This document shows, piece after piece, positions 1 through 64,000 of a DNA stretch of 64,000 bases. The notes beneath the pieces are model-generated. The model had not been told where the DNA came from, ran no database searches, and saw only the letters and a program-made list of their open reading frames with translations. The DNA is from Physcia stellaris (Eukaryota; Ascomycota; Lecanoromycetes; Caliciales; Physciaceae), in NCBI GenBank assembly GCA_018902385.1, contig JABSSW010000082.1, positions 44,401-108,400 on the forward strand. Direction: 5' to 3'. The translations under genes were made by a program, and so were the position numbers. Within the stretch, counting starts at the first letter, position 1. Each line of letters starts with the position of its first letter.

Positions 1-269
1 GATTGACCGGCTGGGATGATCTTGTCTGAGCCCTCCTGGGTTGCGCGCATAGTACCTGAGTGGATGAGGAAGGTTTCCGTCTGGTATTTGTGCCAGTGGT
101 AGGGTGGAACGTGGATGGTGGGACCGGGTTTGATGTGCGCTTTCATGGCGAACTCAACGGACGGGTCGGCGGCAAAAAAATGAAACGCGTTTTGACTGTC
201 TTCGGTTCTGAGGGGGTTTTGGGTCGCTGTGGGGGTTTTGGAGAGTCGGGGTGCGAGGAAGGACAACAT
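1..269 (-). CDS. Cupin-domain protein, N-terminal part (runs off left edge)
   Basis: Reading the minus strand from an ATG at 269-267 gives 89 codons open to the window edge. The protein contains the cupin metal-site signature HVPPYHWHKYQTE: His residues spaced as in cupin motif 1 (H-x-H with a following Glu), followed by a strand-turn pattern ending in PAGQ. The cupin beta barrel usually binds a divalent metal; fungal single-cupin proteins of this kind are often small oxygenases or isomerases near metabolite genes, but the substrate cannot be told here. The frame stays open upstream to a stop near 336, so an earlier start or an upstream exon is possible. Only the first half of the domain is visible. 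The assignment rests on the motif alone. Confidence 0.6.
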   Translation of the reverse strand, partial: MLSFLAPRLSKTPTATQNPLRTEDSQNAFHFFAADPSVEFAMKAHIKPGPTIHVPPYHWHKYQTETFLIHSGTMRATQEGSDKIIPAGQ

Positions 270-1909
270 TTCGCGTGCTTCGTGATGGCTTTCGGAGGGT
301 CTGTCAAAGGATGAGGAGATTGAGTTGAAGCCGATTTATGATGTGTCACTTGGAGAGGTACCTGACGATACAGCTTAATGGATACAGGCAGAATTCACGG
401 TGGAGCAGAGTCTGGTCTTCAGCAACATATGCCATGCTCAATGTTTATATACATGGTGCCCCGAGATGAGAGCGATTTGGATTGCTAAGCTTCTAACATT
501 CCATTGAGCAAGTCGGTCACACCTGAAGTGAAAGCGACCTAGGCAATGAGAATAGCAAGCCGACTGTACCTACCAAAACTGCTCTAGACACCGTTCCTAT
601 TATAAGCAGCAGCACGAGATGGATGACAGAATGGGATTGTGCTTTGTCACGGTTGCATCGCTACCGACCGGGTAACCCTGGGCACTTTGTGCACATGGTG
701 GCTGAAGCCACTCATCGATTATTCGCTTTTATTGGTCACGCCTCTCGTTTCCCTTACAAACTCGAAATTGTATACGAAGCCATATATCACCAGATTCTAA
801 CTTTTCAGTGAGCTTTTCCGCCGACCAACCTAGCATATTTGGGGTTTTGAGCTTGAAGCATGTTGGTGAAGCTACAGAATTAGGTTAAAGAAACTGTCTC
901 TTCTGTCAACCGGCCGCGGCGGGCCAGCCTGGCATAGCAATCAAGTCGAGACCGACTTATTTAAAGGCTCCGTATTCAATGTTCTCAAGCTTGAGATCTG
1001 ACTGCATTGAATCGGTGCCGAAGGTGAATCAGCTTGACTTCATCTGTGATCAGTAGTTTGAGCACCGGCTCAACGCCAAGAACTGCTGACTTGTTCGGAA
1101 GTCGTTTCAAGAGACCAAGCATTGAACCATGGACTTATCGGCCATGTCAAGAATTATTCATGACCGGGTTCCGTTTATCCCCCAGATATCCGCTGCGTGC
1201 CTGAAAGCCTTTGAACTTATATAAGATTTATATTGTTAACGCCTAATCCGCATGTTGAGAACCTAATGTACCGAAACGTTGAACAGTCCAACAGGATCAG
1301 CCCAACCTGAATCGTGCTCCTGTCCTTGATCCGGAACACCGCTTCAAGTCAACACATATTTCTTTTCACTTTCGTGCGACTGTCTCGAGAGAGTTCTTGC
1401 TGCCTCGGTGATAATGCTTCCACAGCTAATCTATTGATAATCAAGATGATCATGCTGTACACAGCATTTGAGATGTATCGAATCTCAACGATAATTCTAA
1501 TAACAACTCAATGTGCTTCTGACACAATTATGGTTTAAAGATTGAGAAATAAACTCTCCGTCGAACTCCGCATCGGCTTCAACAAAGACATGTCACTCAA
1601 CTTCTGGAATCATGTGGATATTTAAATCAGCTGAATCTGCCAGTCTTCCATCTTCATTACAAGTATTTAGGATTTCAAAGATAGTCGTGACACTCTTGGT
1701 CTTCCATCTTCACTACAAGTAGTCATAACTTCAAAGATAGTCGTGACACTCTTGCCAAACTCCATATAGCCCACAGGGTGTTCACTGCATCTTCTCTCGA
1801 TCTAATTAGTCAGGTAGCAAGATGCGGCTCGAATGGGTGAGGGTTTGATATGTGACCTGCTAGAAGTTTCTAATGCAATGGGTAGCTTTCGATATTGTGC
1901 TTCTTCTTG
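270..1909. other. Intergenic, no supported gene
   Basis: Short open frames occur on both strands (for example 623-811) but none shows a domain, signal peptide or splice pattern. The only structure noticed is the tandem duplication at 1643-1754. It should hold the promoter of the cupin gene (leftward) and of the SLT-like gene (rightward). Confidence 0.5.
1643..1754. repeat. 56-bp tandem duplication
   Basis: Two head-to-tail copies, 1643-1698 and 1699-1754, both start gtcttccatcttca and end gatagtcgtgacactcttg. They differ at only a few positions in the middle, so the duplication is fairly young. It lies about 150 bp upstream of the SLT-like gene, in its likely promoter region. Confidence 0.85.
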
Positions 1910-2790
1910 ATGTTGCCGAGCACCTATGCAATAAGCAGGCCCCGAACCTCGACAGCTTATGTCACTAATGGCATTGACAAACGAGCTTTCTTCGGTAACG
2001 AAGATGGAAATCTCCAACCAAACAGAACCGACGCCACAGCCGACAGAGACCCTGAAGTAATCGGTGATCTAAACGTCCGAGATATTGTCAACGATGATGG
2101 TGTGGGCTCCGGACCGGATGAATATAACGTTTACACAGGAAACGGCACAACAGAAGCTGGCTGGCCAAAACTTACCGAATGGATTTCATTCGAGAACATG
2201 TACATCTCCTGCCTTCTGCGTCTGCCATTGATACTAATATTCAGAACAGGTGGGATGATAACTACCACATTATGGAGCACTCTTGCTCTGTCGTTTATTC
2301 CACTACCGATAACAGCGAGACCGAACTTGAAGATCTGCGCGCCGCCATCGACAAATCCGCCAATCAAACCGGCCTTGATCATCGCTTCATTTTCGCAGTC
2401 GTCATGCAAGAATCGGGCGGGTGTACTCGTGTTCCCACGTCAAATTTTATCATCCGCAATCCTGGCCTTATGCAAACTCATAACGGCGCAGCAACCTGCA
2501 ATGAAGGTTTGGTGTGGGATCCTTGCCCAATTGACATGATCGAAGCCATGATCGATGATGGCACAATAGGCACCCCGGACGGTGATGGCTTGGTGCAGTG
2601 TTTGAACACGTATAACACCTGGGATGATGATGTCAGTGCCTTCTATAGGGCGGCCAGGTGTTACAATTCGGGCGCGGTCGCGGAGTCTGACGATTTAGAG
2701 GATGGCGGGGCGACACATTGCTATGCGAGCGATATCGCGAATCGATTGATGGGTTGGACAGATGCGGAGCGCACATGCTGGTTAGATTGA
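1910..2790 (+). CDS. Secreted SLT/lysozyme-like protein
   Basis: Two exons, 1910-2199 and 2250-2790, give 276 residues. The 50-bp intron starts GTACAT, has a tactaat branch site and ends ACAG; joining restores the frame. The C-terminal domain has the hallmarks of the soluble lytic transglycosylase/goose-lysozyme fold: QESGG (catalytic Glu near residue 151) and, downstream, PGLMQTHNG. Cys-rich segments (CNEG, CPID, RCYNSG, HCYAS) suggest disulphides and secretion. Such enzymes cleave the MurNAc-GlcNAc bond of peptidoglycan, so a role against bacteria or on related polymers is an inference. The N-terminal start is uncertain: ATG 1910 gives a weak leader, and an upstream exon with the true signal peptide may have been missed. 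Confidence 0.68.
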
Positions 2791-3527
2791 GGCCTAGGAT
2801 TTGCCTGTGGATTGAACAATGCTTCTCTTGGTATGTGGCATGACTTTTCCTTCTTCTTTGCGTGTGTGGGGTGTGCCCAAAAGACTCGGAACCTGTGGCT
2901 CATGAGCTGGCTAACTTGCCACTGTCCTATTTCCCAATTCTCCCTTGACTTATTTTCTATGTCCTCAAACTAATTTTAAAAAACGCCTCTACACCGTTTG
3001 AGCGGCCGACCTTGGGTAACGATGATTCTTCGCTCTATCCCATGGCTTGATACGAAGTGGTGCGACTTCTGAGCCTATACCTGTTCCCGACAGACCTCCG
3101 ATTATCCGACTTCGGATGGCATCAGAAGATGATGTCTCATAAATGTCGTGTTCCATATGCTTTGTGCTAATGAAGAGCATGCGTTATGCTAGACCTTGAT
3201 GTGAATAGTAATGGCGATGTATGGAAGGTATATCGCACCGCACTAGACCATGGGATAAGACATTCGTTGGTTAATAGCGTAGTGCGCTGAGTGGCAGTCT
3301 TTAATAATGGTATGAATTTACAACGGCAAACCCTGCGAACCCCTGGAATAAGCCAGACTACTTGAAGCTAGCTGCTGAGTCTTTACCATCGCGAGATATA
3401 ATCACTCTCTACCCGTAATGGCGTAAATCGATGATCCCGCGCCCAGAGATGTATCTAATGATTGTGTGGCCGAGGGGGCCCAGCTATCCATCTTTCATAA
3501 CCCCTCAAGACCCTACCTAGGATCATT
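2791..3527. other. Intergenic, no supported gene
   Basis: Nothing with a domain or splice structure seen. It separates the SLT-like gene from the broken transporter. Confidence 0.5.
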
Positions 3528-4889
3528 ATGTCAGTCACCCGGTTGCAACATATTGAGCATTTGAGCTCACATCGAATATCCGCCGGTACGAGTCGAGAGG
3601 CCGCTGAAATTGTCGAGGACCTCCGCAGGTCTGATGAGGAGGTACCAGCCTCCGCGGTCGACGTAATTCCGGATGGCGGATATGGATGGATAGTGGTTCT
3701 GTTTTGTCCCACAGTGACCTCTATAATCAATGGCTAAAGTAGCTCGTGGGGAGTCCTGCAGACCGCTCTTTTCAAGCGATACCCAGACCAAGAACCCAAA
3801 ACCTCGCTGTCCTTTGTTGGCTCCCTCAGTATGGCGCTTGGTGTAGTGATGGGACTTGCTGGTGTTCGAGTATCACGCGTGATAAATGCACGCTACAGCA
3901 TGTTGCTTGGGGTACACACGATGAGCCTTGGGATTTGTCTGAGCAGCGCTACGGCGAGCAATCTCGGCGGGCTTTTGTGACTGCAAGATTCTCAATTGGC
4001 CTCGGAGTGCGTCTAGCCTACACAATGGCCAATTCTTTACCCATATACTGTTTTGGCAGCAAAGCTTGGTACTGCGGACGGACTGATCAAGCTGGGTGGC
4101 GGTACAGGCGCCACGGTAATGGCAATCGTCGTTCAAGTTTTGATCGACAAAGTTGGCATCATCCCTTGACTTTTTCGAACCGTCCGACTTATAACACTGG
4201 CAACTGGCGTCCCTGCTGCGCTGCTTGTCCGGGGACCTGCACCCAATAAAAATGCTGCATATCTGGACTGGGCAATGCTCAAGAGCATGCGGTTTTGCTG
4301 TCTCTTCCTTGCCGGTGCAACAGGAGCATTTCCACTCTTTGTCCCGCCATATTTCCTAGCAATTTTTGCCCAATCGATCGGTTTATCAGCGTCCACTGGA
4401 GCAGGAATCGTTTCTGGTTTCAATGCTTCCCCGGCCATAGGAAGGTTTGCCGCAGGGGTCGCCTGTGATCGATACGGGTCCACCAATTCGCTCCTCCCAA
4501 TCATGGCTCTGAACGCTGTCAGCATGCTTGCCATTTGGCCGGTATCAGAGAAAATCGGACCATTGGTCAAACTCGCTGCTCTCAACAGGGTCGCGAACGA
4601 TGCCTTCTTTGTCGCTATACATACTGCCATTTGCCGGATGGTAGGGTCCGGTCAAGCAGCGGTCGGGATGGGGATGGCCATCACAGGTTGGACGGGGGTT
4701 TAGCTCATGGGCAGTCCTATTGCTGGAGATCTAATCGCTGTTACTGGGGCAGACAGGTCGCGTTCAGCAGAGCCGTATAGAGCTGCTATCTTTTATGCTG
4801 AAGGCGTTGCATTGGCTTCCGCTGCCCTCGTGCTTATGGCAAGATTAAGGATGGATGGCAAGTTAATCAAGAAGATTCGAGAGAATTGA
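3528..4889 (+). pseudogene. MFS monocarboxylate-type transporter, broken
   Basis: Fragments in order match a fungal MCT-type major facilitator: the N-terminal PDGGYGWIVVL signature (about residue 50), WGVLQTALFKRYP, SIGLGVRLAYTMANSLP, GTADGLIKLGGGTGA, then the C-terminal half through MRFCCLFLAGATGAFPLFVPP, ASPAIGRFAAG and SPIAG. The frame is broken by TAA at 3735-3737, TGA at 3978-3980, TGA at 4167-4169 and TAG at 4701-4703. There is also a frame change between about 3981 and 3988 and an extra base near 4064. None of these is removed by an obvious GT-AG intron. All four stops are reachable from sense codons by C-to-T or G-to-A transitions. The intact protein would import monocarboxylates or related small acids at the plasma membrane. 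Confidence 0.82.
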
Positions 4890-5100
4890 GAACATCATCG
4901 TTCTCGCTTCTGCTTAGGCTAATGCCCGGAGCAAAAGATCCGGCGCTTTCCCTGCATCAGCATCCCTGTCTAGCGGGCGGACCATCATCTCTCAACCCTA
5001 CTACCTCCGTAGTCAACCCGCTCTTCCCAGCCACCCGGTTGAATCTTCTCCAGATCGCCACCACCAATTGTACACAGCTTGATCGTTCCATCAACCTAAG

Positions 5101-6624
5101 ATGGAAAATCATAGACATAAGGTTGAGAAAGTCGCTGCTAGTGTACAACAGTTCCACAAACGTGATGAACCATTCAGAATCTACCATGGCTCAACAAACA
5201 GCACGCGCCGGACAACATACTCTGGCGAGAACTCGGTTGATATCAGCCGCTTGTCTCTAGTTTTGAAAGTTGACGCTACTGCTAGAACGGTGTTGGTGGA
5301 GCCTAATGTATCAATGGACCGTCTTGTTGAAGCTACACTAGAACATGGCTTAATTCCACCTGTGGTCATGGAGTTTCCCGGAATTACTGTTGGAGGTGGC
5401 TTCGCAGGGACTGGCGGTGAAAGCAGCTCGTTCAGGCATGGATATTTCAACGAAACGGTAAATTTCATCGAGATTGTGCTCGGCAATGGAGATGTTGTCA
5501 TTGCCTCCAGGGCTGAAAGATCAGATCTCTTCCATGGAGCCTCAGGTGCAGTGGGAACTCTGGGCATCACTACGTTGCTGGAAATTCAGCTTATAGAAGC
5601 TAAGAGATATGTCAAAGCAACATACCATCCTGTTGGGTCCGTCTCAGAAGCTGTAGATAAAGTGAGAAAAGAGACTTCAAACCCCGACATTGATTATTTG
5701 GACGGCATCCTGTTCTCTCAGGGGCACGGAGCCATCGTTACGGGTTCTTTGGCAGACAGTAGTCCAAGCTCTGCTCAGGTGCAGACTTTTAGTAATGCGA
5801 AAGATCCTTGGTACTATCTACACGTGAAGGGAAAATCCTTGAGAAGCGACAAAGTCCATACAGAGTATATCCCTTTGCCTGAATACCTCTTCCGGTACGA
5901 CCGTGGAGGCTTTTGGGTGGGAGCTTCGGCATTCGATTATGTCAGATTCCCATTTAATTGGTTCACACGATGGTTTCTGGACGATTTCTTGCATACCCGG
6001 ATGCTTTACAGAGCCCTACATGCAAGCAGGCAATCCACACGATACGTGGTGCAAGATCTTGCATTGCCGTATACTACCGCGGAACGATTCATTGACTACA
6101 CGAGCGAATCTTTTGGTATCTGGCCTCTCTGGCTGTGCCCATTGCGCCAAACTCGCCTACCAACATTCCATCCCCACTCAGCTAAGACAGAAGCTGATGG
6201 CCAAACACTAAAGCCAATGCTGAACATTGGTCTGTGGGGGTTTGGTCCCTCTCGGCATGATCACTTTGTTGCTAAGAACTGTCAATTAGAGCACAAGCTC
6301 CGCGAGCTTGGGGGCACGAAGTGGCTCTATGCCCATACTTACTACACGGAAGAGGAGTTCTGGGAAATCTACGATCGCCAATCTTATGACACCTTGCGGC
6401 AGAAATACCACGCCGGATCATTGCCCAGCGTTTGGCACAAAGTCATGGTAGATACAGTCTCACAGAACCACGAAATGAATCATTCCTGGAGCTCGTGGGT
6501 CCTTCAGTTTTGGCCTGTTGGCGGTCTTTGGGGTATCCTCAAGGCTATCGAAAGCGGCGACTATCTCATTGCGAGGAGATCGGCATGGAAGAGCACACAC
6601 GATTCTAATAACATATCCGAATAG
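5101..6624 (+). CDS. DHCR24-like FAD-dependent oxidoreductase (delta-24 sterol reductase type)
   Basis: A single intronless frame of 507 residues, close to the roughly 516 of DHCR24/DIMINUTO proteins. The N-terminal half is a PCMH-type FAD-binding domain: FRIYHGSTNSTR near residue 26, ISRLSLVLKVDATARTVLVEP, then GITVGGGFAGTGGESSSF and HGASGAVGTLGITTLLE. The C-terminal half has the Trp/Tyr-rich segments typical of this family (KPMLNIGLWGFGP, KWLYAHTYYTEEEFWEIYD). Family members reduce the delta-24 bond of sterol intermediates using NADPH; fungal homologues may act on other lipids. No strong N-terminal membrane anchor is visible, unlike the animal enzyme. The start at 5101 fits the conserved N-terminus. 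It follows the broken transporter in the same orientation by about 210 bp but is intact itself. Confidence 0.85.
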   Translation: MENHRHKVEKVAASVQQFHKRDEPFRIYHGSTNSTRRTTYSGENSVDISRLSLVLKVDATARTVLVEPNVSMDRLVEATLEHGLIPPVVMEFPGITVGGGFAGTGGESSSFRHGYFNETVNFIEIVLGNGDVVIASRAERSDLFHGASGAVGTLGITTLLEIQLIEAKRYVKATYHPVGSVSEAVDKVRKETSNPDIDYLDGILFSQGHGAIVTGSLADSSPSSAQVQTFSNAKDPWYYLHVKGKSLRSDKVHTEYIPLPEYLFRYDRGGFWVGASAFDYVRFPFNWFTRWFLDDFLHTRMLYRALHASRQSTRYVVQDLALPYTTAERFIDYTSESFGIWPLWLCPLRQTRLPTFHPHSAKTEADGQTLKPMLNIGLWGFGPSRHDHFVAKNCQLEHKLRELGGTKWLYAHTYYTEEEFWEIYDRQSYDTLRQKYHAGSLPSVWHKVMVDTVSQNHEMNHSWSSWVLQFWPVGGLWGILKAIESGDYLIARRSAWKSTHDSNNISE

Positions 6625-9296
6625 CTCCCGGCTTTTTAGACCTTGAGAATCTCCAGTCTCTATAGATGGCAGGACATCAACATCCACAGAAACTCCCTGA
6701 GGATAGCGACCTTGTGAGTGGCATGAAGCATTCAATTTGGTATGTTGAAGTGATGAGAGTTAATAAGTCGTGTCCGATATTCTACTTAATACAATGCTCA
6801 AACACAAATCTTATCAAGTAATGGCTTCGAGATGAAACATTCTCGTGGCTTGGTATATGTCCTGCTAGCTCTAGATCACTAACCCTGACCAGGCACTATG
6901 AAGAACCAGATCTCCAGAGGTCCTGTTTGTGACCCCAGATCATGGGCAAGGATCTAGAGGAACGTGCATAGTCCCCGAAAAATGCCCGTAAACTTCAAAA
7001 TCAGGTGAGCAGCTGGCTGGAGACTTGCAGATGCAAAAGTAGCTGCTCCTGTTTGGTTTGGTCCTTGCGCACGTTGTGGTTGTGAACCATCAACGAATGC
7101 TCATTGCAAGAAATCTGATTTTTCTGGTTTACCTCCGGATGTACAGTCCTTTACGGCTTTCATTTCAACATAGACCATGATACTCAGCGCATTGCTTAAA
7201 ATCCTCAATGTCGCTAGGAGCACTAATGCAGATTCTGTCAAGCCCAGCGTGTCACGACGATCTTTCCATTTACCATCCCGGCATCTGCTTAGGCTGTAGG
7301 TATGTGCTTACCTCAAAGTACATCCTTGATTCATGGTAGGAAAGCTGGCGCGGAGAAGTGACTCGAAAGAGGAATTGGGAATTAGATTCTTCCCGTATAC
7401 CTCCTGGGAATCTCCTTCAAGAGAGAATCTTTTGAGCATTATCGAATGATCTAGTCGGCTGTGTATCTTATCACGTATTTCTGTACTGAAAGACCTACCA
7501 GGAATGGAAATTCGCCCCTGGAGTCTGATTAAAAGTCGCGTGGGTCCCAGCCAGAAGAAGGCTGGCGCGGAGAGTCCTACGTCGGTCGAAAATGATGTCA
7601 GTCATCTAATTCAAACATGTTCGGACGCAAACCTAGGACACACTACAGAATTCCATTCAGCCAGTCATGTTAAAGCAATTTGCACAGGAAATGACTGATT
7701 GCGAAGGCACGAGAGGCGAGAACAAGATCTTCATTTTACCAGTTCTCCTTGTTGGCGCCGGAGAATTGAAGAGCGCCGTTTCCCACTTTCACGCAACCTC
7801 CCGGTGTGTTCGGTATCCAGAATCACCAAGTAAGTTCAGAGCCTGCACTCGCTATTATTTGACAATTTTACCAGTAGAAGAGATCTGCAATGATTTGAGC
7901 ATTGTAGGAATACCCAAACCCACACACGACCATAGTCGGCTAAGGGGAGTAGGTGTTAACCTGTGCGCCAATACGCATTATTCCCGGTGGACGGGCAGTC
8001 TGTCTTGACCTCAATCACGAATGAGCTAGCCAGCGGCAACACTTTATCATTGCGATGACAGAGGCACATGCAAAGACGTCGAATGAATCAACTTGCCATG
8101 GTTTACTTGTCAACCTTGTAATATGGAAAGAAAAGAAACACAGAATGGTGTTATTGCCAGCATCTAGAATGGCGGGCCTTGAAACGGAAATGGCAAAGTC
8201 TTGTTTCCCGGCGTCACCTATGATGGAGCAATCATGGCCTCGCAGCTACGTTGCTTACCACCGGAAAGGCAAGAGGAATATACAAGGAAGCGGTGGAAAG
8301 CAGATCCTCAATTGCGGAAAGTATGTTTGCATCATCCTCACTCCTATCTGAATGTCTTACTCCCACGTTCCGTCAGGAATCTCAAACTTTAAGATGCACT
8401 TTGAGACTTGAGTGGAAATGTCTGGCACACAGGCGGAACAAAGGTCGTTGAGCTGGGTCAGCTAGTTAGAAGCGCCCCACTTGGGAGCTCTTGGAGGCCT
8501 TCGCTTGCGGCTACAACATGGGTGGCTTTGTTTCGGATTATTGACCTCAACATTTGCACGGCAAATATTTCCCGAGGCGGTTGATTCTCGGGTACCTGCT
8601 GGGCTGGAACGACCATCACTTTGCCTTAAAGAAGAACCCTGTTTTTCACCGCTGTGAAGCCTTTGGTGAGGCAATAAGAACATCGCGACATCAGTTGCAG
8701 TTTGTGCAGCAAATACCCGGACAAGCTGTCGTCTTTTGTGGCGATACCCTGCACTTCCGCCGGACCATAAATCCCGTCATGTGGACGAAGGTAGCGAATG
8801 GTAAAACACGACGAGGTTTTTGACGTTTCATTGTTTTGGCAAGATTACACGGTTGTTTAGTCGTTGATCAAGGCCGGGCCGAGAGACCTTGTTTGAGGCC
8901 GAAGGGTCCTGGACACTAGATCCTAGATCCACTTACAAGCCTGTAATTTTCCAGCGACTATACCGAGATCTAGCTCTCATGCGTGGAGGTACTGGCTCTG
9001 TTCGCTAGGAGTATTTCCCATGTCTGCTATGGTACGGGATGTGGAAAATATTCCCTCACTTTGTAGAACACCTTGTTTGCATATGGGCCGCTTTCTCCCG
9101 GGGAACCGTTTCATGGTGAGCGATCCAGCCGGATTCCCACCCGTGCTATAGACCGAGTGTAAGGTACCATGCCAAGCCTCCGAGAAGAGATAAAAGACCA
9201 AGGCATGTCTCCACGATGTCGGTCACCATCAATTGTCAGCTCCCTGGAGAATACCTGGTGTAGCGGAGTTCGCAATCAGATTACATTTCCTTCACG
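6625..9296. other. Long stretch without a convincing gene; possible relic at 8180-8823
   Basis: No clear domain. Two pieces look protein-like: about 8185-8390 (a charged segment, PPERQEEYTRKRWKADPQLR) and 8554-8823 (segment GQAVVFCGDTLHFRRTINP). They are in different frames and could be remains of one decayed gene, family unknown. The rest, including the short frames at 7504-8008, shows nothing supportable. Confidence 0.3.
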
Positions 9297-10253
9297 ATGG
9301 TTATGACTACACTGCCGGTCAGCCTTCTAGTTCTCTCGGTCTATACCACTTCAATCCTTGCGCAGTAAGTAACCGGAGCAATCGGATTAGGAGGCCAAAT
9401 CTCAGTAGTATGCAACAGAGGCGCCAATCATGCGAACATCCACAGGGGATGGCATAAAGGTCAGGGACCATACTTCTGTGGCACCGACGCAGACGGAGAT
9501 GGTACGTAGCACTATTGAGCTCCTAGAAGAGCTATCGACGCAGATTGGATGCCGTCTAACCTCTTCCATAATCAGGTCCCGAGCTGCTGGCAGCTGTATT
9601 AGGCCCACAATGCGGAGCCACTATCTGGGTCAAGAACACAGGAACATTTGGGACATCAGTGAACAATGGAATTGGAAACTGCATCCAAGCCAGACTAGTG
9701 GATCAGGAAGGAGGGGGTGCTGTTGGTAAGTCTCCTTGCGAAGCTCTAGGATTCCTGCCAGTCTGGTGGTGTAAATCCTGATAATAGCCGTGCAGACCTC
9801 AATCCAGCTGCCTGGAGTGCATTGACAAACTCTCAAGATGGACAAGTAGCGGTAGAGTGGTACGTATAAAGGCGTGAATGTACTACCAGAACGATACTGA
9901 TATTCCGACAGGGGATATGGCAGTTGTCCAGATGCAGGCAGTCCCTCCGCCCAGCCCTTACCGGTGCAAGACCCTCCAAGCTCCCAACAGGGAGGCACCA
10001 GCAGCGATGGACAAAGTGGAGCGTGCAGTGTTCAAGCAAACCAACAGTGTGGAGGCAGTACCTTCTCAGGCTGTACTAGTTGTGCAGATGGTATGCAATG
10101 TACCTTTTTCAACGAGTGTAAGTTGTCTCCCTCCGTTCATGGCTCATACACATACTTATAAATCACTTTCTCGTAGGGTGGTCGGATTGTAAACCACCCG
10201 GCTATGTTGTCAGCAGAGTCAGGAGAGGCATTGCGAACGTTCGTAACCTCTGA
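9297..10253 (+). CDS. Secreted expansin-like (DPBB) protein with C-terminal CBM1
   Basis: Six exons: 9297-9364, 9419-9501, 9576-9725, 9796-9859, 9912-10117 and 10177-10253, giving 215 residues. All introns are 52-74 bp GT-AG and every junction keeps frame; intron 2 has a CTAAC branch site. Residues 1-22 form a clear signal peptide (MVMTTLPVSLLVLSV then LA-Q). The middle resembles the double-psi beta-barrel of expansin/RlpA-like proteins: CGATIWVKNTGT, GIGNCIQARLVD, and DLNPAAW in the place of the DLS-x-A-F motif, then VAVEWGYGSC. A Ser/Gln/Pro-rich linker leads to a CBM1-type cellulose-binding module at about 166-195 (QQCGGSTFSGCTSCADG ... FFNEWWSDC). The protein probably loosens or binds plant cell-wall cellulose outside the cell. 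A 20-residue tail after the last CBM1 cysteine is unusual. Confidence 0.78.
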
Positions 10254-10773
10254 TTCGTTACGATACACCCTAAATTGAAAAGGCTGTTACGGAAGGTATA
10301 TATTAGCCAACCACGAAATCTTGAGTCCCGTGGCTCGGTACATATGTCGCTGCAAGACGCTATTCCGAGCCGATGATTCAATTAAACTGCCTCTGCAAAT
10401 GGCCGGCATTGAACAGCATTGGTGATTGCTGGCCCTGTCACAATGATCGACGTTCAGATGCAGATTTGTGTTTTGGGCCATCGCGAATGTATATATTTCC
10501 CAAATCTAGTGCTGAATCACGCCGTGGGGTCCGCTCTTATGGGGGAAGCGCGTCTATATCTACTATCACTCAATCATTCCATATATTACGTTTGATGGCT
10601 GTCTTGGAATAATACAAAATACGGACTGTAAATGGAGATGTCAATACCATTGTGTATCTGTACATGAAGCTGTGTATTCGACAAAACTTTGAACCACTTG
10701 CCAATGGTCAATCACTACGTGACTCGTGATACTCACAATGAGAAGAGCAAACTTTTGTGCAACGAAATTCAAC
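10254..10773. other. Intergenic between convergent genes
   Basis: The expansin-like gene (plus) and the CFEM gene (minus) converge here. No gene, tRNA or clear terminator structure recognised. Confidence 0.5.
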
Positions 10774-11956
10774 TCACGTAACCAAAAAGCCCAGCAATAG
10801 CACCACAACAACAGCATTGAGCGAACCTGCAGCCCACAGCCTTGTCGAGACGGTGGAGCCTGTGAAGGGCGCACTGGTTGAGTTGAGAGTATTCACGGAC
10901 GGACTTGTCGGTCTGGTCGTAGTTGCGTTGACAGGGTTCACAGAAGGTGATGTAATATTGCTCGGATAACCACAGGCACTTTCGACTTTGGGCTCCTGAC
11001 CACCGACTGGGCCACACAGACGCTTGGAGATAAACGAAAGTACTAGATTCGAGGTTTGTCAGTGCGAGCAATGTGACCACCAGGCTTCGACATCTTTTCC
11101 AAACCTAAGGAAGCTCAAGAAGGCCAGAAGGCCCATGGAAAAAAAGAATACTATGCTGCAAAGATGGAATCCATACCCTGAAGATCCTCGAGCCCACAGC
11201 TTGAGAGGTAGCAAGGTCCGATCACGTTTTGCACGGCCGGACAGCGGCAGGCACACTCACGGTCAGCTTCGCCACTGCAGCCACCGGCTGCGAGCCCAGG
11301 GAGAACACAGTGTTGCTGCGACATTGCGATTAGCTGTCAGTATTGTTCTTTGGTATTGTGTAGAGAGAGGCCCTAAACTCACGGCACACTCTGGCAAGTC
11401 CTGCAATTTAGTCGGATCCCGTGTGGCGAGCGCAGCTTGGGCTGCGACAGTCGCAGAAGATATCGCGGAGGCAACCGCTGGCTGCAGCGAGGAAGTTGTT
11501 TCGTAAACGGAGGCGCAGCGATTAGCATCCAGGTTCTCGGCGCCTTTGAGAGCATGTGTTAGTCTGCTCTTCCCGTGGCTATTCCTTGCGACTCTTACTT
11601 GAAAAGTCACCGTCGCTACATGTAAGCACGTAGCAAGAGCTGACATTACTACGGCTTGTCGGACTGCACTCGCATGCGGGATTAGGCTGATTAGGGCAGT
11701 TCGCTGGATATCCGGCACTGACACTGCGAAGGCAGTCGCGCTAAATACCATTGCATCAGTTCTCTTACCTACTCTATGGATTCGAGAACTGAAAGATTAC
11801 CGCGCATTGTGGATAGCTAGAGAATCGCGATCCAATGCCAAAGCCAGCTGTTCCCGGATCATGGATGAGCTCCATCATGTATGGATCAGTCATTTGACAA
11901 GATATTCCACAGATGAAGCATGCGGACGCTATGTGAAGAAAAAGATATGCAAGCAT
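10774..11956 (-). CDS. GPI-anchored protein with two CFEM domains
   Basis: Five exons on the minus strand (11956-11801, 11740-11599, 11543-11383, 11315-11177, 11042-10774) give 288 residues; introns are 60, 55, 67 and 134 bp. Residues 1-20 are a signal peptide. CFEM 1 spans 51-109 with all eight cysteines (51, 55, 67, 75, 77, 88, 93, 109). CFEM 2 spans 152-209 (152, 156, 166, 174, 176, 188, 193, 209) plus an extra Cys at 178. In CFEM 2 the Asp three residues before the fourth cysteine, which binds haem iron in Candida Csa2-type proteins, is present (Asp171); in CFEM 1 it is Asn72. A Ser/Thr-rich stretch and a hydrophobic end (LNAVVVVLLLGFLV) predict a GPI anchor. Such proteins sit in the cell wall and act in haem uptake, adhesion or host signalling. 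Confidence 0.82.
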
Positions 11957-13478
11957 TGTCGAATCTACTATCGGCTAATATTGCTGGGTAGAGGTGCAAC
12001 AGTCAGGATCTAAAAGTCTTTTCTTTCACGGAGAACGAATCGATAGTCCATCAAGGAGCCTTAAAAGATCCAGCAGATTCAACGTCATAGCACAGCTCTT
12101 CGATCTGCCTTCCCCTCAACTGATGTGCCAGATACTAGTACTTCGGTGGTTCGAAGCGAACATGCGCGCAACTACTTGGTGCGGATAAAGGACAGAGATC
12201 TCGGACCCCTGACTTATGTATGTACGAGGTACGCTGGATTACCTTGGAGTGGATTCCAATTCCTAGCGTGTCTAGGTATTCCTCGTACCCGGACCCGCCT
12301 CAGCAGGTCGCTGGGTTTTGCATTTTTGGGCGGACGCACGCGACTCGGGGTGAGTGTGTGTGACTAGTCATGGTTAAGTTCAACACAGACCTGTTGTAGA
12401 GACAAGAACAAGACTGGTCCAAAAATGAGCTCCTGGACGAGCATAATGTTGCTTACCGCGATTAACATTCTTTCATGGTTTCTGGTGCTTTTGAAATCAT
12501 GAGAGCCAACAGTATCTGGCCCCATCGCCTCTCAATCGGTGACTGCAACTACGCGAATCCTTTAGCGACGTCATGATCGAGACTGGTACCGTAACTTCCA
12601 GGTGGAACTAAACTCCATGCTTTGTGGTCTCTTCGCCAACCATCCTTCCTCCAAGGTAGAGGAAAACAGCAATCATACAAGATCAAGGTTGTCCCAAATC
12701 TGTGTCGTGAGATTCTTTTCCTCCTCTTACCAAAGCAATCTAGAACGCTGCATGTTTCATATCAAATCAGCCTAGATCCAAGTGATTGTCAGACACGACC
12801 ACGGAAATTCTTCAGCAATGGGCGCTCTTGAATCGTCGCATACCAATACGCTCAGGTTGTAAAGACGTTTTGCGACACTGCAACTTACGAGCCTAGTAAA
12901 TCTGACTTTGCAACTCTTGAGGATGCTCCGCTGTGATCGAGTGACAGTCAGCAGCGCGATCCGACAAAGAAAGCCCGCGCAATTCCCAGATAAGCATTTA
13001 CCATGTACACCGAGGTTTGATTGATGCTCCGCAACTGGCACCAAAGCCTGTAACTATTTACGGAGCGTTACATTTGAATCGAAAGATTGCGAAAAGAGTT
13101 TGCAAAAGAGTGTGCAGCAAGGATTCCGCGTCAGAGATTGGAATCTTCTGATAAGGGATTGCAGAATGAGAGTGAGCTGTACGATTGGATCTTCGATAGA
13201 ACACCATCCAAGTTTAATAAAGCCAAGCGAGAAGCAGATAAAAAGAACTCGAGAGGAGGTTTCGACGACTATAGCTATGTGTACGATAGTATGTTCATTG
13301 GTAGTGAATGTGAGGCTTAGGGGGGTTTGCCCCCTGGCCTCTGGTGTGACTGAATGCTTGAAGCTCTGCGAGTTCATACATCATGAGGTGGCTAATCACT
13401 CCCCGGTATTCGAATCCGTACCAGATGGTATCGCGGTCCGGCTTAACCCTTGGGGATAGAGTCCACGTAACATCACCT
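11957..13478. other. Long stretch without a supported gene
   Basis: Short frames only. The plus-strand frame 13087-13320 encodes a charged 77-residue peptide (contains ESELYDWIFDRTPSKFNKAK) that looks more protein-like than its neighbours, but it has no signal peptide, domain or splice partner. The left part should hold the CFEM gene promoter. Confidence 0.4.
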
Positions 13479-14461
13479 TTACCACTGAATTACCTTTTCA
13501 TGTTGCCAGAACTCCCCAGTTGTACCATCAATATTCCCCAACGCCAGGAGTACCGGTGTTCGAGCGCCTTCATCGACCGTCTTAGCACCTCGACCCTTTG
13601 TCATGTCCGTGACCACAAATCCGGGACAGCAGCTGTTGATCAGTACCTTTCCCCCTTCCGCTTTGTTTTGATGCGCAATCGCTCTTGTCATCCCGGTAAT
13701 GCCACTCTTACTAACAGCATAGGCTGCGCTGGGCCATCCTTTCTCTTTCTCGTTACCGTCCTTTACTGCGGCGGCGAACGCTTCCATCAGCTTTGTAATA
13801 TCGTCGGTAGTCTTGGAGGAGGCAAACGCGTTGCGGATGGCATCTGAATACTTGGAATTGAGGTGACCGCTCATGCTGGAGACGTTCACGAGTCGCCCTC
13901 CATCCCGGATAAGAGGAAGTAGGGAGCGGGTAGCGGTGAGTGTGCCGTAATAATTGCATTGTAGGGTTTCTTTGACGACATCGTTGTCTGTACTATCGAA
14001 TGAGCAGTCTAGTTCATGTTCGCTCTCGCAGGGTCTGTACCAAAGCCATTCAGCGCGATCCCGGCATTGTTGACGACCATGTCGATGCCCTCTGGGTGTT
14101 CTTTTTGCAGAAACGAGGCAAAAGCCTTGATGCTGTGCGGCTTGGATATGTCTAGCCCGTGATACTTGATTGTGACCAAACCCCCGTCGTCCCCCAATGC
14201 TTTGGCTTTTTTCAACCGCGCGTCATCTTGTAGGGTCTTGACCGCTTCTTGGCCTCTGCCAGAATCGCGCGCAGTGAGATAGATGAGGAAGGGGCCGTTG
14301 TTGAAGGAGGAGGAGGAATAGTCTAATGCGAGGTTGCGGACGATAGCGAGACCTTGATCAAGGATTAGACCACTTCGAAGAGTGACTGAGAGAAATGCCC
14401 CATGCTGCTCACCAATACCCTTGTTGGCTCCTGTCACAGCGGCAACTCTAGCGAAAGCCAT
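13479..14461 (-). CDS. Short-chain dehydrogenase/reductase, carbonyl reductase type
   Basis: Three exons on the minus strand (14461-14413, 14352-14041, 13987-13479) give 289 residues. Introns are 60 bp (GTGAGC...CAAG) and 53 bp (GTACAG...ACAG), and both joins keep frame. Motifs in order: cofactor loop TGANKGIG at 10-17, NNAG after the fourth strand, NVSSMSG with Ser157/158, and the catalytic pair Tyr210/Lys214 in YAVSKSG, followed by CCPGFVVTDM. This is the classical SDR arrangement, and the long insert before the active-site Tyr is typical of CBR1-like enzymes, which reduce carbonyl groups with NADPH in the cytosol. The substrate is unknown. The gene ends about 570 bp from the AT-rich island but shows no lesion. 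Confidence 0.88.
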
Positions 14462-15019
14462 ATAGTCTGAAGCGTGGAAGACAGCTGATAGCCGTGCGAC
14501 TGAAGATTATGAGAGGCATCCTGAAGAGGGGTGGCAAGGAAAACGTCGTAGTACTGAAGGAAGCGCAAAGTCCATCGTAATCTTGGCGCCAAGAGCTCCT
14601 CCCTGTTTCGCTTGCATCTTAGGCCATCAACAATCAACATCACGACACACTTTTATATCTATGCCTTTCGTCAGAAGGACTCGCTGAGCATAGAATCTCA
14701 ATAAGTTATACCATCTCAAGCGCCCGTTAGTCGTCGCTATTGTACAAGCATGTGACCAGGAACCCTCTTTTCTTCGGAAGAAAATTTGTAATCTTACTAT
14801 CATTTACGTCATCCATCAATCCGTCATAATGTACAAGGGCTGCAGCTTGGGGGCTCTGGATGAATGCAACAAAGAGCGCTATGGTAATAGCTATCAGACT
14901 ATTACGCGGTGACAGTTGAAGGATCGTACTTACGTCTGTTCCAATAGGACTTTGGCCGTATGTTGGTGGGTTTCTTGAAAGCGCATTATTGGCTGTATCC
15001 GAAGCCAACAATACTGCTC
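14462..15019. other. Intergenic up to the transposon insertion
   Basis: An open frame on the minus strand (14727-15062) runs across the target duplication and into the transposon terminus, so it is not credible as a gene. Base composition is normal until about 15,060. Confidence 0.6.
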
Positions 15020-15028
15020 GCTTTCTAA
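15020..15028. repeat. Target site duplication, left copy (GCTTTCTAA)
   Basis: The nine bases GCTTTCTAA directly precede the left inverted terminus and recur exactly, in the same orientation, directly after the right terminus at 26338-26346. A 9-bp duplication is what Mutator-like elements make on insertion. Confidence 0.85.
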
Positions 15029-15066
15029 CGGGATGTCTAGAGGGCGCGAGGTAGAACCGCAACGCG
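15029..15066 (+). repeat. Left terminal inverted repeat of the MULE (outer 38 bp)
   Basis: Begins cgggatgtctagagggcgcg and is the reverse complement of 26300-26337 with three differences, all transitions. The outermost 25 bases are identical. This outer part still contains GG, CT and AG steps, unlike the mutated interior that starts within tens of bases. Confidence 0.88.
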
Positions 15067-15459
15067 AGATTGATGATTAAGCATCATCTCATCTAATTTT
15101 GATGAACGACCTCATTTATTTGAACGAAGACATCGTTCGTCAACGATTTCGTCGTCGACGCATCTCGCTGTCGTCATATTTCTGTATAGAATTCATGATG
15201 TTGAGAGACAAGATTTCGCTTCGTTGATTTAATTTATGAATTTTAATTTATGATAAATGTCGAATCAACAATGCGTTTTTGTTGTGATTTTTTGTTTTTC
15301 ATTTTTTTCGTTTGCACGTCTCGTAAATTCGTTTTGTTTTTTTTTCGAATAAATTGTTTCGTCGTGATTTCAAAAGTAACATCTCGTTGACGTCGAATTT
15401 TCGATTGATGCGATTTCGATTTTCATTTTTTGAATTCAATCATTTTTTTTGTTTTGATC

Positions 15460-15626
15460 AACGTCTTGATCGATAAAATATAACATTTCGAAAATTTTCA
15501 TTTTTTTTCGTTTTCACGATTCAATTTTATCATTATTCACAATGTTATCACGATGATTCATTATCGTTTCGTAAACATTGCGTTTGTTTGTAATCATTTG
15601 ATCATTCAATCGTATATTTTTTTACA
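15460..15626 (+). repeat. 167-bp direct repeat, left copy (candidate 5' LTR)
   Basis: Starts aacgtcttgatcgataaaat and recurs in the same orientation at 23225-23391 with about six differences, all C/T or A/G. The Gypsy coding relic lies between the copies. This fits a short or partly preserved LTR; no matching 5-bp target duplication was found directly outside the copies, so the LTR limits are uncertain. Confidence 0.65.
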
Positions 15627-16028
15627 ATTTTGAATCGTTTAAATTTTCGTGAACGATTGTTCGATCAAATGATATCATTTAAAATTTCGAAAACATTTGT
15701 TGTCATTGCGTTCGTGATTCGAAACAATATCGTCATTTCGTTTCAACAATCATCATTCGACAACACGATCGTGAAATCGTTTTAATTTGAAATCGATCAA
15801 CGAAACGAATTGATTTCAATTCATGAAAATTCATCAAACGACGAACGCATTGTTGTTGTTTTTCGCGTGTCGTTTCGACGTATTATCGTCGTTTCAACGA
15901 ACGTCGACGATTTCGAATTCGATAATCAAATTAATTACGCAAACAATTGACGAACAATTCAAACGATAATTGAAAAAAAACGAAAAACAAACGTGAATAT
16001 AAATTGTTTTTGAAAAAAAACGTTTCGA

Positions 16029-16185
16029 TATTTTTTCTTAAAACGTAATATTTATTTCAAATTTGATCATTTTAAAAAAAAATCAAATCAAAAATTTTCA
16101 AATTCAAATTCAAATTCAATTCAAAGTTTGATTTGCAAAACAAATTTCAAATTCAAAATTTCAAATTTGATTCGATTTTCGAAAA
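16029..16185 (+). repeat. About 160-bp dispersed repeat, inverted relative to 24842-25010
   Basis: Begins tattttttcttaaaacgtaa and continues with runs of caaattcaaattt. The reverse complement is found at 24842-25010, inside the MULE transposase relic. It is probably a small non-autonomous element that inserted more than once, in opposite orientations. Confidence 0.6.
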
Positions 16186-19100
16186 AACGAAATTTCGAAA
16201 AAACGAAATTCAATTCGCGTTGTTGAAAAAAAACGAAAACGTTCACAAACGTTTTTCAATAACGAAAACGACGATGACAATAACGACAACGAAAAATTTC
16301 GTAATAAATTTATTTCGAAACGTTCGCGTTTTCGACGAATTATCGAATTCAAATTCAAAAATTTATTCATTTACAACGTCAAAAATATTAAAAAATTTCA
16401 ATCGTGAATTCGAAACGTCGTGTGAATTTTCGACGCAAATTTTAATTATTTTTTCAAACGTCGTATCAAAATCGTTTGAACGCAACAATTTTTTGATGCG
16501 ATTTCAATCGAATTATGAAAATCGCATCAGAAAATCAATCAATATCGAAAAAAATTGATGATGACGTGATCGTATTTTTCGAAATTTTTTCATAACGATG
16601 TCGAATTTTTGAAATTCGTCGTTTTGATGTGAATCAAAAATACAATAATGTTAAACAAAAAAAAAACGATAAATGAATTCGCGACGCATTTCGAATCGTT
16701 GAAAACAAAATTGAACGTCATCGAAAATATCAAACGAAACAAATTTTTTTATGATTTGAACGATATTTTACGAAAAATTATCATTTTCGACGCAATTTCG
16801 TCGACGATTCGTCAAAAAATTTTGATCAAAATCGTCAATGCGAAACGATCGTCATTTTATCAAAAATTTTCAAAACGTTTTCGATTTTCGCAAATTTTTC
16901 GTTCGAAAATCGTGAACGTCAAAAAAACAAAAATTTCGTCAAAAATGATTTTTTGCGCAATTTGATAAAACGAAAAATCAATTTGATAAAAACAAAAAAA
17001 ACGACGTCGATTCGTCGACGAAAAAAAATCGAAATTGTTACAATTGCGATGAATCGAAACATAAAAAAAAATTGTTTTTATTCAAAAAAAAAACAATCGT
17101 CGACGTTAATGCGATTCGCAAAAATAAAAACAAAACATTTTCAAAATTTATCGAAATCAAAAATGATTCGAAAAATTGAAAAAATTTGTTGCGATAATCG
17201 TCGTTGTCGTGACGAATTTACACAAAATTCAATCAAATGACATATTCATTCGCGTCAACGTCAATATTTTTGAAAAATAACAATCGCAAATGAATTTCAT
17301 GAATTCGATCGTTAACATAAATTGCATTTCGAAATCGTTGACGAAAAAATGAAATTTGCAAAATATCGACGAAACGTTCATAAAAATGAATAATTTCGAT
17401 GTTGAAAACAAATTTTTCATTAACACGTATCAAATGAAAATAAACGTACGTGATAACAAAAATAATTTTTTCATTTCAATACAAAAATTTTATTCATTTC
17501 AAAATTTGATGTATTTTTTGATAATGAATTTTTCATGAATAATGAAAAACAATTCACATGTACATTGATTCACGATGACGTGACGTTACACAATCAAAAA
17601 AAATCGATTGAAATTAAACATTTTCGAAAATTTCACGATAATGTTGAACGATAACATCATTTCAATATATGCGTTGATATATATCATACGAAAAAACGAC
17701 AAAACGTCGATCGAAATTTCGAACGAATTACAAACATTCGAAAATGTGTTTTTTTTTAAATCGACGATCACGTTTTTTTCGCACGACGAACACGATCATG
17801 TCATTGATTTAATGTCGAACAAATTTTCGTTTTTCGAATTTCTGTACAATATGTTTCAAAAAAAATTAAAAATTTTTCAAAAATATATTCGCGAAAATTT
17901 TGCGTTGAATCGTATCAAATATTCGATTGTCGATATTAATGCGTCGATATTATTCATTTTCAAAAAAAATGAAAATTTAAAATTTTGCGTAAATTACAAA
18001 AATTTGAATGCGATCACAATCAAAAACAAAATTTCATTATCGTTGATTGATGAAACATTGAATCGTTTAATAAACGTCGCGTATTTTATCAAATTAAATT
18101 TGAAAAACGCGTATTATCGTATAAAAATCAAAACGAATGACGAATGAAAAATCGCATTTCGAACACGATACGATTTTTTCGAATACGTCGTGATGTTTTT
18201 CGATTTTGTCAACGCGTCGACGATTTTTCAATCGTTCATAAACAAAATGTTTGCAAAATTGATAAACAAATTGTGTGTGTTGTTTTTAAACGACATTTTG
18301 ATTTATTTTCGAACGAAAAAAAAACATTGACGTCACGTAAAAACGATGTTTAAACGTTTTCGAAAATTCAATTTTTTCGTCAATTTGATCAAATGTCGAT
18401 TTATGCAAAAATTCATCGAATTTTTAAAATATATTATCAATAACAAAAAAATATTCATGAACATGAAAAAAGTAAATTCGATCAAATCATGATCGATTTT
18501 TGATAATTTCAAAAAATTGCAAATTTTTCTGAGATTCGCAAATTTTTATCGAAAATTCATCGTAAAATACGCGAAAATGTCGCGTTTACTGTTCGAATTA
18601 TTGAAAAATAACAAAAACGAAAAGCAAATCGACGAATTCATTTGAAACGACGAAACAATGAAAATTTTCAAAAAATTCATTCGCATGTTCATCGAAACGT
18701 TTATGTTAATGCATTTCGATTTCAATAATCGAACAATAATTGATATCGATGTTTCAAAATTCGTCATCGCAAAAATGATTTTGCAATTGATAAAAAATTT
18801 CGACATCGAAAATTAAACGCAATAACATTTCGTCGTTTTTTATTCAAAAAAAATGATATTTGTCGAAATTAAATATTCAACGCACGATCAAAAGTTGTTT
18901 GTCATCGTGAAAAATTTCAAACAATGACGTCATTATTTAAAAAATAATCAATTTACGATCATTGTAATATCGAATCATAACAATTTAAAATATTTCATGT
19001 TTATTACGTTTTTGAACAAACGACAAATCAAATGAATTTTATTGTTAAATGAATATGATTTCGAAATCAAATACAGAAATAAAAATTTGAATTCGACAAA

Positions 19101-20160
19101 CGAATCATTTCGACGTTCAAATTACGAAAACGAAAACGAAAACGAAAACGATAATATTTGTTTGTTCATATTGCAAAACAAATTTCGAAATATCGCAATT
19201 GCGAACATCGCGTTCTCAACGAAATCAAAACAATGCGAAAAAATTTTTGACGAAAAATTTTCAAAAAAAATTTTCAAAACGAAATTGTCGCGATATCGCA
19301 AACAATACGTCGAAAAAAAATTGTTGAAACGTGTGACAAAAAAAATTCGTACGAAAATTCATTTCAGAAATTTTTCAACAAAATTGAAAAATTGCAAATG
19401 TTCGACAATGAATGCGTAAAACGTCGCGCGTTCATACGAAACGACAGAAAATTTAAAAATTGAACATTAAATTCGAACAATATTTTACGATATTGATATG
19501 TTGTATATGTATCAAATGAAACAAATTTAAAAATCGAAATTTTGCGACGTTGTCACGACGATTTTTTTGCGAAACATTTCGAAATTGAAAAAATCGTTGA
19601 TTTCATTCAACGAAAATTTTATTGAATGTACATGCGAAAAAACATCGAAAAATACATCAAAAAATGCGCGATATGTCAAAAAACAAAAATTCATCATCAT
19701 CGTTTTTACGAAAAATTGTCGAAATTGTCGATGTCGACAAAATCATGAAAAAAAATTATCATTGATATGATCACAAAATTTTCATTCAATAAATGACACA
19801 AAAAAATTTACGATTCGATCATGATAATAATAAATCGATATATCAAAATAACGATTTACGTTTCGATCAAATTCATCATGAAAACAAACGAAATGTGTGA
19901 TTTGTTTTTCGACGACGTTTTTTTGAAATATAATTCGTCGAAAAACATAATTTCAAATCGTGAATTTTTGTTTACAAGTAATTTCTGATCAACATTGTGT
20001 TATCATGCGAAAATTAAACGCAAACTTAATATCGTTTTTCATTCACAAACAAATGATCAAACAAAAAAACAAAATCAATTTTTTGAATATTATTTGCAAT
20101 GTTTTTGCAATCACAAACAAAACAATTGAATTTCGTTGTTGTTAATGATCGTTTTCGTAT
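16133..20160 (+). pseudogene. Ty3/Gypsy gag-pol relic
   Basis: Pieces in order across all frames. A Gag-like capsid segment lies at about 16648-16965, followed by a CCHC-knuckle remnant near 17036 (CYNCDE then His, frame lost before the last Cys). Reverse transcriptase is at 17608-18330, with FCVNYKNLNAITIKNK for the usual VDYR-x-LN box, FIKLNLKNAYYRIKIK for the first catalytic block and FLNDILIYF for the YLDD box. The RNase H end is near 19042-19150 (LNEYDFEIKYRNKNLN), and the integrase HHCC finger is near 19600-19760, ending in IDMIT. The catalytic Asp residues of RT read Asn, explained by AG to AA changes. An expected Trp in integrase reads TGA. Confidence 0.85.
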
Positions 20161-23100
20161 ACAATTGCGCGAAACACGCGTTTATTGAATTAATTTCGTT
20201 TGAAATTTTGTTCGAATACATTTCAAATTTCAATTTCAAATTCGATTTTGTTTAACAAAACATTTCGACGACGAAACAAAAATTTCAAAATTTGTTCGAT
20301 AAACAAAAAAAATTACAAAAAAATTTGAAACACAATAATGAAACGCAAAAAAAATGAATCAACAAAAAAACATTCGCGAAAACATACAATGTAAAAAACA
20401 AAATCATATTGTCGATCAAAAATTTAAAACAAATGCGATCAAAAAAAAATTGTTCGACAAATACATCGAATTTTTTGAAATTGAAAACGTTGTCGACACG
20501 CAAATTTATCGTTTAAAATTGTCATTCAAATAACGCATTCATTCAATATTTCACGTGTTTTTATTCGAAAAATATCATATCAACGAATTCACAAAATCGT
20601 TTGCGAAAATAATTTTGATAAACGATCACGAAAAATGAAAAATAAAAAAAATTTTCGACGTGAAAAAAAAATGTTTCGATATTTGATTTGCTGAAAAAAA
20701 TATTCATCAATGATAATAAATGAATTAAAAAAAAAATTTGAATAACGTCGACGAAACGTTGACGACGTTCAAGCGAAAACGTGTCGAAATTCAATTGTCA
20801 TTTTTCGTCAAAAAAAAACGATCGTTCAAGCGAAATTTTGCAAAATCAAATTTGAAATTCAAAAAAAAAACGACGATTTGTAACAAAAAAAACGCAAAAT
20901 GCGAATTTTTTTACAATAAATTGTTTCATATGTAATAAAGTCAATAAAATTCATTTTTTTAATAATCGTGTCGTTGCATTGAATATGTACAAATGATTAA
21001 TAAACATGTTAAAATTATCAATTAATTTTTTCATGCGATGTTTTTTCAATTCGTCGTCGTTTTTATGTTAAAAAAATCACAAATCAAAATTTGTGAATTA
21101 CAATAAGCATCGTTTTGAATTTTATTTTCGTTTTTATCGTATCGATTTTTTCGATTGATTACGATTTGTTCGATTTTAATAAAAATAATGTTCAAAAACG
21201 ATTATCACGTTTATTCGACGTTGTTGTCGTCGAAATTCATGATTTCAACATCAATCGAAATTTGATTTTCATTTTTTTTTTCATTCGAAAAATTCGCGAA
21301 ACGCATAATTGAAAAATTTTCATTGACGCGAAACGAATCGATCATAAAACGTAAAATTTGATTGATGTTGACGAATCGAAATTTCAAACGCAACAACAAA
21401 TTTTCAATAAAACAATGTTGATTTGATTTTTTTGTTGTGTAAAATGTTGTTGAATTTTTACAATCGTATTTTTTAAACGCAATTGCAAATTGAACATTAA
21501 ATTGTCGCGTTTGTGTTTTATTGCAATTGTCAAAATCGTCAAATGTTGTTGAATTCGACGAACATATTTAAAAAAAATTAACGTGCAAAATTTGCGAATC
21601 GACACGCACGTAAAACATTTGTCGTCATAAAACGATCGAAAATATTGCGCAAATTAACGCGATTAATTGAAAACGCAAAATATATATTTCATGTTCAACA
21701 TCGTCAAGTTTGCATTTGACGCATTTCATACAACATTTTACACGAAACGTGTTCACAACACGTTTAAAAAATTACAAAAATTAATACACGAAATCACGAA
21801 ATCAAATCAAATTCACAGTTTTGATTTTGACGTTACGCGAAATCATTACGTGTTTCAATAACGACAATCAAAAAAAAAACAATAAATTTATTGTTGACAA
21901 TTTTGATATTGTACAAATTGTCAACGTCAACAAAACACAATTTAAACGCGAAAAACATTTTTATCAAATTGCTTCAAAATAATATTGAAAAAAAAAATGA
22001 AAAAATAATCGCAATGAATTTTTGTGTACGCGTCAAAACGTTAATCAAATATTTAACACATTCATCAAAACAAACGACGAACGCGATGAATCGCAAATGA
22101 AACGAAAAAAAATTATACAACGAACGCGACAAAACGTTTGTTTAACGACGACAAATTAATGTCGATTCGAACAATTGAAAATTAATTTTTTTCATTTCAT
22201 ATTGAAAACGTAACAATGAATAAAATCGTCGTCACGTTATCGATTCATGAATTACAATGAACATTTCATCATTTGAATTACAATAAACATTTGTCATTAA
22301 TAATGAAAATAAATCGTGTAAAAATAAAAATGAATAAAAATCAAAACAAGTTTATTTATATTCGAAATGACGCAAAAAAATCGTCATCAAAATGCAAATC
22401 GAAAAGCAAAAAAACAAAAAAACGATGTTCAAACGTCGATTCGAACGACAATTTCAAAAATAAAAATTTTTTCACTTTTGCGTTTTATTATTAAATTATT
22501 TGAACGATGACAAATAAAAATCAAATTGAAATTTTATTTTTTAATTTGACACGAGTAAATTATCACGCGTAAAATCAAATGACACGAATAAAACGTAAAA
22601 ACATCGTCATTAAAACAAAAAAGAAACGAAACAAAAAGCAAAAAAACATTGTTCAAAAATCGATTTGAACGATTATTTCTAAAATCAAGAAATTTTGATT
22701 TCAACGTTTTATCGTTAAATCATTTGAATCATACAAAAATTGATTTAAATTGTTTATTTTAATGTCAAAAAACAAAACGTGCTCGAAAATCAAAAATTAC
22801 ATTCAAAAAAATTTGAATTCGCAAAAAACAAACGTCGCAAAAACGTTTGTTTTCGTCTGTTCAACAAAAACAACAATGTATTGATGATTCGAGCAAATAT
22901 TGATTTGAACATATTCGTGTCGTGTATCATGAATGTCGTGATACATCGCAAATGACAATATCACGATTAACAAAAAAATTATCGCATGATCGCGAACATT
23001 AACATTAAAAATTACAAAAAAATTCTAATTGAAAATCGCGCAAGAATTGACGTCACACAAAAAATTATTTTCACGAAATCTTTTTAAACAAAAAAACTAA

Positions 23101-23224
23101 AAAATCGAATGAATTACACGCAAAAAAAATATCGACGATTTGATTCTGAAAATCAAAATTTAAAAAAAAAAAACAATTGTCATGTCATGTCAAAATCGTC
23201 AAACACGTTAATTTGATCGAATTT
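20161..23224. other. Hypermutated AT-rich sequence, nothing readable
   Basis: It lies between the integrase relic and the right direct repeat. It probably holds the remaining 3' part of the Gypsy element and perhaps further insertions, but no domain could be recognised on either strand. Confidence 0.4.
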
Positions 23225-23391
23225 AACGTCTTGATCGATAAAATATAACATTTCGAAAATTTTCATTTTTTTTCGTTTTCACGATTCAATTCTATCATTA
23301 TTCACAGTGTTATCACGATGATTTATCATCGTTTCGTAAACATTGCGTTTGTCTGTAATCATTTGATCATTCAATCGTATATCTTTTTACA
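23225..23391 (+). repeat. 167-bp direct repeat, right copy (candidate 3' LTR)
   Basis: Partner of 15460-15626, same length and orientation. The few differences are transitions, as expected from the hypermutation of the island. Confidence 0.65.
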
Positions 23392-23837
23392 TTAACGAAA
23401 GTTTCGTGAATAAAAATGACGTTTTTCGTGAAAATTTCGATTTGATTAATTAAAACGTCACGAACTTTTTTGAACAATCGTTCATAAAAAGTTTGTTGAT
23501 CGATCGTATTTCGAACGAATCGATTTTTGTTTTTGTTGTGATTGATGTTTTCGTCATCGAAATCGAAATTTATTGCATCATCGTAATAACGAGATTGTCA
23601 ATCATCAATATTTGTTTCGAAATCGTTTAATTTTCAGCGAAAATATAACAAAATTACAAATATTGAAAAAATTTTCAAAATCGTTCGAAAAAAATAATGA
23701 ACGTGTTTGCAAAATAAATCGTAACGAACAACAAAAATGCAATTACATGATTTTGAAACGATTTTTTTTTCATTTGAATTAATACGTTCGATCATTTCAA
23801 CGATCGTTATTCATTCGAAATTTATCGTTTTCATGAT

Positions 23838-25540
23838 TTATATAATAACGCGATCAAACAAAAGTTGAAAAGTCAAAAAATCGATTTCACGAAATCGTTT
23901 GATGCGTGATTTCTTTTTTTTTTCGCGAATAAAACGATGCATTTTTCGCAATTCAAATCGAATGTTTCGAAAAATCGTTTCGAATGACATTTGATCGTTG
24001 AATATGATTTTAACAACAAAATGCATGATTTCATTGCGTTGAATAATATGAATTTCGAAATTAAACAACAAAACGACGTAACAATTGACAATCATGTGCT
24101 TTTTGCGCATTCAATTGTTTTCGAAATAGTTTTTTTCGTCGAATTTCATGACGATCAATAACGTGATTCGATTGATAATTAATTCGAAAACAATAAAATT
24201 TTCAATTCAAATTCAAACGAAATCGTGCAACTCGTTTTGTGCGATTTTGATATATTTTTTCGCATTTGTCATTTTGTTGTCAGTTAATCAGATTAGAATT
24301 GCGTGAAATTTGAACACAACAGTGAAAAAAAATAAAAAGAAAACGAGAAAATTGAAAAAAAAAATGACGTATTTGATTTTGATATTTTCACATGCATGAA
24401 ATTGACAAAATTGACGATATATTGCAAACATGATCACGTTTAACGACGTCAACATGTTTTTGTTTTGATCGATAATAATCACACGAAAAAAATTGATGTT
24501 TTGAATTCACATTTCGTTTTTTAGAAAAATCAAAAAAATCGTCGTAGTCATTTCAAATTCGATCAAAACAAAAGAAAAAATCATCGAGAAATTCATATTG
24601 ATGTTTGTAACTTTTATGTTCACGAAAAATAACATTTTCAATTTATTGATATTGAAAATAACGTCGAATTCGATAAGAAAATTCGAACAAAAACGTTTGA
24701 TTCATTTCAATTGTTGATTATTCATTCAGTTGATTTGTTTCAAAATTCGCTTGATAAAAATATTATTGACGTTTCGTTCGTATTCGTATCGAGTGTAAAT
24801 TGATCGCGTCGAATCAAAAACTTGAATCGAATCAAATTTTTGATTCGAAAAAATCGAATTAAATTTGAAATTTTGAATTTGAAATTTGTTTTGATATCAA
24901 GTCAAACTTTGTAATTAAATTTGAAATTTGAACTTGAAAATTTGATTTGATTTGATTTTTTTTTAAAAATAATCAAATTTGAAATAAATATTACGTTTTA
25001 AGAAAAAATAATGCAAAAAGATAATGCATTTATTAATAACTTTTTATTATTAGAACTTTTTTTATTATAATTAGTATATGATGTCATTTTCAAATCAAAT
25101 TCAAATTTTAACATTGAGTTTGAAATTGATTCAAATCAAATTCAAACTTTAAATGAAAAGTTTGAATTTGAATCAAACTCAAGTCAAACTCGAACATGTC
25201 GATTTGAAACTTGATTCGACGATCAATTTAATCGAATGCGAATGATCATGTCATCGAATTTTTCAAAAACGACAAATAAATTCAATATGATTTCGCGTTG
25301 ATTGCGAATGACGAAAAAAATGAAATTGTAATATTTTTTTCGATCAATATGCAACATTTTATCGAAATTTCGTTCGATGTTGATCAACACGCGATCAAAT
25401 TGTTCGTAAATGAAAATTGATCGATAAGTTTTAGCGATATTTAAAATTTTGTTGTAATCAAATGATCGAAAACGATAAATTTCATAAAAAAATGAATTCG
25501 ATTGCAAAAAATGAAAATGTTTCAATTGATTTTTTTGCAC
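23838..25540 (-). pseudogene. MULE transposase relic
   Basis: Read on the minus strand. About 24690-24560 aligns by eye with the start of the MULE catalytic core: IFNINKLKMLFFVNIKVTN, in which the usual D-x-T-Y-K-T-N-x-x-x-MP-L and GVT features are recognisable, then NFSMIFSFV and a Glu. About 24482-24288 has DQNKNMLTSLN followed by CQFHACENIK, matching the C-x-x-H-x-x-x-N-I block of MULE transposases. N-terminal (25540-25223) and C-terminal (24110-23838) pieces flank it, and a dispersed repeat (24842-25010) interrupts it. No continuous frame survives. The assignment agrees with the inverted termini and the 9-bp duplication. Confidence 0.65.
24842..25010 (-). repeat. Dispersed repeat, inverted copy of 16029-16185
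   Basis: The reverse complement matches the left copy over about 160 bp, including the end tattttttcttaaaacgtaa. It lies between the N-terminal and core parts of the transposase relic, so it inserted into the MULE. Confidence 0.6.
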
Positions 25541-26008
25541 GCAAAATATTTAGATTTTCGACTTTTCAAATTTACGATCAATTCGTTTGTAATTGATGAA
25601 CAATCGTTATTTGCAATTCAAAGTTCGAATGTGAATCAATTCACGTTGACGATTGATAAGATTTTCGATCGTGTTTTTGTGTTCGTTCAATTTTTTGTAA
25701 TTTTTGATTTCGATTTGATGACATATGCAATGATAATATTTGCGAAAATTGTTTGCAAAATCGCAAAAATTAATGACAACAACGAAATCTTGATTGAACG
25801 CATAATTTTGAAATCGTTCAATAATTTTTTCAGAAATTTCAAATTGTTCATCGTCTCGAGAAAATTTCAAATAAACGAAAAATATGATATCGATGAATTT
25901 TTGTATCGCGAGAACAAAATTGCGATCGAAAACGAAATGAGAAATTCAGACGATCATGACGACGATAATATCGATTTGAAACGAAAACAACGAAATCAAC
26001 AATTGTAA
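25502..26008 (+). other. Unexpectedly long open frame in the mutated island
   Basis: 168 codons are open, ending in an acidic then basic tail (NSDDHDDDNIDLKRKQ). No family recognised. It overlaps the likely 5' part of the MULE gene on the other strand and may be a chance frame in TA-poor sequence, where stop codons are rare. Confidence 0.25.
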
Positions 26009-26299
26009 CAATAAATTCAAAAAACAAAAAGAAAAATGAAAATGATTTTGATCGTGTGAAATTCATTAACAAAAAAACGATGAGTTAATGAATCAATTCG
26101 AGTTTTTTCAATTTTTTCAGACATTTGATTAAGAGCATTTATTTTTCAACATCAAGAATTTGATATATTCAATTTTCGTGAAAACGACAACGAGATGATT
26201 TGCACGTTGCGCAGCATGTGTGTGGGGAAAAAAATAATTGAATTTTGAATAGATGAAAGTCTCATCAAAATCGATTGGCGAATGTTTATTAATGAATTT

Positions 26300-26337
26300 C
26301 GCGTTGCGATCTTACCTCGCGCCCTCTAGACATCCCG
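26300..26337 (-). repeat. Right terminal inverted repeat of the MULE (outer 38 bp)
   Basis: Ends ccctctagacatcccg and mirrors 15029-15066. The three differences from the left arm are transitions. Confidence 0.88.
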
Positions 26338-26346
26338 GCTTTCTAA
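26338..26346. repeat. Target site duplication, right copy (GCTTTCTAA)
   Basis: Exact copy of 15020-15028 placed directly outside the right terminus. Together the two mark the insertion as a clean transposition rather than a recombination product. Confidence 0.85.
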
Positions 26347-27655
26347 TATCTGGCACGAGGATGTGCTTTTTCCTACAACAGGTACCCCCGGAATGTTACG
26401 ATGACATGTTATGGATCGGAATAGTCTAGGTCTCGTATAGATTGGCACGATTTCGTGGTCCTAGTCTCGACCTGCCTGTCTCGAAAGATCAACCATCCAC
26501 TTTCCGCGACGATCAAGACTTTTGAAACATCATCTGGTCAATTGCATAATTGCGAAAAGTCTGTGCCGCTAATTGTTGGGGTCGGACAGTCCGCACCTGA
26601 TACGAGTAGGACGTCCCATTTTCGTGGAGGCTGCTTCAGTTCTGCGTGGTAACGCCTTGTTGAGTCAAGAATTGGTTTCTAGACTTCTAATCGACGCATT
26701 ATTTCCGAGTTTGTATCATATTTCATCTCTTCCTTTGCTCTCATGACGAGGATCTGGTTTGTCAATCTGGACCGGACGAGAGAGCATGTTCGAGTACGTC
26801 CCAGCTCTGTACAAGGTTCGTAGGCGTACATCACCAGCGCAATCAATAATGAATTTGCAGCAGAAGCCCGTTCAAGCAATCGTAGCAATACGATTTTATT
26901 CATTTCATTGGGAGCTAAACGTTTTAGATACTACGCATTAGTCGAAGAGTCGCAGTCACTCAATACATGGCTATTTTTGGTACGGATGACCAGATATCCA
27001 CTGGAAGCTCACCGTTTTCTGTTCTATAAAATATGAGCTATATGCCTTTGATATCAGATAAGAAATGCCGCAGATCGTAACTCTCTATTCTCGGCCTCCT
27101 GCAGTGTAGGGTGACATCTGCACAGTGCCGCTATCGCTTTAAGGGGCGAGAGGGGTTAGAACCACCCCCACGGTACCATCCATCCTTGAAATTCGTTTCA
27201 TGGCTTGCATGCTGTAGCTCGACAGCCGACCAAGAAGAAGAAAGACAGAAAATCTTTCTTTCTCCATGCGAAGATGGGAGATCTCATCTTCCAAATTGCG
27301 AATCGCAATTTGGTTGTCGTTTCGAGGAAGACTTGAGTCATGCACACCATCGCGTGCATTCAGCCTCACACGCCGAACCTATTGCTGATCAGGATCTGAG
27401 TACAGCCCCACAGTGCACGGGTATTTGTGTCTTCAGCTTTGTAGGTCCTTCTCTACCCACCTGCAACTTTAGGGGGTCTGATCAATATTGACGTTTCGGA
27501 TCGTGATACATGATGTCTTCCTCGGACTATCGCCCCCCCGTAGGGAAAAGGAAACCGATGATAATTCAAGAGTCACTCATCGACACCTTGCTCTCGTAGA
27601 GGGGTTTTATCACAAAATTCTCTGTATCGTCGGCGCTGATCTTGTGTTGGTCAAA
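26347..27655. other. Intergenic, no supported gene
   Basis: Normal base composition resumes at the target duplication. A minus-strand segment near 27300-27240 (DNQIAIRNLEDEISHLRMEK) resembles the zipper side of a fungal bZIP but has no basic region in frame. It is treated as chance or a tiny relic. Confidence 0.45.
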
Positions 27656-29346
27656 ATGACACATGCTTTGAGCAGTTTACCCCCAGATGCCACTGGCACT
27701 CCTCCTTGGGGAAGCGGAGAGCCTCCATGGGGTTCAGGACGACCACCGTGGGTAACGGCAATGGCAACTACAACTTTGGCTCGTTCACTCCCAACGTCTT
27801 CGCCATCTTCAGTATCGTCGGCGGTTGACCTGCTTGTAACCACGGCCGCATCAGCGACCTCTGGAAGTCCCCCAACAACTGTGATGGGACATGAGGGAGC
27901 ATCCCATATCTCATCATTTCCGGGAGCTCTTATCCAAGGACCCTCCTCTAAGGACATTAACCTGCTGATTGGAGTACCGTGTCTCTTCCTGGCCCTCTGC
28001 AATGCAGCGGTCATAGGCCGCTTTTGCGCTAGGCATATGGCAAGGTTACGGCTCGAGGCCGATGATTGGATGGCTCTAGTCGCTCTGGTCCGTCTTTGTT
28101 GACGAAGAAAGCTTAGAAAGTGTTATCGCTGATCAGATTTTCCAGGTCTTGCTTACAGCTCTATCGATTGAGCAATTTGTGTGTGAGTCTGACCTTTTTT
28201 TGCTTTGGATAAAATTGGGTGACCCTTTTCATACCGCTATAGCGCGTATGAGCAAACGGTAACCTGGCTTGGGAAGCACGTTGCATCCAGCAATACTTTC
28301 ATACCGTGCGAAGATATCATATTCCAGATACGAGACTCCATCTTCTAGGCTTTGTATTCTACAACGAGAATCTGTTGTGGAGCTAATCTTTCTATTAACG
28401 ACCAGTGGCACATTACTTGACCAGGTGGTTCTCAGACGGTTCGCCAACTACAGCCCTGCTCGATAGCTTAGGAAGAGTGAGTTCCCTGCCTACGACATTG
28501 CCACATTCGAGAGTCGGCAAGCAGCTAACTTCATATACATAGATCGGGATCGCAGATCAGATGACATACAATTTCCTCATCACCGCCGCACGCCTCTCAG
28601 TCCTTCTGCTATACCGTCGCATATTCTCACTCGTCCAAAGATGGTTCCGGTATGCATGGTGGTCATGCTTCGCCCTTATCCTCGGCTATTGCATCGCACT
28701 GCTCGTAGGCTTTCTGACAGCGTGCCATGGAATCTCGCAAGCAGGACATATCTGCCGCAATCATTATGATGTTGCGACAAAGACGCCCATGATTGTCGCA
28801 TGGCTGAACATCGGAGTCGATACGTCTCTTCTAGTTCTACCGATGCGGATGGTTTGGATGTTGCAGTTGGCTGTAAAGAGGAAGATAGGGGTTTGCGCGA
28901 TGTTTGCTCTGGGCACAGTGTAGGTCCACCTTACTTTTTGCTCTCTAATTGCACGACTGACTCTTGCGAAGTGGCGTCGCAGTCAGCGTAGCACGTGCAA
29001 CCGTGTTGGTGAACATGAAACAAGGCTTTGGTGGTAAGTGTTGCAACTCACCACATAGATCAGCAGCACACGCAACTGATACTAGAGTACAGGCGGCTAC
29101 GGTACTGCCTTCGCATGCTGGACTGTAGCAGAACCTGCAGTAGCCCTGCTATGTGCTAATCTACCGCTTTTGCGTCCGTTATTTGCGAACGCCTACAGCA
29201 AACTATCGACAATCCGTAACAGAACTACTTCTACTACATCCGACAATGTAACCCTTGTAAAGCCTCAAATGTCATCGAATGCGGAACATAAGACGGCGTC
29301 TGTCTCACCAGTCTCGACAAGCCAGGGCTCTACTTCTCCAATCTAG
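27656..29346 (+). CDS. Fungal rhodopsin-like seven-helix membrane protein (Pth11/SAT-like)
   Basis: Seven exons are proposed (27656-28087, 28146-28180, 28243-28305, 28425-28476, 28543-28919, 28972-29033, 29093-29346), 424 residues in frame throughout. The N-terminus is Pro/Gly-rich (PPWGSG twice) and Ser/Thr-rich, probably outside the cell. Seven hydrophobic helices follow: the first near INLLIGVPCLFLALC, then an ADDWMALVALV segment, a GKH loop, and MTYNFLITAARLSVLLLYRRIF split over two helix ends. The last helix contains WTVAEPAVALLC and is followed by LPLLRP. This layout matches the fungal rhodopsin-domain family to which Pth11-like surface sensors belong. The tail is Ser/Thr-rich and likely cytosolic. 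Exons 2-4 are the least certain; other donor sites near 28092 and 28182 are possible. Confidence 0.72.
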
Positions 29347-31226
29347 GGGTTGGAAGACAATCGAGGAGAAGTAGAGTCAAGGCATGTAGTTTCATACCAC
29401 TAACTACCCAATCATGAAAATGAGAAGAAGTTGAAGTCGACAGAACCTGACGCTGGGACTGAGCTTAAGTGTCTGGACTGTGGTCAGGAGGAGGCGACGG
29501 CGATACCGGAAGCAAGAGGGCATTCCGGGTAGCTACGAGATCATGGAGCGTCAGCTCATGACGAGGTTTTTCATGGGATCATCATTGACCCAGGCGCGTC
29601 AAGGGCTTTCCAACAGGTTGACTTGGTTATGTCGCAGCACAGGAAATGGACCAGTAGGTACTGGTATATCAGCGTGGAAAAGTTACTTGCATTGTCTCGG
29701 CATCCTCTCAGTTCCCTTCTCCCCCAAATTTGTGTAATGTGAGAGGATTGTTCAATTAGAGCAATTTTGCACCCCTGCATCAACACGTTCACATTTCCTT
29801 CCGGCCTAGAAGATCAACAAATGCTAATTGTGGACAGCAGGAACTCCGTTCTACAGACGCTGACTGTCTACAAGACCAAAGTTGCTCGGAGAAACGAATT
29901 CACTATCATCATGGGTGTACCGAGGAGGCTCTTTTCCTTGTGAGTTCTTAAGGTCCTAAATGATCCTGCATAACCAAATCATCGCGTGTTGTAGGTTTGT
30001 CTACTGAAGCATGCTTGCGTCACGGCTTCGTCAGTGGTCGCTCCACTGGCTTGTGATCGTAGAATCTCACCACAGAAATGCGGAGATGGAACAGAGAAAG
30101 GTCGACTAGGGATTTTATTTCCGTCCTGTTGGTATTCACGAATAGACGATCTTGTACGGGTTCGTCTGCCATCTTTGATGACGTGGGCTCTATCTTCTGG
30201 ATGATGCTCTAAGAGATGAAGATCTTACTGACAATGGTGGGATACTCGTAGTTTAGCTGAGCATGCGCCGATTCGTTCCCTCAAGCAACTGTCGTTATCT
30301 AGCCCTGAGTTAGGGATGAGACAATAGAGTAAATTTCAATACCTTGTCCGGAAACATCGACAACTTACGGCAGCTTGAGGGGCTCGGTAATGTCCGGGAA
30401 AATCTCAGCCCATCAAATTAAAGTGCCTTCTCGTTCAACTCGCAGCCTCAGTCAGGGTTATGTCTGAATCGACAGCTTATACATCCTACAAGATAACGCT
30501 AGGAATTCCAAGGTAAACATCAACGCCATGCATTCAGCATACCAACAAGTACTGTTGCTGAATCCTGTTGGTTGAAGTAGAACGAGTAATCTCCGATCTG
30601 AGTTGCTCTGCTGCTGACTTTGCTATTGATCTCAAGTTAAATTATGAAAGTCATACCTTGTTCAGTTGACATTGATTTGGGGAAGCGAGCAAATTGCCCG
30701 ATCTCTGCTGATCCAGTGTTCATCATCCTATCAATTTTTCAAGCAAGGATACTATGACGCAGCTGTCTAGCGGTCACATAAGCGAATGTAACGCCAACCG
30801 AAGGGGTCCGAATAAGCGCTGCCTTTTGATTGTCTGCTTAGATCTTGACCTCCGCTCCGCCCCGCACCGTTCGTTACTCAATCTCTGTGGAGAATCTGTG
30901 CAAAACTTCGATCATTGGATTGATTGTACTACCCGGCTCGGAAAGCCACAGGCCAGTGTACCACCAGGTGCTACTGATTGAGCCATTCAATGGCGAGTAT
31001 CCTATCACCCAGAGAAATCCAACCAAATCGTCTTAAAGACTTGCCCTGATGAGGCTCTAGTATCTGCGCCAGCAAGTCCCGCTTGAGGTTCCACCAGTGG
31101 TCAGTGCTCCCTTGCAGGCGTCCGAAACCCCGCAATGATTTCACGATAGCGACAGCTTCCTTGAATAGATCACCATCCTGTCCGCTCACTGTCCGACGTG
31201 GTTGCCATGTGCACTAATTGCTTGTA
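29347..31226. other. Long intergenic stretch with a possible retroelement fragment
   Basis: A plus-strand segment at about 29556-29710 contains FHGIIIDPGASRAF, similar to the D-x-G-A-S active-site region of retroelement aspartic proteases, but the frame is short and closed upstream. The remainder (29740-31226) shows nothing supportable. Confidence 0.3.
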
Positions 31227-33434
31227 ATGCCTCCCAACTTTGAGGAATGCAGCGCTGATTTTCTGGCGCATGCGAGAGATCGCTATAGCCAATATATCTT
31301 CAATGGGACCGGTGGCAATCTTACGGGTGGTGCTCAGTCGCCATTGATCACCGTCGAGGGTTGCAAACGCTTGTGTGGCTCAGGAACACAATATTATCCA
31401 TGGTGCGTCCTATAGATACTTCGGCGAATGCGTGATTGAGTGGAGTATAGGAAGGATGCGGCCAACACCATCACGACATGGGTTCTACCCATCATTGGCC
31501 TGATTGTACAAGCTCCGTGGGAGAGCAACCAAGCATGGGAGACGACGTTGGCATTCTTCCGTTACTTGGGATCACCGATTTCGATTTTAGCATACCTGCT
31601 ATGGAACATGAAAGTCACCGGCAAGGCGGCAAAGATGGTCGACATGTCTGTTAAATACGACGAATTTCCCGAGGAAGGCTCAGACTTCTCTGAGATGAGG
31701 GACTCTTTGTACATTCTATGCATCATGAATCAATGTAAGCTCGGTCGTCTCGACCTTGTTCGTATCTTCTACCTGCAAATACCTACCTGTTCTCGTAAAT
31801 GAGTAATTAGCTTACTGTGATTGATTCTCTAGACTCGATGAAAGTCTCCCTTCCACCTACAGAGTCGGAGTCGTTACTCCGCATTGTCCTATTCGACAAC
31901 ACACTGCAAATGCACGGTTCCATGGAATCTCGTGACAATATTGTGGCTAGGCGTACAGCACTGGCTCGGGCACTACGCGAAGGTCGGAAAAAAGGCGTCA
32001 TCCCCGTCTTTATCTCGTTCCTTTGGTATGTATTCGCACTTGCGCTCTCAATCGAGCTCGCCTACGACGAAATTGGGGGAATGAAACGGCCCATAATCTC
32101 GCAATGGGCTTGCTGGTCGGCTGGCTTCCCGTTTTGGTGGTCGCAAGCACTGTCGACCGCAATTCCGTATCAGCTGACGCAGTCTGCGAGAAGCTGAATG
32201 ATCTCATCAGAGAGGTACGCGAGGCACTGCTTTATCAAAGCACCATTCAAAGAGATAGGGCGACGACGAACAGCGAAGAGAAGAGTCTGGACTGGGTAGA
32301 TACTCTCCGAGATCAGTCATTCGAGGACGACTTCTTCACGGCCTTTGGAGGTCAAGGACGAAGTCACTTCCACTATGGCGTAGCACATCCAATCTTAAGT
32401 GCTATCGAAATCAAATTCATGGCCGAGCGCGGGCGAGGTTGGCTTCACGACAGTGCCGCAGCTAGAGAAGCCATGATATTTGGATCCAAGAACGTCAATG
32501 GCCTCAAGATGTTTGACTTGCGCATGGCATGGCAAGTGATCAGCGCTACGATTCTCTTCTGCGGTGCCACCTTCGGCTCCTTCTACATCTCCTGTACGCT
32601 TGAAACCCTTTGTCAACTCCCTCACCCCCTTTTAAAAAAGCATACCATCGCTGATTCCAACTCCCATAAGGGTTCACACCAAGCGTGGGCCTTGGCTGTC
32701 GCACCGGCGGTTACCTCATCCACATAGTCCTCGCGCTCGGGCTCCTCCTCATTGAAGTTGGGACCTGGTGCCTCACGCACGATACGACGCACACCTCCCA
32801 CGACCTCATACGCCGCATGAGCAGCAAGCTCGAGCGCCGCTTCACAGACCCCGACACCGGTCTCCACCACTACAGCGTCCTTCACCGCCTCTTCAAGTAC
32901 CTACAATCCTCCGCCTTCCGTGATGTTGTGAAAATGCTGGTGATCCGGCCTCTCGAGGCCTTCAACGCCGGTTGGCTCATCTATATCATATTTGCGCAAA
33001 CCTTCGGCTCGTACCAGACGTGCGAGTGCATGGCGTCAACATGGGCTGTCGGGCGTGGCGGTTTCATCGACTTCTCCAATTCTTCGCAATACCATGGCCG
33101 CAGCGTCTACACATACTGGTCTGTCGGCGTCGCGCTATCTTGCACGGTCATGGCGGTCGGGCTGTGGTATATCGTGCACGAGTACTGTACGCAGGGGCAC
33201 ATGAGCACGGAAGACTATGGTAGAGCGATGCAAGGACTGAAGATCACGAGATGGTATAAGCGACATACGCGCTTTGTGCGGTTTCTGCCAAATAGAGTGC
33301 TCAGATTGGCGAAGAGGGTCGGGTTTGCGATGAGTGGGGGGAGAAGTCGGAGGAGTCGAAGGAGTTTGGTGTGGACCGTTCATGAGAACGAGAGACCGAT
33401 CCCGAGACATTCGGCTGACCGAGAGCAAGCGTGA
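31227..33434 (+). pseudogene. Multi-pass membrane protein of a conserved fungal family, with a frameshift
   Basis: Exons 31227-31402, 31451-31734, 31833-32593 and 32671-33434; all three GT-AG introns (48, 98, 77 bp) join in frame. The family is a fungal conserved membrane protein of unknown role: ITVEGCKRLCG, then W-KDAANTITTWVLPIIGL, QAPWESN and the LGSPISILAYLLWNM helix. Later come VRRTALARAL-like and FLWYVFALALSI segments, GWLPVLVVASTVDRN, TPSVGLGCRTGGYLI, and a final group of helices ending in a basic tail. Inside exon 3 the frame must change at the G-run 32075-32079 (GGGGG): upstream reads AYDEIGG, downstream NETAHNLAMG, one frame apart. One more G would restore a single frame of roughly 660 residues. 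So this is either a real frameshift or a base-call error. No short intron explains it. Confidence 0.7.
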
Positions 33435-34300
33435 GGGAGAAGAAAGGCTCAATTCAAATGCCAATAGACAGAACCCTAACCCAGCTCTGTTTCCTGGAAT
33501 TTCGGATGCATTTCATCCATGCGTATCGGATCAGCCACCATTCGTTTGTTCGGACCAAGGTAAGCGCGCGGGCATTGGAGTAGAGCTATCGTGGGATGAG
33601 ACAGTGTAGTCACCTAACGCTAGGGTGACTTTGGTTTGAAGAACAAAGATATTGAGACATACAAAAGCCGAAAAGGTAGAAAAACCAAGACCTTCTAAAA
33701 AATAAGTAATCCCCATACCCAATGTGAGACGAAGGAGCACATTTTCTTCCCATTTTGCTAATAATCTGCATAGGCACAGTAGTGCTAGCATCACACATCC
33801 CAAAAGGCTGAGATCTATGCTATCTTAGCACAGAAGTGGCAATAAATGAATAGATATACTCCTTAATCCGTTGACCTACGCCTCGAGAAACCATGTTCTC
33901 TTCCCACTACTCTCTGTTCCAACTAAAAAAATCCATGCATCCCAACGCTGATCATGAACTTAAGCGTCCTTGTCACAGTCGAGATGCAAAGCAACTCGGT
34001 GTTGTATCAGCAGCATCGATTTCGATTTATTGATTAAGGTATCCCAACATCTAGGCTTCCTGAGATCCCCAAAAAAATCAGCAAGGCTTTGGGTAGGCGG
34101 ACTGGGTATGACTCATATTTTTCCTTTCCCACTCAAAACTGAAACTTTATTTCCTTTTGCTTTTTAGCAGCGGCGGATTCTCCTTTACATCAATCTCAGG
34201 ACTGTTTCATTGCATAAATAGACTCCCGTTATCTTGACAAGAGTTCAGATCCTGCTCTTTGTCTAGTGATATAGTTCCAGAGAAATAAGGAAAACATAAG
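33435..34300. other. Intergenic, no supported gene
   Basis: No domain or splice structure. Probably the 3' region of the membrane protein gene and the promoter of the next gene. Confidence 0.5.
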
Positions 34301-35499
34301 ATGGGTGGCAAAGCATTTTCATCCCGACCCTCTTCACTGAAAGTCGTGCGCTTGACGCCATCAAGATACCTTGAGCTGTGCGACGAATGCGAGAAGTAAG
34401 TTTTCAACCTTGCGTCTCTTCCTCTTCTTTGAAAACTTAAGTCCATCACCACTGCTTGCTTGACTCTACCATTTCCCCTACTAACAGAGCATATAACAGA
34501 AATCTATTCCCCTTCTACGCCCACATCAACACTCCCCCCGAAGCGCCCAACAAGCCCGATCACGGCGACATCGACATTCTAGTCCTTGGCCCTCTTCATA
34601 AATTTTCCCGAGAAGAAGTCGCAGAAGCGCTAGGCGCCAAAGACCACCTCCAGCAAATGGGAAGCGTCAGCTCGTTCGCGATCCCAATACCCGGCTCCGC
34701 CGGCGATGAGTGCTTCCAATTGGATATCCGACTTTGCAGTACCAAAGATCTATTCCAGTGGAGTACTATGCTTTACAGCTATGGAGACCTGTGGCGCATC
34801 CTAGGATGCGCTGTTAACCGCTTCGGGTTCACCATCAATGACACGGGACTCCAGCTTCGCGTTGTGGAGATTGAACATTACAGGCCGAAAGAATGTTTGC
34901 TTTGGCTGACTTCCGATTCCACGATGATGATGGATTTTCTAGACTTAGATGCGGATCGATTTAGAGTCGGGTTTTCGGATCTGAATGAAATCTTCATGTG
35001 GGCTACTTCGTCCCGGCTTTTTCGGCGCCGCTGTTTCGAGAAACAAAGACCTAAGGTTGAGGGCAAGAAGGCGGAGAGACTAATGTATCTGGACTTCGTC
35101 ACGCGCTGGCTTCCTCAACACCCGGAAAGAGGCGGCTGTGGTGATGGAGATGACCTAGTTAGAGAAGGATTGAGAGAGGAAGCTCTGGCGAAATTTCAAA
35201 AGCACGACGAGTTGGGTACGAACTTAGAGAGCCATAGGAAGAGGACGTTGAAAGATTCCATGTGGAGCAAAATCGCGCGCGCCCTCCCACTGAAAGGCAC
35301 AGTTTTAGGAGAAGCGGTGGTGGCTCTCAAGTCACTCATGTCTTGGCAAGATGGCACACCTGGCTTCTCGACCAAGAGCGAGGAAACAGTCGAGCGGGTA
35401 CCGGCGTTGGATGAGGAGGTTGTTGATGACGTGATCGTTCCTTGGGTGCTGAGAAACTGGCAGGATGTTGTTAGTGCGAACCGTAAGAATCGGAAATGA
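34301..35499 (+). CDS. Nucleotidyltransferase-fold-like fungal protein
   Basis: Two exons (34301-34395 and 34488-35499) joined over a 92-bp intron with a ctactaacag acceptor give 368 residues. It starts MGGKAFS. Near residue 55 is DHGDIDILVLG and about 40 residues later FQLDIRLC. The G-D-x-D spacing with a third acidic residue in a later strand is like the metal site of the nucleotidyltransferase (pol beta) fold. The basic C-terminal half (FRRRCFEKQRPKVEGKK) could bind nucleic acid. Such proteins are common in ascomycetes, usually as uncharacterised single genes. Enzyme activity is an inference from the motif. No signal peptide. Confidence 0.7.
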
Positions 35500-36137
35500 G
35501 CGTAGGTTTGAGACCTGTGACTGAGAAAAAAGTGAATGGGTGGTGAGCAGGATGCTGAGAAAGGCTAAGATGGTGAAAATCATGGGGGAGAGTCGTATGG
35601 CGATTGACAAGAATGGAATTCCAACAGCGGTAAACAGCAGAAGCGAAAAGGCTTGTGCCAAGGCCGTTTTGAAGATACGGGTGGTGTTTGGCGATGGATC
35701 GGGGTGGCAGGGCTTGGACAAATGTGAGAGGGATTGCAAAGGAAAAGTTCAAGTCTGTAGACTGTATGATCTCTGACTACCAGGGCAGATTCTATGTGAT
35801 TAAAGCTTTCAAGGGCCTTGAAAAGTTGAGAATGGGTGAATGAGGCTGTTGGCCAACGGTGTACAACTGTAAGCTTAAATTCATGATTCTGACTGCATGA
35901 TATCTGTAGAGCCTTGCCAAAACATTAGAGCGCCTCATGGTCCCGGATTCGACATTACAGCCTCCGAGGACTTGCTCCGCACTGATGGTGATAGTTCAAG
36001 TAGTTCAAATAAATCAACGTCGAAATGTAGAGAAAGTAAGAGAATTTGCTCGATCAACATCGATAACCTATTACACTGGCAAAATCTCGAAAGTAATGCA
36101 AGGCCAATTCCAAACAATCGCAAAGTCTCAAACTTTC
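35500..36137. other. Intergenic; possible small minus-strand frame
   Basis: A minus-strand frame overlapping the 3' end of the preceding gene (35739-35332) has a hydrophobic stretch (FLSIAIRLSPMIFTILAFL) but no ATG start and no splice partner, so it is not called as a gene. Confidence 0.35.
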
Positions 36138-36900
36138 CCTGATCAATCTTACGAAACGCTGACAATTCTTCCAAAAGAGATTCGAGACGTCATCTACAAT
36201 CTATTTTTCGTAGCTGGCGAATCTGCATTGACAAAGACGTCGAGAAGGATTCAGCAAGACATCAAGGACACCTAAGCTACCCACAAACGCCTCCGCATCC
36301 ACATTAAGAATGTCTGGGGACGGGATGTGTCTCATTTCACTGCCCGACTTCTACCTCCTTCTTTCGTCGCATGTTTCCAACACGTGATTTTCACACTTAC
36401 CATCAGCTTTCCCGAAATATTCGAAAAGTCCACACGGTCGGCACGAGAACCTTCCGGGCCATGCTAAAGCTCCTACTAACGAATAGCATGGACAGACATA
36501 TATCTTGCAGCCTTATGCTTTTGTTCCAATCGGCGGATCAACTCTCGGCGATCCCTATTGACGATTTAGATGTACTTCGAAAATTCAAGTACGTTGATGT
36601 GGAATTTCCCTTCCAACTTTCATCGATACGTCGGTACTATAGGATTGGGCCCGAGGAAGGGACTTCCGTGGGCAGGAAAGCGAGAGAGAGCAAATTAAGT
36701 CGCTCCTTGATTCGAAGGATGTGTTGAATGCTGGTCCCAAGTTGAGCATCACCCAGTCTTCGGTTGCGCTTGGTCGCACAGCGAGGGATCGAGTTGGTAT
36801 GAAGGCGGATAATGAACTCGAGCGCGACTGGCTGTTCAATGGCCCTCCTTTCGAAGGTGGATCTGAAGATGATTTCGGTTCGTTTGTTCGGTAATGATAG
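36138..36900 (+). pseudogene. Remnant of an F-box-like / 2EXR-type fungal gene
   Basis: A plus-strand segment reads ETLTILPKEIRDVIYNLFF, the typical start of fungal F-box-like and 2EXR proteins (LP-x-EIR-x-x-IY), and continues to SALTKTSRRI. A TAA at 36273-36275 stops it. Sense continues in the same frame (RLRIHIKNVWGRDVSHF) and then in another frame from 36371 (RKVHTVGTRTF, DLDVLRKFKYVDVEFP). No GT-AG intron repairs this. Intact relatives are usually adaptors or proteins of unknown role and form very large families in ascomycetes, where broken copies are common. Confidence 0.45.
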
Positions 36901-37024
36901 ACTGGCTGATTCAAGAATACTTTGTGAGTCTCTGTGTAATGTCGGACAATTAGTTATATCTACATTCGCTGCATATGAGATTTGGAGTGTTATCTGTTTT
37001 TCTCTCATCTACATATACGTCATA

Positions 37025-38196
37025 TCAAGAGACAGCCGTGTTTCTGGTGCTTCCGCCCTTCAGCTCCAAGAACATGTTCCGCCTGGAGCCTACAAAAGTC
37101 AGTAGAGTTTTGAGTTCATAGAGGAGTGTCTGCTGTTGATGATGTACCGATAGAGTATGCCATTCCCTCCCTGTCTTCATCTGCACACATTCCTTCAACT
37201 GCAACTACCTCCTCCCAAATTTGGTACCAGCTAGCGAGCGCTGGAGCTCCTGTGCTATATAATGTCATAAAGCACGTTTCGTCGTCTGATCCAGCAATGC
37301 GTTAGCAACGCGACCTACTCGTGAAGCTTAAAGCGACGAAGGTGGATAGAGGTACAGCCTCATAATTCGGAGACGGATATGGAGACAACGTACCATTGGC
37401 CATCTCGAAAGGTAAATGTACTTGTACACCAGGAACTCCTGCAGGGCCAAATGTTTGAGTTCCTCTGGATGTCAGCATCGTAAGAAGAATTTCGTCACAG
37501 TCCCGAGGCTCATGTGCTACAGGGTTTGAGCAGCGCACTGTCGGCTTATACGATGTCATGATGAGACTGAGGTGGCTGTGAAGTCCTAGTGCTAACGTTA
37601 GTGAGTCCCCAAAGAAGTGTGGGCGCAAGGAAGTACTCTGTCGGTGAGAATCAAATACTTACCAATGCCTGTTGCTATTCCGCCCTCGGAAGGCTCACCC
37701 CCCTCAGATAAACATTCATCGGTCAGGTGCGCAGCTGCCTCGTTGAAGTCATTCATCCTAGCCCAATCGGCGACATGGTTATTGGGGATGAAAATATCGA
37801 AGACACAAAGACCGTCCGCTACAAATGTACTTGTTGGTCAGTGACATGGAACATTTGTGTAAAAAGAAACTCTTTAAAGCAGTCCGAAAACTTACAACTG
37901 ATCCATCGATACGGTAATGGTATGTAGAAATCATGACCGGTATGACGAGGGCCAAAGGAGACATATTGCTGATCATCACCAATACCTGCTAAGGCATCAA
38001 GGCAGCTTTCGCCACGAAGATCGTGTCGATATATAGCCGCATTACATACAACGCGCGATGCGTTTAAAGTGAAATTGGACGCGTCGGCGGCAGCCAAAGA
38101 GGTTTTGTTCGTGACAAGTTCGACTTCGGCAGATGGCCTAGCCGCAGAAACAGAAAGAAGCGTTGACGTAAGGAGAAGATGAGATGATTGAAGCAT
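37025..38196 (-). CDS. Small secreted protein, paralogue of the gene at 40796
   Basis: Five exons on the minus strand (38196-37896, 37818-37663, 37585-37394, 37285-37148, 37089-37025) give 283 residues; introns are 58-108 bp and all joins keep frame. The signal peptide is MLQSSHLLLTSTLLSVSA-A. The family has two alternating blocks that each look like a small Cys-bearing repeat. Block 1 has C-x-x-A, RGESCLDAL, an FGPRHTG turn, LPYRWIS and DGLCVFDI. Block 2 has VRCSNP, RDCDEILLTM, QTFGP, VHLPFEM and DETCFMTLYS, ending in ASWYQIWEEVVAVEGMC. The second block reads like a diverged repeat of the first. Function unknown; secretion and disulphides are inferred. Confidence 0.78.
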
Positions 38197-40795
38197 CGAA
38201 TGAACTTGTATCTTTTGTGTGTCACAAGTCTTGTTATCAGCGGTGATGGTAGATATTTAGGAAGTACTGAGCAGCACAGACGATATTTCATCTGGCTGAG
38301 AAGACGCATGACCGCATCAAGCCACATTTGAGACTTTTTCGTATTTCGAGATATGCGAGCATGCGGCTACAGCTCTCGCGTCGGCGGCTGTGGGCATCGC
38401 AGGGACGAAATCTATTATAACCTCCCAAAGACTAAATATTATCAAGTGACATTCGAGAAACGATACCGTGACTGACATATAAGTCAATTCCCAGTCGCCT
38501 ATGCACCATACCTGTCCGGTAAAGATTCTCGTCATCAAATCTTCCTTAGATTTTGGTCTCATTCGTTCTTGGAACCCAGAGAAGACGGGAGCGATACGCG
38601 GAGAACGCAACGGGGTATCGGAGCCACTCAGTCACAGAACGGATACGCTCTCCTTGGGGGAGTTATGTAGGTGTAGCTTTAGGTACGTACTATAAGTGTA
38701 CTCCGTAGCTCGGACGAAAAGATGGAGTGACGCGCGCGTCGGACCAAGCGGCCCGATGCCAAGTCTAGGGCACGTGCAGCTGGTTGATTCTGTTCGCCGA
38801 GGCGCCAAGAGTAATCTATGTATAGACCATGACCCGTACCCGTGTTTCATCACAGTGGGTGATTAGTTTACTAGCGGCTCAAGAATGAAATCTTTGTTTA
38901 GCAGGGATGATTTTTGTGAAGCTTACTTCTTGGAGTTAGAAGATACTCATCCACGTTAACCACTTTCACTGGGACGACACTGTACATGTGTCATTGCAAT
39001 ACAAGCGGTCAGCCCATGCAAATCGAGCTCCTTGTCGTTAATCGATCGCTACACCAGCACCGCAATGGTGTGATATCGGTGTTGCATGCCGCTATGGGTC
39101 TTGTTATTAACGATCATCACCGTAGTCCGACAATCGCGCTCTTGAACCCCTTAAAATGCTCAGGCGGCTGAGTACCTTCGCAGGCAGTCTTACGTGACAA
39201 GCAAGTGACGAAGTTCTTATAGAACAGATGTTGGAACGTTCCACTTGACATCCGAGACGTTGTGGTATCAAGATTGTGCCGATGTCCGAAAATCTAGAAG
39301 GGTTTCCGATCATGTTGATGATGCGAATGCTCACCTCGCGGATTTCCATCATTTCATGAAAGATCGCTGTTGCGAATTCGCACTGTCATCATTATTCAGT
39401 TCCATCACTCAAGAAGCGTCTAATTGCCAGAGCCATAGTCTTCGTCATTGGGCTCTTCCCCCCGAGGCTTGCAAGAAGGTTTCCATTACCGAACCACACA
39501 CGGTAAATGGCACAGAAACGCATTCTCAGCTCCTTCTTATTCACAACCTTTTGTTCGCATTGTGCTACTGTCCTTTTCCTTTCAAGAAAAAGGCAGGGTG
39601 TTCGTGGAATCGAGGCGTACGAATTGTCCTGGCGAGCCGAAAATGGCGTTCCGTGTACTCAATTGTATCAAAAGGTTGCCGAGCTTCCGAGATAACATCA
39701 AAATCTTACATAGCTTCGGTGCCAAGCATGGTATCAGCTTCGCCATTCAACAACGGATTCATTATTACGAGTTTACGGTCCCAACAGATGAGAGACTACT
39801 TCTCTTGCAATAGAGGCGAGCGGCCTCAATCGTGTGGGCCAGAGTGGCTTCATTGTCTGTCTCGGAGTAGGTGGACTCAGGTTCAACCTGGCAGTCGAGC
39901 TTTACTTCCTCGTCAAACAAGAGAGTACGCTCTCATTGCTCAAGTCAAAGCTCTCGGCATGGGAGTGCTTAACATGGGAATCATTATTCCAATATGTATT
40001 GTCAACGTCACTTTACACCTTTCGCACTATTTCGTACATCATAGCCGACGTGTGGTGCAGGGTCCGCCAACAGCAGCCTTAGATTGAGGCCCGTATCATA
40101 TGTCTGGCCAATATATGCTTTGCTTGTATAAAGTATCATTCGGGTCTTCGAACATAGCCTCCAAAATTCTCGTCGAGGCTGGGTGGTGACTAGGAACGAC
40201 TGACGCATACATCGATCGCCATGTCTCTAGATCCAGAATGGCCAGACTACCAAAATACGTTTTTTGGCAGGTATTTGACAATCTCGATGTTACCAATTAC
40301 GAATGGGTGGGCCAAAGTTTACCGCTCACCGGTCTTAAGTATTTTCGCCACTGCAGTACTTCGATCCGCCTTCCAGGCATCTTCAATATATATTTTGAAT
40401 CCGCCGATCGCCATACCTCGAGTCTTCCTTCAGCACGGTGGAAATGAATCCTCACAATGTGGTGCTGATCATTCATAGCTATTCGTGGCAACTTGGCATC
40501 GGTAGAGGCTCCCCTGATGGTATAAAGGCAGCGCCAATAGCATTTATTTCTGTCGCGGCTATGATGGATTGTTTTGAGCAATACGTCCCTCCGACAACCG
40601 ATCCGCCTAATTGTGGCGATACAAGCGAAACGTCCCGCCAAAATCTTCCAATCCGTGACAGTACAGCCGAAAAGTCCCATTAGTCGCCCCGCATAAATAC
40701 TGATGATCGATATCGATGTAGCGATTCATTTGGGATCATACATAAACCTGGCGCCATCAGGAAGAAGAGATCACTTCTGACAAACTGATAAAAGA
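38197..40795. other. Region between the two divergent paralogues, no supported gene
   Basis: A long plus-strand open frame (39245-40087) is contradicted by equally long frames in other phases and has no domain. A minus-strand piece near 40590-40490 (VGGTYCSKQSIIAATEINA) faintly recalls the start of guanyl-specific ribonucleases but is followed by stops. The region should hold both promoters of the flanking secreted-protein genes. Confidence 0.4.
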
Positions 40796-42105
40796 ATGTA
40801 TTTGACCACATGTGGTTTGATTGCTGCACTTATCAGCTCCAGTATTGCGCTATCCTTTCCCTCGTCACTTGTGCTTGCTCAGGATCTGAGTAATAGCAGC
40901 TTTAATCTCCATGGAAATGACACAAATACTGCAACCTTCCGCCTTGGCTCCCGCTCGATGTGTCGTCCTTCCGAATTCGGTCACAATCTAGATCTCGATA
41001 GCTGCGAACAAGCTCTATCAAAGATGCCTCGATCCCCAATAGAACGATATTACGCACCTAGATCGGCAAATTATCCCGGCGCTGTGCCTTTGCCACTGCG
41101 GTATCTTAGCGACGATGGAGCTTGCGCGATTGATATCTTAGAAATACGAAGGGCCAGCGCCGGTGCTATAGACATGATAACTGAAAAGGCTATGGCAGCG
41201 CAGGCCGGACTACTCGTCGACTCGTGTGTCCGGGATCGTGGCCAGGGAGGATTCGTTGGTTCTTTTAGTAAGTACAAGTGTCTATCATACTGAGGCCTCG
41301 CGCCAATACTTGCAGCCTATACTGTCACTCCTCGAAAGTTGATCCTGAATTGGACTGATCTCATCGATAACAGGCAGATTTGACCAACTCGTAATAAACG
41401 TACGGAAAAACGAGCTGAGTGTCGATTGCAAGCCTAATGGAAGGAACGCACCGCGCCCCGAACCCTGCAATGTAGTACTCAATACTATGCTAGCCCGGAA
41501 GCATGTGTCGTACTTCATCCCTTCAGAATCGCCAATCCGTGGTCATAATTATGTTATCCTTCCGAGGACTTTTGAACGTGGGTTACGTAAGTCCTGACAT
41601 TGATTTACACGTGCAAGTCCCTCACCCCATGGATGGAAGAATCGTCAAAACGAGCATCACAATACTGATCTTGAGCAATTGGACTCCAAAGAAGAGCTAA
41701 TAACGAACGAAATCTGTTGACAATATTGTCCCTTCATTCCCTAATGCCCATATTCGTTCCAGTTTGCATTTTTCTCGTATTCTACTACGGAAAGCTAAGA
41801 TTTATTGCCTTCTACTTAGATCCAAATATGTGCAAAGTGGATGTCACTCTTACCTCTGGCACCTCAGTGACGATGGCAAGGTGGTTCGACATATGGGCCG
41901 CAGCGGTTGAGATAAAGACTATGTGTGTTGATCATGGCACCAGCGGCACCTTGTCTTATATAGGTAAGCTCTGGTCACTGACGACGCAAACAATCCACAA
42001 CTTTTATATTGCGATCAAGGTTATCGGGAATATTAATCTACTGAAATATGCTAAGCCAGGCGTGTAGGTTACGATCACGCTATTTCAGTCTCTATGCATG
42101 CGTGA
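40796..42105 (+). CDS. Small secreted protein, paralogue of the gene at 37025
   Basis: Four exons (40796-41267, 41374-41586, 41820-41963, 42068-42105) give 288 residues in frame. The signal peptide begins MYLTTCGLIAALISSSIAL. Block 1: SRSMCRPSEFG, LDSCEQAL, a YYAPRSA turn, VPLPLRYLSDDGACAID. Block 2: LSVDCKPNG, EPCNVVLNTM, YFIPSESP, YVILPRTFERG, MCKVDV, and RWFDIWAAAVEIKTMCV, ending SYIG then a short tail. The order of motifs is the same as in the minus-strand paralogue, and intron positions after the FVGSF/TGIG and SYIG/YSIG points agree. Intron 2 (233 bp) is longer than the others, so a small extra exon cannot be excluded. Function unknown. Confidence 0.76.
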
Positions 42106-42935
42106 TTCACATGCAGCATATGGACGACCATCAGGAACACAGACGGATACAATGAGCAGAGATGATGCTGATGCATTATCTCGGAGCTTGGCAAGGTCGT
42201 TGAAAAGTTCATTTTATTTACATTTGTCGTCAAGTAGGTCAGCAACACTTTCACAAACGCAATACTGGATTGACGTATAAAATTTATCGCGCATTGACAA
42301 GCAACTTGACAATATATATTTGTGGATTGTCACTGAATTTAGGGAAGAATAGATAGCCTCCGTCTTACAAGACAGCGATCATAGGTTATCCGTCATTTTT
42401 CCAGTGTCGAATCTTGAGATGCGCCAACACAGCTAATCCTGCTGCACTAATCGTAGGTTTCTTAGTGCGTTCCAATTGACCCTCGTCCCCAGTTGACCCG
42501 CGCACTCGTAAAATTTGGTGTAATACGCCAATATTACGGTGTTCTATTTCGAGAATCACGTTTGGCTGACAAGATATTGAAATTAACAGAGTACGTTGTT
42601 CACTTTCTTAGCAATGATATCTGGGATCTTGTGAAAAAATTATTGAAATCCAGCCCAGTTTATACCGTTGTACGCGAGTCAACTGGGCACGCGGGTCAAG
42701 TGGAACGCACTAAGAGCCCTGCGATTAGTGCAGCACGATTAGACGTAGCGAGGAAGGATGCGTTTGCGGGTCTTAAGGAGGCGCATATCGCGTCCATCAA
42801 AACACCCCTACAACTCGGAGCGCTCTCCGTTCTCGGGAACTTCCAGGACTTGATGGCCGAGCTTGTCTTACTTTGCTTGACTGATTAATCAAATTATATC
42901 TCGCTCCATTGAACATCTGCTGATCTGGTCACAGG
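42106..42935. other. Intergenic, no supported gene
   Basis: One plus-strand frame (42493-42888, 131 codons) has no domain, signal peptide or splice partner and is left uncalled. Confidence 0.45.
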
Positions 42936-44667
42936 ATGATTTACTATCTTGTACTCTTGCTCTTCGGTATACGCAGATGTTGTACCCGTTCGACTTATGA
43001 TCGTAACACCGACAAGCGGATCACGCAGACCGATCCTATGCGGAACATTACATGTCTGGGAAGTAGCTACGACTTGCAACTACCTATACGTCGTGGTGTT
43101 GATCTGAATCAATATACTATGCAACAGCTTTGCGCAAAAGAAGCTTACGGTGGGGCCGTAGTCAATCAAGGTGGTTGGTGTTCAGCGGGACTTGATATAA
43201 CCATCGAGGACCACGACGGTCCCATCCAAGAGCACCCTGATTGGGATGCCGATCCTGATCTGGCCGCCCCCACCCTCACTGGTGTCAGCTTTGACCTGGG
43301 TGATCGTTGGGATGTGGCAAGAATCGAGGAATTCAATCCACGTTGGATGTTAGGGTGTCTTAATCGGTGCTTCTGTAACTGGGGAATTGAGAATATAAAC
43401 ATTCAACCAAAGCGAGAATCGCCCAGTAATGCAGATGCCACACTGATAGAGGCTGCAAGGTGGACTCGGGAGCTCCAGTTGGACGTGGCAAATACCAACT
43501 CTACATGGATCGATGAACACTTTGGGAGAATGAGAGGCGCCGTTGTTGACGTTGTGCGGCTCATAGACTTGAAAGAGCCAGTAGACATTGGAGAAAGTGC
43601 GGTTGCACCCTCGGACGCTTTCTTTGAACCATGGGACTTGAGCTTGGATCCCGGAAATTATATAACATGCGAAGGCGAATTACCAAGTTTTCCTCTTCCA
43701 CCACCGTATCCAGTATCCGATTTCCAGAGTCCTCAACAACTGTGTGCTGTTCAGTGGTCAGGAGGTCTCTCGTAAGTCCATAGCATCGCCTGTCTAACAC
43801 ACTCCACGTTATTGCTGACCTTCTTCGCCATTTAGTGGTGCAAACGCAGGAGGATACTGTCATCGTAGCAATCCGCAAAGTGCATTTGGATCAAGAAGAT
43901 TCACAGATCAGGTTTGGTTTTCGGATGAGATGACTCCCCGATACGAATACACCTGGGGTGGCGGACAATTTTTCCTAGCAGCTTCTATTCGAACTTACTG
44001 CTACTCTCACTGCTACTGCAATTCAGTCGGAAAGGCCTTGACCAGCCGTAGGACTTTCACCGTGTGGCAATTCCTCCGAAACCACGCACTGATTTGGCAT
44101 GGTAATGGCGCAATGGATTTTGGTCGGAGGTTCGCCTTGTCGAACAGTGTTTACCGGAAAATAGCAAATGTCCTTCCACCACAAGGTAACGGAGGCCCTG
44201 GTAGCTCTATCTCTGGGACCTGTGGTGCAGATGGCAAACAATTCTGCCCAGCACCGTGGCCCTTGGAGCATTTAGGCCCTATCCCTAGATCACCTCCGTA
44301 CTCAACTGAGATTATCAAGCCTCCACCGTCAAGTCCTGATACCGATAAAACAAAAGACTTGACAGTCTGTGGCAATAGGTGCAGCGCACAAAGCGATTGT
44401 AAGACTACTTCGAGTGGTGTCAATTGCGACTGCGCGTATCCCAGTACAGAAGATGCTCGAAATTTAGGCCTAGATCCAATCTCTCCTCCATCGATTTGTT
44501 TATCTCTAAACAGCCGTATATTCGGACGTACTCTGTTACTCGTCAAAAGAGGTGGAAGGTCACCAAGGGTCGTAGATCAGGTAGCGATGCCATATAGCTG
44601 TCGATGCAACACCACCTACACAGCTATTGAGTGTTGTGGGTCAGAAGACGGAATGGTGTGGCTTTGA
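42936..44667 (+). CDS. Cys-rich secreted fungal protein, 555 residues
   Basis: Two exons (42936-43771, 43836-44667) joined over a 64-bp intron (GTAAGT...TTTAG). The N-terminus MIYYLVLLLFGI is a short signal peptide. The protein carries many spaced cysteines: NITCLGSSY, QQLCAKEAYGG, QGGWCSAGLD, LGCLNRCFCNWG, YITCEGELPSF, QQLCAVQWSGG, GGYCHRSNPQS, YCYSHCYCNS, ISGTCGADGKQFC, VCGNRCSAQSDC, NCDCAYPS, CRCNTTYTAIECC. The segment around QQLC...GG appears twice (about residues 65 and 265), each followed by a similar Cys pattern, so the protein is probably an internal duplication. No catalytic motif recognised. It lies in the same orientation 0.8 kb after the small secreted protein. Confidence 0.75.
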
Positions 44668-45582
44668 TGAGCCATTTCTCTACCGTGCCGTCAGGAGAAG
44701 GAGACAGTAGGACCGAACGTGGACTATCCGTGGGGTAGGATCCGACCCTTTCTATTCTCGCTGTGATTAATTCACAGGACCAAATGTTACGGTGCCTCCA
44801 CCAATGCTGATGGCTTGTTAAGCGGCAGCTTCGAGCGAACCACCTTGCAATCGATTGCCACGCTTTACCTTGCCTTCACTACTACCGAACCCTCCCACTA
44901 GGTATTTGTCTCTTATGGCCTGATTGGGGAATTTCGTCTCAGCCATGGGTTCGCTCTAGCTCAAGGCTCGGCTTCATAGTCACTTCAAGCAAACCATGAT
45001 TGACCAAGGTATTTCCTTCGAAGATAATACATCTCTCGAGCCGGCCAAGCCGACTGCACTACCCAGAATTACCGCCAGGACCGCCTCGAGTTTCCTCACA
45101 CTTGATAGAACTTTGATAGTCAATATCCGCACCAAATCCGACCTCATTTTCAACCCTTTCGCCACCACCGTTGCAACTGCTTCAAATCAGCAAGCTAGCT
45201 CAGCTGACCGTTACACCAGTTGAGGACCTTGGCGCCTGTCGACTCCGTTGCTCTCTCTATAGTGATCAAGGATGCAGCGGTGTAACCGTAATTCAGATGA
45301 GGCCTAGGCGCAAAGACGTCGATGCGAAGTTGAACCATGACTGCGTGGAATAGATATTGATGCATCAGATAGCGGGCAGATACATCGATGCATCTGAGGT
45401 TCAATCCTAACCACTATGAAATCCCTCCCAGAACTCTCCATATCGTACTTCCAAAAGATATTCGAAGGCTCATGATAGAAGCCTCCGATGACTCTATTTG
45501 AAATAGGAGGAGAGGTAAGCTAGATGTGGAAAAGCCAAATATGGCACTAGGTCTGTCTATCTTGCGTGTAATACATCTCCTG
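44668..45582. other. Intergenic between convergent genes, no supported gene
   Basis: Short frames only. The flanking genes point at each other across this gap. Confidence 0.5.
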
Positions 45583-48514
45583 TCACATCCAGATGTGATG
45601 TTGGCCAGTCCCGATAATATCCCCCATGTCATCTGTATTACTCTGATCTGCGTTGGTTGAGACTCCTTTCGATAGAGGGGGAGTTGTGGATGCGCTTGCC
45701 GAGCTTGGCAGCGGTAGGAGGTCGGTATTGTCAGCATCTTCGCTTTGGCTGTCCTTGCAGCTTGCGTCCTCGGCGTTGACTTTCAGTAAATGACTAAAGT
45801 TCTTTTTCATATAATCTCTCTGGTGAAGTAGGAAATATTCAACCAAGTGCCCAACATAATCCGTCAAAACTTCTTCTCTTCTATAACCTGTGTAAACATA
45901 TCCTCCTTCCATTGGAGCCCAGTTCTCATAAAAATCCAACCAATTATGGAACCCAAGTTGCTCCACCTTGGGACTGTCAGCTTGACGACTCAAGCAGAAT
46001 GACATGCACTCAATGCATGATAACTCTCACCTTTTTTACGATCTGTTCCACCACCTCGTTCAACATCGCCTCCGTTAGCATGCCAGTCTCCTCCAGAGCG
46101 CAAAACCAGACATCCTCCCACATATTTTGTCTTGCCAGATCACCGGGTGTGTATCCGTGTACATCGACAGCATCCACCGAACAACCAGCACGAAGTAAGG
46201 AGAGAATCACTTGACGAGCACCGAGAATATCGAGATGAAAATACCCCGTCCTATCTCGTTCCATCGTAATATGAAGCGGCCCCCTTCCCTTGTGGTCCAC
46301 GGCTGTAACATCCGCTCCGTGCTCTAAAAGAATCTGTAGCCAATCGACTTTGAGTAACACATAGAAGGTACTCCCACCATACATCCTTGCTGTACTGAGA
46401 AATATAGTCTCTCCACTTTCAGGGTTTATGGACTCTGGATTCATCCCGAGACTTAGAAATGATTCGAATTTCCTACGAAGACTGCCAGCATTTTCCTTCC
46501 CGGGGGTCATTTTCACAAGCGGGGAACTATCGCAGAATAAATCATGAAAGAAGGCTTCACTGAGAGGTTGCCCTACTTTGCAGATATCCAGGGAGGCTTT
46601 AAGGCGAGCCTCTGAGAAGCCTTGATCTTTATCACAGACCTCTGTCCAGCACTTACTAGACTCACCACCCCAGAGGGTACTTTGAAGGTCGTTGGAATTC
46701 TCGATATCCCATGCTCCTTGTACCAAATATTGGAAGACTGCACCTGCCATTGGAACGCAGAAGAAGTAGAATGAAGCTGCTAACTGTCTCACGAATGCTT
46801 TAGCTTGGAAGAACTTCATAGGATTGGATGTAGTACCTCGATCAAATTAGGGTTATGGTCTCCAATCATATACTGATTGCACAGCGTATTGTCAGCATCG
46901 GGTGGTTCACCTGATTCTCTGTCGAGTTTACGCACCTTTTCGTATACAAATCGGTACCAAGGCTTGATTTGCCCAAGAGATAGCATTTGTTGCACAAGAG
47001 GTAAATCGTCCGACTCGAGTGCCTCCTCTAATTTGTCCCATATTTCGGCATTTGCCAATTGACCCACTCTTCGAATCTCTCGCAAGGTTCGACTAAAGCG
47101 CGGGTGACGTGCTAGTTGATAAGTCTTGCGAAAGGCGGCATACACACCAGCGCTGGATCCGGAACTTTGCGGGATGAAGTGGAAAGAAGCACGTTGAGAG
47201 GTTGTAGGCAGACCGTTGCAGTCACCAATGATTTTCTCCAGATGTACCTCGAGACGTCCCATATGACTGAATTGGGTTTTGCGGCAGCTATATACTCTTT
47301 TCATTGTCTCTGGCAAGGGTTCATTCCGGAGGCCCAGTGAATACCCACCAAAGGTTGCGCCCGGCCTGTTGCGATTCGGTCCCTGTTTGTCGATGAATTC
47401 GATTGTCTCAGGATTGTTAGAAGCGCCACTTTCGTGATAAAAAGCTATTAAACGCTTGTACTCATCCAGCAGAAAATCCACTTCGTCGCTCAAATTCTTG
47501 GGCGAAGGGGTTGCTCGTAGATCAGACATTAAATCATGAAGGCTTGCTCGCATTTGCAGAAGTACAAATGCCATGTTCTCTATTCCGGAGTGTTGGGCTG
47601 TACAGAAATTTGAGGTACCTTTCTGGGGATCCAACTGTAGAGACGAGAGCTGATCTAATGTCAAGGTTAATTGCTGCTTGCCCTGGCCTAGCTCACGAAG
47701 CTGCTTTTGGATTCGCTGCTGATTTCTGCGATTGAGAACATCAAGCCGTCTGAGATCCCCCCGCATAGCCCCCGTCATCTGGATCATGGTGTTTCCAGAG
47801 TCTAGGACTTGTCGACAAACATTATCACTAGCGACACGCAACTGTGTTTGAATGCTGTCCTGACCTCTGCAAACCTCATCAGAAATGTGGCCAAGGCTAG
47901 TCTGGATGTTTGCCGACTCAGTCGAGATCTTGAGCTCGGTTCCGGCTATGGAGGTATGGAGACCCACAAGCTGGGCACCCAGCTTCTTGTGGCTTTCACT
48001 GGTAGAGATGTCATGATCGCTGCTGATGATTAGTGATGATGGACTCAATCGAAAGCCGAGTTTCTAACCGTCCAGCTACCGAGAGCGCTGTGGTAATACG
48101 CCCGGCTAGATACTCGAGAGTGTTGCAGTGCTGTTCTAGCTTGCGCTCGTCCAGCACCCACTTGGCCCGTCTTTGAAGACTATCTAATTTTCCCTCTTTG
48201 ATGTTGAATTTCGCTACAAATGCCTCAATGTTGACTAGTTCCGAGTGGCATGCGTCTAAAGAAGTCCTGATGGCTTGAGTTGAGTAACCTTCTTCGAGTA
48301 CTAGTGCCGATGTTTGGTAGCGCTTGACTAGACGATCAACGTCTTGAAGCAGGGTATGAAGCTGACTGAGTCTTTCGGATAAATCCCGAATACTTCGAGA
48401 TGCATCTTTGATGACGCAAGTTGATCTGTAGAGTGAACCTGCAAGGCGACAACAAACGTCCGTAAGGCCAGCGATAGAAGCAAAGACAGTAATTCCGGTC
48501 AATATCTCTGCCAT
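45583..48514 (-). CDS. STAND-type N-terminal domain, coiled coil and ankyrin protein (NLR-like without NTPase)
   Basis: Four exons on the minus strand (48514-48069, 48022-46837, 46783-46031, 45966-45583) give 922 residues. Introns are 46, 53 and 64 bp; joins keep frame. Residues 1-145 match the fungal N-terminal domain of STAND/NLR proteins: MAEILTGITVFASIAGLTD, a hydrophobic first helix, then IRDLSERLSQLHTLLQDVD. A coiled-coil segment rich in Gln/Leu follows (about 150-290). There is no Walker A or B motif and no NACHT or NB-ARC domain. Residues 690-770 contain ankyrin-like repeats (LLEHGADVTAVDHKGRGPLH and RAGCSVDAVDVHGYTPGDLA). Fungal STAND proteins act in self/non-self recognition and cell death; a protein with only the ends could be a partner or regulator. 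The first intron is short with a weak donor (GTTAGA) and is the least certain. Confidence 0.78.
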
Positions 48515-48719
48515 AATACAATGAAGTTTCTGCTAAATCGTGATGATATGCTTTGTTACGAGCATGCCTGGCAGATAAATCTGACAGATAGATGATTTGA
48601 TAGATTGATTGATCTGACAAATATGTCGAGATAAGCGAATTATGTTTTTATTCTTATCAGTTTGTTGAAAAAAAGTTACACGAAAATAATAATTGATTCG
48701 CATGACATGATGCACGTGA

Positions 48720-50195
48720 TTAATTTTATATGTTTGACATTCGATTTTCTACATAATTATTTGTAACATTTTTTTAAATGATTATAATTTACGTATTTTA
48801 TCATCAAAAACATTTCATTCGATATTTGATTTTATTAATTTCGATTTTGATTTTTTGTTTATATATTAACTATTTTTTTTATTAATATTCATTTTCGAAA
48901 AACGATTAACAATAAAAATCGTCGTTAATCGTTTATTATTTATTTTTTAAAAACATCAAAATCGAATTTTTTTTATACGACAATTATTTTATCGATTGTT
49001 TATTTTTTCGAACAACAAAATTCTTTATATTATTATTATTGAATGTCAAAATTTCAAATTCATACGATTTATAATTGACGAATAATTTTAATCAACACGT
49101 TATATTTTTTGTTTTCGAATTCGAATATATTCGATTTATTAATTTCGCAATTATTTTCGTAACAACATTTTTGTTCGTTTACGAACAAAATTTCAAACAT
49201 ATTTTTGTGTCGATTGTTTAAATTTTCAATACGAATATTCAAAAAAACGATTACGAAAAATTATTGTTATTGAATTAATTAAATTTTTGAAAATGATTTA
49301 ATCAAAACGCATATTTACAAACGATTTCGTCGTTCAAACATTGTTGAAAAACTTAAATTTACGTTATTATTCGAAATTTATCGTGAATATTCTGTTCATG
49401 ATACAATATTAACGAACAAAACGTGTATTTTTGTCAAAAATTAATTATTTTATTTCAATCAACAATGATTTCGACATTTTATTTTAAATTTCGATTTCAA
49501 TTTTTGTTTCAAAATTCAATTTCGATAATTTATTTATTTTATTTAATTGATATCGTTTTTATATTAATTGTTTTTATATTGATCGATAATAATAACATGT
49601 TTTGTTTTTTCAATGAAATCGTTGAAAACGATCGTTAATTTCTCGTTATTTTGCATTTTAAAATACGTTCAAATTTATTTATTCAAAATGAAATCGAAAT
49701 TGTATAAATTTAATTTATTAATTAAATATTCGAATATGTTACGAATTGATTTCGAATGAATAAAAAATAAATTAATATTAAAAATATCAAACGAGAATAT
49801 TAATTATAAAAAGATAATTTAACAATACAAAATATTAAATATTTATACAAATTTCGTATAAAATTAAAATTTAAACAAAAGTTGACAAAAATTCAAATTT
49901 GTTATCAAGAAATTTACGTTGAAATCGTAACATTTTTTTTTTCAATTCGAATTTTTTGCGACGATTATTCTGAAAATTTTTGAAAAAATATGTTTTTTTT
50001 AATTAAAACGAATTGTCAACGACGTTTTTTTTTTTGATATTTTTTGATTTTATGTTTTGTAAAATTCATATTTAAAATTCATGTTTCAATATTTTTTTTA
50101 ACATTCATTTTAACGATAGTCGATATCGACTATCAATTGATTTTGATAAATGAAATTAGAATTAATTAGATTCATTATCAATCAAAAAAAGTTTT
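48720..50195. other. Hypermutated sequence, nothing readable
   Basis: No domain in any frame; the open frame 49423-49638 has no similarity that can be recognised. Confidence 0.4.
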
Positions 50196-50557
50196 GTTGA
50201 TAATGAATCGAATTTTCAATGAATAATGTTTGTATCAAAAATCTGAAATCAAATCTGAAATTTACGCAAAGTTTTCAACAAAATACGCATAGATTATGAC
50301 TCGATCGGATTAACGTCTGATTTTTAGAAATTTTCGAAACTTTTTTTGAAACGAATATTTCGAAATTTCGAACTTTCGTTGATAATGAATCGAGTTCTCA
50401 ATGAATATTGCTCGTATCAAAATTCTGAAATCAGTTTTGAAATTTACACAAAAATCGAGTTGAAAATTTGTGAGATTGAATTGAATCGAATTAACGTCTG
50501 ATTTTATAAAAAGTTTTGAAATTTTTCGTGTCGAAAATTTTTCGAAATTTCGAACTT
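50196..50557 (+). repeat. About 182-bp tandem repeat, two copies
   Basis: Copies start at 50196 and 50378, each with gttgataatgaatcga. Both contain gattaacgtctgatttt-like and cgaaatttcgaact-like segments near the end. The second copy abuts the left arm of the large inverted repeat at 50558. Confidence 0.7.
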
Positions 50558-50770
50558 GTGAAATGTCATGCATTGATTGAACTAATACATAACTACACGA
50601 AAATTTCTAAATGAAAAGCAAATACATGAAAATTTGTAAAAACATATGTAAAAAATTAAATCATTTGAATGCGTCAAGACGAATTTCGATTTTAACATTC
50701 GATGTGATAAAATAACGATATTAATTCGATGTTAATTTGTCAAATGTTGAATTCGATACACGTTCGTCAC
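50558..50770 (+). repeat. About 215-bp inverted repeat, left arm
   Basis: Begins gtgaaatgtcatgc and ends cgttcgtcac. Its reverse complement matches 54663-54878 nearly throughout (shared blocks such as cgaattcaacatttgaca and catcgaatgttaaaatcgaa). Confidence 0.8.
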
Positions 50771-53403
50771 ATTATTTTTCGTTTTTTTTTCAATTTCGTT
50801 TCGAAACGATTAATTGATTTTTTTTTTGAACGTTTTGCGCGATGTAAATATGTCGTTAAATGACGTTGAATTGATTAATCGTCGAAACAAAAAAACAAAC
50901 GCGAAACGTCGCGAAATGAATTTCGTCAACGAAATAAATTCGTCAAAATTTCGAAAACATTTATATGATTATTTTTTGAAATAAACAATTTGAACATGTT
51001 AATAAAATCGTCGTTACAATTTTTAATGCATTGATATTTTCGAATATGCGAAAATCGATATGTACATTGCATGCGTCAAAACGTGAATGCAATAAATATT
51101 TTGAAAAATGATCAATTTATACAATTTGTGAAAAATAATTTCGACGAACATTAATAATTGATAATTCGATTTCGCGTATCGACAAATTTGAAAATTTTTG
51201 CAACATCATGTTGATATTATGAAACGAACAATTTGATTACATTGACGAAATTTTTGTCATCACGATTAACGCGTTGATGTTATCGCATATACGACAATTG
51301 ATTCGTACATTGCATTCAACGAAATATGTAAATATTAAATTTTTTGAAAAGCAAATATTTTGCACGAATTTTACAAATAATTTCGCGTGTCATTAATAAA
51401 CAATTGAAAATTTTGTTGACGAATTTATAAATATTTGAATTTTTTGACATTTTGTTGTTTATTTATATTTATGCATGACACGTTTTTTACATTATTCATT
51501 GTTCAATAAAATTTGACGACAATTTTTGAAAATATTTTTGACACAATTCAATTTTTTATACGACGTAAATTCTGATTGTAAATAACGCGAAATGACAACG
51601 AAACGAACGATTATGAAAAAATTCATTTGAATCAATTTGAAAATAAATTGTAAAAAATTCGATAATAACGTTTTATGATCGATTACAAACAATAAAAAAC
51701 ACGATTTAATCATTTCGCAAAACAAATTTTGTTGTTTTTGAATTAATTTCGTGAAAAACATCGACGATATTTTGAACATTTTGAAATTCGTCGTTGTCGA
51801 CATAATATCACGTACGATTATAAAAATTTCAATTCGATTATTTACAACGATATTGAAAACGATAATAATAATATCGAAATTGCAATATATTGTCGAATTT
51901 TCATTCGAACGTTTTATTCGTTATAACGAATTTCGAAAAATCGTTGTATTGTTTTTTCAATGAATCGTTGAGATTTTTTCTTAACAATCAGAAATGAAAA
52001 ATTGAATGAATGTGCATGTTATCGAGCAATTCGAATTCGTAAACAATATTTTTTTTTTGACAACGAAATATGAATTTAATTTTTTGTCATTCAATTTGTC
52101 AAATGAACGAGTTGTTTTGATATAACAACGATTTAATTATACATAATTTTTTATTTCAAAATTGATCGAGAAACGAAATTTGTTGATTCGAACAATCATT
52201 TTTCGTTTAACATCAATAATATTGATTTTTATTGAACGAATGTGAATGATTGTCATTGCATTGCATGCAATATTATCGAAATTACGTACAGAAATAAATA
52301 CAATTTGATTGCGCAAATGTTTTTAATAATAATCGATTTTGACACGTTTTGTTTAATCGATCAATCAGAAATTTTGATTTTATTCGTGTTCATATTTCAG
52401 TTTTTTGTCATCGTATTTTTCAACATTTTCATTCGATGACAATCATGTTCATTGTATTCGTGAATGCGATTTTCATTGAATTTCAATTTTTGCATTAATT
52501 GTGATTTTCATTGAATGTTAATTCGTGCAACGATGTAATTTTTATTGAATTTCAATTTTTACGTTCATTGATGAAAAAAACACTGAATTTCTTTGATCAA
52601 AAAATTGATTTCGAGAAAAATCATTTTGAATTATTATACAATTCGAATTTGAACACGATCAACGAATTTCTGTTTTCAATTATAATTTGTCAAATTTGTA
52701 CAATCGAATCATCATCGTTTCAGAATGAAAAAAATGACGTAATTTTCATTGAGTTCGAATTTTCTTAATATTGACGAAAAAAACATTGATTTTCTTTGAT
52801 CAGAAAATTAAATTCGAACGATTTCAGAAAAATCATTTTGAATTATCATGCAATTCGAATTCGAACACGATCAACGAATTTTCGTTTTCGATCATGATTC
52901 GTCAAATGTGTACGATTGAATCATTAACACGTCAACATAAAAAAAACAATTTTAATTATTGAAAAAAATTTAATTGATTTTCGATTTTTTCAATTTCAAT
53001 TGTTTCACGAATTTCTTGAATTTATTTTTTGACAATGATTTAATCAAATCATCGATTATCATGTTTGCATTTGAAACGTAATTCAATTAAATCAAATTTT
53101 TCTGATGCAAATTTTTGATGTTGTGATAAATTACATCAATGTATTTTGATTGTTCATGAATATATGCGTCTTTGTCAACAAATTAACGATTTGATTATTT
53201 TTCAAAAATTGCATTAATAAGCAAATTTCATGTTTATCGTTTTGAATGATTGTTATTTGATTCAATTCAATTTCGAAATATTTGATAAAATTCAAATTTC
53301 GAAAAAATTGTGTTATTCATAATTTTTCTTTAGCGCATGTCGATAAAATTATATATTCGATTTCAATGATTGAAATAACGATCGATTTTTGTTTACGATT
53401 CAT
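50771..53403. other. Hypermutated sequence between the inverted arm and the Copia relic
   Basis: Apart from the 203-bp tandem duplication at 52532-52930 nothing is readable. Part of it may be the 3' end of the Copia element. Confidence 0.4.
52532..52930 (+). repeat. About 203-bp tandem duplication
   Basis: Copies at 52532-52734 and from 52735. Both contain gaaaaaaacactgaatttct or its near match, then tcattttgaattat and aacacgatcaacgaatttt-like segments. Read as protein, both copies give a similar peptide (TLNFFDQKIDFEKNHFEL and TLIFFDQKIKFERFQKNHFE), so the unit may once have been coding. Confidence 0.75.
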
Positions 53404-54439
53404 TTATGATATTGATTTTTCAACGAACATGTAAACGTATTCGAGAATCGATTTTTTGTTCAATTTATCGATTGCGTAATCAGAATTCGAATAAATTTTG
53501 ATTTTGAAATTTTTATTGTTGTTCAATTTCAAATCATATACAAGATTTAAATCGATGATCGATCGAATGTAACGAAACAGAATTTTCATTGTTTTATCGT
53601 GATGTTTCGCAAAATCATTGAAATATTGATTTAATCGTTTCAATGCGAAAACGATATTTGAACGAATGTGTATGACAACATACATGAATTTTTCAATTTT
53701 GTGTTGATAATTTTTTAAATCAATTCGTTCATCGTTCGATTCAATTGATTTGAATGAATCGTAATTGTTCATGAATAATTTCGTACGTTCGTGTTTATCG
53801 ATGTTCATATGCAATTCATTCAATATTTCATTCAAATAATGAGTTTGATTCAATCGAATAATTCGTTTTTTACGATCGCGAATCATTTTAATGTCAAAAA
53901 TTTTTTTCATTTTTTTTCAAATTTTTGACTTTGAATATTTTTTTGAATTCATTTTTGAATCAATTGATTTGTTCGTTGAATTTAACAACAACAAAAATGT
54001 CATTCACGTAAAAAAATAATATGATTTTTCGTTTTTTATGACGAAATATGCAAAAGTCAATCGAAATTTGTTCGAAATTTAATTTGTGCAATTTTTTCAC
54101 GCAACGTTCATGTCAATTTCTAGTTGTTTGTTTCAATTTATAAAAATTTCGACGAATCAGAAATGCTTGTTCGAAAAATAAATTCACGTCGAATGACGAT
54201 TTCATGTAAATTATTTTTTTTAAAAATGATTTCGTGAAAACATTATTGACGTTTATTTGATGACATTCGAGATTTTTCAACGCGACGATGACAAAAAACA
54301 AACGAAAAATATCGAATTTGACAATTGAAACAAAAATATTTGTATAATCGATTTCGTATACTTGCGAGAAATTTCTTGCAACAAGTTTGATTTTCAATTT
54401 GTTCAATATATCATTCACATGCATTTTGATTTTAAACAT
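53404..54439 (-). pseudogene. Ty1/Copia reverse transcriptase-RNase H relic
   Basis: On the minus strand, 54439-54113 gives the start of a Copia RT: KIKLVARNFSQVYEIDYTNIF for the usual ARLVA-x-G-F-x-Q-x-x-G-x-DY-x-x-TF, then LECHQINVNNVFTKSFL (usual D-VNNAFL) and NFYKLKQTTRN (usual LYGLKQ-x-R). 53910-53404 continues with IRLNQTHYLNEILNEL, KFMYVVIHIRSNIVFAL (usual G-x-LMY-x-x-x-x-TRPDI-x-F-A), RYIRSIIDLNLVYDL and SDYAIDKLNKKSILEYVYM. The parts upstream of RT (integrase, Gag) are missing because the large inverted repeat begins at 54663. Substitutions are mostly Gly/Asp/Ala to Asn/Lys/Ile, as expected from the island's hypermutation. Confidence 0.85.
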
Positions 54440-54662
54440 TCATTTATTGATAACGATATTGACGTTTTTCGATGAAATGACGACGTTTTAAATTTCATTG
54501 ACTATTAACGTCGTCAATTCGATTTGAATAATTTCGAGTCAAAATTTGTTTCAAATAAAATCATTGACGATTTTCTGATAATTTTCGAATACAAATATAA
54601 TTAGCTTTTCAACGAATTGTCGATTTGTTTTTTTTGTTGTTGCAAACAGAATTCATTTATTT

Positions 54663-54878
54663 GTGACGAACGTATATCGAATTCAACATTTGACAGAATT
54701 AACATCGAATTAACATCGTTATTTTATTACATCGAATGTTAAAATCGAAATTCGTTTTGACGCATTCAAGAAATCAAATTTTCTACATATGTTTTTGCAA
54801 ATTTCATGTATTTGCTTTTCATTTCGATATTTTCGTGTAATTATGTAATAATATCATATTTCTGCATAACATTTCACA
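54663..54878 (-). repeat. About 215-bp inverted repeat, right arm
   Basis: Reverse complement of 50558-50770. The Copia relic lies between the two arms and is read toward the left arm. Confidence 0.8.
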
Positions 54879-55081
54879 TTATATCGAAATCATTTTTTTC
54901 ATGTTCGTTTATGATACGCGAACATTCAAATAAACAAAACTTTTTGTTTCAAAACTCAAAGATTGATAAAGAAATATAATAGATTCGTATCGCTTGATCA
55001 TTCAAAGAAAACAACAAAACGTAACAAACTGATTGTGAATGCGAAAAAACGAAACATAATAAATTCTAACAATAGAACGAA

Positions 55082-58000
55082 ATGATTTCTTTAGAAAAAT
55101 CAATTGATGACAAAGATTTGATTGATAAAATCGCTTTAATCATTTCGCATGTTAATGAGAAATCATTTAACGTTTTCTCAGAAAATTCATCATTTTTTAG
55201 ATTGTTTGCAAATTTTTTTTGCATGCAATCAAACACGTCATTATTTTTTGCAATATTTAAAAATCAATTCGTCATTTTCGAAACGACAATTTTCAACGTC
55301 AAAATCAAGAACATCGAGAAAATTGTCAGCAATGACTCAATCGTTTGATTCAATCATTAAATTTTTATCACGAAATTTGCGCGTTTCGTTCGATCGTTTA
55401 CATGAAATTTTGCAATTTCAATTATCATTTTTCATTTCGTTTATTTGTTTGTACAAAGCATGATTATTGCGTATTCGTTTCGATCATTGAAAGTCATTTA
55501 AAAAATCATCACAAAATGAAAAAAAAACGATTGCAAACAATTTTGATCGAAATTCGCATTCATGATTTTCGCGATTTTCGTCAAATTCATTCATTCAATG
55601 ACATCGAACGTGTATTCGAATTGCTCATCGAATTCGAATTTCGATGTAATGCATGCATTGAAAACAATCGATTAATCAATAAAAATCGACGTACGATTGA
55701 AAAACATTTGTTTTCGATTTATGATATCGAAAACGCAAAAAACAAAACTTCGTTCAATGAAAACGACGTGCAATCGATTTGCGTACAATTTTTTTTGTTT
55801 TGTTTACGAATATCGTTCGTTTGCGTTGCGTTTTCAGTTTTTTCTTTTTTCGCTCAACGATAATCAGATTTTTCTCATCTTTTTCGATTCGCAACATGCA
55901 AACATTTCGATGTCAAATCGCGTGCAAACGAAAATGAATCGAAAATACGAAATCAATTGCGCAACATGAAATTAAACGTTTGACAACATGTTTTCAATCG
56001 ACGTTTATGCGAATCAAACATTTTTTTGATTGCGTATTACGAACATATTCAATTAAATGACGAAATTAAAAAAAAACAAAAAAACGTTGAGAAATTTATT
56101 GTCAACAATTTTTAATGATAAGTATTTTCAATTTTTTCGAATTCGTTTTTTTTTTTGCATCACATTATCGTATTTCATTTCTTGCTTTTTTTTGACGATT
56201 TTGTTGTCGAATTTCAAAATTTTAAAAATATTTTTGTTGACGATTCGATACGTTTTAATATCGACAGCGATGATTTTGAATTCGTCGAATTCGACTTTAC
56301 ATAACATGAAAATTGATTGCATGTCACAAATTTCATCATTTTAATTCGAAAACATTTGATCGATCAAGCGATACAACAAAATTTCATGAAATTTCGTGAC
56401 AAAATTATTTCGAACAAAATTTTTTATTCATCAATCGACAAATTGCACGTTATTTCAATTTTTTCGAGAAAAATCGCACAGCGACAAAAATTCTGCTAAA
56501 AATGCAAAAGAAAAATATCATGACACGATACGACACACTATGAATCAATCTGATATTGTTTTTGATTCAATTATCGAAAAATATCGAAATTTGTTCTCTT
56601 TTGACAATTCGATATTTGACGAATTTGTTCGATTTGACAAATCAAATTAACGAAATCAAAAACATTGTTGAATTATTGTTAACAATCAATTTCAAACGTT
56701 TGTTTTTGTTGAAATGTTTTCGATCGACGAACATTTTATCGTTTTCGAACGACGAAAATTTTGACGATGAAAATTCGAATGATGAAAATTCGAACGAGAA
56801 AATTTTTAACGAAAACGTTTCAATTTTGCGATCGCGTGCAAAAATTTTTGTGCAAACAATCAACATTTTGTCGCACATTTTGATTCGTTTTCGTTGAAAA
56901 AATTCAATTTTCATTTGTTCGATCATTGATTTTGTTGCATTGCATGTGATCAATTCGAATGAATTTTGAATCGCGATCAAAAATTTTTTTTTTCGATTGA
57001 ATAAATGAATTCATTGCATGCAATTGTGATTTCTGAATTATTTTTTCGTCAAACTCGTTAAATCGACGAATTCAAAAATCAATTTGCAAAAAATCGTTCG
57101 TCGACAACGAGTCAAATACTTGATCAATATTGCGTTCAATTTTATATCGAAATTAAATTATTGACGATTGTTTATTTGAAAAATCAACAACGACACGATA
57201 CGACATTCGATTATCATTATCAACGTCGATTGCATGCAAATTTTTCATCAAAATGTCAATTTGAATTTCATGCAATGACGACAAAATATCAACGTTATAA
57301 TTCATTCGATTAATGTCATTTTCGAAAATAATTTGTTATTGAATTTGCATGAAACGTTTTTGTATTCAATAAACAATTTTGTTGACAATTATTTCGACAA
57401 CAAATTCGACAAATTTTTTTTCGATGATTCACGCAATCAATTGAATGCAATTCGTGATTGATTGTACAAACGTTTTCAAAACATTTCAATTTTGCGAAAA
57501 AAATTTTTCAAAACAAAAATTCAATTTCGAATTCGACAATTCAAAATCAATTCGTATTTGTTAACAATTCAACGATTTTTGCGCATGTTCAATGTGTTGA
57601 TATATCAAATTTCAAATTTGTTTTTTCGTCGTAAAAAATTGATTGACGCGATTTGATGCAATCAAAAAATTGCACGCAATTTGTATTTGTCGCATAAATT
57701 GATAATCGTCGTCAATGATTATCACAAAACTGTATGAAAAGTCGATTTTCGTTTCATTGCGCGTTTTTTGTTGTCGAAAATGAATGAATTGTTGATACGA
57801 TATTTCATTTACGTTTCGTCGTTTTTTTTTTTTGTTTTTGCATGCAATATTCGATTGATCGTGAACATTTGTTTGAAAAACGTAAACAAATATGAAACGT
57901 CGATCAATTCGACATTGTCATGAAACGACAAATCACGTTGACGTTGAATTTCGTTATCATTATCAAACAATATCGTCATATGTTTGTATGCGTGAACAAA

Positions 58001-60225
58001 CGATTGTTGCGAAACTTTGCATGCAAAATGTATGAAATTTCGAAAATTTTCAACGCACAAACATCGCATGCAATTCATAATTCGAATTCGAATTGCGACG
58101 ACGATTTTGAAAAAATTAATTTATCAATTTTCAAACAAAACAACACGAACAAAATTCATGTCATGCAAACAAATCACATTTTTTTCATCAATCGCATGAT
58201 TTATGACAACAATGTTGATTTGTTTTTTGATTTTACGAATAAATTGTTAACGAATTATTTGAAAATCAATATTCGATGACACGAAAAAATCGTTCAATTG
58301 CATACGATTCGCAATATGACAAAATTTCACAAACGATTTTTCAATCGCGATTTGATTTCGATTTACATCAAACGTTAAAATCGAAATTTTAATTTGAAAA
58401 TACGAAATGAATTATGAATTTGATCGATCATTGAACAATGCATGAAACAATTGTTCGATTCGCAAACAAAATTTCGCAACACGAATCAACGCAATGAATT
58501 GTTAATGATTGCACGCAATCGTTCGAAAATATTCGTGATAATGTTTATTGACAACGACAAAATTTTGTTGTTTGTGATTTTTTCTCAATTGTTTCGAACG
58601 AAAATTATCATTGTCATCGTGTTATTGATCGCGTTGAAACAAAATTTTCAAAAACGATACAAACAATGAAACATTCATTGCATGAATTACGATTTTTTTT
58701 TCATTCGAAATCAATTTCATGCAATATTATCGTTGTTTTTCGTGAACATTGAAAACGTCGTCATTTTTGATTTCGTTGAATTTGCGCAATTTTTGCATAT
58801 CAATGATCGTTTGAATCGTATTGTTTTGAACGAAATTCATCAATTATTAATAATCAATCATTATCGACAAAAAATGTTTTTCATATTTTAATTTCGTGAA
58901 ATTTTTGTTTCGTTCGTTTGCATGACGATCACATTGTCGTTCATCGTCGAAATGAATTTCAAACAAACGTTGTATTTCATTCGATGCGATATAATGCGTT
59001 TCAACAATGATCGATTTAATTTTCAATATTGCGTGCAAACAATTTCGTCGTCGAACGATCGTTCGTCTGAATTGATTAATTCATTAATTAACGAAACGAT
59101 TAAAATTTGCATGCAAAACATTGAAATTTGAAAAACAATCGTTTTTTTCGATCAAATATCAATTGCGCGTGACATCGTTTACGTTCGCAATAAACAAATG
59201 AATAAAATTTTAACAAAAATCATCGATTGCGAATTTTATTATGAAATTTTTTCGCGCGAAAATCGAATTCGAATGATGATTGCATAAAATCAAAAATTAA
59301 TCGATTTTTTTTTGTAACGACGTCGTTTTTCAATGTTGATGTTCATTATTTTTTCATTCGTAAAATCATTCATTTGAATGTTTTCGACGATTTTGTCAAT
59401 TACGAACAAAAAACAAAACGAATCGATCAAAACGATATGTCGACAATTTGTTTGACATTGCTGACAAATCGTTGATTTGTTCAATAAAATTCGAAATATC
59501 GAATTAATTTTTTGAACAACGATTGTGTTCGCATGACGAAATTTTTTCAAAATCAACAATATTATCGTGAATTTTTGATTGTTTATTTTAACGAAAATGT
59601 TGACATTGCGTGCAATCAATTCATGAATAATTTCATTAAACGAATGTCATGCGAATTTTGTCATCATCGTTTTCGTCAATTTTCAACGAAATCAATCAAT
59701 TTTCATCACGAAATTTCGATCAATTTTTTTCGCGATATTGTCATCGACACTTTTCGTCGTTCAATTGTTAACAATTCATTTTTTTCGTTTTCACGATTTG
59801 TTCAAAATGTTTTCGATATCGCTTTTCAAATTTCGTTTCGATTTTTCGTTTTTTCATTTTCGTCATCAAAACGACATGCGATTATTGCGAAACGTTCAAA
59901 TATTTCGTTGCGTTCGAACATTTTTTTGCATGTAATTATTTTTTTGTTTGTCAACACACGATTCACGACGTCATTCATTGTGTTTGCGTCGAGTCAATTG
60001 ATTGACTTCGACGTTTTAAAATTGATTTCGATTTTTGTGTCAGCTTTTTTTGTTTTTTTCGATCAAGTTTTTTCAATTGAATCGGAAAATTCTGATAAGT
60101 CTTTCGACAACGAACTCGAAAACGAAAAGCGTGAAACATACGACGTTGTCGTCAAATTTGCATGCAATGCGATCGTCGCGAAAAAAAAAAATTTCGAATT
60201 TTTCGAAAGTCGAATCGTTGCATGA
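55082..60225 (+). pseudogene. OrsD-RecQ helicase (telomere-linked helicase type) relic
   Basis: Pieces on the plus strand. About 55440-55863 matches the OrsD/DUF3505 zinc-finger region of fungal helicase-associated proteins: LFVCTKHDYCVFVSIIESHL, HKMKKKRLQTILIEIRIHD and a FRCNACIENNRLINKNRRTI segment. 58442-58670 has the RecQ-like helicase entry: KFRNTNQRNELLMIARNRS, then IFVIMFIDNDKILLF where Walker A (G-x-G-K-S) should be, and IVIVLLIALKQNFQ. 58682-58891 ends with LNEIHQLLIINHYRQKM in the place of the DExH box. 59512-59720 has DQQY-like and MSCEFCHHRF segments of the C-terminal end. Such genes sit next to telomeres in many fungi. All key motifs are damaged. Confidence 0.72.
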
Positions 60226-61000
60226 AAACAAATTTGTATATTTTGTTTTTTTGTCAAAAAACGATTGATCGAAAAAATTCACGACGATTGTTTACAATTG
60301 ACACATAATCAAGTTTTGAAAACACATCGTCGCAATATAATTTTAAAAATTTTCATTGTTTGTTTCAATTGCGATCAAATGCAATCGATATGTAAAATGT
60401 AAAAAACAAAAAATCGCTGTATGCAAAATCAATTGATTTGACACGTCAATTGAATTGCATGTTATTTCGACAAAAAATTCGATCGAATCATGATTTCATT
60501 GTTAAAAAATTCAAATTTGATCACGAATGAAATCATTTCTCGATTGCAATGAAATTACGTTTAATAATTTGCGCAAGATTTCGAGTTGTTCAATCGTTTT
60601 GTTTTCAATTTGAGTCGATTTATTCATTATTAATTGAATCGTTTGAAAACTTTATGTATGTTCGATTATTGAAAAATCATTGTTCGTTGCATGCATTATA
60701 TCGCATGCAATAAATGTTTTCAATTCATAATTTGAATTTTGAATTTTCGAAATTTCACAAAATTGATTTTCGTCGATCGTTTGTGAAAATTTGATGATTC
60801 TTTTATTGAAAAAATGTTTATCGTGATTGCTTGCGATCATTATTAACAATTTTTTTGCAAATATTAAATTCGTTTTTTTTTGACAAATTTTTTCTCAAAT
60901 ACATTATTTTGTAACAATCATCAAGAAATCGATAACGCGAAATTTTTTCGCTTGAATCACGATAGTCAATAGTTTTCTTCTGTTCAAACGCAATGATTGT
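60226..61000. other. Hypermutated sequence, nothing readable
   Basis: Lies between the helicase relic and the repeat cluster. A segment near 60890-60945 (caaatacattattttgtaac) is a further copy of the hairpin arm at 61218. Confidence 0.4.
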
Positions 61001-61217
61001 GTAAAAAATTGAAAACGTTGAATCAATAAATAAACAACGACAAATGTCGAACAAATATTCGATAAAATGAATTTCACGTTAAAAAATTTGATCGTTTTGA
61101 CGACGATTTCGTTTGTGAAAACTTGACGATTTATTTATTGAACGAATTTTAATTGCGTGCAACGAATTCTAATTGCGTACAACATTGTTAACAATTTCTT
61201 TTTGCAAATTAATTTAA

Positions 61218-61343
61218 ATGAATCGTTTTTCAAATACATTATTTTGTAACAATCATCAAAAAATCGATAACGAGTGACAAAAATTTCACGTTATCGATTT
61301 CTTGATGATTGTTACAAAATAATATATTTGAAAAACGATTCAT
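61218..61343. repeat. Large hairpin, 55-nt arms
   Basis: Left arm 61218-61272 and right arm 61289-61343 are inverted copies with a 16-nt loop and few mismatches (aatcgtttttcaaataca ... tatttgaaaaacgatt). One arm is also found near 60890 without its partner. Confidence 0.8.
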
Positions 61344-61573
61344 CAAAAAAATGATTGATTAAATGATTTATTGAAAATATTGCGTCAATAAATATTCGAA
61401 ATCGATTGTCGAATAAACATTCGATGACATGAATTTCACGTTAAAAATTTGATCATTTTGATTTCGAAATCGTTTGCGAAAAAACGAAAATTCATTTATT
61501 GAACGAATGTTTGCAATAATTGTTTGCAATAATTGTTTGCAATAATTGTTTGCAATTTTCGCGCAAATGTACA

Positions 61574-61720
61574 AAATGAATTTCACGTGATTGAAATCGT
61601 TTTATTTTTCGATTTTTGTTTGTTTCTCGATTGTTTCGTATTCGAAATGTGAAAAAAACAATCGAAAAACAAACAAAAATCGAAAAATGAAACGATTTCA
61701 ATCACGTGTGAAATTCATTT
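61574..61720. repeat. Large hairpin, about 63-nt arms
   Basis: Left arm from 61574 (aaatgaatttcacgtgattg) and right arm ending at 61720 are inverted copies with only a few differences, with a short loop near 61637-61655. Because of the symmetry both strands read almost the same peptide. Confidence 0.8.
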
Positions 61721-62149
61721 CAATAATGATGTTGATTAAAAATTTTATTGAAAACGTTGCGTCAATAAATATTCGAAATCGATTGTCGAATAAACATTCG
61801 ATAACATGAATTTCACGTTAAAAAATTTGATCGTGTCGACGACGATTTCGTTTGTGCAATATTGACAATTTATTTGTCGAACGAATGTTTGCAATAATTG
61901 TTTGCGATCGTTGTTCGCAATTTTTTCTTGCAATCATTTTTGACTTTTTTAAATCGCGAATTTTTTGTTTATTTTTTTATCAATCATTACGTGCAAATTT
62001 TGTTTGCAAATTTTACGTGCAATTATTGTTTGCAATTGTTCGCAATTTTTTTTTGCAATCATTTTTGATTTTTCTAAATCGCGAATTTTTTGTTTATTTT
62101 TTTATCAATCATTACGTGCAAATTTTGTTTGCAAATTTTACAATCATAC

Positions 62150-62530
62150 AATTAAATTTTGTTTGCAAATTTTTCGTGCAATTTTTGTTCGCAATTTTTG
62201 TTTGCGATATTTTCGTGCAATTTTTTTTTTTTGTAATTTTTTTTTTGCAATATTTTCGTGCAATTTTTGTTCGCAATTTTTTTTGCAATATTTTCGTGCA
62301 ATTTTTGTTCGTAATTTTTGTTCGCAATTTTTTTTTGCAATATTTTCGTGCAATTTTTGTTCGCAATTTTTTTTTGCAATATTTTCGTACAATATTTTCG
62401 TGCAATCTTTGTTCGCAATCTTTGTTCGCAATTTTTATTCGCAATTTTTGTTCGCAATTTTTGTTCGCAATTTTTGTTCGCAATTTTTGTTCGCAATATT
62501 TTCGTGCAATTTCTTTTTGCAATTTTTTTT
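62150..62530 (+). repeat. 13-bp minisatellite, unit gcaatttttgttc
   Basis: Perfect runs occur around 62430-62500 (at least five units) and degenerate units on both sides, mixed with gcaatattttcgt variants. A unit not divisible by three makes all frames open and gives the false long frames FAIFVRNFCSQ on plus and KNCEQKLRTKIAN on minus. Confidence 0.8.
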
Positions 62531-64000
62531 GCAATTCGTTTGTTGTTAAATTTGTATTTTTAAAAATTGCATTCAATGTTTTTGCATGCAATTTGTTTTT
62601 GTTTTTTTCGAATATTGCGAATTTCTTATCGACGAAACTTTTAATAATTGATTTCACGTATCGTGCGATTTTCGAAATCGAAAATCGCGTGATTGTTGAC
62701 GATTAATTTGACGAATAATCGCATCGTCGACATTTGTCGCGTGCGATGAATTATTTTCATTTTTGTTTTTTTTCATTTTTGTTTTCAATTTTTTTCATTT
62801 TCGCTTATTTGTTCATTTGCATTTGTTCATTTCAAACATTGTTGTTTTCAAATTTTGTTGATAAATACATTGATAACATGAAACGTTTCAAACAATTTTT
62901 TTGAATTTCGCGAATATTGTTGATAATGTTTAAAAATGCGTCATTGAATACGATAAAAATGTTGAATCGATTTTGCGATCGTATTCAATGCGATCGTATT
63001 GAATGCGATCGTATTGATGTTCGATGATTTTTAAATTGACGATATAACGAATTTGAAACGCGTGCAATTGGCGTTGTTTGCAATATTTTTTCGATCGTTT
63101 CGTTTACATTGATTCATTTTGATTCGTTTGACGCCAAATTTTTCAACAAATTTTTTAACAATTTTTTCAAACAATTTTGCGAAACAATTTTTTTTACCTT
63201 GATTGTTTTTTAACGTTTGTTTACGCGCAGTTTTTTAACATGTCATGTTCGATTTCATTTTTGTGAGCATCCAATGACGATAAATACGAAAAAATTTCAA
63301 TTCGTTCGAAATTTTCTGTTTGTTTGCAAACGATTCGTTATTCGCGTTGCGCAATTCGAAATTCAAAAAATGATAATAAAGCGTGTGTTTGAACGTCGTA
63401 AAAAAATGCTTATATTATCGATTTTGAATGTCAACATGACAACAATTGAATATTGCATGCGATAAATTGAACGTTGATTTCAATGAAATGCGTACAAAAT
63501 ACGTCGATTTCGCGCAATTTCGATGAAATTTTTTGCAAATGTGAACAGTTCTGAAATTCAATTTTGAAATTGACAATTTCGTGAATATAAATTTCGTGCA
63601 ATATTTGAATGCATTGATTCAAATTAATTTATTACAACGCAATTTTTGCTCATTATTATTTTATTGTCGAGAAAATTTTCGACGATAATTTGAACGTATC
63701 GCAATTCGATTTTTTTTGACAATCGTTTTTTTGTCGACAAACGCGTTTTTGATAACAATCGCGTTTTTTTTTCGCGATCGTGCGATTTTTTTTTTTTTTT
63801 TTTTTTTTGACAGTCGTTTTTATCGTTTTGACAATCAAATTGCAATTGCGACAATCGTTTATCGACAATCGTGCAATTTTTTTTTAACAATCGTTCAAAT
63901 TTGATGTCGTCGTCGTTTTATATTCGATAATGACACAAATGTCGACAATTTTTCAAATTATTTCAATTCGTTTATGTCGTGATTTCGAAAACGAAAAATA
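62531..64000. other. Hypermutated sequence to the window edge
   Basis: Nothing readable except three copies of the 15-mer gcgatcgtattgaat at 62975-63019 and a T-run near 63786-63809. Confidence 0.45.

Follow-up and report, generated by a model that had tools for sequence, protein, structure and literature searches.

Canonical RIP, described in Neurospora crassa, where it involves RID/DIM-2, and in many Pezizomycotina, favours cytosines in CpA and raises TpA. According to the available text of a survey that covered 1,239 fungal genomes and appeared in 2025, RIP-like defences share this CpA preference (PMC12543289), and the accessible part of a 2026 review states that RID catalysis was not detected in vitro (PMC13297926). 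Other contexts are on record. CpT-biased mutation of transposons has been described in Botrytis, Sclerotinia and Magnaporthe (PMC4352252), Colletotrichum truncatum (PMC6180176) and Anisogramma (PMC10998396), and CpT-type changes also appear in short rDNA repeats of Stagonospora, in Neurospora Tad1 (PMC2621366) and in alignment counts (PMC7882544). The bias has been tied to a variant RID motif (PMC4352252). In four Botrytis, Sclerotinia and Magnaporthe genomes (PMC4352252) and in Anisogramma (PMC10998396), the portions of the papers at hand describe CpT mutation alongside CpA mutation, and in C. truncatum five CpT families have TpA/ApT values of 1.61-1.67 and CpA indices of 0.08-0.12 (PMC6180176), from which we infer that CpA is hit there too. 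The short rDNA repeats of Stagonospora nodorum carry CpT changes without CpA changes, and the authors doubted that RIP was responsible (PMC2621366). RIP-like mutation in Microbotryum, Tuber and Rhizoctonia AG8 likewise converts C to T in repeats or across the genome in a non-CpA context, with CpG as a main target in the accounts available. As for methylation by DIM-2, a CpT preference is stated for Neurospora (PMC13297926), whereas the available parts of these sources also describe activity at CpN of every kind and, for Z. tritici, a preference for CG and CA with hardly any CT (PMC8016269).

The window analysed here, a stretch of 64,000 nucleotides that, to judge by the protein domains of its gene regions, probably comes from a filamentous ascomycete, contains two islands that resemble the products of canonical RIP in that C-to-T change on both strands has left AT-rich, dead transposon DNA amid ordinary gene regions, but they differ from them in sparing CpA and leaving TpA unchanged. 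They share the CpT target with the CpT-biased cases, where by alignment it is sometimes dominant in the text available, and differ from those in which CpA is also hit. Near-total loss of CpC together with CpT is not reported in the accessible portions of the papers on the CpT-biased cases compared. The islands differ from CpG-type mutation as well, since they contain 3.4-3.8 times as much CpG as base composition predicts. The original prediction held that no RIP variant of just this form had been described; this stands within the open-access literature, where no case of CpC plus CpT mutation that spares CpA was found (some key RIP papers lie outside that scope), with the qualification that CpT change without CpA has a precedent in the accessible account of Stagonospora (PMC2621366).

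The dinucleotide counts and RIP indices that had been proposed as a check show that C before a pyrimidine (CpY) is lost and C before a purine (CpR) is kept. Island 1 (15,500-26,100) has 0 CC/GG against 367 expected from base composition, 104 CT/AG against 1024, 1289 CA/TG against 1031, 698 CG against 183 and 531 TA against 1426. The second island had been predicted to carry the same signature, and it does (48,900-64,000: 6 CC/GG against 527 expected, 206 CT/AG against 1467, 1976 CA/TG against 1468, 900 CG against 263 and 806 TA against 2032). Relative to the gene regions, CT/AG is about 10 times rarer in both. The base 3' of C is C, G, T or A in 22.6%, 21.5%, 26.6% and 29.3% of cases in gene regions, in 0%, 50.1%, 3.7% and 46.2% in island 1 and in 0.2%, 45.1%, 5.2% and 49.5% in island 2, and the CpY/CpR ratio falls to 0.05-0.07 at a GC content of 0.26. 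Both strands are affected: over the same intervals CT and AG number 39 and 65 in island 1 (CC 0, GG 0) and 109 and 97 in island 2 (CC 3, GG 3).

CpR dinucleotides are close to gene level. CG is not depleted (66.2 and 61.0 per kb in islands 1 and 2, against 52.0 in gene regions), CA/TG lies at most 15% under gene level, that largest deficit being in island 1, and TA stands at 50.2 and 48.7 per kb against 48.2. The implied conversion of CpA to TpA is 1.4% in island 1 (95% interval -1.6 to 4.3%) and 0.4% at 50.3-64 kb (-3.5 to 4.5%), so that the intervals include 0 and the CpA preference and TpA gain of canonical RIP are not seen. An exception is 48,700-50,200, where TA is doubled (104 per kb), CA/TG is lower (90 per kb) and CC/GG is 0. 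A recount of the 240 bases tallied by hand in the original prediction (17101-17220 and 58681-58800) gave identical values (CT/AG 0, CC/GG 0, CA/TG 30, CG 19). Its description of TA as scarce agrees with the 9 TA in those lines, but it is more accurate to say that TA has not risen, since the level is that of the gene regions outside 48,700-50,200; its view that the pattern is the opposite of Neurospora-type RIP is borne out, with TA not raised, CA/TG at most 15% lower and CC/GG nearly absent. TpA/ApT is 0.39 in either island and (CpA+TpG)/(ApC+GpT) is 1.31 in island 1 and 1.51 in island 2. Set against the cut-offs given in the accessible text of two reports (at least 0.89 and at most 1.03, respectively; PMC10998396, PMC6180176), standard RIP indices therefore score these islands as unRIPped, and screens based on them can yield false negatives.

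To compare context rules, gene regions were mutated in silico under each rule and set against the islands by KL (in bits), with island 2 taken from 50,300 in one set of fits, which leaves out its TA-rich part, and from 48,900 in another; CpY was best in both. Conversion of C to T before a pyrimidine with CpA and CpG spared, the rule originally proposed, gave 0.020-0.021 bits as the best-fitting of the rules tested, and the next best in that set gave 0.76-0.84. For scale, two gene regions differ from each other by 0.0037 and the two islands by 0.014. Eight other rules (5'Y, TpC, the 3' C of CpC, UV dipyrimidine, non-CpG, 5'R, CpA, and CpA plus CpT) and no mutation were rejected by KL. Nine further 3'-context rules at two strengths, a set of combinations that was not exhaustive, and no mutation also fitted worse than CpY, which at strength 0.9 gave 0.028-0.037 against 0.33-0.36 for the runner-up, CpT. 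A four-parameter grid fit (KL 0.012-0.013) returned, for islands 1/2, A 0.05/0.01, C 1.0/0.99, G 0/0 and T 0.93/0.90. The 5' neighbour has little part in this: whichever base stands 5', NCC is absent from island 1 and does not exceed 0.2 per kb in island 2, NCTN survival is 0-0.27, and the choice of target is set mainly by the 3' neighbour.

The features of the two islands are as follows.
15,020-15,028, no strand: left target-site duplication, GCTTTCTAA, 9/9 identical to 26,338-26,346
15,029-15,105, + strand: left terminal inverted repeat (TIR), 77 columns, 80.5% identity
15,111-26,223, no strand: hypermutated core, CC 0, GG 0, CT 47 and AG 78 in 11,113 bp
15,460-15,626, + strand: left LTR-like direct repeat, 96.4% identity with 23,225-23,391
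17,281-18,816, + strand: Ty3/gypsy reverse transcriptase (RT) frame, 511 codons counting its 8 TGA as Trp; RVT_1 1e-18, Ty3 RT 5e-35
19,155-20,255, + strand: Ty3/gypsy integrase frame, 366 codons counting its 8 TGA as Trp; Integrase_H2C2 9.5e-18, Ty3 1.8e-20
23,225-23,391, + strand: right LTR-like direct repeat, partner of 15,460-15,626
23,838-24,914, - strand: MULE transposase frame, open when its 8 TGA are counted as Trp; Pfam PF10551 4.1e-06, 27.6 bits
26,262-26,337, - strand: right TIR, pairing with the left TIR
26,338-26,346, no strand: right target-site duplication, GCTTTCTAA, a perfect 9-bp match to the left copy
48,680-64,000, no strand: island 2, with the same signature, extending past the end of the window

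Mutator-like (MULE) transposons are characterized by terminal inverted repeats, a 9-bp target duplication and a MULE transposase. Island 1 has all three, the PF10551 match being weak in that 27.6 bits is exactly the curated cut-off, and it is a Mutator-like transposon (whole element 15,029-26,337) with a Ty3/gypsy element inside. In the latter the RT lies upstream of the integrase with LTR-like repeats on both sides; the flanks of these repeats do not match as a target duplication would, and the true ends are uncertain. The hypermutation of island 1 is confined to this one insertion. Mutation is slight in the outermost 50-110 bp of the transposon, the outer 25 bp of the TIRs are the same at both ends and still contain CC/GG and CT/AG, and the 500 bp flanking the left and right ends are at gene level (CC/GG 90 and 96, CT/AG 130 and 122 per kb, respectively). 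Within the element, residual CT/AG is 24.5 per kb in the MULE parts and 5.9 in the gypsy part (Fisher p 3.6e-15). Targeting by element identity, which predicts a CT/AG step at both LTR borders, was considered and dropped, because residual CT/AG climbs from about 22.4 kb with no step at the right LTR (20 in the last gypsy kb against 17 in the adjoining MULE kb, p 0.74).

The reading frames bear on what was lost. By the codon table, CpY conversion makes new stops only by turning TGG into TGA, and the two translated gypsy frames contain no Gly, no Pro and no TGG codons. The two regions aligned with yeast Ty3 include five of its tryptophans, and by eye four of these face TGA here (residue 350 of the first frame, in the RT, and residues 157, 198 and 325 of the second, in the integrase), which points to an earlier TGG; opposite the remaining 4 TGA of the alignments stand R, F, Y and a gap. 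Frames were chosen as open with TGA as Trp and so lack TAA and TAG by design, and only the 511- and 663-codon frames, the longest in the islands, clearly beat the maxima of 200 Markov simulations each (361 and 408); the 366-codon frame stands against 361, the longest single frame simulated, and a 358-codon frame falls below that. Read with the standard code, the islands contain frames of up to 187 and 291 codons, where the simulations reached at most 184 and 213; the 291-codon frame spans the tandem array. Among 10 island frames searched against Pfam, 3 have transposon domains, 1 an unrelated match and 6 none; the 5 tried against NCBIfam gave no match.

Island 2 starts at about 48,580-48,680 and is probably transposon DNA too. 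It contains inverted repeats (50547-50771/54662-54890) and the 663-codon frame (56259-58250, 20 TGA), for which Pfam and NCBIfam give no match, hence the weaker assignment. A further frame, 53404-53916, which looks copia-like by its motifs, has a weak unrelated match in Pfam and none in the PDB.

We consider it likely that a RIP-like, repeat-directed defence of a filamentous ascomycete acted here through a RID- or DIM-2-type pathway with CpY instead of CpA specificity. The islands show conversion of C before a pyrimidine on both strands to near saturation (CpC ~99-100%, CpT ~89-93%), with CpA and CpG left alone; under this proposal the target choice of the cytosine methyltransferase pathway would have moved from CpA to CpY. 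Composition, frames and LTRs, rather than an unmutated parent, point to C-to-T as the direction, and C-to-T transition on both strands is likewise indicated by the fits and by 6/6 differences of the LTR-like pair; repetition would be the trigger, the enzyme would presumably be a methyltransferase, and action may precede meiosis. Several observations count against this explanation: 2 of the 6 LTR differences are at CpA, CpR sites also differ between repeat copies, CA/TG is 15% under gene level in island 1, TA is doubled at 48,700-50,200, the transposon's outer ends are little mutated, residual CT/AG does not step at the right LTR, and the 663-codon frame matches no domain. A bolder version, in which the defence obeys a strict 3'-pyrimidine rule, a near-complement of RIP, and may depend on an enzyme other than RID or DIM-2, is tentative and somewhat unlikely. 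If true, such a defence could not make stops from CAA, CAG or CGA and would kill transposons by mass missense, and it would have been overlooked because the usual indices are built on a loss of CpA and a gain of TpA.

It is unlikely that the same pattern arose slowly, by DIM-2-like CpY methylation of heterochromatin and deamination of 5-methylcytosine over mitotic generations, with no premeiotic repeat sensing. The accessible text of the 2026 review gives Neurospora DIM-2 a CpT preference (PMC13297926), and Z. tritici Dim2 increases mitotic C-to-T change, but in the part of that study available its mutation signature is CpA and CT methylation is barely detectable (PMC8016269). In addition, the LTR-like pair differs by only 6 transitions (6/6 C/T or G/A, 4 at CpT, 2 at CpA) and 0 transversions, yet island 1 has lost about 92% of its CpT and every CpC, which suggests fast saturation, and DNA outside the element is at gene level right from its ends. 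A dedicated APOBEC/AID-like cytidine deaminase that acts on transposon DNA and requires a 3' pyrimidine would also give only C-to-T on both strands; the known enzymes of this kind, however, select by the 5' base. Choice by the 5' neighbour is not seen in the islands, where 5'-context rules fit poorly (islands 1/2: TpC 0.93/0.87, YpC 1.28/1.24, RpC 1.23/1.21) and TCA and TCG, the favoured contexts of APOBEC3A/B, are up 1.6-2.1-fold, so a deaminase is very unlikely. The AT-richness and sharp bounds of the islands might suggest foreign or naturally AT-rich DNA of odd composition with no mutation at all, but TA and CG at or above host gene level, with CA/TG within 15% of it, are as in-place CpY conversion predicts, TGA stands at Ty3 Trp positions, and the CpY/CpR ratio is far below the lowest value, 0.77, among 17 viral loci; we regard this as highly improbable. 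That library chemistry or assembly produced the pattern, through bisulfite-like conversion, damage by UV or storage, or a chimeric contig, is scarcely credible: non-CpG conversion (0.98/1.11) and dipyrimidine damage (0.90/0.89) fit the islands poorly, damage should strike gene regions on the same contig as well, and the 9-bp duplication anchors island 1 to its flanks.

A genome in which CpY is converted almost completely and CpA not measurably would break the CpA rule, would show that target choice can flip, and would offer a natural specificity variant for learning how RID or DIM-2 comes by its target.

Repeats within the window give a second view of the changes. From 21 repeat rows, 12 regions were compared (one with revised limits, two palindromes cut to one arm), the unused rows being five of the 61.9-62.5 kb array, 60777, 50965 and the gene-region rows 1643 and 42433. 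The main total covers the eight closest pairs and leaves out the four with the lowest similarity, the outer TIR, tand22.4, tand50.2 and rep61.0/61.7. Sites differ at 16/22 CpT (0.727), 22/133 CpA (0.165) and 16/104 CpG (0.154), rates in which some pairs overlap and which do not count 18 C/T differences where the neighbouring bases are unlike. The CpA and CpG values imply that CpR sites change too, more slowly, and 40 of the 112 differences are transversions. The picture is the same over all 12 regions (CpA 32/181, CpG 29/167, CpT 35/48, CpC 2/7).

Searches of viral contigs gave 0 matches to the 19-base MULE end and no confirmed relatives of the gypsy RT or of the FAD oxidase, and genome contigs gave no confirmed relative of the protein at 46819-48063. 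Of two degenerate mutated-motif patterns run on the viral contigs, one found 0 loci and the other the 17 mentioned above, with the signature in 0/17; their minimum was taken over 1-kb windows at a step of 250 bases, and their whole-locus GC of 0.34-0.50 is unmatched to the islands' 0.26. Pfam found no methyltransferase domain in 38 gene-region frames (from 101 frames of at least 90 codons at 1-48,600). The gene regions do encode a fungal rhodopsin domain (3.2e-22) and a HeLo domain (6.3e-05; 23.3 bits, just over the 23.2 cut-off).

Two islands, island 1 (counted over 15,500-26,100) and island 2 (48,900-64,000), have lost nearly all CC/GG and most CT/AG. The original prediction reported this signature for both islands; it is borne out for both by the counts below, and the hand counts it gave for 17101-17220 and 58681-58800 were matched exactly on recount.

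Dinucleotides observed (expected from base composition) in island 1; island 2
CC/GG: 0 (367); 6 (527)
CT/AG: 104 (1024); 206 (1467)
CA/TG: 1289 (1031); 1976 (1468)
CG: 698 (183); 900 (263)
TA: 531 (1426); 806 (2032)

No comparable depletion was seen in the per-kb profile or dinucleotide counts of the gene regions (non-island DNA of the same contig). Relative to these regions, and with island 2 taken from 50.3 kb, CpC loss was 100% in island 1 and 99.6% in island 2, and CpT loss 92.4% and 89.2%. TA per kb was unchanged (50.2 and 48.7 vs 48.2 in gene regions), CA/TG was 15% and 5% lower (121.3 and 135.1 vs 142.0) and CG was raised (66.2 and 61.0 vs 52.0); CpA to TpA conversion was estimated at 1.4% and 0.4%, both intervals including zero.

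Each candidate rule was used to mutate the gene regions in silico, and the resulting trinucleotide tables were compared with those of the islands. C to T change wherever the 3' neighbor is C or T, on both strands (the CpY rule), diverged from the islands by 0.020 and 0.021 bits, compared with 0.76 to 1.78 bits for eight other rules and 'no mutation'. On this scale the two gene regions differ by 0.0037 bits and the two islands by 0.014 bits. The predicted sparing of CpA and CpG belongs to the rule with the lowest divergence among those compared. A grid fit with four free probabilities by 3' base gave (island 1/island 2) A 0.05/0.01, C 1.0/0.99, G 0/0 and T 0.93/0.90. Target choice is set mainly by the 3' base: whichever of the four bases lies 5', NCC is absent from island 1 and does not exceed 0.2 per kb in island 2, and NCTN survival runs from 0 to 0.27, with its minimum after C and G and its maximum for ACTT. 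CpC is converted ahead of CpT, since CC/GG are the first to disappear at the island edges.

RIP and cytosine methyltransferases choose their targets by 3' neighbor; known deaminases choose by 5' neighbor and UV damage by dipyrimidines, and both of these types of rule failed in the trinucleotide comparison. Therefore, a RIP-like, putatively repeat-directed process is favored, one that would select targets by 3' neighbor with an altered preference. Its main rival is a pathway led by DIM-2, since a CpT preference is reported for the Neurospora enzyme (PMC13297926), but Z. tritici Dim2 hardly acts on CT (PMC8016269).

For RIP and RIP-like processes, the signatures described in the accessible parts of the literature are CpA, CpA plus CpT, or CpG (PMC4352252, PMC2621366, PMC5555474, PMC4014442, PMC6180176, PMC10998396, PMC4522978, PMC8016269), and a survey of 1,239 genomes finds CpA preference common to RIP-like defenses (PMC12543289). 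Within the same limits, among the nearest cases to the islands are short rDNA repeats of S. nodorum, with CpT changes without CpA, for which the authors doubt RIP (PMC2621366); in Neurospora Tad1 the CpT rise exceeds the CpA rise (PMC2621366), and for RIP-capable fungi, CpT is described as predominating in alignments (PMC7882544). These CpT cases speak against full novelty of the island pattern. In C. truncatum, labeled CpT, TpA/ApT stands at 1.61-1.67 and the CpA index at 0.08-0.12 (PMC6180176), indicating that CpA is converted too, whereas it is spared here. The standard indices that the original prediction named as a check are 0.39 (TpA/ApT) and 1.31-1.51 (CpA index) in the islands, so standard tests report no RIP. 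Its statement that it knew of no RIP variant of just this form holds provisionally for the joint loss of CpC and CpT alongside retained CpA, of which searches of an open-access library gave no case, and is weakened for CpT without CpA by the S. nodorum repeats (PMC2621366).

Island 1 consists of nested transposons:
15,029-26,337: Mutator-like transposon (MULE), 11,309 bp, with inverted repeats, 9-bp duplication and MULE transposase frame
15460-15626 and 23225-23391: LTR-like repeats, 96.4% identity, of a Ty3/gypsy element inside the MULE

The island is a Mutator-like transposon, with terminal inverted repeats identical over their outer 25 bp, a perfect flanking 9-bp duplication (GCTTTCTAA) and a transposase frame that matches PF10551 exactly at the curated cut-off. 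The gypsy element encodes reverse transcriptase (RVT_1, 1e-18; Ty3 comparison, 5e-35) and integrase (Pfam, 9.5e-18; Ty3 comparison, 1.8e-20). CC/GG and CT/AG are normal in the 500 bp beyond each end of the MULE, so the process halted within the element, where even the terminal 50-110 bp show little mutation. At the ends themselves (15029-15110 and 26224-26337) mutation is largely absent and the outer 25 bp are intact, with the interior mutated. Residual CT/AG (CpT) climbs at about 22.4 kb and stays raised as far as the right end (22400-26220), a feature that the favored reading does not account for. An inverted repeat of ~160 bp (91%) joins 16029-16179, within the gypsy element, to 24850-25010, beside the MULE frame.

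By the codon table, CpY change on either strand makes no stop from CAA, CAG or CGA; the one new stop it can create is TGA, out of TGG. Of the 877 codons in the reverse transcriptase and integrase frames, 16 are TGA; the absence of TAA and TAG carries no weight, because the frames were chosen as open in that way. Two other findings do count as evidence. In the two regions aligned with Ty3, four of five Ty3 tryptophans stand, by eye, opposite TGA, with the fifth at an alignment edge; the remaining four TGA lie opposite R, F, Y and a gap. If TGA is translated as Trp, the islands' longest open frames reach 511 and 663 codons, whereas 200 first-order Markov simulations of each gave at most 361 and 408; the 663-codon frame had no domain match in Pfam. 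Both gypsy frames contain 0 Gly and Pro, in line with the loss of GG and CC.

The two LTRs of a retroelement are identical at insertion. Over 167 sites this pair shows 6 differences, each of them C/T or G/A: four lie at CpT and two at CpA, with 0 transversions. This suggests, from one short pair, that hypermutation was fast relative to ordinary mutation. Older repeat pairs carry a background of changes besides CpY transitions: the eight closest, some of which overlap, show 72 transitions and 40 transversions, with differences at 22 of 133 CpA, 16 of 104 CpG and 16 of 22 CpT sites.

Island 2 extends past the window end and contains inverted repeats; no Pfam domain was matched among five frames searched, so it is only by inference transposon DNA. 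Beside it, 46010-48532 (-) encodes a borderline HeLo domain, of the cell-death/incompatibility type, then weakly ankyrin-like sequence, the first frame starting about 50-150 bp from the island edge. A fungal rhodopsin domain (Pfam) lies in the window's gene regions; both domains are typical of filamentous ascomycetes and point to a host of that group. No relatives of the MULE end, the gypsy reverse transcriptase or the FAD oxidase were confirmed in viral contigs, nor any of the 46819-48063 protein in genome contigs. On each strand, long open frames run across a tandem array with a 13-bp step (62226-62576). The stretch 48700-50200 (GC 16-21%, CC/GG 0) is the sole part of either island where TA is plainly twice as frequent, at 104 per kb, and its CA/TG is down to 90 per kb; it is at odds with the CpY rule, and either was AT-rich beforehand or had CpA converted too.
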